The translations under genes and the position numbers were made by a program. 47,192 nucleotides of DNA from an uncultured Bacteroidales bacterium (GTDB lineage Bacteria; Bacteroidota; Bacteroidia; Bacteroidales; FEN-979): NCBI GenBank assembly GCA_903845055.1, contig CAIMWF010000045.1:1-47192 (forward strand), given 5' to 3'. The stretch's first letter is position 1. Every line of letters starts with the position of its first letter. A model generated the notes under the pieces. That model had not been told where the DNA came from. It saw nothing but the letters and a program-made list of their open reading frames with translations, and made no database searches. Of this stretch, positions 1 to 47,192 are shown in pieces.

Positions 1-1400
1 TCCTCCGAACCCTGCGCCACCGGGAACCCGGCAACCAGCCTTCCCGTTACCATGACCGTCAATCCCAACCTGCAGGTCGGGGTAACAGTTGCAACGCCGG
101 TAACCACAGTATGTGCAGGAACAATGGTTACTTTTACGGCAACCCCGGCCTTTGGAGGGGCAACACCAGCCTACCAGTGGAAAGTCAATGCAGTCAATGC
201 AAATAATGCAACCAATGCAAACTATGCATACATCCCGTTGAACGGGGATATTGTAACCTGCATGATGACATCCTCCGAAACCTGCATCACCGGGAACCCG
301 GCAACCAGCCTTCCCGTTACCATGACCGTTAACCCCAACCTGCCGGTCGGCGTCACAATCGGAACCCCGGCAACCACGGTTTGTGCCGGGACCACGGTTA
401 CTTTTACGGCAACCCCGGCCTTTGGAGGAACCACCCCTGCATACCAATGGAAAGTCAATGCAACCAATGCAAATAATGCAACCAATGCGAGCTATGCATA
501 CATCCCGCTGAACGGCGATATCATTACCTGCATGATGACCTCCTCCGAATCCTGCACCACCGGCAACCCCGCCACAAGCCTGCCCATTGGCATGACGGTC
601 AACCCAAACCTGCCGGTAGGTGTTTCGGTTTCCACGCCGGTAACTGCGGTGTGCGCAGGGACCATGGTTACCTTTACCGCAACCCCTTCCTTTGGGGGAA
701 CCACACCGGCGTACCAGTGGAAGGTCAATGCAGTCAATGCAAATAATGCAACCAATGCAGTTTATGCATACATACCGGTGAATGGCGATGCTGTAACCAG
801 TGTGATGACCTCCTCCGAAGCCTGCACCACCGGGAACCCTGCCATGAGCATCCCCATTACCATGACCGTTAACCCGAACCTCCCGGTGGGAATTTCGGTC
901 GGGGCTTCCTCCAACCCTTATTGTGCAGGCAGTGCGGTCACTTTTACTGCAACACCGGCTTTTGGAGGAACAACACCGGCATACCAGTGGAAAGTGAATG
1001 CAGTCAATGTAAATAATGCAACCAATGCAAGCTATGGATACAATCCTTTGCCCGGCGACGTTGTTTCCTGCGTGCTGAACTCCTCCGAGTCCTGCACCAC
1101 AGGCAACCCGGCTGTTTCTGCACCCCTCACGATGATTGCAACCCCCGTCCATCCTGCCGGGATCACCATCGCGGCGTCGGCAAATCCATTCTGTCCCGGA
1201 ACGGCGGTGACCTTCACCGCGACTCCCGATCACGGGGGCCCGGGCCCGGCATACCAATGGAAAGTGAATGCAGGCAATGCAAACAATGCAAGTAACGCAA
1301 GTTATGTATACAACCCGGTTGCCGGCGATCTCGTTTCCTGTGAACTGACCTCCAACCTGGCCTGTGTCACCAACAACCCGGTTACCTCAACCGCCATCCT
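1..1400 (+). repeat. Five tandem 270-bp coding repeats
   Basis: Units start near 52, 322, 592, 862 and 1132, preceded by the tail of another unit. The first four are highly alike at the DNA level, including silent positions, which points to recent duplication or gene conversion; the fifth has diverged. Each unit embeds a 9-bp microrepeat of the form AATGCANNY (from about 187, 457, 727, 997, 1267). Confidence 0.9.
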
Positions 1401-2235
1401 GATGACCACCCGCCCTGTGCCCAAGGTGAGTTTCACCCGCTGTTTCGACAGCATCACAACCACCAACGCCAAACCAACCAGGCTAAAGGGCGGCCTGCCG
1501 CCGGGTGGGATTTACAGCGGGCAGGGGGTCGACTCCCTCACGGGATTGTTCAACCCGGCGGTTGCGGGGGCCGGAACCCACCTGGTCACGTATACCTATA
1601 CCAATACCTATGGCTGCACGGCGCAAAGTATGGTTGCGGTGTTAACAATCAACCCGGTTCCCGTAATTTGCGGACAGCCCATTAGCGATCCCCGCGACAA
1701 CCATCAATACGGCACTTTCATCCTTCCCAGCGGGAAATGCTGGATGTCTTCAAATTTGGATTTTGGACTTACAATCTCAGAGCTAACTCCTCAAACCGAC
1801 AACTGTGTGACAGAAAAGTACAGGGATAATTCGTCACTCGTCACCCGTCACTCGTCATTTTACCAGTGGGACGAGCTGATGCAATACGATAATACTGAAT
1901 CCGCCCAGGGCATTTGCCCCCCGGGGTGGCACATCCCCGCTGCGGCCGACTGGGTTGAACTGCTCTCGTTTTACAACGGGCCGGGCCAGGCTGCCGGGCC
2001 GCTGCGGGATATCTTCCTTGCAAACGGGTTCCACTCCTTCCAGGATGGATTCCTTTACCAAAACAACACCTGGACCTTCATCACAGGCATGTATGCAGGT
2101 TCGATGTATTGGACTTCAACAGGATCGGGTACGGACCGCGCCGTGGCGAGGGGGATCAACGAATACAACTACAGCATTTCGCTGTATCATTCATCAAGGG
2201 CGAATGCCTTTACGGTGAGGTGTGTGAAGGATTAA
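1..2235 (+). CDS. Repeat-rich surface protein with C-terminal FISUMP domain (5' end outside window)
   Basis: The frame is open from base 1 and the first 17 codons already match the repeat, so the gene begins upstream and the ATG at 52 is internal. The visible 744 residues contain about five Ig/PKD-like repeats of about 90 residues (270 bp spacing: 52, 322, 592, 862, about 1132). Each has a VCAG..VTFTATP start, AYQWKVNA core, an Asn-Ala-rich stretch and a Cys-containing end. Residues from about 560 match the FISUMP domain (fibrobacter paralogous domain, TIGR02145): CWMSSNLDFG, GICPPGWHIP, YWTSTG and a terminal VRCVKD. Such proteins are exported surface or adhesion proteins in Bacteroidota. No type IX sorting tail is visible at the C terminus. 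The partner or ligand cannot be read from sequence. The segment at 1829-1860 is derived from an intergenic-type repeat (see findings). Confidence 0.85.
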   Translation, partial: SSEPCATGNPATSLPVTMTVNPNLQVGVTVATPVTTVCAGTMVTFTATPAFGGATPAYQWKVNAVNANNATNANYAYIPLNGDIVTCMMTSSETCITGNPATSLPVTMTVNPNLPVGVTIGTPATTVCAGTTVTFTATPAFGGTTPAYQWKVNATNANNATNASYAYIPLNGDIITCMMTSSESCTTGNPATSLPIGMTVNPNLPVGVSVSTPVTAVCAGTMVTFTATPSFGGTTPAYQWKVNAVNANNATNAVYAYIPVNGDAVTSVMTSSEACTTGNPAMSIPITMTVNPNLPVGISVGASSNPYCAGSAVTFTATPAFGGTTPAYQWKVNAVNVNNATNASYGYNPLPGDVVSCVLNSSESCTTGNPAVSAPLTMIATPVHPAGITIAASANPFCPGTAVTFTATPDHGGPGPAYQWKVNAGNANNASNASYVYNPVAGDLVSCELTSNLACVTNNPVTSTAILMTTRPVPKVSFTRCFDSITTTNAKPTRLKGGLPPGGIYSGQGVDSLTGLFNPAVAGAGTHLVTYTYTNTYGCTAQSMVAVLTINPVPVICGQPISDPRDNHQYGTFILPSGKCWMSSNLDFGLTISELTPQTDNCVTEKYRDNSSLVTRHSSFYQWDELMQYDNTESAQGICPPGWHIPAAADWVELLSFYNGPGQAAGPLRDIFLANGFHSFQDGFLYQNNTWTFITGMYAGSMYWTSTGSGTDRAVARGINEYNYSISLYHSSRANAFTVRCVKD
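1829..1860. repeat. 9-bp GTCACTCGT-type tandem repeat inside a coding domain
   Basis: Four imperfect copies of a 9-base unit (GTCACTCGT / GTCACCCGT) lie in frame in the FISUMP gene and encode the segment around SSLVTRHSSF. The reverse complement of the same unit (GACRAGTGA) occurs in gaps at 12892-12920 and 13791-13830. Confidence 0.75.
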
Positions 2236-2240
2236 CGCAA

Positions 2241-2265
2241 AATTCAAAACTCAAAACTCAAAACT
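2241..2265. repeat. CAAAACT-type short tandem repeat
   Basis: Copies of TTCAAAACTC / CAAAACT sit in the gap between the convergent FISUMP and MFS genes. Close relatives occur at 6920-6941 (before the PfkB kinase start) and at 18641-18660 (in the 3' end of tetR). Confidence 0.7.
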
Positions 2266-2280
2266 GACTTTTTGCAAGGG

Positions 2281-2304
2281 GAGGGAAATCACTTGATTTC
2301 CCTC
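2281..2304. terminator. Perfect 11-bp palindrome at convergent gene ends
   Basis: GAGGGAAATCA and TGATTTCCCTC flank a 2-base loop, and the MFS stop codon lies inside. The position between convergent genes suggests a two-way terminator hairpin, but there is no good T run on either side and a 2-base loop is tight, so it could also be a protein-binding palindrome. Confidence 0.4.
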
Positions 2305-3551
2305 AGGTTCAGTTTCCTCAGTTTCGGTGCGAATCTTGCCGTGAACCCGACGATTCCGAGGGTCATGATCCCGCCGAAGATCACCGAGGGGATGAGCCCG
2401 ATCAGCCTGGCGGCGAGTCCCGACTCAAAGGAACCGATCTCGTTCGACGAACCGATGAAGATCGCATTGACCGACGCCACCCGCCCGCGCATCTCGTTGG
2501 GGGTGATCAGTTGCATGGCAGTAGCCCGGATGATCACGCTGATGTTGTCGAACATTCCGCTGAACATGAGGAGTACCAGCGAAAGATAAAAATTGTGCGA
2601 GAGGGCAAAAAGGATGATGCTCAGTCCGAACCCAGCCACCCCGATCATCATGTTGCGTCCGGCATGAACCATGGGCGGACGGTAGGCCAGCACCACCGAC
2701 ATCATCACGGCCCCCACCATGGGAGCTGCCCGCAGGAAGCCAAGCCCCTGGGGCCCAACCTTCAGCACCTCCGCGGCAAAGATGGGCAGCATGGCCACGG
2801 CTCCGCCAAAAAGAACCGCAAACATGTCGAGCGACATGGCTCCCAGCAGAATCTGGTTGTGATATACGAATTTTAGCCCGGTAGCGAGCCGGTTGACCAG
2901 CGTCTCTCCTTCAATCCTCGGTGGAGCCGGGTGGTTTTTCACGAGACTGAGCAGGATGAGGGCCACTGCCAGAAATAACAGGACGCCCAGGTAGGCAACA
3001 CGGACGCCGAAGAAGCCGTACACCAGTCCCCCGATGGCCGGCCCGGTAATCGCTGCAAGCTGCCATACGGTGCTGCTCCATGTCGAGGAGTTGGTGTAAA
3101 GTTCACGGGGCACAATCTGCGACATCAACGCGACGATCGAAGGGTAAAGGAATGCCCGTGAAACACCCGAAACAGCCACCACCAGGTAAATTGGCAGCAC
3201 CCCGAGGGCCGCGATGATTCCCAGTTTGGGGACCGTGAAGAGAAACAGGGCAAAAGTACCGACCAGGAAGAGCAGGGTGAACCATACGATGATGGTTTTC
3301 CGGTTGTAGCGGTCGGCGGCGTGGCCGGCAAAAAGGGCCACTGCAATATTGGGCAGGGCCTCGGCCAGCCCGATAAGCCCGAGGGCCAGCGGATCTTTGG
3401 TAAGCTCGTACATTTGCCAACCCACGATGATGCTTTGCATCTGGAAGGCGATTGTCGTGAAAAACCGGAAAGTCAGGAACAACCTGAAATCGGCTATCTT
3501 CAGGACAGCGTAGGCATCGTGTTTGTAAGGCTGTGTATCGGGTGTTGACAT
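2289..3551 (-). CDS. MFS transporter, MFS_3/EntS-like exporter
   Basis: A 420-residue polytopic membrane protein with about 12 hydrophobic segments. The N-terminal FRLFLTFRFFTTIAFQMQ and the GHAADRYNRK loop between the second and third segments fit the MFS_3 (transmembrane secretion effector / EntS) group, which pumps small molecules such as siderophores or drugs out of the cell by proton antiport. The substrate cannot be told from sequence. It lies 65 bases downstream of fusA2 on the same strand, but a strong terminator (3569-3597) stands between them, so expression needs read-through or a promoter inside fusA2. ATG at 3551 opens the first conserved cytoplasmic segment directly. Confidence 0.85.
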   Translation of the reverse strand: MSTPDTQPYKHDAYAVLKIADFRLFLTFRFFTTIAFQMQSIIVGWQMYELTKDPLALGLIGLAEALPNIAVALFAGHAADRYNRKTIIVWFTLLFLVGTFALFLFTVPKLGIIAALGVLPIYLVVAVSGVSRAFLYPSIVALMSQIVPRELYTNSSTWSSTVWQLAAITGPAIGGLVYGFFGVRVAYLGVLLFLAVALILLSLVKNHPAPPRIEGETLVNRLATGLKFVYHNQILLGAMSLDMFAVLFGGAVAMLPIFAAEVLKVGPQGLGFLRAAPMVGAVMMSVVLAYRPPMVHAGRNMMIGVAGFGLSIILFALSHNFYLSLVLLMFSGMFDNISVIIRATAMQLITPNEMRGRVASVNAIFIGSSNEIGSFESGLAARLIGLIPSVIFGGIMTLGIVGFTARFAPKLRKLNLREIK

Positions 3552-3568
3552 TTCAAATGGCTGTATTC

Positions 3569-3597
3569 AAAAAAACCCGGCCAAGTGACCGGGTTTT
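3569..3597 (-). terminator. Rho-independent terminator after fusA2
   Basis: On the minus strand AAAACCCGG, an 8-base loop and CCGGGTTTT pair perfectly and run into seven T residues. It starts about 20 bases after the fusA2 stop and ends about 18 bases before the MFS start codon. Confidence 0.8.
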
Positions 3598-3616
3598 CAG
3601 GGAATTTAAAAAGTGG

Positions 3617-5752
3617 TTATTCTTCTTCCTTTTCCTGGTCTTCGTATGCCTTGAGCAACTTATCCTGGATATCGGCAGGGACCTGCGAATATTCGGCAAA
3701 TTTCATGTTGTAGGTAGCGCGTCCGCTGGTAATCGAGCTGAGGGCCGTGGAATAGCGATTCAACTCGGCCAGGGGAACCTTTGCAAGGATCTTCTGGTAA
3801 TTTCCTTCGCTGTCCATACCCATGATGACAGCACGGCGACCCTGAAGATCGGTCATGACTTCCCCCATTTTATCTTCAGGAACAATCACCTCCACGTCGT
3901 AGATCGGTTCAAGGATCTTGGGGCCTGCATTTTTGAAGGCCTCGCGGAAAGCATTCCGGCCGGCCAGTTTGAAGGAGATTTCATTGGAGTCGACCGGGTG
4001 CATCTTACCGTCGTACACGTTGAAAACGATATCGCGGGCATAGGAGCCGGTAAGCGGGCCCTCTTCCATTTTTTCCATGACTCCCTTGAGGATGGCGGGC
4101 ATGAAACGTGCGTCGATGGCGCCTCCCACGATACAATTGTTCATCTGCAGTTTGCCTCCCCATTCCAGGTCGATCACATCGCGGCCGCGGATGGGAAATT
4201 CGGACTGTTCGGTCATCCCTTCACGGAATGGCTGGATCATCATGTGCACCTCGCCGAACTGGCCCGAACCACCCGACTGTTTTTTGTGACGGTAGGTTGA
4301 TTTGGCCGATTTGGTAATGGTTTCGCGGTAAGGAATGCGGGGAGCATAGAATTCCATGGGAATTTTCTCAATGTTCTCAACATGCCATTTGGCCAGATTC
4401 AGGTGCAGTTCTCCCTGTCCCTGGAGGATCATTTGTTTCAGTTCGCGGGAATAGCCCATCACGAGGGTCGGGTCCATCTTGGCAAGTTCGTTCAGGCTGC
4501 TGTTGATCTTTTCGTCGTCGGCCGTGTTCTTTGCCTTGACCGCGGTCCTGAACTTGGGATCGGGGAAGATGGTCGGTACGATCACATCATCAGGGTTTTT
4601 AAGCGAATTCAGGGTATTTCCGGTAAATGAATTTTTCAGTTTGATGGTAGCGCCGATATCGCCTGCTACCATCTTTTCAACCTTCTCACGGTTTTTCCCG
4701 TTGATGACGAACAACTGTGAAAGGCGTTCCTTCGACTGCCTGACCGGGTTCACCATATCCATGGCTTCGCTGATCTCACCTGCATAGACCTTGAAATAGG
4801 AAATTTCGCCCAGGTGTTGCTCGATGGAGGTTTTGAAGATGAAGGCCGAGGCAGGATCAGAGGTTTTACAGGTTAGCACCTTTCCCTCTGTCGTCTGGAT
4901 ACCGGGCATTTCATTCGGGGCAGGAACGCTGCCTGCGATAAATTCAAGGAGACGGCCGATGCCAATATCCTGTTTTGCGCAGGTGCACAAAACCGGGAAA
5001 ATGGTCCTGTTGATCAGACCCGTTTTCAGTGCCTGGTGCATCTGCTGTTCGGTCAGGGTTCCTTTTTCAAAATAGACCTCCATCAAGGATTCATCCTTGG
5101 AGGCAAGTTCTTCCACCAGGGTTGCATACATTTCGTCGGCTTTGTCTTTTTCCCCTGCAGGAATGTCTGAAATTTCGGCTTTTCCGCCCCCCGAAGGGAA
5201 TTTGACCTGTTTCATCATCAGGAGGTCGATCACGGTATTGAACCCCGAACCTGCATTTACCGGGTATTGCATGAGGGTCACGTTCTTCCCGAAGTTGGCC
5301 TTCATCTGGCGAAGGGTTTCGTCGAAGTTGGCGTTTTCCTGGTCAAGGTGGTTCATGGCAAATATGACCGGTGTATTGGCACGGGTGGCATAACGCCAGG
5401 TGATTTCCGTTCCGACCTCTACACCGTTCTGACCATTGACAACCATTACGGCGGTGTCGGCTACCCGGAGGGCAGAAATCACCTCTCCGCAGAAATCGTC
5501 GAAACCAGGCGTATCAATGAGGTTGATCTTCTTGTTGTCATAAAGTGTATACAAAACCGTTGCAGAAACAGAGTTCTGGCGCTCTAATTCAATGGGACGA
5601 TAATCGGAAACCGTGTTCCTGTCCTCCACCGATCCGCGGCGACTGATAACGCCTCCTTCAAACAGCATGGCTTCGGCGATGGTTGTTTTACCTGATTTTG
5701 CACCCCCGATGAGGGCGATGTTTCGGATTTCATTGGTTTGGTATACCTTCAT
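3617..5752 (-). CDS. fusA2: Elongation factor G-like protein EF-G2
   Basis: A 711-residue translational GTPase with the full EF-G domain set (GTPase, domains II-V) and an acidic C-terminal tail. The N terminus MKVYQTNEIRNIAL is typical of the Bacteroidales EF-G2 family. The P loop GGAKSGKT (16-23) is intact, but the G3 motif is DTPGFDDF (80-87) with Phe84 where EF-G has the catalytic His, the switch I RGITI motif is absent and the G4 motif is NHLD (134-137) rather than NKxD. As established knowledge, Bacteroides thetaiotaomicron EF-G2 supports translocation without GTP hydrolysis during carbon starvation; the same role here is inference. Canonical fusA is at 14101. A promoter and a terminator bracket it as a single-gene unit. 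Confidence 0.9.
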   Translation of the reverse strand: MKVYQTNEIRNIALIGGAKSGKTTIAEAMLFEGGVISRRGSVEDRNTVSDYRPIELERQNSVSATVLYTLYDNKKINLIDTPGFDDFCGEVISALRVADTAVMVVNGQNGVEVGTEITWRYATRANTPVIFAMNHLDQENANFDETLRQMKANFGKNVTLMQYPVNAGSGFNTVIDLLMMKQVKFPSGGGKAEISDIPAGEKDKADEMYATLVEELASKDESLMEVYFEKGTLTEQQMHQALKTGLINRTIFPVLCTCAKQDIGIGRLLEFIAGSVPAPNEMPGIQTTEGKVLTCKTSDPASAFIFKTSIEQHLGEISYFKVYAGEISEAMDMVNPVRQSKERLSQLFVINGKNREKVEKMVAGDIGATIKLKNSFTGNTLNSLKNPDDVIVPTIFPDPKFRTAVKAKNTADDEKINSSLNELAKMDPTLVMGYSRELKQMILQGQGELHLNLAKWHVENIEKIPMEFYAPRIPYRETITKSAKSTYRHKKQSGGSGQFGEVHMMIQPFREGMTEQSEFPIRGRDVIDLEWGGKLQMNNCIVGGAIDARFMPAILKGVMEKMEEGPLTGSYARDIVFNVYDGKMHPVDSNEISFKLAGRNAFREAFKNAGPKILEPIYDVEVIVPEDKMGEVMTDLQGRRAVIMGMDSEGNYQKILAKVPLAELNRYSTALSSITSGRATYNMKFAEYSQVPADIQDKLLKAYEDQEKEEE

Positions 5753-5807
5753 GGCAGTTATAAAATTATATAAGTGACTGATAACTATTATCTTCGTGAG
5801 AGGGCGA

Positions 5808-5838
5808 CAAAATTAGAAATTTTTCTGCAATTAACCAA
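5808..5838 (-). promoter_or_regulatory. Bacteroidota-type promoter of fusA2
   Basis: On the minus strand TTG (5836-5838) is followed after 20 bases by TAATTTTG (5808-5815), a full match to the -7 consensus TAnnTTTG. Predicted start near 5801 gives a leader of about 50 bases. Confidence 0.65.
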
Positions 5839-5849
5839 GTCCCCGACGC

Positions 5850-5881
5850 AATTAGGAATTGCGAATTACGAATTAAGAATC
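5850..5881. repeat. AATTGCGAATTACG-type short repeat
   Basis: Imperfect copies of a 9-10 base AATTrCGAATT unit lie between fusA2 and the PfkB kinase. A related GATTTACGATTTACGAAT run is at 12871-12898. Confidence 0.6.
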
Positions 5882-5920
5882 AATCTATTATAGGGGATGG
5901 GGAGCGGCTGATGGCTGTTG

Positions 5921-6910
5921 TCAGACTGGCTCCACACGGGTGCGGACATGCTCCCACCGTTCGGCCGGCATTTTCGATCCCATGAATTCAATGACATTGC
6001 CGGCCAGTAAGGCGCCGAGCATTCCGCAGCGGGTCAGCGGGAGGTCGTTGGAATGCCCGTAAAGGAACCCTGATGCATAAAGATCGCCGGCACCGGTGGT
6101 GTCGATGGGATTGACCTCGATGATCCCGATGTCATAACGGTCGTTACCCGACTTGATCATGGAGCCGCTGCTCCCCGTTTTAACGACTGCTATTTTCACC
6201 AGTTTGCTAATGGCATCAAGAGCATCCCCAGGCTCAAGCCCGGTGAGCGCCCTTGCCTCGTCTTCGTTGGCAAAAACGATATCCACGTATTCGGTGATGA
6301 TCGAAAGCAGGAAATCGCGGTTGGCCTCCACCACGTTGTAGCTGGCCATGTCGAGGGAGACCGTCAGCCCGTGTTCCCTGGCCATTTTGACCGCCAGCCT
6401 GATCAATTCATGGTTCTGCACCAGGTAACCTTCAATATGCAGGTAAGAATATCCCTGGAAGATACTGGTTTGCGGATCGCGGGGTTGCAGATTTTCGGCT
6501 GAAAGCTCGAGCGCCGCACCCAGGAACGTGGCAAAAGTGCGCTCCGAATCGGGGGAAACAAGGGCCACTGCCCTGCCCGTCTCCTGGCTGCTGTGGATCA
6601 TGTGGGGGTCAACCCCTGCCTGGATCAGGTCACGTACAAAAAAACCGCCGAGTTCGTCCTCCCCGATCACCCCGATATAACCGGTTTTCGCACCAAGCAT
6701 CGCGAGGCCATGAATGGTATTGGCAGCCGAACCTCCCGCCGACAGGCTTTTCCTGTAACCCGACATCGCCGAGAGTACCTGGTTGCTCCGTTCTTTATCA
6801 ACCAGTTGCATGCTCCCCTTGGGAAGTTCAAGCATTTCAAGGATCGTGTCGCTTTCAAGCGGGATCATGATGTCAACCAGGGCATTACCGATGCCAAGAA
6901 TTTTTTTCAT
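5921..6910 (-). CDS. PfkB-family kinase, adenosine kinase-like
   Basis: A 329-residue ribokinase/PfkB-fold kinase. N-terminal GIGNALVDI, the SAGGSAANTI substrate-binding segment, GVIGEDELGGFF and C-terminal DTTGAGD (catalytic Asp and anion hole) are all present. The family phosphorylates sugars or nucleosides with ATP in the cytoplasm; the overall pattern, including the GGSAAN element, is closest to adenosine kinase-like proteins common in Bacteroidota, but the substrate is not certain. The start is placed at ATG 6910 (MKKILGIG), not at an upstream TTG that would translate repeat DNA. It is monocistronic as far as can be seen. Confidence 0.85.
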   Translation of the reverse strand: MKKILGIGNALVDIMIPLESDTILEMLELPKGSMQLVDKERSNQVLSAMSGYRKSLSAGGSAANTIHGLAMLGAKTGYIGVIGEDELGGFFVRDLIQAGVDPHMIHSSQETGRAVALVSPDSERTFATFLGAALELSAENLQPRDPQTSIFQGYSYLHIEGYLVQNHELIRLAVKMAREHGLTVSLDMASYNVVEANRDFLLSIITEYVDIVFANEDEARALTGLEPGDALDAISKLVKIAVVKTGSSGSMIKSGNDRYDIGIIEVNPIDTTGAGDLYASGFLYGHSNDLPLTRCGMLGALLAGNVIEFMGSKMPAERWEHVRTRVEPV

Positions 6911-7215
6911 ACCTCTATTTTCAAAGTTCAAAACTCAAAACGGAAGAACAGGCCTCTTCCATAAAAACGGCGTAAAGCTACGATTATAATTTCAAATGGG
7001 AAGTGGATTTTGGGGATTCCGGGAGGGAAGGATGATAGGGTGTGGAGGGAATAAGGCGAAATGGCGAAATGGCGAAATTTATAAGATCGAACCCGGGTGA
7101 AAGTGTTAAAAGGTGAAAGGGGGATGGGTAAAAGGGAGGAGGGCCGTTTATTTTTTTGGGTGTGTGTAATAAGTTGCCGGGTTTTTCGTATTTATTTAGA
7201 CCAAATATATTTTTT
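6911..7215. other. Divergent intergenic region with short tandem repeats
   Basis: This 305-base gap between the divergent PfkB kinase and msrBA holds a CAAAACT repeat (6920-6941), a purine-rich stretch (6996-7050), a GGCGAAAT repeat (7055-7080) and AT-rich DNA before msrBA. I found no full TAnnTTTG promoter for either gene and no convincing ORF. Confidence 0.6.
7055..7080. repeat. ATGGCGAAA 9-bp tandem repeat
   Basis: Three copies of GGCGAAAT(G). The same unit recurs at 16553-16604 and 20670-20699. Confidence 0.7.
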
Positions 7216-8169
7216 ATGTTTGCCAGATATAGTATTTTTATCCTCCTGTTTTCGCTGTTGGCGATGACGGGATGCACCCAGAGCCGAAATCAAACAGAAC
7301 AACTTACCACGAAAAATATGAAATTCAAACAACTTACCCCTGAAGAAGAGCAGGTTATCGTTCACAAGGGAACCGAAGCCCCTTATACGGGAAAATATGA
7401 AAAATTCAGCGGAAACGGAACCTATGTCTGTAAAAGGTGCGGAACCCCGCTGTACCGTTCTACCGATAAATTTGATGCGCATTGCGGCTGGCCCGCCTTT
7501 GATGATGAAATTCCGGGTGCCGTGAAGCGGATTCCCGATGCCGACGGCATGCGTACCGAAATTGAATGTGCCCATTGCGGGGCCCACCTGGGGCACGTGT
7601 TCGAAGGAGAAGGATTTACCCCGAAGAATGAAAGGCATTGTGTCAATTCCATATCCCTCGATTTCGTGGAAGCTGCAAGTGAATCGCACAGGGATACGGC
7701 CATATTTGCCGGAGGCTGTTTCTGGGGTGTTGAATATTACATGAAGAAAATCAAGGGGGTCATCTCCACGCAGGTCGGATACACGGGAGGCAAAACCGAT
7801 AATCCCACCTACAAGCAGGTCTGTACAGGTACTACCGGCCATTACGAGGCGATCGAGGTTGTTTTCGACCCTGCCCAGACGACCTACGAAGCGGTAGCCC
7901 GGATGTTTTTCGAAACCCATGATCCAACCCAGTGGAACCACCAGGGTCCCGACTGGGGGGAACAGTACCGTTCGGCCGTGTTTTACCGGACTCCCGCGCA
8001 AAAGGCAACGACCGAGAAACTGATCAGCCTTCTAAAGGAAAAGGGGTTCAAGGTGGTTACTGAAGTACTGCCTGCAAAGACCTTCTGGAAGGCGGAAGAT
8101 TACCACCAGGACTATTATGAGCACAAGGGTGAAGCACCCTACTGCCACGGTTACGAGAAGCGCTTCTAA
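7216..8169 (+). CDS. msrBA: Methionine sulfoxide reductase MsrB-MsrA fusion lipoprotein
   Basis: A 317-residue fusion that reduces both epimers of methionine sulfoxide. The N terminus has a hydrophobic signal ending in AMTGC, a lipobox, so the enzyme should be anchored in the envelope. The MsrB domain (about 35-160) shows the two zinc CxxC pairs (CKRCG, CAHCG) and the RHCVNS catalytic Cys. The MsrA domain (about 165-317) begins with the GGCFWGVE catalytic motif. ATG 7216 is chosen because it starts the signal peptide; the open frame upstream begins with a TTG in AT-rich DNA. The internal Met at 7318 could give a cytoplasmic form if used. It converges on kdpE and the two stop codons overlap by 2 bases. 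Confidence 0.9.
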   Translation: MFARYSIFILLFSLLAMTGCTQSRNQTEQLTTKNMKFKQLTPEEEQVIVHKGTEAPYTGKYEKFSGNGTYVCKRCGTPLYRSTDKFDAHCGWPAFDDEIPGAVKRIPDADGMRTEIECAHCGAHLGHVFEGEGFTPKNERHCVNSISLDFVEAASESHRDTAIFAGGCFWGVEYYMKKIKGVISTQVGYTGGKTDNPTYKQVCTGTTGHYEAIEVVFDPAQTTYEAVARMFFETHDPTQWNHQGPDWGEQYRSAVFYRTPAQKATTEKLISLLKEKGFKVVTEVLPAKTFWKAEDYHQDYYEHKGEAPYCHGYEKRF

Positions 8170-8867
8170 GGATTTTCGGCCCTGAGCCGGTATCCCACGG
8201 CAGGTTCCGTGATCAGCAGCGTCGGGATGGATGGATTCTGTTCGATCTTTTTGCGGAGTTGCGTAATATGAACCCGCAGAACCTGTGCATTGTCTGCATA
8301 GGGATTCCCCCAAATCTCGCGGCAGATATGCGAGAGGGTCATCACTTTCCCGCTGTTGCGCATAAAGAGCGACAACAAGCTGTATTCGGTAGCCGTCAGC
8401 TTGACCTCCTCCCCGTTAATCTTTACGATCCGTGCATTCAGGTCGATCCATACCGGACCGGTAACCAGCACAGGCGAATCGCTTGTTTTCGCGGCATGCC
8501 TGAGCGCAACCCGGATGCGCGCCAGCAGTTCACCGGTATTAAAAGGTTTGGTGACATAATCATCCGCCCCGTTATCCAGCGCCCCGATTTTTACACCTTC
8601 ATCGTCCACAACCGTCAGGACGATCACCGGGACCGACGACCATTCGCGCAATTTTCGCAGGGTGGCGAGCCCGTCGAGGTCGGGAAGCCCCAGATCGAGC
8701 AGGACAACATCGGGCTGATTCAACGATGCCGACAACATCCCTTCATGGCTGTTTTCGGCCTCCAGGACCCTGAACTCGTTTGCCTCCAGGGTAATCTTCA
8801 GCAGGCGGCGTATCTGCGGCTCATCATCGATTATCAGGATCTTCTGCCTGTTCCGGGTGCTTTCCAT
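8166..8867 (-). CDS. kdpE: Response regulator KdpE-like (OmpR family)
   Basis: A 233-residue two-component regulator: receiver domain (about 8-125) with DDEPQ acidic pocket, phosphoacceptor Asp in LLDLGLPD, Thr in VLTVV and Lys in TKPF, then a winged-helix DNA-binding domain with the EYSLLSLFMRNSGKV and TQLRKKIE elements. It is 11 bases downstream of its sensor kinase. KdpE normally turns on potassium uptake genes when potassium is scarce; here no kdpFABC genes are present and the obvious target is the KimA-like gene of the same operon (inference). Its stop TAG overlaps the msrBA stop from the opposite strand. Confidence 0.88.
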   Translation of the reverse strand: MESTRNRQKILIIDDEPQIRRLLKITLEANEFRVLEAENSHEGMLSASLNQPDVVLLDLGLPDLDGLATLRKLREWSSVPVIVLTVVDDEGVKIGALDNGADDYVTKPFNTGELLARIRVALRHAAKTSDSPVLVTGPVWIDLNARIVKINGEEVKLTATEYSLLSLFMRNSGKVMTLSHICREIWGNPYADNAQVLRVHITQLRKKIEQNPSIPTLLITEPAVGYRLRAENP

Positions 8868-8878
8868 TATATTTTGCT

Positions 8879-10486
8879 TTAACCGTTCTGATTTTCAAAC
8901 CGGGGATCATCCCCTGTTGCGGCGATCATTTCTTCGGCCGGGAATTCGAAGGTTACCGACAGTCCCCCTCCCGGCTGGTTGGAGGCCCTGATCGTTCCCT
9001 GGTGGGCCTCCACGATGGCCCTGCTGATCGTCAGTCCCAGCCCGGTGCCCCCGCTGTGCGAGCCGGGAACCCGGTAAAATTTGTCGAAGAGCTTTGGCAG
9101 GGTCGTTTCCGGGACCCCCTTCCCGCGATCGATCACCGAGATGGCGATTTTCGATGCCGGCAAAGCGGTGATGGAGATGGTTACCGCCGTTCCTTTGGGA
9201 GTGTAAACCGCGGCGTTGTGGACCACGTTGACCAGAGCCTGTACAAGAAGGCTGATATCGCCCCGGATGGGCAGGATCTCCCCGTGAACAATGACTTCGG
9301 GAGGATGCCCTACCAGTTCGGGTTCAAGGATGTGCAGTGCCATGCCTACTAGGTCTTCAGGGTCGCACCATTGAAGGTTCAGTTTCATTTGGCCCGACTC
9401 GATCCGCGACATATCGAGGATGTTCTCCACAAGAAAATTCAGCCGTTTGGCGGCCGATTCAAGCTCGCCGGTTACCTGTGCGCGGGCTTCGGGAAGTCCG
9501 GACGTTAATGGGTCCTGGAGATTTGACACGGCAGCCGAAATGATGGCGATAGGCGTACGCAGCTCATGCGACACGCTGTTGAGGATGGTGCTGAACAATT
9601 TCTCTGATTCCTGCGATATTTCCCTTGTTTTGGCAAGATCCACACTGATCTCGCGCTCGAGTGCCGATGTGACCTGTGCGATAAACCCGCGTACAAGCGA
9701 CCGGGTTTCATCATCCGGGTTGCGATCCTGCCCGAAGCGGATGCCGATGAGCCCGAATACGCCGCGAGGGTCCTTGAGCTGTGAAAAAACCGGCCAGGGC
9801 ACCTCCGGATCGGGAAACTGGCGGACAGCCAGGCTGAAGGTCTCCTCCCCGAAAAGCAATCCATTGCCAAAGGCTCTCCTCGAAAGCGTCTGCCCGTTTT
9901 TTTCCCTCAGGAAGATCACGATATCGGCGTTGAAATGATACTGAAAACTCTCGCGGCTCCGCCTTACTACATCTTTGATCGAAGTAGCGTTGTTGAGCGA
10001 TTCGAGAAATGTGTTGAGGGTGCGCAGGCGTTCGCGGCTTCGCAGGAGATCGAGCCGGCTCTTCCTGATCCGTGTGATCAGGGTGGCACCGACAAGGGCC
10101 ACCATGAGGTTGGCGATGAGGGAGATGATGTCGTGTACCCGGTGGATATGAAAATTGAAGACGGGGGGGATGAAGAAATAGTTCCAGCCGGCTGATGAAA
10201 GCACGGCGGCGAAGAATACCGCTCCCCTCCCGAGGATCAGGGAAAGCATCGAGATCACCATCAGGAAGATCAGCCCGACGGCCTGGTATCCGATGAGTGG
10301 TGCTGCCGGGAGGCAGGCAAACACAACAAGGACCACCACGAGAAGGGCAATAAAATAGTCGAGCGGGCGTGACCGGAGCGTCAGGTTCTTCGGCCGGCCG
10401 GCATACCCGGCCCCGGCCACGGAAATGTTCTCCGAAGCAGGGTCAGTAGTCCCATCCTTTTCCTGTATCTTCACCTTCATCCTCAT
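8879..10486 (-). CDS. KdpD-type sensor histidine kinase lacking the N-terminal KdpD/USP domains
   Basis: A 535-residue kinase starting almost at the four-helix DUF4118 membrane region (about 42-140), followed by a GAF-like region (about 150-285), HisKA with SVSHELRTPI, and an ATPase domain with the N box (VVHNAAVYTP), DRGKGVPE and GGTGLGLTI. The usual N-terminal KdpD domain with its Walker ATP site and the USP domain (about 350-400 residues in E. coli KdpD) are absent. It overlaps the small membrane gene upstream by 44 bases and is followed by kdpE. It probably senses ion or turgor status through the membrane and GAF parts; that is inference. Confidence 0.85.
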   Translation of the reverse strand: MRMKVKIQEKDGTTDPASENISVAGAGYAGRPKNLTLRSRPLDYFIALLVVVLVVFACLPAAPLIGYQAVGLIFLMVISMLSLILGRGAVFFAAVLSSAGWNYFFIPPVFNFHIHRVHDIISLIANLMVALVGATLITRIRKSRLDLLRSRERLRTLNTFLESLNNATSIKDVVRRSRESFQYHFNADIVIFLREKNGQTLSRRAFGNGLLFGEETFSLAVRQFPDPEVPWPVFSQLKDPRGVFGLIGIRFGQDRNPDDETRSLVRGFIAQVTSALEREISVDLAKTREISQESEKLFSTILNSVSHELRTPIAIISAAVSNLQDPLTSGLPEARAQVTGELESAAKRLNFLVENILDMSRIESGQMKLNLQWCDPEDLVGMALHILEPELVGHPPEVIVHGEILPIRGDISLLVQALVNVVHNAAVYTPKGTAVTISITALPASKIAISVIDRGKGVPETTLPKLFDKFYRVPGSHSGGTGLGLTISRAIVEAHQGTIRASNQPGGGLSVTFEFPAEEMIAATGDDPRFENQNG

Positions 10487-10763
10487 GATCCTTAAAAGCC
10501 TCCGCCAGGGACTCGAGAAAGTTCATCAGCAAGAGGAACCCCCATGCAGAAAGTGCAATTTCCCGGTATTCGGTGATAAAGGTACATAAAATCATGTCAC
10601 GGACGTAGAGAACCGTAAAGACCACCGCCAGGAGATACAGGGTTGAAAGGGCAGGAACGACAGGCTGCCGGAATGGATTGAACCGTAAAATCGTACGCAG
10701 GAAGATCTGCATGACGATCAGGCCGGCTGACTTTTTTTCTTTCATTTTCGGCTCGGGTATCAT
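10443..10763 (-). CDS. Small two-helix membrane protein of the potassium operon
   Basis: A 106-residue protein I cannot assign to a named family. It has a basic N terminus, two hydrophobic segments (about 35-60 and 69-92) and an acidic tail (DHEDEGEDTG). Its ATG overlaps the stop of the KimA-like gene by 4 bases (ATGA) and its 3' end overlaps the kinase gene by 44 bases, so the three are translated as a coupled unit. It may be a small subunit or regulator of the transporter or kinase. Confidence 0.65.
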   Translation of the reverse strand: MIPEPKMKEKKSAGLIVMQIFLRTILRFNPFRQPVVPALSTLYLLAVVFTVLYVRDMILCTFITEYREIALSAWGFLLLMNFLESLAEAFKDHEDEGEDTGKGWDY

Positions 10764-12775
10764 GGCGTCATTTCCACATGCAGATGGCTCCTGATGGGGA
10801 TCATCACCATGATGATTCCCTTGTGCGAAAGCCGGTTCTGTATGGCAAACTGCGTCTGGTTATGCAGCAAACGCTGAAAAGCCGTGGCTTTTGGAAGCAG
10901 GAACTGGCCAACAAAGAAGACGCTCTGCGGAAAGCGCTTCTGGATGGTCTTCGCCTCCTCCTTGATCTCATCCGCCACGTCGGTACCAAGAGAGTATTTG
11001 ATCTCGGCATGATGACCGTAATGCATGGCCAGCTTCCGGTACTGTTCAAGGTCACCCTTCAGCCGGTCCTCCAAATCCTTGAGTTCGGCATTCCCCCTGA
11101 AATTCCCGGCATCCACAATGCCGACACCCAGGAAAACGATATTTTTATATTCCCTGAAATCGTGGTGGACTTTCATAAAGGCGCAGATTCCCAGACCGTT
11201 GTACCCACTCACACAGATCACGGCCGTTTTATCGTCCGTTGAATAGACCTCCGAAAGCACCGAATAGTCGGGATAATTATCATAAACATCCTGTACAAGG
11301 TGGAACATTTTCCAGTTTAGCCGCTTGACCAGCTTGTCGGCGTAATTGTAATGACGCTTGATCATCGAAACCGCCAGGATGAGGGAAGAGGTGATGATCA
11401 GCGTGACCCACCCTCCCTCCATGAACTTCGTGGTGACCACGGAAGCAAGGATAAAAACGGTGATGATCAGCCCGACCCCGTTTACGAGGAACCGGTGCCA
11501 CCAGTGTTTGTCTTCTTTCCTTACCTGCCACCAGTGCCGCACCATCCCCGACTGGGAAAGGGCGAAGGTGATGAACACGTTGATACTGTAAAGCACGACC
11601 AGGATGACCACCGAACCTCCTGTCAGCCATAGCACGAGCAGAGCCAGGATGCCCATGAAGAGAATGCCGTTCTGGGTGACCAGCCGGTCGCTGAGGACGG
11701 TAAACTTGCGGGGGAACCACGAATCCTGTGCCATGGATCCGATCACGCGGGGACCATCGAGGAAACCCGTCTGGGCCGCGATAAAGAGCAGGAAGGATTC
11801 TGAAATCAGGGTGATGAACACGAAAACCAGCCCCATGTTTTTGCCCCAGCTGGCCGTCAGAGCTTCAAGAAATACGGCATTCATCGTCTTTCCCTGGGTT
11901 GGGTTGAGTTTGAACATGGAATAGGCCAGCAGCAATCCGAATACGGTGATCGCGAGCGAAACGCCCATGTAGCGCATGGTGAGCAGCCCGGTCTTGATCC
12001 TTGGCTCCTTGAGAATGGGGATGGAATTGCTTACCGCCTCGAGCCCGGTATAGGTACCGGCACCCATGCTGTATGCCTTGAGGATCAGGGCGAGCACCCC
12101 GATCGTCCCCAGGGTGTGCTTGGCCAGGTGGTAATCAGCCACAGCATCGTGGTATACCGCCGGGACCTGGCTGGCGTGGCCGAAGATCACAAAAAGGATG
12201 GCGGCTGCATGGGTGACCACAAACAGGATGAAGACCGGCATGAGGAAATAGACCGACTCCTTGATGCCGCGCAGGTTGATCAGGATCAGCACGATGATGC
12301 CTGCCGAAGCCACAAAAACCTTTAAATGCTGGTATTCATGCGGCAGCAGGCTGAAAACGGCATCGGTACCGGAGGAGACAGAAACGGCAATTGTGAGCAC
12401 ATAGTCGACGAGCAGGGAGCAGCCGGAGATCATCCCCAACCTTGGAGAAAGCAGCTTGGTTGCCACCCGGTACCCGCCGCCGCCCGATGGGAACAGCCGG
12501 ATAATCTGTGAATAGCTTGTACTGATGATGAGGATGGTAAGCACGATGCCGATGGCAACGAAGATGGCCAGGCTGTGATAGTGCCCCAGGGTCCGGTAGG
12601 CTTCATCAGGACCATAACAGGAACTGGAAAGACCGTCGGAGCCCAAACCGATCCATGCAAAAAAAGCGATCAGTGTCAGCCGGTGAAAAATCTGGTCGTC
12701 GCCCAGGTCGCGGGCCTTGCCGATAAAAAAGTTCCTAAGTCGGTGAAATATGGAGGGTGCGGGTTGCCGGTTCAT
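10760..12775 (-). CDS. KimA-like APC-family potassium transporter
   Basis: A 671-residue protein with an APC-fold membrane region (about 30-470, about 12 helices) and a C-terminal cytoplasmic domain (about 490-671) of the KimA/USP-like type. Segments such as LFPSGGGGYRVA, SLLVDYVLTIAVSVSSGTDA and a YTGLEAVSN turn agree well with Bacillus KimA, a proton-coupled high-affinity potassium importer controlled by c-di-AMP. Its linkage to KdpDE-type genes supports potassium as the ion. A general amino-acid permease is the alternative but less likely. It is the first gene of the operon; no clear promoter consensus was found upstream. Confidence 0.8.
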   Translation of the reverse strand: MNRQPAPSIFHRLRNFFIGKARDLGDDQIFHRLTLIAFFAWIGLGSDGLSSSCYGPDEAYRTLGHYHSLAIFVAIGIVLTILIISTSYSQIIRLFPSGGGGYRVATKLLSPRLGMISGCSLLVDYVLTIAVSVSSGTDAVFSLLPHEYQHLKVFVASAGIIVLILINLRGIKESVYFLMPVFILFVVTHAAAILFVIFGHASQVPAVYHDAVADYHLAKHTLGTIGVLALILKAYSMGAGTYTGLEAVSNSIPILKEPRIKTGLLTMRYMGVSLAITVFGLLLAYSMFKLNPTQGKTMNAVFLEALTASWGKNMGLVFVFITLISESFLLFIAAQTGFLDGPRVIGSMAQDSWFPRKFTVLSDRLVTQNGILFMGILALLVLWLTGGSVVILVVLYSINVFITFALSQSGMVRHWWQVRKEDKHWWHRFLVNGVGLIITVFILASVVTTKFMEGGWVTLIITSSLILAVSMIKRHYNYADKLVKRLNWKMFHLVQDVYDNYPDYSVLSEVYSTDDKTAVICVSGYNGLGICAFMKVHHDFREYKNIVFLGVGIVDAGNFRGNAELKDLEDRLKGDLEQYRKLAMHYGHHAEIKYSLGTDVADEIKEEAKTIQKRFPQSVFFVGQFLLPKATAFQRLLHNQTQFAIQNRLSHKGIIMVMIPIRSHLHVEMTP

Positions 12776-12870
12776 AATGCCTTCAGGTCAGTAAATTCAA
12801 CAGGCAAAATAACAACAGCAGGTATTAAGGACTTATGAAGATTGGGGAGGGAGGTATTAAGAAAGTATTA

Positions 12871-12962
12871 ACGATTTTGGATTTACGATTTACGAATGAC
12901 AAGTGACAAGTGACGAGTGAGGGGAACTGTAATTTTTAATTTTTAATTTTTAATTTTTAATT
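12871..12962. repeat. Three adjacent short tandem repeat types
   Basis: 12871-12898 has GATTTACGA units, 12892-12920 has GACAAGTGA/GACGAGTGA units, and 12931-12962 is AATTTTT repeated 4.5 times. The last overlaps the end of the potassium channel gene and supplies its final codons and stop. Confidence 0.75.
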
Positions 12963-13788
12963 CATTTCCTTTACCGAGAAACCCTTCTATGTCCTTCGGT
13001 TCCATGGGTTCGATGCGCTCGAAGTTGCTCCACCTGAAGCTCTTGCGGCGGCCGTTGGTGTCCCACGAATAGACGTTGAGGAACATTTTCCCGAAGCGCA
13101 GCTGCCGCGAATCGTAATATTTTGCAAAGGCTACCTGCTCGCCGGTTTTGATGTCATTCCCGATGAATGAAAATTTCATGTGGAGCAGGGTGTTGTGCTG
13201 CAGGGCATCCAGGATGGCGGTGCGAAGCGTATGGTTTGCAGGGTCGTCGAGCTGGATGTCGAAATAGAGAATTTTTTCCAGGTCCGGCAGTTCCTCCTCG
13301 GCGCGAAAAGCCCTGACACGTGTGTTGTTCTCAATGGTCCATGCCTCGAATTTACTGTTCAGGTCGATAATGTCGCGACCCTTGTTACCAAGGCGGAGTG
13401 ACAAAAAATAATGGTTCTTCCGCAAACGGATGTATGCTTTTCGGGTGGTGAAGACATCCTGGGGCCTTTTGATCACGAAATAGACCAGGAAACCGGAGAA
13501 AATGGAGGTAAAAAACAGTGAAATGGTCGACTGCAGCATGACCATCTGCCGGCCGAACTGCGTAACCGGGTGGATATCCCCGTAACCAATGGTGTGAAAG
13601 GTAACGATGCTGAAGTAGACGGCCTTCTCAAAATTGATTTTATCGGTCAATGGTTTTGAATAAGGAGTCATTTCAATGCCCGCCGAATTGTAGTATATCC
13701 ATGCAAATCCGAAGATAAACAACAGGTATATCCCGAGGGAAATCAGGATAAAGACAAGGACCTCGCGGGTTTTGAAACGGAAATTCAT
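12943..13788 (-). CDS. Potassium channel protein (TIGYGD filter)
   Basis: A 281-residue two-helix pore protein: helix 1 (about 9-35), pore helix and the selectivity filter TIGYGD (about 66-71), helix 2 (about 83-107), then a cytoplasmic beta-rich domain of about 170 residues that looks like an inward-rectifier (KirBac-like) C-terminal domain (HTLRTAILDAL, LLHMKFSF). Such channels pass potassium down its gradient and are gated by ligands bound to the cytoplasmic part. The start is ATG 13788; an upstream extension in frame would translate repeat DNA. The gene neighbours the KimA/Kdp operon on the same strand, making this a potassium-handling region. Confidence 0.85.
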   Translation of the reverse strand: MNFRFKTREVLVFILISLGIYLLFIFGFAWIYYNSAGIEMTPYSKPLTDKINFEKAVYFSIVTFHTIGYGDIHPVTQFGRQMVMLQSTISLFFTSIFSGFLVYFVIKRPQDVFTTRKAYIRLRKNHYFLSLRLGNKGRDIIDLNSKFEAWTIENNTRVRAFRAEEELPDLEKILYFDIQLDDPANHTLRTAILDALQHNTLLHMKFSFIGNDIKTGEQVAFAKYYDSRQLRFGKMFLNVYSWDTNGRRKSFRWSNFERIEPMEPKDIEGFLGKGNELKIKN

Positions 13789-13790
13789 TT

Positions 13791-13830
13791 TGAGTGACGA
13801 ATGACAAGTGACGAATGACAAAGTAACAAA
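13791..13830. repeat. GACAAGTGACGAAT short tandem repeat
   Basis: About four 9-base units (GACGAATGA / GACAAGTGA) directly upstream of the potassium channel start. Same family as 1829-1860 and 12892-12920. Confidence 0.7.
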
Positions 13831-13859
13831 GAAATTGGGACCGATGACCATGTCTCCAA

Positions 13860-13996
13860 TATTTTCTCAGGAGGTTGGGTCTTACTGCGGGTGCCGGCGA
13901 CGGTTTCGCGGAGGATCGCAAAGGATAATATTTTCCGGGGCCGTGGACCAGCCGGGGAGGTCAGTGAAATGGCACTTCTCCGCTACCCCACCCTAG
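13860..13996. other. GC-rich, possibly structured segment between divergent genes
   Basis: A GC-rich island stands between the repeat before the channel gene and the AT-rich fusA promoter. On the plus strand GTTGGGT could pair with ACCCCAC, GCGGAG with CTCCGC, CCG with CGG around a GCGA tetraloop, and AGTG with CACT. No ORF or known riboswitch pattern was recognised. It could be a small RNA or a leader of the channel gene on the minus strand. Confidence 0.3.
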
Positions 13997-14041
13997 CGCT
14001 TCAGGTCTATTTCATTAATTAATAATTAATTAATCTTTGTC

Positions 14042-14076
14042 TTTTGACTGTATATCAGAAAATTAATGTACCTTTG
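14042..14076 (+). promoter_or_regulatory. Bacteroidota-type promoter of fusA
   Basis: TTTTG at 14042-14046 and TACCTTTG at 14069-14076 (full TAnnTTTG match) with 22 bases between. Transcription would start near 14083, which makes the in-frame codons upstream of ATG 14101 non-coding. Confidence 0.75.
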
Positions 14077-14100
14077 CACCCCCAAAAAAACATTCTTATC

Positions 14101-16176
14101 ATGCCATTGAACAAACTCAGAAATATAGGAATTGCGGCACACATCGATGCCGGCAAAACCACTGTTACCGAGCGTATCCTTTTCTTTTCCGGCACCAACC
14201 GGAAGATGGGCGAGGTCCACGACGGAGCTGCAACCATGGATTTCATGAAGCAGGAACAGGAACGCGGAATCACGATCGCATCGGCGGCCATCACATGCGC
14301 CTGGAAAGGACACCAGATCAACCTGATTGACACCCCTGGTCACGTCGATTTTACCATCGAGGTGGAGCGCTCGCTGCGCGTCATCGACGGCATGGTTGCC
14401 GTTTTCTGCGCCGTGGGTGGCGTTGAGCCCCAGAGCGAAACCGTCTGGAACCAGGCCGACCGCTACCGTGTGCCCCGCTTTGCCTTCATCAACAAGATGG
14501 ACCGCACCGGCGCCGATTTCGGGGCCGTAGTCGCCCAGATGAACAAATACCTCGATGCCAACGCTGTTCCGTTTCACATTCCGATGGGCGCTGAAGAACA
14601 TTTTACCGGCATCATCGACATCATCGAACGCAAAGCCTGGATGTTCCAGGAGATGGAGCAGATTGAAACGCCCATCCCCGAAGAATACAAACAGAGGACC
14701 GAAGAGGCCCGTGCCTGGGCCGTTGAGAAACTTGCCGAATTCCACGACGACATCATGGAATTGTTCATGGAGGACAAGGAGGTCTCTCCCGAAATGATGA
14801 AAAAGGCCCTGCGCGAATCAACCCTGAAACTGCTGATCACGCCGGTCTTTTGCGGTGCAGCGTATAAAAATAAAGGGGTCCAGATGCTGCTCGACGCCGT
14901 GGTCGATTACCTTCCCTCCCCCATCGATGTTGGCGCCGTTACCGGTACCGACCTCGATGACCCTGAAAAACTGCACACCTGCCATCCTTCTTTAAAAGAA
15001 CCATTTTCGGCGCTTGCCTTCAAACTGATCCACGATCCTTTTGTCGGACAGCAGACCTTTACACGTATTTTCTCGGGAACGCTCAAAAGCGGCATGCAGG
15101 TTTTCAATTCCACCAAGGGAAAACACGAGCGCGTAGGCCGTATTTTCAGGATCCATGCAAAGGATCGTGAAGAAATTGCCGAAGCAGGCCCAGGCGACAT
15201 CGTGGCGCTCATCGGGATGAAGGTCACCAAGACCGGCGACACCCTCTGCGGCGACGAACACCGCTTCCTGCTCGAAACCATCCACGTTCCGCCCAGTGTC
15301 ATCGAGCTGAAGATCAACCCGGCGAAACGCGCCGACCAGTCGAAACTCGGAGAAGCCCTGCATAAACTGGCCATGGAAGATCCTTCGTTCAACGTGCGTT
15401 TCGACGACGAAACCGAAGAAACGATCATTGCCGGGATGGGCGAACTCCACCTGGAGATCATTGTCGACCGGCTGAAAACCGAATTCAAGGTCGATGCCGT
15501 CGTTGGCGAACCCGCCGTTGCCTTCCGCGAAACCATCACCACCGAAGTTGAATCGAATTACAAACATTCAAAGCAAACCGGCGGCAAGGGCCAGTTCGCA
15601 CACGTGCTGATGCGGCTCGAGCCCAACGAAGGAAAGGGATACGAATTCATCGAAAAGATCAAGGGCGGCAACATCCCTGCCGAATACATCCCATCGGTCA
15701 ACAAGGGCATCCTTAAAACACTCGAACGCGGCGTCATGGCCGGGTACCCGGTGGTGGACGTCAAGGTGGTGCTGCTCGACGGCAGTTTTCACCCGGTCGA
15801 CAGTTCCGACATGGCCTTCCAGACCTGCGCCTCCATCGGCTTCAAGCAGGGTTTCATGAAAGCCGACCCCGTGCTGCTCGAACCGATGATGAAGGTAGAG
15901 GTGAACACCCCCGACGAATACATCGGCGACGTGGTGGGCAACCTGAACCGCCGCCGCGGCAAAATCGAAGCCATGCGCCGGTACCGTAAAGGATCTCAGA
16001 AAGTCAATGCATTCGTCCCCCTGATGGAGATGTTCGGTTATGCAACCCAGTTGCGCAACATCTCCAGCGGACGTGCAAACTACTCGATGGAGTTTTTCAA
16101 GTACACCCCGCTGCCGAAACTGCTCCAGGAGGAGGTTTTGAAAAAGATCGCCGACGAGAAGAAGGCAGCCAAGTAA
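14101..16176 (+). CDS. fusA: Translation elongation factor G
   Basis: A 691-residue canonical EF-G that drives translocation on the ribosome. The GTPase motifs are intact: AHIDAGKT (13-20), ERGITI in switch I, DTPGHVDF with the catalytic His, and NKMD. Domains II to V follow, with the domain IV loop VDSSDMAFQ and a Lys-rich C terminus. ATG 14101 is chosen because it starts the conserved [11 protein letters not shown] and because the -7 box lies in the upstream part of the longer frame. It stands alone, away from the str ribosomal operon, and converges on the PAS gene 3 bases after its stop. Confidence 0.95.
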
Positions 16177-16179
16177 ACA

Positions 16180-16512
16180 TCAATCCCTGTTATAATGGGG
16201 CATTTCGAAGGGAATCTCGAGCGAAAGCTCGACGATTCCCCTGAATTCGCCGCCGGCAAACCAGGGCGACTGGTAAATGATCTTCTTCTTTCCCCGTTTC
16301 TCGATGGTATACACATTTTTCTTCCCGCTTGTCATGATCTCCAGGATCTTTTTCCTGGACGATTCCGAATGACATTCCAGCAGGTCCCTGCCGATCAACT
16401 CCTTTCCCCCGTCCTTTTCATAGTTTGACAGTGCATGCTCATTCATATAAATGATCCTGCATTCGGCATCGCTTACGATCACATTCCCGTCGAGTTTTTC
16501 AATCCATTCCAT
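16180..16512 (-). CDS. Single PAS-domain protein
   Basis: A 110-residue protein that is essentially one PAS fold: an N-terminal LDGNVIVSDAECRIIYMN pair of strands, an ELIGRDLLECH loop and C-terminal strands. PAS domains sense redox state, light or small ligands. There is no kinase, cyclase or DNA-binding domain attached, so it would have to act through a partner. Similar lone PAS proteins with a CH motif are found in anaerobes. It is convergent with fusA; no clear promoter was seen. Confidence 0.75.
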   Translation of the reverse strand: MEWIEKLDGNVIVSDAECRIIYMNEHALSNYEKDGGKELIGRDLLECHSESSRKKILEIMTSGKKNVYTIEKRGKKKIIYQSPWFAGGEFRGIVELSLEIPFEMPHYNRD

Positions 16513-16552
16513 AGAAAGATAGTTTCTGCAAAATTAGAGAGGTTTTGGAAAT

Positions 16553-16604
16553 AAATAGCGAGGTAGCGAAATAGCGAAATGGCGAAATAGCGAAATGGCG
16601 AAAA
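16553..16604. repeat. ATAGCGAAATGGCGAAA tandem repeat
   Basis: About six copies of a 9-base unit (ATRGCGAAA) between the PAS and PspC genes; the longest example of this family in the window. Confidence 0.85.
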
Positions 16605-16618
16605 TTGAAAAAATCGGC

Positions 16619-16626
16619 TATTTTTG
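16619..16626 (+). promoter_or_regulatory. Possible -7 element of pspC-like gene
   Basis: TATTTTTG matches TAnnTTTG, 45 bases before the PspC start, but no good -33 TTTG is found at the right distance. Confidence 0.35.
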
Positions 16627-16671
16627 TAACGGGAAGTCTTTACAGGCATCTAATCAACAAATTTCAGTTTT

Positions 16672-16863
16672 ATGGAACCAAAAAGATTATATCGTTCAGT
16701 GAATGACCGGGTCATCGGGGGCGTATGCGGGGGCCTTGGGAATTATTTCAATGTCGATCCCGTCATTATCCGCGTTGTCACCGCAGCCCTGTTTTTTGCC
16801 GGGTTCATCGGGCTGCTGGGCTACATCATCGCCTGGATCATCGTTCCGGCAGAGCGCGGTTGA
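16672..16863 (+). CDS. PspC-domain small membrane protein
   Basis: A 63-residue protein that is one PspC domain: LYRSVNDRVIGGVCGGLGNYF amphipathic part followed by a membrane segment and AWIIVPAE. PspC proteins sit in the inner membrane and take part in envelope stress responses. The rest of a psp system is not present here. The gene is convergent with the alpha/beta hydrolase, ending 6 bases before that stop codon. Confidence 0.88.
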   Translation: MEPKRLYRSVNDRVIGGVCGGLGNYFNVDPVIIRVVTAALFFAGFIGLLGYIIAWIIVPAERG

Positions 16864-16869
16864 CCCGGG

Positions 16870-17802
16870 TTATTTTTTCCCGGCCACCTTTCTTACCAGA
16901 TCGAGAAAAATTGCCTGCTGATCGATGAAAACATTGTGCGAGGATCCTTTCACCAGGGTAAAGTTGTCCTCCCCGATAGCTGATTTCAGTTTGGCGAGGT
17001 GCTGCTCATCAAAAAGTCCGTCCTCCTGCCCGTAAATCCCGTATACCCTTGTATTTTTCGATACCTCCGCCAGCGCGGCCGACAGATCAAGGGTGGTATA
17101 ATGCTCGTTTTTGTAAAATCCATTCACAGGTTTCTGGGTCATGTTCGATAACAGGGATACGTTCGCGCATTTCTTGAGTGAATCATTGATTTCCTGCGAT
17201 TCCCGGGTAGGATTTTTTGTCTTGTAAAACCCGCCCGACATGGCATAAAGAAAACAGTAACTGCTGTATTCCAGAGAGGCTGTATCGATTTTTTCAAGGG
17301 CTTCAATGTATTGCAACTGCTGCGATTTGGATTCGGAAAAAGTCTTTCTGCATTTCGAAATGATCGTCCTGAACATCTGCTGGTACGACAGGGGACTGCT
17401 GACCAGTACCAGGCTGCTGATCTTCCCGGGAAAAGTTTTTGAATAAAGAATCCCCAGGGTGCCCCCGAAACTATGACCGATCAGGGTGGCTGTTGTGATG
17501 TTGTATTTTTTATAAATGCCGTTCAGGTCATCAAACGCTTCCTGGAATGTAAACCGCGAACCTGTATCGGCCCGTGTCCTTCCACATCCCCGCTGATCAT
17601 AAACGATGACATAAAAGCCCAGACCTGCCAGTTTCTGCGCGGTTGAAAACTCAAACGAAACGGCATTGTATCCGGGCCCGCCATGCAGAAAAATGACGGC
17701 CCTGTTTGTACTATCTCCGTAGGCTTTTGAATAAAATGGATGCTGCCCGAAACAAAATTGCATGGCAAAAAAGGAAAGGATCAATATGAATGCTGATTTC
17801 AT
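16870..17802 (-). CDS. Exported alpha/beta hydrolase, proline iminopeptidase-like
   Basis: A 310-residue alpha/beta hydrolase with a signal peptide (residues 1-19, ending CFGQ). The oxyanion-hole motif HGGPG, nucleophile elbow GHSFGG, Asp in GQEDGLF and His in GSSHN form the expected catalytic set. HGGPG and YDQRGCGRT are typical of the prolyl aminopeptidase (S33) group, but many members act on other esters or amides, so the substrate is open. It would work in the periplasm. It is transcribed alone, away from the tetR operon. Confidence 0.8.
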   Translation of the reverse strand: MKSAFILILSFFAMQFCFGQHPFYSKAYGDSTNRAVIFLHGGPGYNAVSFEFSTAQKLAGLGFYVIVYDQRGCGRTRADTGSRFTFQEAFDDLNGIYKKYNITTATLIGHSFGGTLGILYSKTFPGKISSLVLVSSPLSYQQMFRTIISKCRKTFSESKSQQLQYIEALEKIDTASLEYSSYCFLYAMSGGFYKTKNPTRESQEINDSLKKCANVSLLSNMTQKPVNGFYKNEHYTTLDLSAALAEVSKNTRVYGIYGQEDGLFDEQHLAKLKSAIGEDNFTLVKGSSHNVFIDQQAIFLDLVRKVAGKK

Positions 17803-17878
17803 GTTATTAAGATTAGGATTGTTATTACAAGGTCATCCGTTTAACCGGATTGCTTAAACCCGCTTCCGGCAGGCAATG

Positions 17879-17886
17879 CAAATGTA
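17879..17886 (-). promoter_or_regulatory. Possible -7 element of the hydrolase gene
   Basis: TACATTTG on the minus strand matches TAnnTTTG, 77 bases upstream of the hydrolase ATG. The -33 region is poor. Confidence 0.35.
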
Positions 17887-18008
17887 ACCTTTATTGACGT
17901 ATGGCGAAAAACCACAGAAGACAACTGGTTTTACTGACGAAATGAAAACTACTGTGCAAGGCAGCAACCCCCTTTTTGCAAAAAATTTCTGAACCAATGA
18001 ACTTTTTC

Positions 18009-18038
18009 ATTGTTATATTAAAATTTGTTTTACCTTTG
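18009..18038 (+). promoter_or_regulatory. Bacteroidota-type promoter of the tetR-lol operon
   Basis: ATTG at 18009-18012 and TACCTTTG at 18031-18038 (full TAnnTTTG match) with 18 bases between. Transcription should begin near 18044, leaving a leader of under 20 bases. Confidence 0.75.
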
Positions 18039-18054
18039 ACCGACCGTTCAGTCA
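18037..18054. promoter_or_regulatory. TetR-type operator, autoregulatory
   Basis: TGACCGACCGTTCAGTCA is an 18-base imperfect palindrome (TGACYGA half sites) of the kind bound by many TetR/AcrR proteins. It overlaps the end of the -7 box and the predicted transcription start, so a bound repressor would block the operon directly. Confidence 0.7.
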
Positions 18055-18060
18055 TAAATT

Positions 18061-18678
18061 ATGAGTCCGAGAACCAAGGAAAAATTTGAAGAGATCCGGG
18101 AAGGGAAACGCAGGGAGATCCTGGATGCCGCCCTGGAGTGTTTTGCAACAACCGGGTATCACGCCGTTTCAATCAGCAACCTTGCGAAACATGCAGGCAT
18201 CTCAAAAGGTCTGTTATATAACTATTTCACCGGCAAGGAGGATCTTCTGAGATACATCTTCCGTGAGATCATGGACATGATGATGGCCCTGATCAATCCC
18301 GACGGTACCGGCGAACTTGACCCCGACGCCTTGTTGCGTTACTTTGACCGGCTCTTCGATCACCTGAAATCAAACCTCATCCTGTGGAAGATGTACATGG
18401 CGATTTTCAGCCAGCCTGCCGTTCAGCAGATCCTCAGCGAAGATATCCTGGAGGCCTCACAGCTGCCCCTGGTGATGGCCTCGGGCTATTTCAAGGCGCA
18501 GGGGTACAAAGATCCCACCCTGGAGGTGGCCTTCCTGAGCACCCTGATCAGCGGCGTGACTTACGAATTCATTGCCGACCCGGAACATTACCCGCTCGAC
18601 GCGATCAAGGAAAGGATTGTGGATGTTTACAAACTGAAAGATCAAAGTTCAAAACTCAAAAAAAACAAGAAGCTGTGA
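18061..18678 (+). CDS. TetR/AcrR-family transcriptional regulator
   Basis: A 205-residue regulator. The N-terminal helix-turn-helix (about 18-62) has ILDAALECFATTGY, ISNLAKHAGISKGLLYNYF and the GKEDLL helix; the C-terminal ligand domain is diverse as usual. It is the first gene of a six-gene operon and sits next to an operator-like palindrome, so it likely represses itself and the export genes until a ligand, perhaps a membrane-active compound or lipid, binds. The last residues (SSKLKKNKKL) are encoded by a TTCAAAACTC-type repeat that also occurs in gaps, so the tail is probably an acquired extension. The next start codon is 14 bases after the stop. Confidence 0.9.
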   Translation: MSPRTKEKFEEIREGKRREILDAALECFATTGYHAVSISNLAKHAGISKGLLYNYFTGKEDLLRYIFREIMDMMMALINPDGTGELDPDALLRYFDRLFDHLKSNLILWKMYMAIFSQPAVQQILSEDILEASQLPLVMASGYFKAQGYKDPTLEVAFLSTLISGVTYEFIADPEHYPLDAIKERIVDVYKLKDQSSKLKKNKKL

Positions 18679-18692
18679 CCGGAAAATTAACA

Positions 18693-19445
18693 ATGATAAA
18701 ACAGGCATTCCTTATCCTGTCGCTGTTTGCCCTCCTTCCCGGGTTGCACGCCCAGGAACTGACCGCAAAAGAGATCATCAGGAAGGCCGATGAAAAGACC
18801 CGCGGATTGTCGAGCGAGGGAATCATGACCATGACGGTGGTGAGGCCCGACTGGACGAGAACCATCACCATGAAGACCTGGTCGAAAAACAGGGAATATT
18901 CGCTGGTGCTGATCACCTCCCCCGCCAAAGACAAGGGGTCGGTTTTCCTGAAGATCAAAACCGAGATGTGGAACTGGGTCCCCTCGATCGACAAAACCAT
19001 CAAGATCCCGCCGTCGATGATGCTCCAGTCGTGGATGGGCTCCGATTTCACTAACGACGACCTGGTGAGGCAGTCGTCCATCGTGGTCGATTACACCCAC
19101 AAACTGCTTGGCAGGGAAAAGATTCGTGACATGGAATGCTTCAAGATCGAGCTGACCCCGTTGCCCGACGCTGCTGTGGTGTGGGGGAAGGTGATCATGT
19201 GGGTCACGGTGAACAGTTACGACCAGTGGATGACCGAGTATTACGATGAGGACAACCTCCTGGTCAACGTGGCCAACAACTATGATATTAAAAAAATGGG
19301 CGACCGTGAAATCCCCACCCGCCTCGAGATGGTTCCGAAAAACAAAAAGGGGCAGAAAACCATCATGCACATCGATGAGATGAAGTTCAACACGAAGATC
19401 GACGAAGGGTTCTTTTCGCAGCAGAACATGAAAAAAATAAGATAA
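18693..19445 (+). CDS. LolA-like outer-membrane lipoprotein-sorting protein
   Basis: A 250-residue exported protein with signal peptide (1-20, ending LHAQE) and a LolA/LppX-like fold as found in the family annotated outer membrane lipoprotein-sorting protein. After the signal, ELTAKEIIRKADEKTRG and a series of beta strands (MTMTVVRP, KTWSKNREYSLVLI, VFLKIKTEMWNWVPS) follow. It probably carries a lipid or lipoprotein across the periplasm between the permeases encoded next and the barrel protein at 22849. ATG 18693 is chosen since it starts the signal peptide; an overlapping longer frame starting inside tetR is not believed. Only 5 bases separate it from the first permease. Confidence 0.82.
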   Translation: MIKQAFLILSLFALLPGLHAQELTAKEIIRKADEKTRGLSSEGIMTMTVVRPDWTRTITMKTWSKNREYSLVLITSPAKDKGSVFLKIKTEMWNWVPSIDKTIKIPPSMMLQSWMGSDFTNDDLVRQSSIVVDYTHKLLGREKIRDMECFKIELTPLPDAAVVWGKVIMWVTVNSYDQWMTEYYDEDNLLVNVANNYDIKKMGDREIPTRLEMVPKNKKGQKTIMHIDEMKFNTKIDEGFFSQQNMKKIR

Positions 19446-19450
19446 CCGGT

Positions 19451-20671
19451 ATGAGTGACATCAGGCTTGCATGGCGCAACATCTGGCGAAACAGGCGAAG
19501 GACCCTGCTTACCGCCGCCTCCATTTTCCTGGCGATCTTCCTCGCCCTGATCGTACGGTCGTTGCAGATCGGCTGGTTCGACAATCTTACCAAAATCGTG
19601 GTACAGTCGTATACCGGTCACATCCAGATCCACAAAAAGGGTTATTGGGACGACCGCGACATCAACAATTCCATTGTTTATGACGATTCGCTGACCCGCC
19701 TGGTGGGGTCAACCCAAAATGTGGATAAAACCGTTCCGCGGCTCGAATATTTCGCCCTCTCCTCCTTCGGGAAGCTGACAAAAGGAGTGTTGCTGGCGGG
19801 CACCGACCCGACCTGGGAAGATGCCCTGACCCATCTTTCGGCAAGGGTGGTCAGCGGCCGGTACCTCGACCCGGCCGGCAAGGGCATCCTGGTGGCCGAA
19901 GGACTGGCATCCTTCCTGGGTCTGCATACCGGCGACACGCTGGTGCTGCTCGGTCAGGGATTCCATGGGGTGAGTGCGGCCGGGAAATATCCCGTTTCGG
20001 GGATCCTGCATTTCCCTTCCCCGCAGCTCAACAACCAGATGGTCTATATGAACCTCGCTGCTGCCCAGGATTTTTTCAGTGCCGACCAACGGATCACCTC
20101 CCTTTCGGTCACATTGGTAAACCCAGATGAGATCAACGCCACGCTGGCAGGTTTGAAAAGCAAAACCGACGGGAACAGATACGAAGTGATGCGCTGGGAT
20201 GAGATGATGATCGAGGTGATGCAGCAACTGAAGGTCAAAACGGCAGCGGGGATGATCATCATTGCGATCCTTTACATGATCGTGGGATTCGGTATTTTCG
20301 GCACCGTAATCATGATGACCAATGAGCGGATGAAGGAGTTCGGTGTGATCGTTTCTGTCGGCATGCAGAAGCGTCGTCTGTCGGTGATCCTCGTGCTGGA
20401 GATGCTCCTTATCGGGCTGACCGGAACCCTGGCCGGGGTTGCCGGGGCCATGCCGATCATGATCTGGTTCAACATCAACCCGCTTCACCTGTGGGGAAAT
20501 ATGGCCCAGGCTTTCATCAGCTATGGCATCGAACCGCTGATGCCCCTGGCTCTGAAACCGGGATTTATTTTATCCAATGTGGTCTCCGTGCTGATCATCG
20601 TGTGCGTAACCTGTATTTACCCGGTGCGAAAAATCATGAAGCTGAAGGTGGCGGAGGCGTTGCATAAATAA
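19451..20671 (+). CDS. FtsX/LolCE-type ABC permease 1
   Basis: A 406-residue permease with the MacB/LolE layout: one N-terminal helix (about 18-40) after a WRNIWRNRRR amphipathic start, a large periplasmic domain (about 45-265), and three C-terminal helices (about 270-400) carrying the FtsX domain. It should pair with permease 2 and the LolD-like ATPase to extract a lipid-like substrate from the inner membrane and pass it to the LolA-like protein. It lies 5 bases after that gene; a 60-base gap with a GCGAAAT repeat follows. Confidence 0.88.
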   Translation: MSDIRLAWRNIWRNRRRTLLTAASIFLAIFLALIVRSLQIGWFDNLTKIVVQSYTGHIQIHKKGYWDDRDINNSIVYDDSLTRLVGSTQNVDKTVPRLEYFALSSFGKLTKGVLLAGTDPTWEDALTHLSARVVSGRYLDPAGKGILVAEGLASFLGLHTGDTLVLLGQGFHGVSAAGKYPVSGILHFPSPQLNNQMVYMNLAAAQDFFSADQRITSLSVTLVNPDEINATLAGLKSKTDGNRYEVMRWDEMMIEVMQQLKVKTAAGMIIIAILYMIVGFGIFGTVIMMTNERMKEFGVIVSVGMQKRRLSVILVLEMLLIGLTGTLAGVAGAMPIMIWFNINPLHLWGNMAQAFISYGIEPLMPLALKPGFILSNVVSVLIIVCVTCIYPVRKIMKLKVAEALHK

Positions 20672-20699
20672 ATGGCGATATGGCGAAATAGCGAAAGGG
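20670..20699. repeat. ATGGCGAAA-type repeat between the two permease genes
   Basis: Three imperfect units (ATGGCGAT, ATGGCGAAA, ATAGCGAAA) begin right at the stop codon of permease 1. Confidence 0.65.
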
Positions 20700-20731
20700 T
20701 GACAAGGAGATAGTGTATAAAAGGAAACTTT

Positions 20732-21952
20732 ATGATTTTCAGGATTGCATTTAAAAATGTATGGCGGAATAAGGTCCGAAGCCTGATCGTTATCGTGGCG
20801 ATTACGCTGGGACTTGCCGGCGGGGTTTTTACCGCATCGATCATCACCGGGATGGTTGAACAGAAGATCAGGACGGGGATCAACAACGAGGTGTCGCACA
20901 TCCAGGTCCACCACCCTGCCTTCCAGAAGAATTTCGAATCGCGTTACGTCATCCCGGATGCCATGGGCGTTGCCGCATCGCTTGCAAAGATGCCGGCGGT
21001 GAAAGCCGTTTCTGCCCGGACCAGGATCGCGGGGATGGCTGCATCGCCGAATTCGGCCACCGGGATCCAGATACTTGGAGTCGACCCGCTTCAGGAAAAA
21101 AAGGTAAGCACGCTGTTTACAACAATCCACGATAGTGCCGGCGGATATTTCACCGGAAGGCACAGGAACCAGATCGTCATCGGGCAAAAGCTGGCGACCA
21201 AACTCAAGATCAGGCTGAAATCCAAGGTGATCCTCCGCTTCCAGAACCCCGACGGCGACCTCACCGAGGCGGCATTTTCGGTAAACGGCATCTTCCAGAC
21301 ATCCAACACGATGTTTGATGAAACCAATGTTTTCGTCAGGAAAAGTGACCTTGACCAGGTGACCGGCACCGACAACGGGATCCAGGAGATCGCGCTGATC
21401 CTGCAAAACATCGATGACATCCCGGCGGCGGAGGCCGCCATCAAGGCAAAACTGCCGGCAATGGAGGTCCGGAACTGGGTTGAACTGCGGCCCGACATGG
21501 GGATGATTACCTCGGCCATCGCCATTGAAGTTTACATCATTCTCGGGATCATCCTGTTTGCGCTGGCTTTTGGCATCGTCAACACCATGCTGATGATTGT
21601 CTTCGAACGAACCCGTGAACTCGGGATGCTGATGGCGGTGGGGATGAGTAAATCGCGCGTATTCAGGATGATCATGCTGGAGACTGTTTTCCTGACCTTC
21701 ATCGGCGGGATTGTCGGGATGGCGCTAAGCATCGGGTTGGTCGGGTTGTTCAGCCATTACGGCATCGATCTTGCTTCAATGTCGAAAGGGCTGGGGGCTT
21801 TTGGCTTTGATCCGAAGATCTATCCTTACATCAGCACGGTCTTTTATATCAACCTGACGGTGATGATATTCTGCACTGGCATCTTATCAGCCGTAATGCC
21901 GGCAAGAAAAGCCCTGCAACTGAACCCGGTGGAGGCGATCAGGGTTGATTAA
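20732..21952 (+). CDS. FtsX/LolCE-type ABC permease 2
   Basis: A 406-residue permease of the same layout and length as the gene before it: N-terminal helix after FKNVWRNKVRS, periplasmic MacB-like domain and three C-terminal helices with the FERTRELGMLMAVGMSK segment typical of FtsX domains. The two proteins are clearly related paralogues and should form a heterodimer. A 145-base gap filled with repeat units separates it from the ATPase gene. Confidence 0.88.
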   Translation: MIFRIAFKNVWRNKVRSLIVIVAITLGLAGGVFTASIITGMVEQKIRTGINNEVSHIQVHHPAFQKNFESRYVIPDAMGVAASLAKMPAVKAVSARTRIAGMAASPNSATGIQILGVDPLQEKKVSTLFTTIHDSAGGYFTGRHRNQIVIGQKLATKLKIRLKSKVILRFQNPDGDLTEAAFSVNGIFQTSNTMFDETNVFVRKSDLDQVTGTDNGIQEIALILQNIDDIPAAEAAIKAKLPAMEVRNWVELRPDMGMITSAIAIEVYIILGIILFALAFGIVNTMLMIVFERTRELGMLMAVGMSKSRVFRMIMLETVFLTFIGGIVGMALSIGLVGLFSHYGIDLASMSKGLGAFGFDPKIYPYISTVFYINLTVMIFCTGILSAVMPARKALQLNPVEAIRVD

Positions 21953-21957
21953 TAAAT

Positions 21958-22082
21958 GATTTGAGGATTTGAGGATGTGGGGATTTGAGGATGTGGAAAT
22001 TTGGGGATTTGAGGATGTGAAAATTTGGGGATGTGGGGATGTGGAAATTTGAGGATGTGGAAATTTGAGGATTGGAAAATTT
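21958..22082. repeat. GAGGATTTGAGGATGTGG repeat array in an operon gap
   Basis: More than ten degenerate 9-base units of the forms ATTTGAGG and ATGTGGAA fill almost the whole gap between permease 2 and the ATPase. It contains no ORF of its own. Confidence 0.85.
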
Positions 22083-22097
22083 GTAAATAGTGAGGTT

Positions 22098-22829
22098 ATG
22101 AATATTATTGAGATTAAGAACCTGACCAAGGTATACGATGAGAAAACGATCCCGGTGTATGCCCTGAACGGGGTGAACCTGTCCTTCAGGGAGGGTGAAT
22201 TCACCAGCATCGTCGGGCCTTCGGGTTCGGGGAAAACAACCCTTCTCAACCTGATGGGCGGACTCGATGCACCAACCAGCGGGGAGATCGTCATCGACCA
22301 AACCGACATCACCCGTTTAAAATCGAGGAAACTGATCGATTTCAGGCTACGGAACATCGGTTTCGTCTTTCAGTCGTTCAACCTGATCCCCGTGCTTACG
22401 GCAAAGGAGAATGTGGAATTCATCATGCAACTGCAGGGGGTGAACCGTGAGCAGCGGGATCTGCGAACCCTTGAACTGCTTAAATCGGTAGGGCTCGGCA
22501 ACAAGATCAACGCGCGGCCCGGGAAATTATCGGGCGGGCAGCAACAGCGCGTTGCCGTGGCCCGTGCCCTGGCTTCGAAGCCGAAGTTCATCCTGGCCGA
22601 CGAACCAACGGCCAACCTCGATTCGAAGTCGGCGGAGAATCTCCTGGAGATTATGGAAAAACTGAACAGGGAGGAAAACATCACCTTCATTTTCTCAACG
22701 CACGATTCGCGCGTGGTGGCCAAGGCCAGGCGCGTGATCACCCTTGAAGACGGGAAGATCGTGGGGGATGTCTTAAAAAACTCACCCCCCAAGCCCCCTC
22801 TCCCGCTGGGAGAGGGGACCGGGAGGTGA
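22098..22829 (+). CDS. LolD/MacB-type ABC transporter ATPase
   Basis: A 243-residue ATPase: Walker A GPSGSGKTT, Q loop in FVFQSFN, signature LSGGQQQR, Walker B ILADEP with ANLDS, and the switch His in STHDSR. It powers the two FtsX-type permeases. ATG 22098 (MNIIEIKNLTKVY) is chosen because the in-frame region upstream translates the repeat array. The last about 17 residues (PPKPPLPLGEGTGR) come from a hairpin repeat at 22781-22830 that supplies the stop codon, so the native end was probably near GDVLKN. The barrel gene starts 19 bases later. Confidence 0.9.
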   Translation: MNIIEIKNLTKVYDEKTIPVYALNGVNLSFREGEFTSIVGPSGSGKTTLLNLMGGLDAPTSGEIVIDQTDITRLKSRKLIDFRLRNIGFVFQSFNLIPVLTAKENVEFIMQLQGVNREQRDLRTLELLKSVGLGNKINARPGKLSGGQQQRVAVARALASKPKFILADEPTANLDSKSAENLLEIMEKLNREENITFIFSTHDSRVVAKARRVITLEDGKIVGDVLKNSPPKPPLPLGEGTGR

Positions 22830-22830
22830 G
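22781..22830. repeat. Hairpin-forming interspersed repeat at the ATPase 3' end
   Basis: CCCCTCTCCC (22795-22804) and GGGAGAGGGG (22808-22817) form a perfect 10-bp stem with a 3-base loop; CTCACC and GGTGAG form outer arms. The sequence type (PPLPLGEG when translated) is a common dispersed repeat at Bacteroidota gene ends. It is inside the operon, where it could reduce but not stop transcription. Confidence 0.75.
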
Positions 22831-22848
22831 GGCCAAAGAATAGAAACC

Positions 22849-24096
22849 ATGCCATCAAAAATTGAATCGGTATACACACAAAATTCTGCCCGGGTGAGAT
22901 CAGGCAGGGTTTTCCGGCCGGCGCTGAAATCGATCCTGCCGGTGGCGTTATTCCTTCTATTTACGCTGCCCGCCCATTCGCAGGATTCCATCGCCCCTGA
23001 AAAGGAGCGGAACTGGTCGTTCAACGGGTATGTCAAGGACATGCAGTCGGCGGTCATCCACGATATCAACAAAACCTGGATCACCAGCAACCTCATCCAC
23101 AACCGGCTCAATTTCCGGTGGAACATATCGAACAGTTTCACCTTCTTGCTCGAAGAGCGGAACCGGTTTTACTGGGGCGATCTTGTGGCACTGACCCCGC
23201 AATACAAGGATTTTATTGCAGCCGACAACGGGCTGGTAAATCTCAACCGGAATATCTTCACCGGGAAATCCTTTATTCTGAACGTTTCGATCGACCGGCT
23301 GTGGCTCGACTATACCAGGAACAACTTCCAGGCAACCGTGGGGCGGCAACGGATCAACTGGAGTCAGACCTTCGTTTGGAACCCCAACGATATTTTCAAC
23401 ACCTATTCATATTTTGATTTCGATTACGAGGAAAAGCCCGGCAGCGATGCCGTAAGACTGCAATACTTCACAAGCGCCTCTTCGAAGGCGGAATTGGCCG
23501 TCAAAGCCGACAACCATAAAAAGATCACGGCGGCGGGCTTATACCGTTTCAACAAATGGCGGTATGATTTCCAGGGCCTGACGGGAGTCCTCACGCAAAG
23601 TGACCTTGTACTCGGTCTCGGGTGGTCCGGCCAGATCGCAAAAGGCGGTTTCAAGGGCGAGATGAGCTGGTTCCACCCGTTGAAACATTTCAGCGATACC
23701 GCCGGGGTGTTGCTCGCATCAGTAGAATATGACTATACTTTCAGGAATGCCATTATCATCCGGTTCGAGGGCTTTTACAATTCAAATTCCTCCAACTCCT
23801 CCAACATCCTGTTAAGCCAGTTCAACCCCGATCTGCTGAACGTGAAAAACCCATTCCTTACCGGAGTTTCGCTTTACGGCTCCATCTCCTGCCCGGTCAC
23901 CCCGCTGATCAGCCTGGCGCTGGCCGGGATCTATAACCCGTACAACAGGATGTACTTCATCATCCCCACCTTTACCTTTTCGCTGATGAACAACCTGGAC
24001 CTTTCCCTGATCGCCCAGGGCTACCAGTCATACGACCCGCCGACGGAACGGCTGTCGCAGACAACGGTGTACATCAGGCTGAAAGGCTCCTTCTAA
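22849..24096 (+). CDS. Outer-membrane beta-barrel protein of the Lol-like operon
   Basis: A 415-residue protein with a long basic N terminus, signal peptide hydrophobic core (about 29-43) ending AHSQ, then alternating strands throughout and a terminal Phe (RLKGSF), as in outer-membrane barrels. Patterns such as LNFRWNISNSFTFLLEERNRF and VGRQRINWSQTF recall porin-like (DUF1302/alginate-export type) barrels, but I cannot name the family firmly. As the last gene of the tetR operon it may be the outer-membrane acceptor or exit of the exported substrate. Confidence 0.72.
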   Translation: MPSKIESVYTQNSARVRSGRVFRPALKSILPVALFLLFTLPAHSQDSIAPEKERNWSFNGYVKDMQSAVIHDINKTWITSNLIHNRLNFRWNISNSFTFLLEERNRFYWGDLVALTPQYKDFIAADNGLVNLNRNIFTGKSFILNVSIDRLWLDYTRNNFQATVGRQRINWSQTFVWNPNDIFNTYSYFDFDYEEKPGSDAVRLQYFTSASSKAELAVKADNHKKITAAGLYRFNKWRYDFQGLTGVLTQSDLVLGLGWSGQIAKGGFKGEMSWFHPLKHFSDTAGVLLASVEYDYTFRNAIIIRFEGFYNSNSSNSSNILLSQFNPDLLNVKNPFLTGVSLYGSISCPVTPLISLALAGIYNPYNRMYFIIPTFTFSLMNNLDLSLIAQGYQSYDPPTERLSQTTVYIRLKGSF

Positions 24097-24126
24097 GACT
24101 TGCCGCAAATTGCCCTGTTCCCGAAA

Positions 24127-24134
24127 TAAATTTG
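24127..24134 (+). promoter_or_regulatory. Possible -7 element of the prolyl oligopeptidase gene
   Basis: TAAATTTG matches TAnnTTTG; a TTG lies 24 bases upstream (24100-24102), a little far. The leader would be about 100 bases. Confidence 0.45.
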
Positions 24135-24242
24135 CACAAACCTATAATCATCATTACTTTTACGACCCTAAATTTTGACCACGGGCATGCCGTTACAGAA
24201 CTGCTGCGCGGTTTAAACATTCATGCTGACAAAAAACAACCT

Positions 24243-26372
24243 ATGAAAATAAAACTGTTCTTTCCATTGCTGTTTGCAACCGCCGTGATTGGCACCCAGT
24301 GCAAGGCGCCGACAGCAAAGCTGACCTATCCTGAAACGAAAAAGGGGACCCAGACCGACAACTACTTCGGCACGACGGTAGCCGATCCCTATCGCTGGCT
24401 TGAAAACGACACCTCCGCTGAAACAAAGGCATGGGTAAAAACCGAGCAGGGCCTTACCGGGGATTACCTTGCAAAGATCCCCTTTCGCGATCAGATCAGG
24501 AACCGTTACAAAGACCTGCTGAACTATGATAAATTCTTCAGCGCTTTCAAAGCGGGCGATTACATCATCTTCACCAGGCAATCAGGGTTGCAGAACCAGT
24601 CGGTTTACTACATCCAAAAGGGGCTTGATGGCGAAGCGAAGGTGCTGATCGATCCCAACACCCTGTCGACGGATGGTTCGGTATCAGTGGCGCTCGACGG
24701 AGTTTCAAACGACAAAAAATATCTCGCTTACCACATCAACAAGGGAGGGAGTGACTGGCAGACCATGTTCATCATAGAGATCGCCACGCAGAAAAAGCTG
24801 GACGACCAGCTTGACTGGCTGAAATTCGGCGGTTCAGCCTGGCAGGGCGGAGGTTTTTATTACAGCCGTTACGACAAACCGGCCCCGGGAACCGAGCTTT
24901 CAGCCAAAAGCGAGAACCAGAAAATTTATTACCACAAACTGGGCGACAAGCAGGAACAGGACCGGATGGTATTCGAAGACAAAACCCATCCCCAGATGTA
25001 CTATTCTCCGCAGGTGACCGAAGACGAAAAGTTCCTGTTCATTTACAAATCGCCGGGAACCGACGGAACAGAGATCATTTACAAGGACCTTGCCGGCGGA
25101 CAAAAAGATTTCAAACTCCTTTTCAAGGGATATGAATTCAACTACGGGATCGTCAACAATATTGGCAACAAGCTGATCGTAAACACAAACGACGGCGCCG
25201 GCAACTACAGGGTAGTGCTGGTCGACCCGGAACATCCGCAGCGTGCCTCCTGGAAGGATCTGATCCCTGAAAAACCGGAGAAACTGGAAGCAGTTATGAC
25301 CCTGGGCGGGAAACTGTTTGCCGCCTACCTCAAGGATGCCAGTACAAAGATCTACCAGTATTCGGTCGACGGCGCCATGGAACATGAAGTCCCGCTGCCT
25401 GCCATCGGGTCGGCTTCGGGTATCGGCGGATTCAATACCGACACCTATGCTTTCTACGATTTTTCATCTTTTACCTATCCCCCCTGCATTTACCGCTATG
25501 ACCTGGCCACCGGGAAATCGGAGGTGTTCAAGCAGGCCAAACCCAATGCCAGGATAGAAGATTTTGAAACGGAACAGGTATTCTACACGAGCAAGGATGG
25601 TACGAAGGTTCCCATGTTCCTGGTTCACAAAAAAGGGATCTTGCTTGACGGGTCGCATCCCACACTGCTCTATGCCTATGGCGGTTTCGGGGTAAGCTCG
25701 ACCCCCTATTTTTCCAACTCAAAGATCATCCTGTACGAAAACGACGGGGTGTTTGCCATGCCCAACATCCGCGGCGGCGGTGAATACGGCGAGAAATGGC
25801 ACAAGGGAGGCAACCTGCTGAACAAGCAAAACGGCTTTGATGATTTCATCGCCGCGGCGGAATACCTGGTCGACAAGAAATACACTTCGAAGGAAAAGCT
25901 GGCCATCAACGGCGGCTCGAACGGCGGCCTGCTGATCGGCGCGGTGATGACGCAGCGTCCGGACCTTTTTAAAGTGGCGATACCCGAAGTGGGGGTAATG
26001 GACATGCTCCGTTTCCAGAAATTCACTGTTGGCTGGGGCTGGTCGGTGGAATATGGATGCAGCGACAGCGCGAAATATTTCCCGGTGCTCTACAAATATT
26101 CGCCGTTGCACAACATTAAGGATGGCGTGGAATACCCGGCAACGCTGGTGGTAACCGCCGATCATGACGACCGCGTGGTGCCGGCGCACTCCTTTAAGTT
26201 CATCTCCACGTTGCAGGCAAAACAGAAGGGGAACAACCCGGTGCTGATCCGCATCGAGACCAACCAGGGCCATGGCGCCTCCGGCTCTTCCCTGGGCAAG
26301 GTCATCGAGGGTGAAACCGATAAGTGGTCATTCATGTTTTACAACATGGGGGTGGAACCAAAAAAACAGTAA
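24243..26372 (+). CDS. Prolyl oligopeptidase (S9A) lipoprotein
   Basis: A 709-residue enzyme with a lipoprotein-type signal (MKIKLFFPLLF...GTQC), a seven-bladed propeller (about 70-420) and a C-terminal alpha/beta hydrolase domain. The N-terminal DPYRWLEND, nucleophile motif GGSNGGLL, Asp in DHDDRVVP and His in NQGHGAS form the S9A signature. It cuts short peptides after proline, here in the periplasm or at a membrane surface. ATG 24243 is used because it begins the signal peptide; 37 codons upstream in frame look non-coding. A strong terminator follows. Confidence 0.92.
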   Translation: MKIKLFFPLLFATAVIGTQCKAPTAKLTYPETKKGTQTDNYFGTTVADPYRWLENDTSAETKAWVKTEQGLTGDYLAKIPFRDQIRNRYKDLLNYDKFFSAFKAGDYIIFTRQSGLQNQSVYYIQKGLDGEAKVLIDPNTLSTDGSVSVALDGVSNDKKYLAYHINKGGSDWQTMFIIEIATQKKLDDQLDWLKFGGSAWQGGGFYYSRYDKPAPGTELSAKSENQKIYYHKLGDKQEQDRMVFEDKTHPQMYYSPQVTEDEKFLFIYKSPGTDGTEIIYKDLAGGQKDFKLLFKGYEFNYGIVNNIGNKLIVNTNDGAGNYRVVLVDPEHPQRASWKDLIPEKPEKLEAVMTLGGKLFAAYLKDASTKIYQYSVDGAMEHEVPLPAIGSASGIGGFNTDTYAFYDFSSFTYPPCIYRYDLATGKSEVFKQAKPNARIEDFETEQVFYTSKDGTKVPMFLVHKKGILLDGSHPTLLYAYGGFGVSSTPYFSNSKIILYENDGVFAMPNIRGGGEYGEKWHKGGNLLNKQNGFDDFIAAAEYLVDKKYTSKEKLAINGGSNGGLLIGAVMTQRPDLFKVAIPEVGVMDMLRFQKFTVGWGWSVEYGCSDSAKYFPVLYKYSPLHNIKDGVEYPATLVVTADHDDRVVPAHSFKFISTLQAKQKGNNPVLIRIETNQGHGASGSSLGKVIEGETDKWSFMFYNMGVEPKKQ

Positions 26373-26390
26373 CTAAAAACAACATTGCGG

Positions 26391-26434
26391 GAGGTTGCTT
26401 CGGAAGTTATTTTGAAGCAACCTCTTTTATTTTT
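26391..26434 (+). terminator. Rho-independent terminator
   Basis: GAGGTTGCTTC (26391-26401) and GAAGCAACCTC (26414-26424) form a perfect 11-bp stem with a 12-base loop, followed by TTTTATTTTT. It ends the prolyl oligopeptidase transcript and overlaps the stop codon of the convergent SRPBCC gene. Confidence 0.9.
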
Positions 26435-26894
26435 GCCCGGGGGCGATCACGGAAGGATTGGTGAGAACCTTTGTACGGTAAGTAAAGATTGACAGTACCT
26501 TCCTGTGAACGAACAGCCAGTCGGCAACCACCCCGAATATTCCAAACGGGACCTTGTAAAAAAGTTTATCCGTCATCATCACCCCCCCGGCCACCTCTTC
26601 AAAACGGTGCTCATGGTGCCAGATGGCATAGGGACCCGACCGCTGCTCATCAATGAAGAAAAATGGCTCTTCAGCATGTGTGATCTCCGTAACCCATTTT
26701 ACCGGGATGCCGAAAACGGGCGATACGCGGTAAAGGATGATCAGCCCCGGGTATATTTTTGCAGGCACCTCCGACCGGATGATGAAGTTCATCGCGGGTG
26801 GCGTGATCCTGCCAAGGTTTGCAGGGTTGCTGAAAAAATTCCACGCTTCGGACAGGGTGACCGGCAGGAACTGCTTGAAGACCAGGGTTCGCAT
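26427..26894 (-). CDS. SRPBCC-family ligand-binding protein
   Basis: A 155-residue protein of the START/Bet v1-like (SRPBCC) fold: FKQFLPVTLSEAWNFFSNPANLGRITP at the N terminus and FFIDEQRSGPYAIWHHEHRFEE in the middle are typical of the cell-division-inhibitor-like / polyketide cyclase-like subgroup. Such proteins bind hydrophobic ligands; no catalytic role can be read. ATG 26894 matches the usual family start. It follows the long redox/transport array on the same strand, 86 bases after the DUF4185-like gene. Confidence 0.75.
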   Translation of the reverse strand: MRTLVFKQFLPVTLSEAWNFFSNPANLGRITPPAMNFIIRSEVPAKIYPGLIILYRVSPVFGIPVKWVTEITHAEEPFFFIDEQRSGPYAIWHHEHRFEEVAGGVMMTDKLFYKVPFGIFGVVADWLFVHRKVLSIFTYRTKVLTNPSVIAPGQK

Positions 26895-26980
26895 GATATC
26901 ATTTTTAGCATGGAGTATCGGAAGACTCCCGGTTACAACAAACGATCTTACTTTCAAAGTATTGCTGCCCGTTCTCCCGC

Positions 26981-28396
26981 TTACAGGACAACCAGCTTAA
27001 CAGTAGGGGAATCGTTGCTGACATTCTTCAGCGAGACCAGGTAAAGCCCCTTTTGCTCCGGGGCCGTCAGCAGTACGCGGCCCTGCCCTTTCCGGGAAGG
27101 AACCGGCTCGTGGCATATCACACGGCCAATAATGTCGGTCATTACAACTTCACCGCCGGTTTTACAGGGTGAAACAATTTCACATGAAAAGGAGGATCCC
27201 CGGGCTACCGGGTTCGGTTGCAACCGTACTTCCTGGGAAGTGTTTTTCCCATTGACGGGATTTCCTGCAGGCGAAAACTCACCGGTGATCAGGTCAATAC
27301 CAACCCGGATGAACTTCGGCCGGTAGGAGTCGGCATCCATCCGGTCGGTCCAGATATGCCTGCATTCGGAGGGACAAATATGGGGTACCAGCGTGTCAAC
27401 CTTGTCGTTTACGTTGTAGGAGATAAGCAACTCGTTGTTTTCGGTAAAATAGGGATGTGCCTGGGCATTGTAGGTCAGCAGGTACCACCCGTTGAATTTG
27501 CTCTCCTCGGTATAAAGCAGTTTTTTCCCGGTGAAGGGTCCCCACGGTTCGGGACTTGCGTATGAATAGATTTCACGGCCCAATCCGCACTCCAGGTAGC
27601 CATTCTCCTGGGTGACCAGGTAGTAACCCCCGTTTTGTTTCATGACGCTGAACCCGGGAGAAACCGGGTCGGAAGAGATCGGCATCGCCTGTCCGGGCGA
27701 CCACGACCATCCCGATCCGTCGTAGTATTCCCATGGCAGCAGCGGGTTGCTGATGCTGCAACGCGCAACGACCGGTTCCCATACGATCCAGTTCAGCCTG
27801 TTCCCGTAGATATAAAGATAACCGGATGCAGTGTCGGCGATCACCGCCCTGCCGTAAATCGCGTTTGCCCCATTATCGTGGACATGGTAAATCCCTACCT
27901 GGTGAAGATCGGGAAATTTCAGTTTCACCAGGTAGCAGCCGAGATAGGCCAGGGTGGTTGAATTATAGCGCTCGGTGAACAGGTAAACCGTGTCGTTCCT
28001 CACATAGCCATGGCCGGGCCAGAGCAGCGTGGTATCGTTCGGCACAATTTTGAAGGTCGTCTGGTTTACCCCGGTCATGGTTGTGTCCAGGATGGTTTTG
28101 AATACCGACCGGTTCACCGAATCCTGCACCATGTAACAATTCCTCACCTGGAACAGGCATGGAAGGCTGTTGGTGATCGTGTCAACATTGACCGTGTAGC
28201 TGTCGCCAAAGAGCCATATGACCCGGTGGTCGGGTAAGGGAACGGACAGGGTGGCATCCCCGGCGGTCCATCCGCCGGAATTCAACCGGAAATAGTTGGT
28301 CCAGGTACTGTCGAAATAGGAAGCCTGCTGACCCGAAACCAGGCAGGTTGTTCCTGCCATCCAAATGGTCAGCAGCCAGGTTATTTTTCGTTCCAT
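26981..28396 (-). CDS. Secreted DUF4185/DUF5005-like protein with type IX sorting tail
   Basis: A 471-residue exported protein: signal peptide (1-22), a five-bladed-propeller-like region (about 30-370) with the WLFGDSYT motif of DUF4185/DUF5005 proteins, and a C-terminal Por secretion tail (about 395-471: LQPNPVARGSS, VVMTDIIGRVI, KGLYLVSL). It should be secreted by the type IX system and fixed to the cell surface or released. The related folds act on glycans (GH43/sialidase-like), but no catalytic residues can be assigned. It lies 23 bases downstream of the giant permease gene. Confidence 0.78.
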   Translation of the reverse strand: MERKITWLLTIWMAGTTCLVSGQQASYFDSTWTNYFRLNSGGWTAGDATLSVPLPDHRVIWLFGDSYTVNVDTITNSLPCLFQVRNCYMVQDSVNRSVFKTILDTTMTGVNQTTFKIVPNDTTLLWPGHGYVRNDTVYLFTERYNSTTLAYLGCYLVKLKFPDLHQVGIYHVHDNGANAIYGRAVIADTASGYLYIYGNRLNWIVWEPVVARCSISNPLLPWEYYDGSGWSWSPGQAMPISSDPVSPGFSVMKQNGGYYLVTQENGYLECGLGREIYSYASPEPWGPFTGKKLLYTEESKFNGWYLLTYNAQAHPYFTENNELLISYNVNDKVDTLVPHICPSECRHIWTDRMDADSYRPKFIRVGIDLITGEFSPAGNPVNGKNTSQEVRLQPNPVARGSSFSCEIVSPCKTGGEVVMTDIIGRVICHEPVPSRKGQGRVLLTAPEQKGLYLVSLKNVSNDSPTVKLVVL

Positions 28397-28419
28397 TTTC
28401 CTCTTATATCAAAAACTCA

Positions 28420-31400
28420 TCATTCACCCCTCAGCCCGGGCATCAGTGCATTTTTCAAAGCAGCACCGGCAGGAATAAATATCCACAGCATGCCATTGAC
28501 CGTCATCAGCAGGATCAGCCCCGACATGAAGAGCCAGGGAACGACAGCACCGGGGGTGACCAGCGATGGCAGTATTCCAGCCAGTGCCGATACCATCCCA
28601 AGCAACATGGCAGCAATCAACATCAAAACATGTTCGGCCACGATGAGCCGGAAGATGTAATTTTTCGTAAACCCAAGCGCACGGTACAGGGCAAATTCTT
28701 GTTTCCTCCGTCGGATGCTCCGCAGGATCAGTATCCCGAAACCAATGGTGCCGATGATCATGCCCAGTGCGCCAAGCATCATGAAAACCGAGAGGTAGGT
28801 GTTCTCCACGGCATCAAATGCCTCCAGGCGTGCCGCTGCACTGGTGACCATCATCCCCTCGTCGCGGAATAGCACCTCCAGCCGGCGGGCAATGGTGTCC
28901 CCGGATGCTGAAGGAACCTCAATGAGCATAACCTGAGAACCTCCCGCCGACGGGTAAAAAAGGCGCAGCAGGCTGTCGGAAACCAGGATGTTGCCCTGGA
29001 AAATTGAATTTTCAAGACCCCCCACCAATCTTATTTTAAGTGTTTTTCCCGATTCAGCGCGGTAAAAAAGGGTGTCGCCGTTTTTCCTGCCAAGTCCCCA
29101 GGTGATCACCGTCTGATCTGCGAAACCCGGGATCACACCCGGGGCAAGTTCCTTTTCAAGCGATTTCCAGGGATGCTCATGGTTGGCCGTCGGATGCAGG
29201 CTTGTAAAACTGAACGCGCCGACCCGGTCAAAATAATGCTGCGGGACTCCCAGTAGAGCAGGCTGCGAAACCTGGTTCAGGTTCAGGCAGCTGGCGTCAT
29301 CGCCGTCGCGCCTGGTCAGGTGCACGTAATGCAATGGTTTCAGCAACGCTTCATCGCCGAGGGAATATGCTTTGATGCCCGGGGAACTGTTCAGGTCATA
29401 CCTGATCGGGAGGAGTGTTTCGGCCCAGAAAAGGAAACCGCCGGTCCCGGAGGAGCGGTCGGGGCCTGCTCCATGGTAGGTTTTGCGGTTTGCCCCGGTG
29501 ATGATGACCGAAAAGGTTCCCAGCGCCAGCAGGGTCAGAACAGCCATGGTTTGCCGCCGGTTCTGCGCCATATTCCTGATAACAAGTCCTCTGAACCGCG
29601 GAATGAGATGGGCCTTCGTCATGACAGTCCGGGAGAGAACAAAATTTGCCAGGAACAACCCGCCTGCCAGTGCCATGGCGCCCGCCAGGAGGTACAGGGG
29701 TACATTCATTGTTTGACGGGTGACCAGTAACACGGTCACCATGATGACGGAGATGGCCGGAAATACAATCCCTGCTGCTGCAGATAGATGTTGGAATCGC
29801 TTTGAAACCGCAGGGCCCGTGCCGGAGGTTTTCCCCTTTACCAGTTCTGACAGGGGGTTGCGCAGGCCGGACCTGAGAACCACGGCCATAGCCGATACCG
29901 AAAGAACGATTCCCACCAGGGCGCCGATGACCAGGGAGACCGGTTCAACGTGCATGACCACCATGGAAGTACCGACGGCGTCGATCCAGAGGGTGTTTAA
30001 TCCAAGGATCAGCAGGCGGTTGAAAAGGATCCCAAACCCGGCGCCCGGCACAGCCCCGGCAATGGCAACGACCAGGGCTTCAGCAATCATGACAAGGATG
30101 ATGGTCCGGCGGCGGAAACCGGCAGCGGAGAGGATTCCCGCTTCGCCCAACCGGCTCATGGCGGACAGCGAAAACAGCAGCACCGTCAGCAGGAGAGCGC
30201 TGAGGATGATAAAAAAGCTCAGGCTGAGGAACAACTGGCCAAAATCGGAACCATTCCCGGCTGCCCTGCGGCCTTCCCGGAAAACGTCCCTGAAGGTAAG
30301 TCCCGACTGCACAGGGCTGAGTTCTGACATGACCTTGTTTCTGATCTGCTTTATTTGCGATTCCACGGCGACAAACCTGAATGCCGTAAAGCGGCCAAAC
30401 CTGTTGTTCCAGATCCTCTGACCGGTTTCGAGCCGGATAAAGGCCTTTGGCGTTCCACGGTATTCTTTCCAATACTGTTCATCCTTGTCCCTGATCTTTT
30501 TAAGGTCAATGGGGGCGCCGGTTTCCCAATCGCGGCAATTGCCGGCATCCGACATGCCCGGGAACGCGGGCATCAGCCCCCTGTCGGCCAGGCTGTTCCT
30601 GTCGGGGACAATGGCCCCGACCACAAACCGCGTACTGTCCTCCCGGAGCGACCGCATCGGGCCCATCAGGAAATAACGCAGGCCGACCGAATCGCCCGGA
30701 TGCAGGGCAAGATCCTTTGCCAGCCAGTTGTTGACGATGATTTCACGGGGTTGGATTTTCCGTCCCAGGAAGGAATCACTTACCCCGGTTACAAAAGAAT
30801 AGGGGGTTGCATGATTCCCGCATGATATCGAATTGACCATCCAGGTCAGGACCGGTTCGCACCCGGGAACGACAGACTGAAGCGCCTCCGCAGTGTTGTC
30901 GTCAAAAAAGATCCTGCTGGTTGTAACCTCCATCCGGGTTCCCCCGGCTCTTTCATGCGGAATTGCCTCATCCGGGAGGGAGGGCAAACGCGTGAAATGA
31001 ATCCCCGCATCTTCGGGCTGCCAGCAATGGCGGAGGGCGCCGTCAGGATTCGCAGGACCTGTTGCAGGGGTGTCATCCCCGCCGGTGAGAATCATGTTTG
31101 CAAAGCCTGGCAGACCTAATGCGAGCGACATCTGCGCAAGGGAAACGAAAATATTATACGGGGCCGCCTGGTTGCTCTTCAGGCTGAAGCGGCCCATTCC
31201 TTCATCACCGGCTATGGCTGTAACTCTGACCCGCAGCGATACCGAAGCCTTTTTATCCATTGCGAACGGGGCATCGGGCGGGGCGCCGCCCTGTTTCTGT
31301 ATGCGGAGCAACAGGTCGTCACCCTTCTTCAACCCCAGTTTTTCAGCCACATTCCGGCTGATGATGGCCTCCTCCTCACCGGGATTCCGGAACGGATGAT

Positions 31401-31761
31401 CCCAAAAATCACAGAATCGCTGATCGATCCCGGTAACCACCACCTGGTTTATCCGCAGGTTCCTGCTGCTGTTGATGGCCATGGCCCCGCACTGCACGGC
31501 CGGGGCGACTGCTTGTTTCGTAATGCCCGAAATCCCGCGTGCAAGTTCCTGCCTGAAGAACCGTTCGCCCGGCGGCACCGCATACCTGATTCCACCCAGT
31601 CTGTCATGGGCAATCTTCTGCAGGCTGAACCTCACCGAATCACCTACGATCAGTGCCCCGGTGAGCACAGCCGTAGTGGTCATCACCCCGAACATCACGG
31701 ACAGGTATGGCTTACGGTAGAACCACAGGTTACGCCTGATCAGTCGGGAGAGGTTCATCAT
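28420..31761 (-). CDS. Giant FtsX-type ABC permease (two FtsX domains)
   Basis: A 1113-residue membrane protein with the ten-helix layout of duplicated FtsX permeases: N-terminal helix (about 20-42), large periplasmic domain (about 45-510), a helix group (about 525-680), further helices (about 695-770), a second periplasmic domain and a last FtsX helix group (about 1000-1105) with RRRKQEFALYRALGFTK. Such proteins work as extracting or mechanotransducing ABC transporters for lipids, lipoproteins or peptides. Its ATG overlaps the ATPase stop (ATGA). Confidence 0.87.
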   Translation of the reverse strand: MMNLSRLIRRNLWFYRKPYLSVMFGVMTTTAVLTGALIVGDSVRFSLQKIAHDRLGGIRYAVPPGERFFRQELARGISGITKQAVAPAVQCGAMAINSSRNLRINQVVVTGIDQRFCDFWDHPFRNPGEEEAIISRNVAEKLGLKKGDDLLLRIQKQGGAPPDAPFAMDKKASVSLRVRVTAIAGDEGMGRFSLKSNQAAPYNIFVSLAQMSLALGLPGFANMILTGGDDTPATGPANPDGALRHCWQPEDAGIHFTRLPSLPDEAIPHERAGGTRMEVTTSRIFFDDNTAEALQSVVPGCEPVLTWMVNSISCGNHATPYSFVTGVSDSFLGRKIQPREIIVNNWLAKDLALHPGDSVGLRYFLMGPMRSLREDSTRFVVGAIVPDRNSLADRGLMPAFPGMSDAGNCRDWETGAPIDLKKIRDKDEQYWKEYRGTPKAFIRLETGQRIWNNRFGRFTAFRFVAVESQIKQIRNKVMSELSPVQSGLTFRDVFREGRRAAGNGSDFGQLFLSLSFFIILSALLLTVLLFSLSAMSRLGEAGILSAAGFRRRTIILVMIAEALVVAIAGAVPGAGFGILFNRLLILGLNTLWIDAVGTSMVVMHVEPVSLVIGALVGIVLSVSAMAVVLRSGLRNPLSELVKGKTSGTGPAVSKRFQHLSAAAGIVFPAISVIMVTVLLVTRQTMNVPLYLLAGAMALAGGLFLANFVLSRTVMTKAHLIPRFRGLVIRNMAQNRRQTMAVLTLLALGTFSVIITGANRKTYHGAGPDRSSGTGGFLFWAETLLPIRYDLNSSPGIKAYSLGDEALLKPLHYVHLTRRDGDDASCLNLNQVSQPALLGVPQHYFDRVGAFSFTSLHPTANHEHPWKSLEKELAPGVIPGFADQTVITWGLGRKNGDTLFYRAESGKTLKIRLVGGLENSIFQGNILVSDSLLRLFYPSAGGSQVMLIEVPSASGDTIARRLEVLFRDEGMMVTSAAARLEAFDAVENTYLSVFMMLGALGMIIGTIGFGILILRSIRRRKQEFALYRALGFTKNYIFRLIVAEHVLMLIAAMLLGMVSALAGILPSLVTPGAVVPWLFMSGLILLMTVNGMLWIFIPAGAALKNALMPGLRGE

Positions 31762-32447
31762 GCATCGGTCGGCTGAAGTTTCCCGGCGGCGAGCCGGTAT
31801 CTTTTCTGCATGAGCGAGGCAATCTCCGGCGAATGGGTCACCACCACCAGGGCAAGATTTTCTTCGCGGTTCAGTTCGCGCAGCAATTGTCCGAGGTTGG
31901 CAGCATTGGCTGCGTCGAGCGAACCCGTGGGTTCATCGGCAAGCAGGAGCCGCGGCTGGTTGACAAGGGCCCTTACCACTGCGGCCCGCTGGCATTCGCC
32001 CACCGACAGCATGCCGGGCAACCGGTTGGAATGGTTCGCAAGCCCAACCCGTTCGATGAGCCGCCGGGCGCGAATGACAGCCTCTTCCCGTTTACCTTTA
32101 TCCCTGACAGGCACCAGGGGAAGCAGTATGTTTTCAAGCAATGTTAGCTGCGGCAGCAGGCAATGCTGCTGGAACACGAACCCGATGAAGCGGCTGCGTA
32201 TGGCGGCAAGCCCGTTTTCATCAAAAAGGTTCACCCCCGTTTCATTGAGGATCACCTCACCGGATGACGGATGGTCAAGCGTTCCGAGGATGTTGAGCAG
32301 GGTGCTTTTCCCGGATCCGGAGGGTCCGGTAATCGCTATCGATTCATGCTCCCCGACGGCCATGGATACCTCGTCCAGGATGAGGCTGAAATTACCTGCG
32401 CCTTTTTCCCCGTAATACTTGGTAATGTTCTTCAGTTCTGCCAGCAT
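31758..32447 (-). CDS. MacB/LolD-type ABC ATPase with altered signature motif
   Basis: A 229-residue ATPase: Walker A GPSGSGKST (41-49), Q loop in FVFQQH (91-96), Walker B LLLADEP (167-173) with TGSLDA, switch His in VVTHS. The ABC signature reads LSVGECQ (147-153) instead of LSGGEQQ; Val replaces the first Gly and Cys a Gln. It is translationally coupled to the giant permease and starts 3 bases after the glycosyltransferase stop. Confidence 0.88.
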   Translation of the reverse strand: MLAELKNITKYYGEKGAGNFSLILDEVSMAVGEHESIAITGPSGSGKSTLLNILGTLDHPSSGEVILNETGVNLFDENGLAAIRSRFIGFVFQQHCLLPQLTLLENILLPLVPVRDKGKREEAVIRARRLIERVGLANHSNRLPGMLSVGECQRAAVVRALVNQPRLLLADEPTGSLDAANAANLGQLLRELNREENLALVVVTHSPEIASLMQKRYRLAAGKLQPTDA

Positions 32448-32450
32448 ATT

Positions 32451-33740
32451 TTACCTGATAACCTTTTCGTAAACCTTCAACATTTGTCCTGTGAGTTTTT
32501 TGCAGTCGAATTTTTCCTCCACCGACCTTCTGCCAACCCGGCTCATCCGGTCAAGTGCTGCGGCGTCCGAAAGGACCCCCGCCAGACAGTCGGCCAGCGC
32601 TTCAGCCGTATTCGGATGATACAGCACTCCACCGCCCGTGGTCAAGACGATCTCGGGGAATGCCCCCAGTTCGGGTTGAACGATGGGCACCCCCGATGCC
32701 AGCGACTCTACCTGGTACAATCCGAAAGCCTCCCCCTTCAACACCGGCACAGAAAGGAGGGTAAGAGCATTGAAAAAAGCGGCCAGGTTTCCGGGTGTGA
32801 AATCAGGAAGAATCTCCAGGTGCCTGCCGAGGTTTTTGTTTTCAAGTTTTTTCAACTGCCGGCGCAGGAAGGGTTTGTCATCACCTGTCATGCCGCCGGT
32901 GGCTATCAATACCAGGTCGTTAAAGCGCGGGTCGGCCTTCAGCAGGATAAAGGCATCCACCAGTATCTCAAACCCGTTTTCTTCGCAGATCCGCGACAGG
33001 TAACCGATGGCGCGGGGTGCTAACGCCGGTGGTGAGGTGGAGTAATCAGAAGGTTTTACCCCGATCGGCACGACGGAAATCTTTTCGGCGGGAATGTCCA
33101 TCTTTTCCTGCATCACCCCGGCGAACCAGGAACTTACTGCCACAAAGGCATCAACATCACGTCCCTTTTCAGCCATCAGTTTCCATATCCTGTCAATCCA
33201 GGAGGGTTCCATTGCATCCACCCAGACATCTTCATCCTGCAGCGAGCAGACAATGGGAACACCTACCTCTTCGCGAATCCTTTTTGCCATCCCGAGCAGC
33301 AGCGCGTTTGAAAAATGGACGACATCCGGTTTCTGGTGGTTTTTAAGGAAATCGACCAGGTGATCCAGTTCCCTGTTCTGGTAGCCCTTTTCGCCAAGCA
33401 GCATTGATTCTGTCATCTTTTCAAGTCCCTGGGCCCGGGTGGAGCCCGATTTCCCGGCGGCAAATTTCAGCACCGGCGCCGAATCGAACATACGTTCCAT
33501 CCAGGCCGGCATGTTCCTGAAGATTGGAAACTGCTGCCGCAGGTAAATATTGACCGCACCGTAAAAAACAGGCAGCGCTTCCTTCCCCGCCAGTGCAACG
33601 GAGGTCAGTGGCAGGTACATCGGAAGCACCATGGCGTCGTGTCCGGCCTCCCTGAGCGCCTGTACAAAGGCGCCGTCGCGCAGGCAGTTGCCGCAGTAAA
33701 ATGTGCCGCCGAATCCGGGAACAATGCTGACGATTTTCAT
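32451..33740 (-). CDS. GT4-family glycosyltransferase
   Basis: A 429-residue GT-B glycosyltransferase. The N-terminal half begins MKIVSIVPGFGGTFYCGN with the Gly-rich loop; the C-terminal half has the sugar-nucleotide site with FGLYQVESLASGVPIV (E-x7-E type region). It moves a sugar from a nucleotide donor to an unknown acceptor at the cytoplasmic face. The conserved CGNCLRDGAF segment resembles a Bacteroidota/Chlorobi subgroup often found near transport genes. It lies 59 bases after the PQQ-type gene and 3 bases before the ABC ATPase, suggesting the ABC system may export the product (inference). Confidence 0.85.
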   Translation of the reverse strand: MKIVSIVPGFGGTFYCGNCLRDGAFVQALREAGHDAMVLPMYLPLTSVALAGKEALPVFYGAVNIYLRQQFPIFRNMPAWMERMFDSAPVLKFAAGKSGSTRAQGLEKMTESMLLGEKGYQNRELDHLVDFLKNHQKPDVVHFSNALLLGMAKRIREEVGVPIVCSLQDEDVWVDAMEPSWIDRIWKLMAEKGRDVDAFVAVSSWFAGVMQEKMDIPAEKISVVPIGVKPSDYSTSPPALAPRAIGYLSRICEENGFEILVDAFILLKADPRFNDLVLIATGGMTGDDKPFLRRQLKKLENKNLGRHLEILPDFTPGNLAAFFNALTLLSVPVLKGEAFGLYQVESLASGVPIVQPELGAFPEIVLTTGGGVLYHPNTAEALADCLAGVLSDAAALDRMSRVGRRSVEEKFDCKKLTGQMLKVYEKVIR

Positions 33741-33799
33741 AATTTATCTTTTACTTTTCCCAAAATTCAACCTTTTTCCGGGGTTGGAGTGATTCATTT

Positions 33800-34933
33800 T
33801 TACCGTCCGAATGCATATACTTTTCCGTCCCCGGCGCCAACCACGATCATCCCGGCGGTAACCGCAGGCGTGCCCGTCATAGGGCTGCCTATTTCCCAGC
33901 TCCATACGACATTTCCTTTGGGGAGACCGAGCAGCAGGATCATCCCGTCGCCCGATGCAACTACCACCTGGCTGCCGGCGATCACAGGAGAGGCGTCCAC
34001 TTTCCCGTTGGTCTTGTATTTCCATACCACCTTCCCGTCCATTGCGTCAAAGCAGGTAATGTAATGGTTCTGCGACCCGGTAACGATCTTTCCCCCAGCG
34101 GCTGCCGGCGATGCCACGAATGCCCCGCCACCGCCGGTTTTCCACAGAATCTTTTTCAGCCGGGTATCGACGCAGAAAAAGTCGCCGTCGTAATTGCCGA
34201 AAAAGGCCTTGTCGCCTAAAACAGCAGCCGATGCGGGAATATAGGTCCCTACGGCCACCTGGTCTTCCTGTTTCCCGTTGTCGGTCCCCACCAGGTGCAG
34301 GAAACCGTCGCAGCCCCCGAAAATGGCCAGTTTGCCGCTGACGGCCGGGGCCCCGTTGATGTAGTTCCCCGATTCGTATTTCCATATGCCTTTCCCGGTG
34401 GCTGCATCCACGCAGTGAAGGTTGTAATCATAACTGCCAACCAGGATGCAAGTTTGCTTCCCCGAATGGCGTGTTATAAAATTGGCCGAACCCGAAATCT
34501 GACCATCGGTTTTATACTTCCACTTCAGCTTGCCCGAACCGGAATCGACGGCAAAAAGGATGCCCTCGAGCGACCCGAAATATACAGTGTTCCGGAGGAT
34601 CAGCGGCGGTGATTCCACCGAGGTCCCGGCATTGAACTTCCACTTCAGTTTCCCTGCAGTGGTAAGTGCGTAGAGGAATCCGTCGTTTGATCCGATATAG
34701 ATCATATCCCCGCAGATAACCGGCGACGATTTGATGGCGTCCCCGGTTTTATAAGTCCACAGGAGTTTGAATGGAGGCTGAAGGACGACCGGCGTATTAC
34801 CCGTCAACTGTGCATTTCCCCGGTACAGAGGCCAGCAGTCGGCACCGGCAACCTGGGCAGCCACGGAACACCATCCGAAAAGGAAGATAACCGCTGGAAT
34901 TCCGGTCCGGAGGTAGGGGGAAATTTTCATCAT
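33800..34933 (-). CDS. Exported PQQ-type beta-propeller protein 4
   Basis: A 377-residue protein with signal peptide (about 1-26) and seven or eight PQQ-like/BamB-like blades, each with a GKLKWKY- or GKVVWKYKTNG-type W motif followed by SPVI/SSPVI. BamB-like propellers are binding scaffolds; true PQQ enzymes need extra calcium and acidic residues that I do not see, so PQQ binding is not claimed. Its ATG overlaps the stop of the flavoprotein gene (ATGA), tying it to the redox module. It likely works in the periplasm. Confidence 0.82.
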   Translation of the reverse strand: MMKISPYLRTGIPAVIFLFGWCSVAAQVAGADCWPLYRGNAQLTGNTPVVLQPPFKLLWTYKTGDAIKSSPVICGDMIYIGSNDGFLYALTTAGKLKWKFNAGTSVESPPLILRNTVYFGSLEGILFAVDSGSGKLKWKYKTDGQISGSANFITRHSGKQTCILVGSYDYNLHCVDAATGKGIWKYESGNYINGAPAVSGKLAIFGGCDGFLHLVGTDNGKQEDQVAVGTYIPASAAVLGDKAFFGNYDGDFFCVDTRLKKILWKTGGGGAFVASPAAAGGKIVTGSQNHYITCFDAMDGKVVWKYKTNGKVDASPVIAGSQVVVASGDGMILLLGLPKGNVVWSWEIGSPMTGTPAVTAGMIVVGAGDGKVYAFGR

Positions 34934-36555
34934 TTGTTTCTTTCTTCCGCTGTTTTGAATGCAAGCGCACCTGTCGGGCAGCTTTGGACACAGTCGGCGG
35001 CAGCCTTTTGCAAAGCCTCCCGGATGGTTTCATTAAACGGTATGGTGATCCGCACGTCAAATCCACGACCGGCAAAGGTAAGCCCTGTGACCTCACCGTG
35101 CTGTTCCGCTATTTCGATGCACAAACCGCACCGGATGCATTTTTCAGTTTCATAGACCACGGTTTCATGCTGCATCGAACGGCTGAGCCGCCTGCGGTCG
35201 GGACCGGCAAATTTCCTGCGTTGGGCCCCGTATTCATCTGCATACATCCTGAGCTTGCAACTTACCGGTTTCCGGCAGTCGCAGTGCAGGCAGCGTTTTG
35301 CCTCGTGCATAGCCTCCCCGCGGGTAAAACCGGCGCTTTTCCCCCCGGCAGGTTCAACCCGGTGGTCCAGGATGCTCTCCTGCAAATATTCTTGCCACTC
35401 CGGTTCGAAAAGATGCCCGGTAACCGAAACGGAATGGCGTTTTAATCCCTCCGACATGGATGGTCCTGCATCCTGTTTGTTTTTTTGTTGCGCCAGGCGG
35501 CCGCCTGTGTTTTCAATATAACGGATCACCCCGATGGCGGCGGCTTTTCCATGAGCAACCGACTGCACTGCCATTTTTTGTTCACGAATGATGTTGCCGC
35601 ATGCAAAAACACCCGGCACGCCGGTTGACAGGTCCTTCCTGTCAATAAAGGAACCCGTTTTATCGGGAGGAAGTCCGAAAATCGTTCCCGGGTCCTGTTC
35701 CCGGTGACCGGTTGCCAGGATGATGGCATCGTAACCAGGGAGGATAACCTCCTGGAAATAATCCCGGCTGATGGTTGTATTCATCCTGAACTCCCCGCCC
35801 ATCCGGGCTATCGCCAGTATCTCGGCATCCAGCACCTCTTTTGGCAGAACTTCGTCGGGGATGCTGTAACGCATCATCCCGCCTGCTTTTTCCCGCGCAT
35901 CGAACAGCACGCAAGCATACCCCGAAAGCAGGAGGTAATAGGCAGCGGAGAGCCCTGCCGGCCCGGTGCCGATTACCGCGATTCTTTTTCCGTTCCAGTC
36001 TGCCTGGCCCGTGGGGATGCAGGACCCTTCGCAGTGGACGGCAGTTGCACGTTTTAAAAGGCAGATGGACACGGCTGCATCCATCGGCTTCCTTTTGCAA
36101 GCCTTTTCGCATGGGGCAGGACAAATGTACCCGAGGACCAGGGGCAGGGCAATCTCCTCCCTGACGATGGCGAGGGCACGGTCAAAATCACCGGCAGCGA
36201 CCAGGCGGTTCATCAGCGGGATATCCATAAAGGCGGGACAACTTACACGGCACGGCGCCTCACAATCACCGACATGGTCACTGAGCAGCAGTTCGAGGGC
36301 GTCTTTCCGCGCCTCCCTGACTTCATCGGAATTGGTGAGGATGTTCATTCCATCCGCCACCGGCATGGCACATGAAGGAACCAGTTGGTCGCGTTCAATC
36401 TCCTTCACTAGGCAGATCATGCACGAGGGATGGTTGGTACATCCGTCGTGAAAGCACATCGTCGGGATGACGATCCCGGCTGAGGCAGCCGCCTCCAGGA
36501 TGGTCATCCCTTCGTGTACCTCGGCTGGCACCTGATCAATTGTTAGTTTTACCAT
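34930..36555 (-). CDS. Fe-S flavoprotein, StnC/NfnB-like, lacking the NADPH-binding domain
   Basis: A 541-residue fusion: [2Fe-2S] ferredoxin domain (about 1-80; C34, C45, C48, C62), GltD/NfnB-type N-terminal helical [4Fe-4S] domain (C98, C102, C106, C145, C149, C153), FAD domain with VIGTGPAGLSAAYYL (about 194-208) and C-terminal TGVPGVFACGN, then an HndD/NuoG-like Fe-S tail (CIRCGLC at 473-479, CVQSCP at 522-527). In GltD and NfnB a second Rossmann domain for NADPH stands between the ATG (281-283) and the C-terminal FAD segment (about 310); here only about 27 residues remain. Layout is closest to Sporomusa-type StnC. It follows the NuoEF-like gene after 1 base, so the two should form one complex. 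Confidence 0.83.
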   Translation of the reverse strand: MVKLTIDQVPAEVHEGMTILEAAASAGIVIPTMCFHDGCTNHPSCMICLVKEIERDQLVPSCAMPVADGMNILTNSDEVREARKDALELLLSDHVGDCEAPCRVSCPAFMDIPLMNRLVAAGDFDRALAIVREEIALPLVLGYICPAPCEKACKRKPMDAAVSICLLKRATAVHCEGSCIPTGQADWNGKRIAVIGTGPAGLSAAYYLLLSGYACVLFDAREKAGGMMRYSIPDEVLPKEVLDAEILAIARMGGEFRMNTTISRDYFQEVILPGYDAIILATGHREQDPGTIFGLPPDKTGSFIDRKDLSTGVPGVFACGNIIREQKMAVQSVAHGKAAAIGVIRYIENTGGRLAQQKNKQDAGPSMSEGLKRHSVSVTGHLFEPEWQEYLQESILDHRVEPAGGKSAGFTRGEAMHEAKRCLHCDCRKPVSCKLRMYADEYGAQRRKFAGPDRRRLSRSMQHETVVYETEKCIRCGLCIEIAEQHGEVTGLTFAGRGFDVRITIPFNETIREALQKAAADCVQSCPTGALAFKTAEERNK

Positions 36556-36556
36556 G

Positions 36557-38911
36557 TTATTTTACCGAAATTGCATCTTCCGGGCATATCTGTCTGCATA
36601 TATCGCATTTTATGCATTTTTCCGGATCGATCGAATGCACTTCATAGGGTTTGAAGTCAATGGCCCCCGACGGGCAACGCTGGGCACACTTGGTGCAGCC
36701 GATGCACCCTTCGCCGACCTCGTATCGGATCAGCGGGAGGCACTTTCCCGACGGGCAGTGTCCTTGCAGGTGGGCCTCGTATTCTTCGCGAAAATAATGG
36801 AGGGTGGTCAGTACCGGGTTCGGGGCCGTTTTACCGAGCCCGCAGATGCTCCCGCGGGCAGTTGAATGCGCCAGTTTCTCAAGAATGTCCAGGTCCTCTC
36901 TGACCCCCCGGCCGCTCCTGATTTTATCCAGCAACCCGAGCATCCTGCGCGTGCCGATCCTGCAGAAGGTGCATCGGCCGCACGACTGATTCTGGGTAAA
37001 GGAAAGAAAATAATGGGCAATGTCGACCATACAGTCCGACTCGTCGAGCACAATCAGTCCGCCCGAGCCCATCATGGTACCTGCCTCCTTCAGTGCTTCA
37101 AAATCAATGGCCATGCCTGCCGCAGATGCAGGCAGGCACCCCCCGGATGGCCCCCCGATCTGGACGGCTTTAAATGTTTTATTCCCGGCGATCCCGCCCC
37201 CGATCTCTTCGACGATCTGCCGGATGGTGATCCCCATGGGTACCTCGATAAGCCCCCCGCGCCTTACCTTGCCGGCCAGTGCAAATACTTTCGTGCCCTT
37301 GCTTCCGGCAGTTCCGATGGCGGAGAAGGCGGGAGCGCCATGGCGTATGATCCAGGGGACAAGCGACAGGGTTTCGGTATTGTTGATCAACGTCGGCTTA
37401 TCCCACAACCCCTTTTCAACCGGGTAGGGCGGCCGCATTCTTGGAAGCCCGCGTTTCCCCTCGACGGAGGCGATCAGGGCGGTTTCTTCGCCGCAGACAA
37501 AGGCACCGGCCCCGCCAAATATCCTGATGTTAAATGTGAAGTCCGAACCCAGTACAGAGGTTCCCGCGATCCCGTTTGCCCTGCATATATCCAGGGCTTC
37601 ACCGATCCGCAACATGGCCAGCGGGTATTCGGCCCTGATGTAGAAAATGCCCTGGGAAGCACCCGCGGCATAGCCCGCGATGAGCATCCCCTCGATGATA
37701 CGGAAGGGATAAGATTCGAGCAGCATGCGGTCCATGAAAGCACCGGGGTCACCCTCATCGCCGTTGCAGATGACGGTTTTTTCAGTGGCCTGCTGGTCCC
37801 TGACCATTTGCCATTTCCGGCCGGTCGGAAAGCCTGCACCGCCCCGGCCGCGAAGTCCGCTGCCGGTTATCTCGTCAACCACCTGCTGCGGAGTCATCCG
37901 TTCCAGGCATCTCCTGAGCGATTCGAATCCCCCGGTACGACGGTATCCTTCAAAGTCGACCGGGTTGGTGACCCCGCGGTTCTCGGTGGCGATGTTCACC
38001 TGGGGCCCGAGAAAGTCCGACAATGGCGTATCGCGCTGCTCGGCCATGTATTTCCTGAAGGATTTAGGGGCGCCGTTGGCAACCATTTGGTCGAATATGT
38101 TATAAAACCTGCTGCGGAAACGATTGACCCAGCCCTCAGGCCTGAAATGGCTCAGCAGGACCTCCCGCACCTCTTCTGGCCTGATTTTGGCATAATAAGC
38201 CGGTTGTTCACCCGGCTTGAGTATCTCCATGATGGGAACCTGGTTGCAGATGCCGACACATCCTACCTGTTGTACGTCCACAAGGATTCCCGACGCTGCC
38301 AGCGTCTTTTCGAGTTCGGCCTTTACCTCTGAACTGCCGCTCGCAACACAACAGGATCCAAGCCCTATGCGGACCTCTCCCTGGAACCCCGAACGGGTTG
38401 ATGCGGGATTGTTAACAACGGTATCATGCTTGTTCCTCGAGAGGAAATCGCGCAGCAACCCTCCGACATTTCCGGGTTCGACATGTCCGTAAGTCACTTC
38501 ATCAACCCGTACGACCGGCGCCAGGGTACAGCAGCCCAGGCAAGCCACCTTTTCGATGGTGAAGCGCATTTCGGCATCGGTATCTTCCGATTCCTTCAGT
38601 TTCAGTTCGCGCCTGAAAGCCTCATAAACGAACAACGCCCCCTTTACATGGCAGGCGGTGCCGGTACAAACCCTGATGCGGTGTTTCCCGGCAGGCTGAT
38701 GCCTGAACTGGGTATAAAAGGTCGATATTCCCGAAATGGCAGAAGGAGTAATTTCAGTGGTTTCGCAGACCCGCTTCAGGGCGGCTACCGGGAGGTAGTT
38801 AAAGGTCTCCTGGAGCTCCTGCAGGATGGGAATGACGGCATCAGCCGACTTCCCGTGGCGCGATACCACGAGGTCGACTTTTCCGGCTGACTGCTGGTCG
38901 CTGAACTCCAT
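36557..38911 (-). CDS. NuoE-NuoF-ferredoxin fusion, NADH dehydrogenase of bifurcating type
   Basis: A 784-residue fusion. Residues 10-165 are NuoE/HndA-like with [2Fe-2S] ligands C82, C87, C124, C128. Residues 178-255 are a second thioredoxin-like [2Fe-2S] domain (C187/C188, C218, C222). Residues about 330-690 are NuoF/HndC-like with NADH loop GRGGAGFPTGRKW, FMN site NGDEGDPGAFMDR and the [4Fe-4S] motif SCGRCTFCRIGT. The end has two [4Fe-4S] ferredoxin motifs (CIGCTKCAQRCP, CIKCDICRQICP). Such subunits take electrons from or to NADH in hydrogenases, formate dehydrogenases and bifurcating transhydrogenases. ATG 38911 is chosen: an AGGTAAG ribosome site precedes it and the longer frame overlaps the MaoC gene. 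Confidence 0.92.
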   Translation of the reverse strand: MEFSDQQSAGKVDLVVSRHGKSADAVIPILQELQETFNYLPVAALKRVCETTEITPSAISGISTFYTQFRHQPAGKHRIRVCTGTACHVKGALFVYEAFRRELKLKESEDTDAEMRFTIEKVACLGCCTLAPVVRVDEVTYGHVEPGNVGGLLRDFLSRNKHDTVVNNPASTRSGFQGEVRIGLGSCCVASGSSEVKAELEKTLAASGILVDVQQVGCVGICNQVPIMEILKPGEQPAYYAKIRPEEVREVLLSHFRPEGWVNRFRSRFYNIFDQMVANGAPKSFRKYMAEQRDTPLSDFLGPQVNIATENRGVTNPVDFEGYRRTGGFESLRRCLERMTPQQVVDEITGSGLRGRGGAGFPTGRKWQMVRDQQATEKTVICNGDEGDPGAFMDRMLLESYPFRIIEGMLIAGYAAGASQGIFYIRAEYPLAMLRIGEALDICRANGIAGTSVLGSDFTFNIRIFGGAGAFVCGEETALIASVEGKRGLPRMRPPYPVEKGLWDKPTLINNTETLSLVPWIIRHGAPAFSAIGTAGSKGTKVFALAGKVRRGGLIEVPMGITIRQIVEEIGGGIAGNKTFKAVQIGGPSGGCLPASAAGMAIDFEALKEAGTMMGSGGLIVLDESDCMVDIAHYFLSFTQNQSCGRCTFCRIGTRRMLGLLDKIRSGRGVREDLDILEKLAHSTARGSICGLGKTAPNPVLTTLHYFREEYEAHLQGHCPSGKCLPLIRYEVGEGCIGCTKCAQRCPSGAIDFKPYEVHSIDPEKCIKCDICRQICPEDAISVK

Positions 38912-38924
38912 CTTACCTGAATGA

Positions 38925-39389
38925 TCAGACAAAATGATAGAGAAAGACAATGGTGGCGTCGAACGCCGGTTTCGCGTTGTCTTTGATTTCAAGCGAAACA
39001 TGGACCTCTGCCTTGGCAATTCCCCGGAGGTTGACCAGGGAGGCAAGTGTTGCCCTCACCCTAACTTCACTGTCGACCAGCACCGGCTGGTTGAACCGGA
39101 GTTTTTCGATGCCGTAGTTGACCAGCATCTTGATGTTGTTCACCTCGATGATCTGTCCCCACAGGTAGGGCAGCACCGACAGGTTGAGGTAACCATGGGC
39201 AATGGTCGTTTTGAAAGGGCTTTCTTTTTCGGCCCGTTCACGGTCAAGGTGGATCCACTGGTAATCGAGCGTGGCCTCCGCGAATTTGTTGATCTGTTCC
39301 TGCGTGATTTTCAAATAATCCGAGATGCCCAGCTCCTTCCCGATATACTGTTCAAATTCAGCAAAGCTGTTTATGATTAATTTACCCAT
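38925..39389 (-). CDS. MaoC-like hydratase/dehydratase
   Basis: A 154-residue hot-dog-fold protein of the MaoC/NodN (R-specific enoyl-CoA hydratase) type. The active-site stretch ATLDYQWIHLDRERA holds the Asp and His of the hydratase motif, and FKTTIAHGYLNLSVLPYL is the usual following segment. It would add water to an enoyl-CoA or similar thioester in the cytoplasm. It ends 13 bases before the NuoEF-like start, so it is co-transcribed with the redox genes; whether it shares their pathway is unknown. Confidence 0.87.
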   Translation of the reverse strand: MGKLIINSFAEFEQYIGKELGISDYLKITQEQINKFAEATLDYQWIHLDRERAEKESPFKTTIAHGYLNLSVLPYLWGQIIEVNNIKMLVNYGIEKLRFNQPVLVDSEVRVRATLASLVNLRGIAKAEVHVSLEIKDNAKPAFDATIVFLYHFV

Positions 39390-39509
39390 TGGCGCTTTTT
39401 TAAACTGTAAAACTATTTCTGAACAACACCCCGCTTGAACGGCCCGGGGATTAAATCCTGTTAAAGATAACGCAATTCATCCGTTTTTAATACATCAACC
39501 CAACGCCTC

Positions 39510-39517
39510 CAAAAATA
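39510..39517 (-). promoter_or_regulatory. Possible -7 element upstream of the MaoC-NuoEF segment
   Basis: TATTTTTG on the minus strand matches TAnnTTTG, about 120 bases before the MaoC ATG. No -33 element was found at the expected distance. Confidence 0.3.
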
Positions 39518-39537
39518 CTGCTTTATTCGCCTCCCGG

Positions 39538-39600
39538 CATTACCTGCATTATCATCATTGTTTGCATTGCCTGCATTGTTTAAATTGTTTACATTCATTT
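39538..39600. repeat. AATGCARRY 9-bp microrepeat in a gap
   Basis: On the minus strand about six degenerate 9-base units (AATGCAGGC, AATGCAAAC) begin right after the stop of the membrane propeller gene. The 22-base core is shared exactly with 40815-40855 (coding) and with the adhesin repeat near 1267. Confidence 0.8.
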
Positions 39601-39601
39601 A

Positions 39602-41389
39602 TCAGGGTTTCCCTATACAAAACAAACTCTTATCTCCCCTGATCACGATCCTGCCGCTGGCAAAAGCCGGCGTGCAAACCGATCCTTCGCCCAGCTGCGG
39701 TTCACCAACAACGGCATAGGTCTGATCGGCCTTCACGATATGCATGACCCCTTTTTTATCAAGCAGGTAAACCTTCCCGTTGGCCAGGATCGGCGAGGCG
39801 TAAATGGGGGTATCGTACTCATGAACCCAGTATTTTGTTCCTTTCCTGGCATCGTAGCAGACAACGGTGCCATAGCTGGTCGCGAGGAAAAGGTATTTCC
39901 CGGTCGCCAGCGGACTGGGAATATCCGACAGGTACTCGTTATCCTCCCAGAGCAATTTCGGCGGATCGCCGATCTCCACTGCTGCCAGTTTTGCATAATC
40001 GTTCACGGAGAACACAACGCCGTCGGCATAAGCGACCGACGGGCCAACTTCGCCCGAGATACATTCCATTTTCCACAATTCCTTTCCATCAGCAGGGTTG
40101 TAGGAGGCCACAAGCGGATCGGCCACCAGGATCAGTTCCATCCGGCTGCCGGTATTTACAAGGATCGGGGAGGCCCATGAAATCCTGACATTGCGGCTTG
40201 TCTTCCACGCCACCTCCCCGGTTTTTCCCGAAAGGGCCATCACACAGCCAGCCCCCCGCTGGTCATACTGGATGATCAGCAGGTCGTGGTACATGACCAA
40301 AGAGGAGGAATGGCCGTAATGGTTTGCCGGCAGGCCGAGGTTTTTCGCCCAAACCTTTTTCCCGTCCATATCCAGGGCAATGAGGTCCCCGTTGGCAAAG
40401 ATGGCATAGACCCGGCGCCCGTCGGTGGTCATGGTCGGCGCGCACTGTCCTGTTTCCTTATTGACGACAGGAGCCTTTGCCGGAGTCCCCTGTATCTTAT
40501 CCACGGGAAATTTCCAGATTATTTTTCCCGAATTCAGGTCGAAACAATAAACCTCCCTTGTGGTTTCACTTGCACCGGTGAGGAAAACACGATCGTTCCA
40601 GATGATGGGAGAGTTGAATCCCGGCAGGGGTACCTCCGTTTTCCAGAGGATGTTTTTCATGCCCTTCCCGTCCCAGGAGGTGGGGGTGTTTTGCTTTAAG
40701 GCGATCCCGTCACCACCGGGCCCCCTGAAAGAGGCAAAGTTGGCATTGATCTCCTGCGCCGAAGGATAACCCTCCGTCACCACCGCAACAGCCACCCTCC
40801 TTTTGCCGGAATCAGCATTGTCTGCATTACCTGCATTGTTTGCATTGCCTGCATTAAAAGTTGCGTTATTTCCCCCCATTAAAAGTCCCGCCGGCTCCAG
40901 CCTTTTCCCAAGTTCAAGATGGGTAAGGGTGCCCAGTACCAGTGCCAAAACTACGATACCGATCCCCGTATAGGCCACCCAACTCCGGTTTATGTTCCGA
41001 TCATTCCAGAAATCGGTTTTTTCGCCCTGAGGCGCCTCCGGGACCGGTTTTTCACGCATTTCGAGGTATTTCAGGCAGATCACCGCGATGAGCAGGCTGA
41101 AAAAGAGGAGATATCCGCCCATGCGCACCTGCCACTGTGTGGTAAAGAAGGCTTTGCGTGCCAACAGGTCGAGCTCGCGTATCTGCTGGCGGAGCTGATC
41201 ATCGCCCGGGTTCCCCTGCAGCCGTTCAACCAGCGCCTTCATGACCGGCGTGTTGAGCGGATCGGTTCTTTTAACCTGGATGTAATTGACGACGATCAAA
41301 ACACACATTACCATCGCGAAGACCGCACTGATCAGCGCAACGGTCCGGAACAACCCGCGATGGCCGGTATCGTGATTATTTTTCATCAT
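39602..41389 (-). CDS. Membrane-anchored PQQ-type beta-propeller protein 3
   Basis: A 595-residue protein with three N-terminal membrane helices (about 14-36, 88-108, 139-160), an Asn-Ala-rich linker (about 175-195, NAGNANNAG type) and a PQQ-like propeller (about 215-595) with FRGPGGDG near its start and blades marked by GKIIWKF, GKKVWAK, GEVAWKT and GKELWKM. The propeller should face the periplasm, held to the membrane beside the NapH-like protein, whose gene overlaps by 4 bases (ATGA). The linker is encoded by a 9-bp repeat found elsewhere in the window. No PQQ or heme site is evident. Confidence 0.82.
   Translation of the reverse strand: MMKNNHDTGHRGLFRTVALISAVFAMVMCVLIVVNYIQVKRTDPLNTPVMKALVERLQGNPGDDQLRQQIRELDLLARKAFFTTQWQVRMGGYLLFFSLLIAVICLKYLEMREKPVPEAPQGEKTDFWNDRNINRSWVAYTGIGIVVLALVLGTLTHLELGKRLEPAGLLMGGNNATFNAGNANNAGNADNADSGKRRVAVAVVTEGYPSAQEINANFASFRGPGGDGIALKQNTPTSWDGKGMKNILWKTEVPLPGFNSPIIWNDRVFLTGASETTREVYCFDLNSGKIIWKFPVDKIQGTPAKAPVVNKETGQCAPTMTTDGRRVYAIFANGDLIALDMDGKKVWAKNLGLPANHYGHSSSLVMYHDLLIIQYDQRGAGCVMALSGKTGEVAWKTSRNVRISWASPILVNTGSRMELILVADPLVASYNPADGKELWKMECISGEVGPSVAYADGVVFSVNDYAKLAAVEIGDPPKLLWEDNEYLSDIPSPLATGKYLFLATSYGTVVCYDARKGTKYWVHEYDTPIYASPILANGKVYLLDKKGVMHIVKADQTYAVVGEPQLGEGSVCTPAFASGRIVIRGDKSLFCIGKP
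40815..40855. repeat. AATGCARRY 9-bp microrepeat in coding sequence
   Basis: Five consecutive units (minus strand AATGCAGGC, AATGCAAAC, AATGCAGGT, AATGCAGAC, AATGC) encode the Asn-Ala-x linker of the membrane propeller. Confidence 0.85.
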
Positions 41390-42672
41390 GGTTTTACCTC
41401 CTTTGTGCCGTTTTTTTCAACAGGACAGTAATCGACGCACCGGGCGCAACTGAAACAGGCCCCTTTGTTCGGCGTGTAATCAGTACTGTAACGGGTCAAA
41501 AGGCGCCCGGCAAGGATCATCCCGAAAACCAGGCCAATAAAGCACCCCAGTAACCATCCCCCTGTGTAAAAACGGCGGAGTACCCCGGCCGCCTCGTCAT
41601 ACACCACCGTGAGTGGTTTTCCCGACGATTTGTAAGCCGTCACTTCAAACGGTTCAGGCTGGTCCCTGTATCTTTCGGGTTCAAGCAATATTTTTGCCAG
41701 GCGGACTTTCCCGTTCACTCCCGCAAGTGTTTCGTGCAGCCGCGAACCCGTCCAGCCGCCCAGCACAATGAAAAAGGGAACCAGGAGTGAAACCAGGATC
41801 AGTTTCCGCGCGGTAACGGAGCGCCCTTCGGGATTCAGATCCACGACAGGGATGTCGATTGCGTCGTAAGGGCATGATTCTTCACACAACCTGCACTGGA
41901 TGCATTTATCGGGTGTGATCGTAAGATGGCGCCACGAAAAACGGCTGGCCCAGTTGAGTAAAACTCCGTAGGGGCAAAGGTAACGGCAGTAAGGCCTGGC
42001 GATAAAAATTCCCGAAACCAGCAGTGTTCCCGAAAAGATGAGCATGCCGAAGGAAGCGTTGAACCTGAAAATCCCGACGAAAGGATCGTACCGGCATATG
42101 ATGAAATCGGAGCCGGTGGCAGCGTAGAGTACTGCCAATCCAAGGTAGATGTATGGCATCATCCCCAGGACCGCATTCAGCCTGGGGTCGGGTTTCTGGG
42201 GCCTGAAGGAGACCAGGTCCTGCATCGCGCCGAAGGGGCACACCCCGGCGCAGAAGGTACGGCCGAAAAACAGGGTGAACACCAGGGGAAGGATGAAGAA
42301 TGCCAGCACGGCGAGCGGGATGACATAGCTTTTGTCAAACAGGGCCAGGGTGACATTCTGGATCGCCCCGATGGAACAAACACATCCCTGGCGGTAAAAT
42401 CCGAAATAGGCAAGCGAAAAAACAGAGGTCCAGAAGACCCCGGTACGTGACCGTTTTTTCAGCACCAGCCATGAAACCAGGGCCAGGGCCAGGGCAAGCA
42501 CCGAAACATCCATGATGGCCAGCAGCCCGGCACGGGCAGAGGGTTGCAGGGTTTCAGGCTGCAGGTAACCCGATTCAAAATCGGGCTTTGGGAAACGCTG
42601 CACGCCATACGCATTCATGAACTGAAGGCTAAGAAGAACAACGAAAATAAAAATGACCCGGATTTTTTTCAT
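41386..42672 (-). CDS. NapH/NosR-like membrane Fe-S protein
   Basis: A 428-residue polytopic protein. Features in order: signal/first helix (4-20), helix (about 50-70), a GCVCSIGA turn (97-103), helix, FCAGVCPFG (C141, C145), helices, YCRYLCPYG (C229, C233), a four-Cys cluster CIQCRLCEESCP (257-267), helix (about 289-306), a soluble stretch (about 310-370), helix (about 372-390) and a last cluster CFSCARCVDYCP (406-416). Members of this family (NapH, NosR, CcoG, RnfB-like) move electrons between quinol or flavin and periplasmic partners. ATG 42672 (MKKIRVIF) begins the first helix; the upstream in-frame codons look non-coding. Confidence 0.87.
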   Translation of the reverse strand: MKKIRVIFIFVVLLSLQFMNAYGVQRFPKPDFESGYLQPETLQPSARAGLLAIMDVSVLALALALVSWLVLKKRSRTGVFWTSVFSLAYFGFYRQGCVCSIGAIQNVTLALFDKSYVIPLAVLAFFILPLVFTLFFGRTFCAGVCPFGAMQDLVSFRPQKPDPRLNAVLGMMPYIYLGLAVLYAATGSDFIICRYDPFVGIFRFNASFGMLIFSGTLLVSGIFIARPYCRYLCPYGVLLNWASRFSWRHLTITPDKCIQCRLCEESCPYDAIDIPVVDLNPEGRSVTARKLILVSLLVPFFIVLGGWTGSRLHETLAGVNGKVRLAKILLEPERYRDQPEPFEVTAYKSSGKPLTVVYDEAAGVLRRFYTGGWLLGCFIGLVFGMILAGRLLTRYSTDYTPNKGACFSCARCVDYCPVEKNGTKEVKP

Positions 42673-42870
42673 TTGTTTACTTAATGGCCTGCATGGTGGC
42701 CAGCATGACTTTGAAATACGCGGTGACATTTCAAAAAATTAACCACGGAGGCGCAAAGAAGGAGGGAGGGTACGGAGGGATCCCCTGGCAGTTTCATGTT
42801 TGCTTTTCTTTTTGTCCTCATTGTTTTTCCTCTGTATCTCCGCTGTAAAAAAACGAACCCCGCATGCCAC
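42673..42870. other. 198-base operon gap with a degenerate repeat
   Basis: The gap between the polyferredoxin and NapH-like genes has no ORF on the minus strand. Around 42738-42762 the minus strand reads CTTTGCGCCTCCGTGGTTAA, which resembles another dispersed short repeat type. No promoter consensus was found. Confidence 0.4.
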
Positions 42871-43461
42871 TCAACCGCCCGATTTAGGCCCCTCCAGCGT
42901 AATCTGTTTCAGCAGGTAGGGCTTTTTTGCCGGGACCCGGCTGAAGGCTTCGGCAGGGCAGCTGCGGGCAATGGAGCACTGGTTGCAGTGCACGCAGATA
43001 TTCTGCCTTACCTGCAGTTGCAGCGATCCGTTTCCGAACGCCCCGCATCCCTTCACGCATTTCCCGCAACCGATGCATAAAGGCTCGTCAATGGTGTATT
43101 CAAAGAAGGGATCTTCCACGAATTTCCTTTTGATGGCATTGGTCGGGCAAAGCTGGTTTTCGGCCGCTGTATTGAGCGTTTTCGTTCCTGGTTTGAAATA
43201 TCCCCCGCACAGGTCGCAATAGCCGCACATGGCATAGACGTGCGTGCATCGAACGGCAGAGTGGGCCAGCACGCAGTTGGTTGCGCAGCGGCCGCACTGG
43301 ATGCACTTCGAGGGATCAAGCTGCCATACCGTTTCCCCGGAACCGGATTTTTCAGCCACCAGCACGGCGAGACCGCCCAGGCCCAGGAATGCCGTAACCC
43401 GGATACTCCTAACAATAAATTCCCTGCGGTTCAGTTTTGGATCACCTGCTGTTTCTTCCAT
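42871..43461 (-). CDS. Tat-type polyferredoxin (NapG-like)
   Basis: A 196-residue protein with a twin-arginine-type start (NRREFIVRSIRV, Arg12-Arg13) and one hydrophobic segment, followed by about four Cys clusters: CIQCGRCATNC, CGYCDLC, CIGCGKCVKGC and CVHCNQCSIARSCP. It should carry several [4Fe-4S] clusters and be exported folded by Tat, then stay tethered to the membrane. In NapGH systems the pair passes electrons from quinol to a periplasmic enzyme; here the NapH-like gene follows. It overlaps the small Cys-rich gene by 20 bases. Confidence 0.88.
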   Translation of the reverse strand: MEETAGDPKLNRREFIVRSIRVTAFLGLGGLAVLVAEKSGSGETVWQLDPSKCIQCGRCATNCVLAHSAVRCTHVYAMCGYCDLCGGYFKPGTKTLNTAAENQLCPTNAIKRKFVEDPFFEYTIDEPLCIGCGKCVKGCGAFGNGSLQLQVRQNICVHCNQCSIARSCPAEAFSRVPAKKPYLLKQITLEGPKSGG

Positions 43462-43726
43462 CGCTTTTCAAGGTTTTTGCTGATCCCGGTTTTTCCTGCC
43501 TGAATTTTCCTGCCTCAGGCAATCCGCAGCATTCCGACAGGCTGCAGGCACCGCACTGGTAAGCCCTGTCACATGGGTCCGATTTTTCCCACCGGCTGAT
43601 CAACACGCCGCTGCCAAATGCCAGCAATGCAAGCATCCCTCCCCGTGCGAGCGTGGAAAAAAAAGCACGCCTGCTTTGCTTTTCCTCCTGCCGGTCTTGC
43701 TGCTGATTCATGATATTCGTTTTCAT
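43442..43726 (-). CDS. Small Tat-type Cys-rich protein, unknown family
   Basis: A 94-residue protein with a clear twin-arginine signal (SRRAFFSTLARGG plus a hydrophobic stretch to about residue 44) and a short mature part holding five Cys in the pattern C-x6-C-x2-C-x4-CC (DPCDRAYQCGACSLSECC). The mature part is too small for an enzyme; it could hold an Fe-S cluster or metal, or help assemble the polyferredoxin encoded next. Its ATG overlaps the NHL gene stop (ATGA) and its 3' end overlaps the polyferredoxin by 20 bases. I do not recognise the family. Confidence 0.75.
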   Translation of the reverse strand: MKTNIMNQQQDRQEEKQSRRAFFSTLARGGMLALLAFGSGVLISRWEKSDPCDRAYQCGACSLSECCGLPEAGKFRQEKPGSAKTLKSDGRNSR

Positions 43727-44688
43727 TGTTTCGGGACAAAGATTCTTACCTGGTTCCGCTCCGGATCGAGCACCAGGATCCGGTCTCTTGAATCGACCGC
43801 GAGGTCAAGCCCCCGGGTTCCTTCGGTAAACGATTCGGGGGTGGCCACCAGGAACCTGAACTCACCTTTCGGCGAGTAGATCTTTACACGCTCGATGGCC
43901 TTTTCGGAGGTCACGAATGAGCCATCGGAAAGCAACGCAAAATGCGAGGGATTGCAGCAACCGCAAAAGCCATCCACCGCCATGGTTGCTTTTCCCCACG
44001 AGCCGAGGATCGCCCCTTCACGGGAGAATTTCTCCAGCAGGTGGCGGCCCGGGTTAACCACCCAGAGCGCCCCGCCCGGGTCGGTGGCCAGGTCGAACCA
44101 GGGGCTTGGTACAACAAACCCGGGAACACTGTCGCGGGGATCCTTCTCGCCGATCTTACGGATCAACTTCCCGGAATGATCATACCGGTAAACAATTTTA
44201 TTCCCGGCATCGGCAATGTATATATCATCGGTTGTGACGGCAATGGAAGTAATGATGGCTTCGGGTGCGCAGCTTTTCCATTGGTTCACCCTGATCCCCT
44301 GGTGGTTGTAAATTTCAAGGTGATCCTCCATGCCCAGGTAGATCAGTCCGTCCTTGTCCACATGGATGCAGCGCGCAGAACCTCCGATGCGGAATGCCGA
44401 TTCGCGCTTCCCTTCCCGGTTGTACAATTCAACGCCCCCGTCTCCGGCAATATATATCCTGTCGGACCGGTCGACAGCAAGACCGTGGATGGAGGTCAGC
44501 ACGGGTTTGATCTGCTGCACCTCGCGATACTTCGCTAAAAGTGTATCGGCGCTCCTGATGGCTTTCATGTCGTAGGCATATGGATTCACCCCTGGTTCGG
44601 GATGGCTGAAAAACATGTCCCACAGCATGAACAGGATTCCTGCCGAGAGGAATACCAATGCCGTGACCAGGTATCTTTTCTGTTTCAT
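43723..44688 (-). CDS. Membrane-anchored NHL/6-bladed beta-propeller with CGCC motif
   Basis: A 321-residue protein with an N-terminal membrane anchor (about 6-27) and six NHL-type blades (ITSIHGLAVDRSDRIYIAG style) facing the periplasm. A special loop, VDGFCGCCNPSHFALL (about 240-255), carries three Cys and a His inside a blade where ordinary NHL repeats have none, suggesting a metal or disulfide site. It starts 1 base after the PQQ-type gene stop and overlaps the Tat-type small gene, so it is part of the same unit. The role is unknown. Confidence 0.8.
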   Translation of the reverse strand: MKQKRYLVTALVFLSAGILFMLWDMFFSHPEPGVNPYAYDMKAIRSADTLLAKYREVQQIKPVLTSIHGLAVDRSDRIYIAGDGGVELYNREGKRESAFRIGGSARCIHVDKDGLIYLGMEDHLEIYNHQGIRVNQWKSCAPEAIITSIAVTTDDIYIADAGNKIVYRYDHSGKLIRKIGEKDPRDSVPGFVVPSPWFDLATDPGGALWVVNPGRHLLEKFSREGAILGSWGKATMAVDGFCGCCNPSHFALLSDGSFVTSEKAIERVKIYSPKGEFRFLVATPESFTEGTRGLDLAVDSRDRILVLDPERNQVRIFVPKQ

Positions 44689-44689
44689 C

Positions 44690-46120
44690 TTATTTTGCTT
44701 TAATATCCAGACAAACCAATTGCTTTGAATCGCGCATCAGCAGGAATCCGCCGGTAATGGCCATGGGCCCCCACGAATCCTGCCCGTCGATGATCCTTGC
44801 TTTATCCAGCACCGTGAACCGTGAACTGGTGGCAGTGGCGATCGTCATCTCGCCATCGTCGTTCAGGATGAAAAACTTCCCGTCGGCCAGGATATAAGGT
44901 CCCAGCCCAAAGCGGTCGGTTTTCCCGCTGCTCATGATAATTTTCCTGCAGTCCCCCGGTCTACAGCAGGCAAGCTGGTTGCGCAGCCCCCCTGCATCCT
45001 TGGGAAGGATACCGTACACGCAACCTCCCGAAAAAATGGGGGTTTGCTGTTCTGATGCCATCCCCTCCTGCGGTTTGAACATCTGCACGATCTCAACATT
45101 GAATTTCCCGGTTGTCCCGGTAACCTGCAGCAACGCCGACCCGGCCCCGTATCCTGCCGTTACAAGGATCTTCCCGTTATCCAGGATCACCGGGGAGGGG
45201 GCCACGACCGACGGCGAAAACGCCGTTGTTTCCCACAATACCCGGCCCCTGTCGGCTCCCGAGGCAGCGATGGCGCAAACCCCGCCGATGGCGCAGTAAA
45301 CATACATTTTTTTTTCCTGGAAAACCATGGGCATCACCGAAGCGTGCGACATTTTCCATCCCCGGGGGTTTGGTGTCTCCCATAGTTTTTTCCCTGTATT
45401 GCAATCGAATGCGGCCAGGATCGCCTTCCCCCCTGTAGCAATGACGGCTGTGTCCTGGTCAAGCAACGGGCATTGCCCGGTATACCAGAACGGGATTTCG
45501 GAGTTGTATTCCTTTTCAATATCAACACCCCACAGGAAATCTCCGTTCCCGCGTTTCACGCACATCACCTGGCAACGCGGGCCGATGGTCAGGACAAATT
45601 TATCGTTCACGGCCGGGATGGTCCTCGACAGCCCGTGGTTTCGTTTGAGGTGAACCTTATACCCCCTCCGCCAGAGCTCCTCTCCGGTGGTAAGCAGTAA
45701 ACACCGCAGCTGGTCCGTTTTACTGCTTTCGTCGTAATCGAGCAGGTAGACCTTCCCCCGGTATACCGCGGGTGCCGCATGTCCGTCGCCTACCGGGATC
45801 TTCCAGAGAATGCTGGGTCCCTCCTTACCCCAGTGACCGATCAGCTTTACCGGCTCCCGGCATATGTTGTCAAAACCGGATCCCCTGAAGCGTGGCCAGC
45901 TGGTTCCTGGAATATCCTCTACCGCCTTGAAAAATTTGAATTCCGAACCGATTTTAACCGCTTCCTGCGAGGCGGGGCTGCCTTTTTTGCGGTTATCCAT
46001 CCCGGGAACCGAAATGTTAAAACTTTTTACCGGGTCAAAGAAATACCACCAGGCCGTCAGTGCCAGGGCCACGCCAATAAATACCAGCAGTATGAGCCTT
46101 GCGGGATCCTTCTTAAACAT
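44690..46120 (-). CDS. Membrane-anchored PQQ-type beta-propeller protein 2
   Basis: A 476-residue protein with one N-terminal anchor helix (about 10-27) and a periplasmic PQQ-like propeller. The propeller opens with WPRFRGSGFDN, akin to the WPxFRGP start of this subfamily, and blades carry ILWKIPVG, ELWRRGYK, FLWGVDIE and KLWETPNP. There are several scattered Cys (for example CQVMCVKRG and CRPGDCRK) but no CXXCH. It sits between another propeller gene upstream (163-base gap) and the NHL gene (1 base). Confidence 0.83.
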   Translation of the reverse strand: MFKKDPARLILLVFIGVALALTAWWYFFDPVKSFNISVPGMDNRKKGSPASQEAVKIGSEFKFFKAVEDIPGTSWPRFRGSGFDNICREPVKLIGHWGKEGPSILWKIPVGDGHAAPAVYRGKVYLLDYDESSKTDQLRCLLLTTGEELWRRGYKVHLKRNHGLSRTIPAVNDKFVLTIGPRCQVMCVKRGNGDFLWGVDIEKEYNSEIPFWYTGQCPLLDQDTAVIATGGKAILAAFDCNTGKKLWETPNPRGWKMSHASVMPMVFQEKKMYVYCAIGGVCAIAASGADRGRVLWETTAFSPSVVAPSPVILDNGKILVTAGYGAGSALLQVTGTTGKFNVEIVQMFKPQEGMASEQQTPIFSGGCVYGILPKDAGGLRNQLACCRPGDCRKIIMSSGKTDRFGLGPYILADGKFFILNDDGEMTIATATSSRFTVLDKARIIDGQDSWGPMAITGGFLLMRDSKQLVCLDIKAK

Positions 46121-46283
46121 CCGAGTTTATCCTCTGTAAATGAACTGCTAAGGTACTTGAAAATTTCACAGGAAGTTTTTTCCGCGGGGAATTCAAACTC
46201 AATCTGAATAAGTATCACCCTGGTCAGCTCCCTCCTGCATTGTAAGGGAGGGGAAGCCGGTGACCGGCGGAACGCGGGACCGG
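46121..46283. other. Intergenic gap between two propeller genes
   Basis: This 163-base stretch has a short hairpin on the minus strand (CCCTCC and GGAGGG around 46231-46254) without a T run, and a near -7 box TACCTTAG (46148-46155, one mismatch to TAnnTTTG) without a -33 element. A new promoter for the downstream genes is possible but not established. Confidence 0.35.
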
Positions 46284-47192
46284 TTATTTCCTGCGGATAT
46301 CGTAAGCCACCAAGGCTTTGCCGTGACGGATGTACAAAACACCCTTATGAATGACCGGATGTGAAAAATGTTCTTTGGTCCCATCGGAAATTTTAAAGGA
46401 AGAGAGCACCTCCAGTTTCTTCGGGTCGGGTTTGACAAGTTTCATCTCCCCGCGCTGGTTGTAGTAATACAGCAGGTTGTCGGCCCAGATGATTGACCCG
46501 GCACCGCATTTCAGCGAATCGGTTACCTGGCCCGTCCCGGCATCCACGCATACCAGCTGCTTCTTTTCGGAAAGGCAGGAATAGAGATAATTGCCAACCT
46601 TTACAAAGCCTCCCATGTAATTGTCGATCGCCTTGTTACGCCATTCCTGGGTGATCTTTTTTCCGTCGTCGGAAAGACGGAGCTTCACGGCGCAGTTCCC
46701 GTCGCCTGCAATGTAGTAGATGAAACCGTTTTCATACAGAACCGTGTTGCTGTGGGTATCGCCGTTCCCGGGAGCGCGCTGATCAACCGGGATGTTGTCC
46801 TGGTCGTGCATCCAGAGGAGCTGCCCGTTGGCTGCATCGATTCCCAGCATAGTATAGGCGGTGAAGGTGACAAGCACATTCCGCTCCTTCAACCTGACCA
46901 GGTAAGGTGAATTATAACCGGGAACCTCCGGGTGGGCCTTGCAGACCCAGGCGGTCCTGCCGGTGAAGCGGTTCAGCGCCACCACGCTGGTATCGGCGCC
47001 ACCGGTGACCAGGAATACTTTATCGCCTTCCACCACCGGCGATTCAGCCTGGCCGTATCTTGTGAACCGGCCGTGAAGATCGTGGCACATGTCGGCAAAC
47101 CATTTTCTCTCCCCTGTTTTTACATCCATGCAGGAGAGGTTCCCAAGTCCCGAACACACGTAAACGAGATCACCCGCGACCGTGGGGGCACA
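46284..47192 (-). CDS. PQQ-type beta-propeller protein 1 (5' end outside window)
   Basis: The frame stays open to the window edge, so at least 302 residues of a longer protein are seen; the GTG at 47159 is internal. The blades show the PQQ-like/BamB-like pattern (GERKWFAD, GRTAWVCK, GQLLWMHD) and typical turns such as SPVVEGDKVFLVTGG. It resembles the other propellers of this locus. The N-terminal export signal must lie beyond the window. Its C terminus ends YDIRRK. Confidence 0.8.
   Translation of the reverse strand, partial: CAPTVAGDLVYVCSGLGNLSCMDVKTGERKWFADMCHDLHGRFTRYGQAESPVVEGDKVFLVTGGADTSVVALNRFTGRTAWVCKAHPEVPGYNSPYLVRLKERNVLVTFTAYTMLGIDAANGQLLWMHDQDNIPVDQRAPGNGDTHSNTVLYENGFIYYIAGDGNCAVKLRLSDDGKKITQEWRNKAIDNYMGGFVKVGNYLYSCLSEKKQLVCVDAGTGQVTDSLKCGAGSIIWADNLLYYYNQRGEMKLVKPDPKKLEVLSSFKISDGTKEHFSHPVIHKGVLYIRHGKALVAYDIRRK

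Follow-up and report, generated by a model that had tools for sequence, protein, structure and literature searches.

A gene set conserved among anaerobic bacteria that appears to link an electron-bifurcating NADH/ferredoxin enzyme, via a membrane Fe-S protein, with exported propellers and Fe-S proteins

Described relatives and the gene set of the locus

The third substrate is what distinguishes the types of Bfu enzymes, and for 17 clades of BfuB the consulted sections of PMC9304861 assign no function. In Stn (StnABC of Sporomusa ovata, PDB 8oh5; consulted sections of PMC10482914) and in Nfn-Bfu (9n5u), NuoE- and NuoF-type subunits are accompanied by a third subunit composed of a [2Fe-2S] domain, a GltD-type Fe-S domain, and an FAD fold. 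The locus analyzed here shares these features. It differs in that its GltD-like subunit lacks the NADP-binding insert and a C-terminal FdhF-like domain (541 versus 1172 aa) and in that its module is linked to membrane and exported proteins. A BfuBC core with cluster ligands is common to the locus and the Bfu family, including the proposed membrane-bound types Nuo-Bfu and Mbh-Bfu (consulted sections of PMC9304861). Instead of complex I-like or hydrogenase subunits, however, the locus encodes one NapH-like protein together with exported Fe-S proteins and propellers, a combination absent from the Bfu types described in those sections.

The remaining proteins recall other systems. As in NapGH and MauMN, a Tat-exported multi-cluster ferredoxin adjoins a NapH-like membrane protein, but the proteins of the locus are far under the model cut-offs (NapH-like protein: 51.4 of 213 bits for TIGR02163 and 44.9 of 234 bits for PRK09477, both NapH/MauN; Fes: 16.7 of 178.9 bits for TIGR00397, NapG/MauM), contain an extra C-terminal ferredoxin motif, and come without nitrate reductase or amine dehydrogenase. 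NapH-like flavinylated extracytosolic systems include the same membrane protein type (PF12801), proposed there to be a transmembrane electron carrier (consulted sections of PMC8238504); their FMN-binding partner, however, had no match among the locus proteins scanned. For the predicted structure of P2 (pLDDT 89), the nearest solved folds were BamB and tetrathionate hydrolase propellers (TM by query 0.52-0.61), although identity was only 12-17% (50 rows among the matches listed) and the P2 sequence is under the BamB cut-off (32.5 of 285 bits). A description of the gene set was not found in open-licence PMC full text.

The window, i.e. the whole stretch of DNA analyzed, comprises 47,192 nt of contig CAIMWF010000045.1. 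An earlier note had placed the locus at 33800-47192 and listed four PQQ-type propellers, an NHL propeller, two Tat-type proteins, a NapH-like protein, a NuoE-NuoF-ferredoxin fusion, and an Fe-S flavoprotein. Open reading frames and Pfam matches bear out this list (Table 1), with propellers of the PQQ_2 type, as well as the minus-strand orientation of the block and, for the 14 proteins checked, the absence of CxxCH heme motifs. The assertion that most junctions span 1-4 bases did not hold: within the given range, 5 of 10 junctions were 4 bases or less, and wide ones occurred at Fes-NapH (198 bases), P3-MaoC (212 bases), and P-P2 (163 bases). The range itself requires correction, since the conserved run extends beyond 33800 into the three flank genes. 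The MaoC-like gene was present at the locus in two close relatives only. For the NapH-like gene, an alternative longer frame starts at 42729; NuoEF, with its ATG at 38911, has a length of 784 aa.

Table 1. Features of the locus and its surroundings (window coordinates unless stated otherwise)
Feature	Position	Strand	Basis
P, PQQ-type propeller, predicted export; truncated at contig end	46284..47192	-	PF13360, 79 bits
P2, propeller, single N-terminal anchor helix	44690..46120	-	PF13360, 59.9 bits
NHL propeller, N-terminal anchor	43723..44688	-	PF01436
Tat94, 94-aa twin-arginine Cys protein, C-x5-C-x2-C-x5-C type motif	43442..43726	-	
Fes, 196-aa twin-arginine ferredoxin, predicted export	42871..43461	-	Fer4 matches
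NapH-like (NapH/NosR-like) membrane Fe-S protein	41386..42672	-	PF12801, 60.2 bits
P3, three predicted N-terminal membrane helices, then propeller	39602..41389	-	Hydropathy; PF13360, 100 bits
MaoC-like gene inside the locus	38925-39389		
NuoEF, BfuC-BfuB fusion with C-terminal double [4Fe-4S] ferredoxin domain	36557..38911	-	PF01257, PF01512, PF10589
GltD-like Fe-S flavoprotein (BfuA/StnC-like), NADP-binding insert absent	34930..36555	-	Split alignment to StnC
P4, propeller, predicted export	33800..34933	-	PF13570, 198.6 bits, over cut-off
Flank glycosyltransferase	32451-33740	-	Pfam; order kept in many relatives
Flank ABC ATPase	31758-32447	-	Pfam; order kept in many relatives
Flank FtsX-type permease	28420-31761	-	Pfam; order kept in many relatives
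5' part of P and two paralogues, on contig C141	L001:13505-14722, 14796-16013, 16068-16538		

Contig C141 overlaps exactly with the window end (141 identical bases) and supplies the missing part of P along with two further propellers, paralogues of P that are 40-48% identical. No reductase is encoded on this upstream contig, and no recurrent neighbour family is one. A known reductase next door, which the earlier note had named as a possible explanation of the gene set, was therefore rejected as terminal partner.

Conservation and linkage

The locus is real and conserved; because gene order is conserved among relatives, a chance arrangement is excluded. Linkage was counted in 80 named loci, the best 80 when at least 573 related stretches were ordered by how closely they resemble the window. 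In this set, which is biased toward close relatives, the genes found downstream of Fes were NapH (68/68), P3 (61/62), NuoEF (52/54), and GltD (44/48), each count omitting loci without enough sequence. Some other loci share genomes with the named ones, and the linkage counts take named loci only. The earlier note would have taken it as a refutation if the propeller and NapH-like genes lay apart from the NuoEF-like genes in most relatives; among these best 80, the NapH-like and NuoEF genes are linked in 52 of 54. Linkage of at least five genes in distant genomes, put forward there as support for a system, was exceeded, with more than five staying together, so that the checks named in the note favour a system. 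In a distant phylum, NuoEF was located downstream of Fes in 11 of 12 genomes, these 12 having at least 7.5 kb of downstream sequence out of all 18 Fes genomes among 82. One of the 12 (L184) is broken into short frames, and NapH and P3 were unrecognised there.

Across 100 relatives, NuoEF with at least 54% identity was detected, among the matches listed (at least about 555 bits), in 43 of 44 genomes with Fes versus 0 of 56 without. A few loci count against a joint complex: NuoEF is absent within 11.7 kb in L197, and L158 contains the NHL-Fes-NapH set without NuoEF. In L079 and L088, likewise adverse, NuoEF is not beside P3; it lies either 12.4 kb farther along or on a different contig. Viral contigs contained no relative.

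Natural fusions were also observed. Tat94 is a separate gene in 35 of the 80 named loci, is fused to Fes in 19, and was missed by the search pattern in 26. In two of the 19 the fusion additionally includes NapH, as it does in a third genome (L052). Two single draft genomes contain fusions of GltD with P4 (L103) and of a P3-like hairpin with NuoEF (L157), the latter hairpin match being modest (E 4.5e-5 excised, 0.0012 at full length). A possible selenocysteine signal in L157 was not substantiated, as the hairpin after the TGA was no stronger than in shuffles (z -0.6).

The Bfu-type core and the exported proteins

NuoEF and the GltD-like subunit constitute a Bfu-type (HydABC/Stn) module, which the earlier note had missed. 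The best solved relatives of NuoEF are 9n5u_B, 9bov_B, and 8oh5_B. The domains of BfuB are FMN/NADH 51K, SLBB, N3-type 4Fe-4S, and a C-terminal ferredoxin; NuoEF contains them (PF01512, PF10589, and ferredoxin matches over cut-off), with an SLBB match under cut-off (22.9 of 27 bits). The cluster ligands of BfuB and BfuC are kept in 81-82 of 82 NuoEF sequences. At the B2 site, His and three Cys are invariant in these 82, and the fifth ligand position is occupied by Arg (45/82), Cys (19/82), or Thr (13/82); the Arg counts against the membrane-linked Bfu reading given below. No H-cluster domain (PF02906) of [FeFe] HydABC was detected in the locus proteins scanned. A separate HydA sits at C147.

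The GltD-like subunit has the [2Fe-2S] and 4Fe-4S domains of BfuA (PF13510, PF22117, and PF14691 over cut-off). In the window, its NADP-binding insert is missing by split alignment to StnC; the NADP-binding motif is missing in all 61 GltD open reading frames spanning both halves, which were drawn from named and other loci, with some genomes counted twice. The glycines of the FAD fold are retained in 75 of 75 length-filtered sequences. A divergent relative, L157, has a GltD with the NADP domain retained, which again counts against that reading.

On the export side, twin-arginine signals were detected in Tat94 and Fes, and hydrophobic helices in NapH, P2, NHL, and P3. Sixteen Cys of Fes are conserved at 99-100% (107 length-filtered sequences), enough in number for a predicted four [4Fe-4S] clusters. 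Tat94 has no Pfam or NCBIfam match. The NapH-like protein possesses invariant Cys (length-filtered alignment), and its model (pLDDT 79) gave no Foldseek match at E 0.001. Among the propellers, P2 displays 47-79% identity across 44 aligned sequences, and the NHL propeller a GCCNP motif conserved at 97% or more (111 length-filtered sequences). The propellers reach at most 68.5 of 480 bits for PQQ dehydrogenase (TIGR03075), and in a genome that is 95% complete the PqqE model is matched with at best 58 of 381 bits. A PQQ enzyme as catalyst was rejected for these reasons; PQQ for the propellers could be supplied from outside.

Proposed electron path and alternatives

Gene set, gene order, cofactor ligands, domain loss, and fusions can be read directly from the sequences. 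They point, with a probability of roughly 0.55, to a representative of the Bfu (HydABC/Stn) family that would be membrane-linked and have its third partner outside the cytoplasm. This reading is based on the linkage (including the distant phylum), the co-occurrence, the kept Bfu ligands and FAD glycines, the loss of the NADP insert, and the fusions, as well as on the Tat signals, the hydrophobic helices, and the absence of a nearby reductase. We infer that the proteins would form one complex. In it, one FMN and the Fe-S clusters of NuoEF would serve for electron exchange with NADH and ferredoxin, and the GltD-like subunit would conduct the electrons via Fe-S clusters and FAD. The lost NADP-binding insert leads us to propose that electrons are then handed to the NapH-like membrane protein, which would pass them to exported Fes and Tat94. 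The NHL and PQQ-type propellers, working with these two, may be a scaffold or the site that meets an external substrate. The route suggested in the earlier note, from NADH/ferredoxin through the membrane Fe-S protein to exported Fe-S proteins, is supported, with the flavoprotein as a further step before the membrane, by co-occurrence, fusions, and insert loss; direction and propeller role stay proposals.

We favour the outward direction, in which NADH and reduced ferredoxin would be confurcated to an extracytoplasmic acceptor. PQQ-type propellers are typical of oxidases, which speaks for the reverse, in which electrons would be taken from an external donor by oxidation at an outside site and bifurcated by the Bfu core to NAD+ and ferredoxin. 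Reversal is also compatible with the reversibility of Bfu enzymes, most known ones using a mid-potential donor (consulted sections of PMC9304861), and with NapH-like systems serving outside oxidases and reductases alike (consulted sections of PMC8238504). We consider it unlikely, however, as the block encodes no known oxidase or cofactor and no PQQ synthesis gene was over cut-off. Conservation of the flank genes downstream and the BamB-like fold predicted for P2 would fit a purpose other than energy metabolism, in which the reducing power goes into cell-envelope biogenesis or the repair of proteins and the BamB-like propellers are scaffolds; yet a ferredoxin/NADH-coupled bifurcating core would be a costly source for repair, and the flank genes are missing from the compact version L157 (20 kb read), making this role quite improbable. 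That two independent neighbours are involved, one a soluble enzyme of the Stn type and the other made up of exported Fe-S proteins and propellers, would agree with the NADP-type GltD of L157 and with L158, but is very unlikely given the co-occurrence among the matches listed, the interleaved order P3-NuoEF-GltD-P4, the fusions bridging both sets (L103, L157), and the insert loss in the main form.

The membrane-linked Bfu reading suggests transmembrane electron transfer without cytochromes in many anaerobic bacteria, mostly uncultured. More tentatively, and rather less likely than not, it may represent cytochrome-free outward exchange, from a confurcating Bfu enzyme via membrane Fe-S to a periplasmic Fe-S/beta-propeller apparatus, in several phyla of anaerobes. 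For a Bfu enzyme with its third partner outside the cytoplasm, the locus offers a concrete candidate, and one that is widely conserved. Two of the records carrying it bear the titles of named strains, Perlabentimonas gracilis M08_MB and Gaoshiqia sediminis A06, which would make it testable in culture if obtainable.

Replacement of Rnf was considered and rejected. In the genome of the window no RnfC match exceeds the cut-off, and RnfC, compared by hand, was present in 9 of the 44 genomes that carry Fes versus 41 of the 56 that lack it. This contrast is mostly explained by shared descent, because RnfC is rare in the window's own family regardless of Fes (3/43 genomes; 1/35 with and 2/8 without Fes) and is kept in 8 of 9 Fes genomes outside it.

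Gene order and spread of the locus

The window spans contig C45 in full; the draft genome to which it belongs totals 3.95 Mb in 175 contigs. On its minus strand, genes are transcribed in the order PQQ-type propeller P (cut), propeller P2, NHL propeller (NHL), 94-residue twin-arginine Cys protein (Tat94), Tat-type exported ferredoxin (Fes), NapH-like membrane Fe-S protein (NapH), propeller P3, a MaoC-like gene, the NuoE-NuoF-ferredoxin fusion (NuoEF), a GltD-like Fe-S flavoprotein (GltD) and propeller P4, followed on the same strand by genes for a glycosyltransferase, an ABC ATPase and an FtsX-type permease. Contig C141 overlaps the start of the locus strand with its right end (141 identical bases) and supplies the absent 5′ part of P as well as two full P paralogues. 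Upstream of these lie a DUF6483-like gene, a 4HBT-type gene, and O-antigen genes. The earlier note had allowed that a known terminal reductase just outside the window might explain the set; no reductase was found on C141. Only two close relatives have the MaoC-like gene in their locus (85-88% identity), and it is probably a recent insertion.

A scan of genome contigs matched at least 590 stretches, at least 573 of them related, of which the best 80 were named. In the named loci whose sequence reached far enough, Fes had as neighbours NapH (68/68), NHL (70/72), P3 (61/62), P2 (59/62), NuoEF (52/54), GltD (44/48), and P4 (37/46). In the 48 loci that had 9 kb of upstream sequence, the number of P propellers ranged from 0 to 6. 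Recurrent families were sought across 122 loci, and no extra partner emerged outside this block.

Fes was found in 2 of 295 genomes drawn evenly from the class, one being the window's own, and in 44 of its 100 closest relatives. Record titles among the best 80 were mostly Bacteroidales or Bacteroidetes, with Prolixibacteraceae, Cyclobacteriaceae, KSB1, Aminicenantes, Acidobacteria, Calditrichaeota, Chlorobiota, and Alphaproteobacteria also present, though such draft-genome titles can mislead: L151, titled Alphaproteobacteria, is seemingly G300, a genome placed in the window's own genus. Loci L142 and L149 share one phylum (Fes in 3/149 genomes), and L120, L124, L132, and L139 another (18/82); nine such genomes had one Fes match each. 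In the latter phylum, loci with at least 7.5 kb downstream (n = 12) carried NuoEF in 11 cases and GltD in 10. Two of the 100 relatives (G298 and G325) had two Fes matches, with one divergent copy (36%) and one fragment on another contig.

The cytosolic module

Among the matches listed (to about 555 bits), a NuoEF match of at least 54% identity was present in 43 of the 44 relatives with Fes, four of these matches being partial or split, and in none of the 56 without it. In the sole exception, G315, Fes lies on a 7.8-kb contig. The remaining NuoEF matches listed in the 100 relatives had 41-53% identity. The window's genome also carries other sets of the HydABC/Stn-type electron-bifurcating family (Bfu), one with an FeFe hydrogenase; in another, on contig C158, the GltD-type third subunit is cut by the contig end.

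Judged by sequence, NuoEF joins BfuC and BfuB in one protein, and the best matches to it among solved structures are Nfn-Bfu (9n5u), 9bov, and Stn (8oh5). Cluster cysteines are kept in 81-82 of 82 NuoEF sequences. At B2, a cluster site described as Bfu-specific in PMC9304861, His and three Cys are invariant in all 82, and the fifth position is Arg (45), Cys (19), or Thr (13).

The window's GltD-like protein aligns to residues 13-288 of StnC, the third subunit of the Sporomusa ovata transhydrogenase Stn, and then again to 419-674; because the alignment splits in this way, some 130-150 StnC residues have no counterpart. According to PMC10482914, these fall inside the GltD-like region of StnC. 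In 75 length-filtered GltD sequences, the FAD-fold glycines are always kept and the flanking glycines are separated by 1-70 residues. The NADP motif was absent from all 61 GltD ORFs covering both halves (no length filter) and was found in two positive controls, the GltD of the divergent locus L157 and an unrelated GltD protein of L076.

Membrane and exported proteins

NapH has Fer4_5 motifs and two ferredoxin-type motifs. Its invariant cysteines C116, C118, and C212 (447-residue frame) could form a membrane-embedded cluster site: in the predicted model, C116/C118 lie in the interruption that separates helix 76-93 from helix 100-112, and C212 in a short helix 191-195 (428-residue numbering). 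Fes bears a twin-arginine signal, and 16 of its cysteines are conserved at 99-100%. Over 80 loci, the Tat94 module was a gene of its own in 35, was joined to Fes in 19, and was not picked up by the search pattern in 26; Tat94, Fes, and NapH form a single polypeptide in three genomes (L088, L108, and L052).

The P2 model is a propeller whose closest solved folds are BamB and tetrathionate hydrolase. The aligned P2 sequences are 47-79% identical and share many invariant polar residues, more than we would expect of a plain spacer. No PqqE was found over the cut-off in the window's genome. A GCCNP motif marks the NHL protein and recurs in its counterpart in L158, where a second kind of NHL-Fes-NapH set occurs and the NHL domain is fused to a DUF4369/TlpA-like N-terminus.

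Two single draft genomes contain informative fusions. In L103, GltD and P4 share one reading frame, joined by a hydrophobic stretch. In L157, a compact version of the locus, NuoEF starts with a pair of helices that is related to the P3 N-terminus (E = 4.5e-5 excised, 0.0012 for the full protein; first match after P3 itself), GltD retains its NADP domain, and the 20 kb read showed neither a P paralogue nor a P3 propeller, P4, or a glycosyltransferase. Together, these arrangements suggest a bifurcating module seated on the membrane and a loss of NADP binding that accompanied the full propeller set, the order of events being inferred.

Proposed complex and further observations

From linkage, co-occurrence, domain loss, and fusions, the locus is most simply read as encoding a single Bfu complex that is linked to the membrane and has its third partner outside the cytoplasm; as far as sequence can tell, the locus is of Bfu type. 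Identity with Stn is ruled out by the missing NADP insert, which StnC has but the GltD-like protein lacks, and the models used do not identify the locus as NapGH or a PQQ dehydrogenase. Nothing in the block could be recognised as a known type of catalytic centre, and, as the earlier note had observed, the CxxCH heme motif is absent; this holds for all 14 locus proteins. For the membrane-linked complex, we favour outward electron flow, which would start from NADH and reduced ferredoxin, since such anaerobes must dispose of both. No account of this gene set was found in searches of open-licence papers.

Only 3 of the 43 genomes in the window's family had RnfC, against 47 of the 57 from elsewhere in the order. 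The in-frame TGA of the L157 Fes gene may encode selenocysteine; a SelB gene was found over the cut-off in that genome, and a hairpin downstream of the TGA was not stronger than in shuffles. Two long frames elsewhere in the window, with weak profile matches to the translation GTPase SelB (33 bits for the 711-residue and 30 bits for the 710-residue frame), may encode translation-factor-like GTPases.

Coordinates of individual features
Feature	Stretch	Position	Strand	Remark
MaoC-like gene	window	38925-39389	-	between P3 and NuoEF
Long frame, 711 aa	window	3617-5752	-	
Long frame, 710 aa	window	14044-16176	+	
Second kind of NHL-Fes-NapH set	L158	1367-5888		with PhnD-like protein, without NuoEF
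Bfu set on G000:C158	L181	2-652		
Fes gene	L157	11905-12495		
In-frame TGA	L157	12130		invariant family Cys position (Cys82, window protein)
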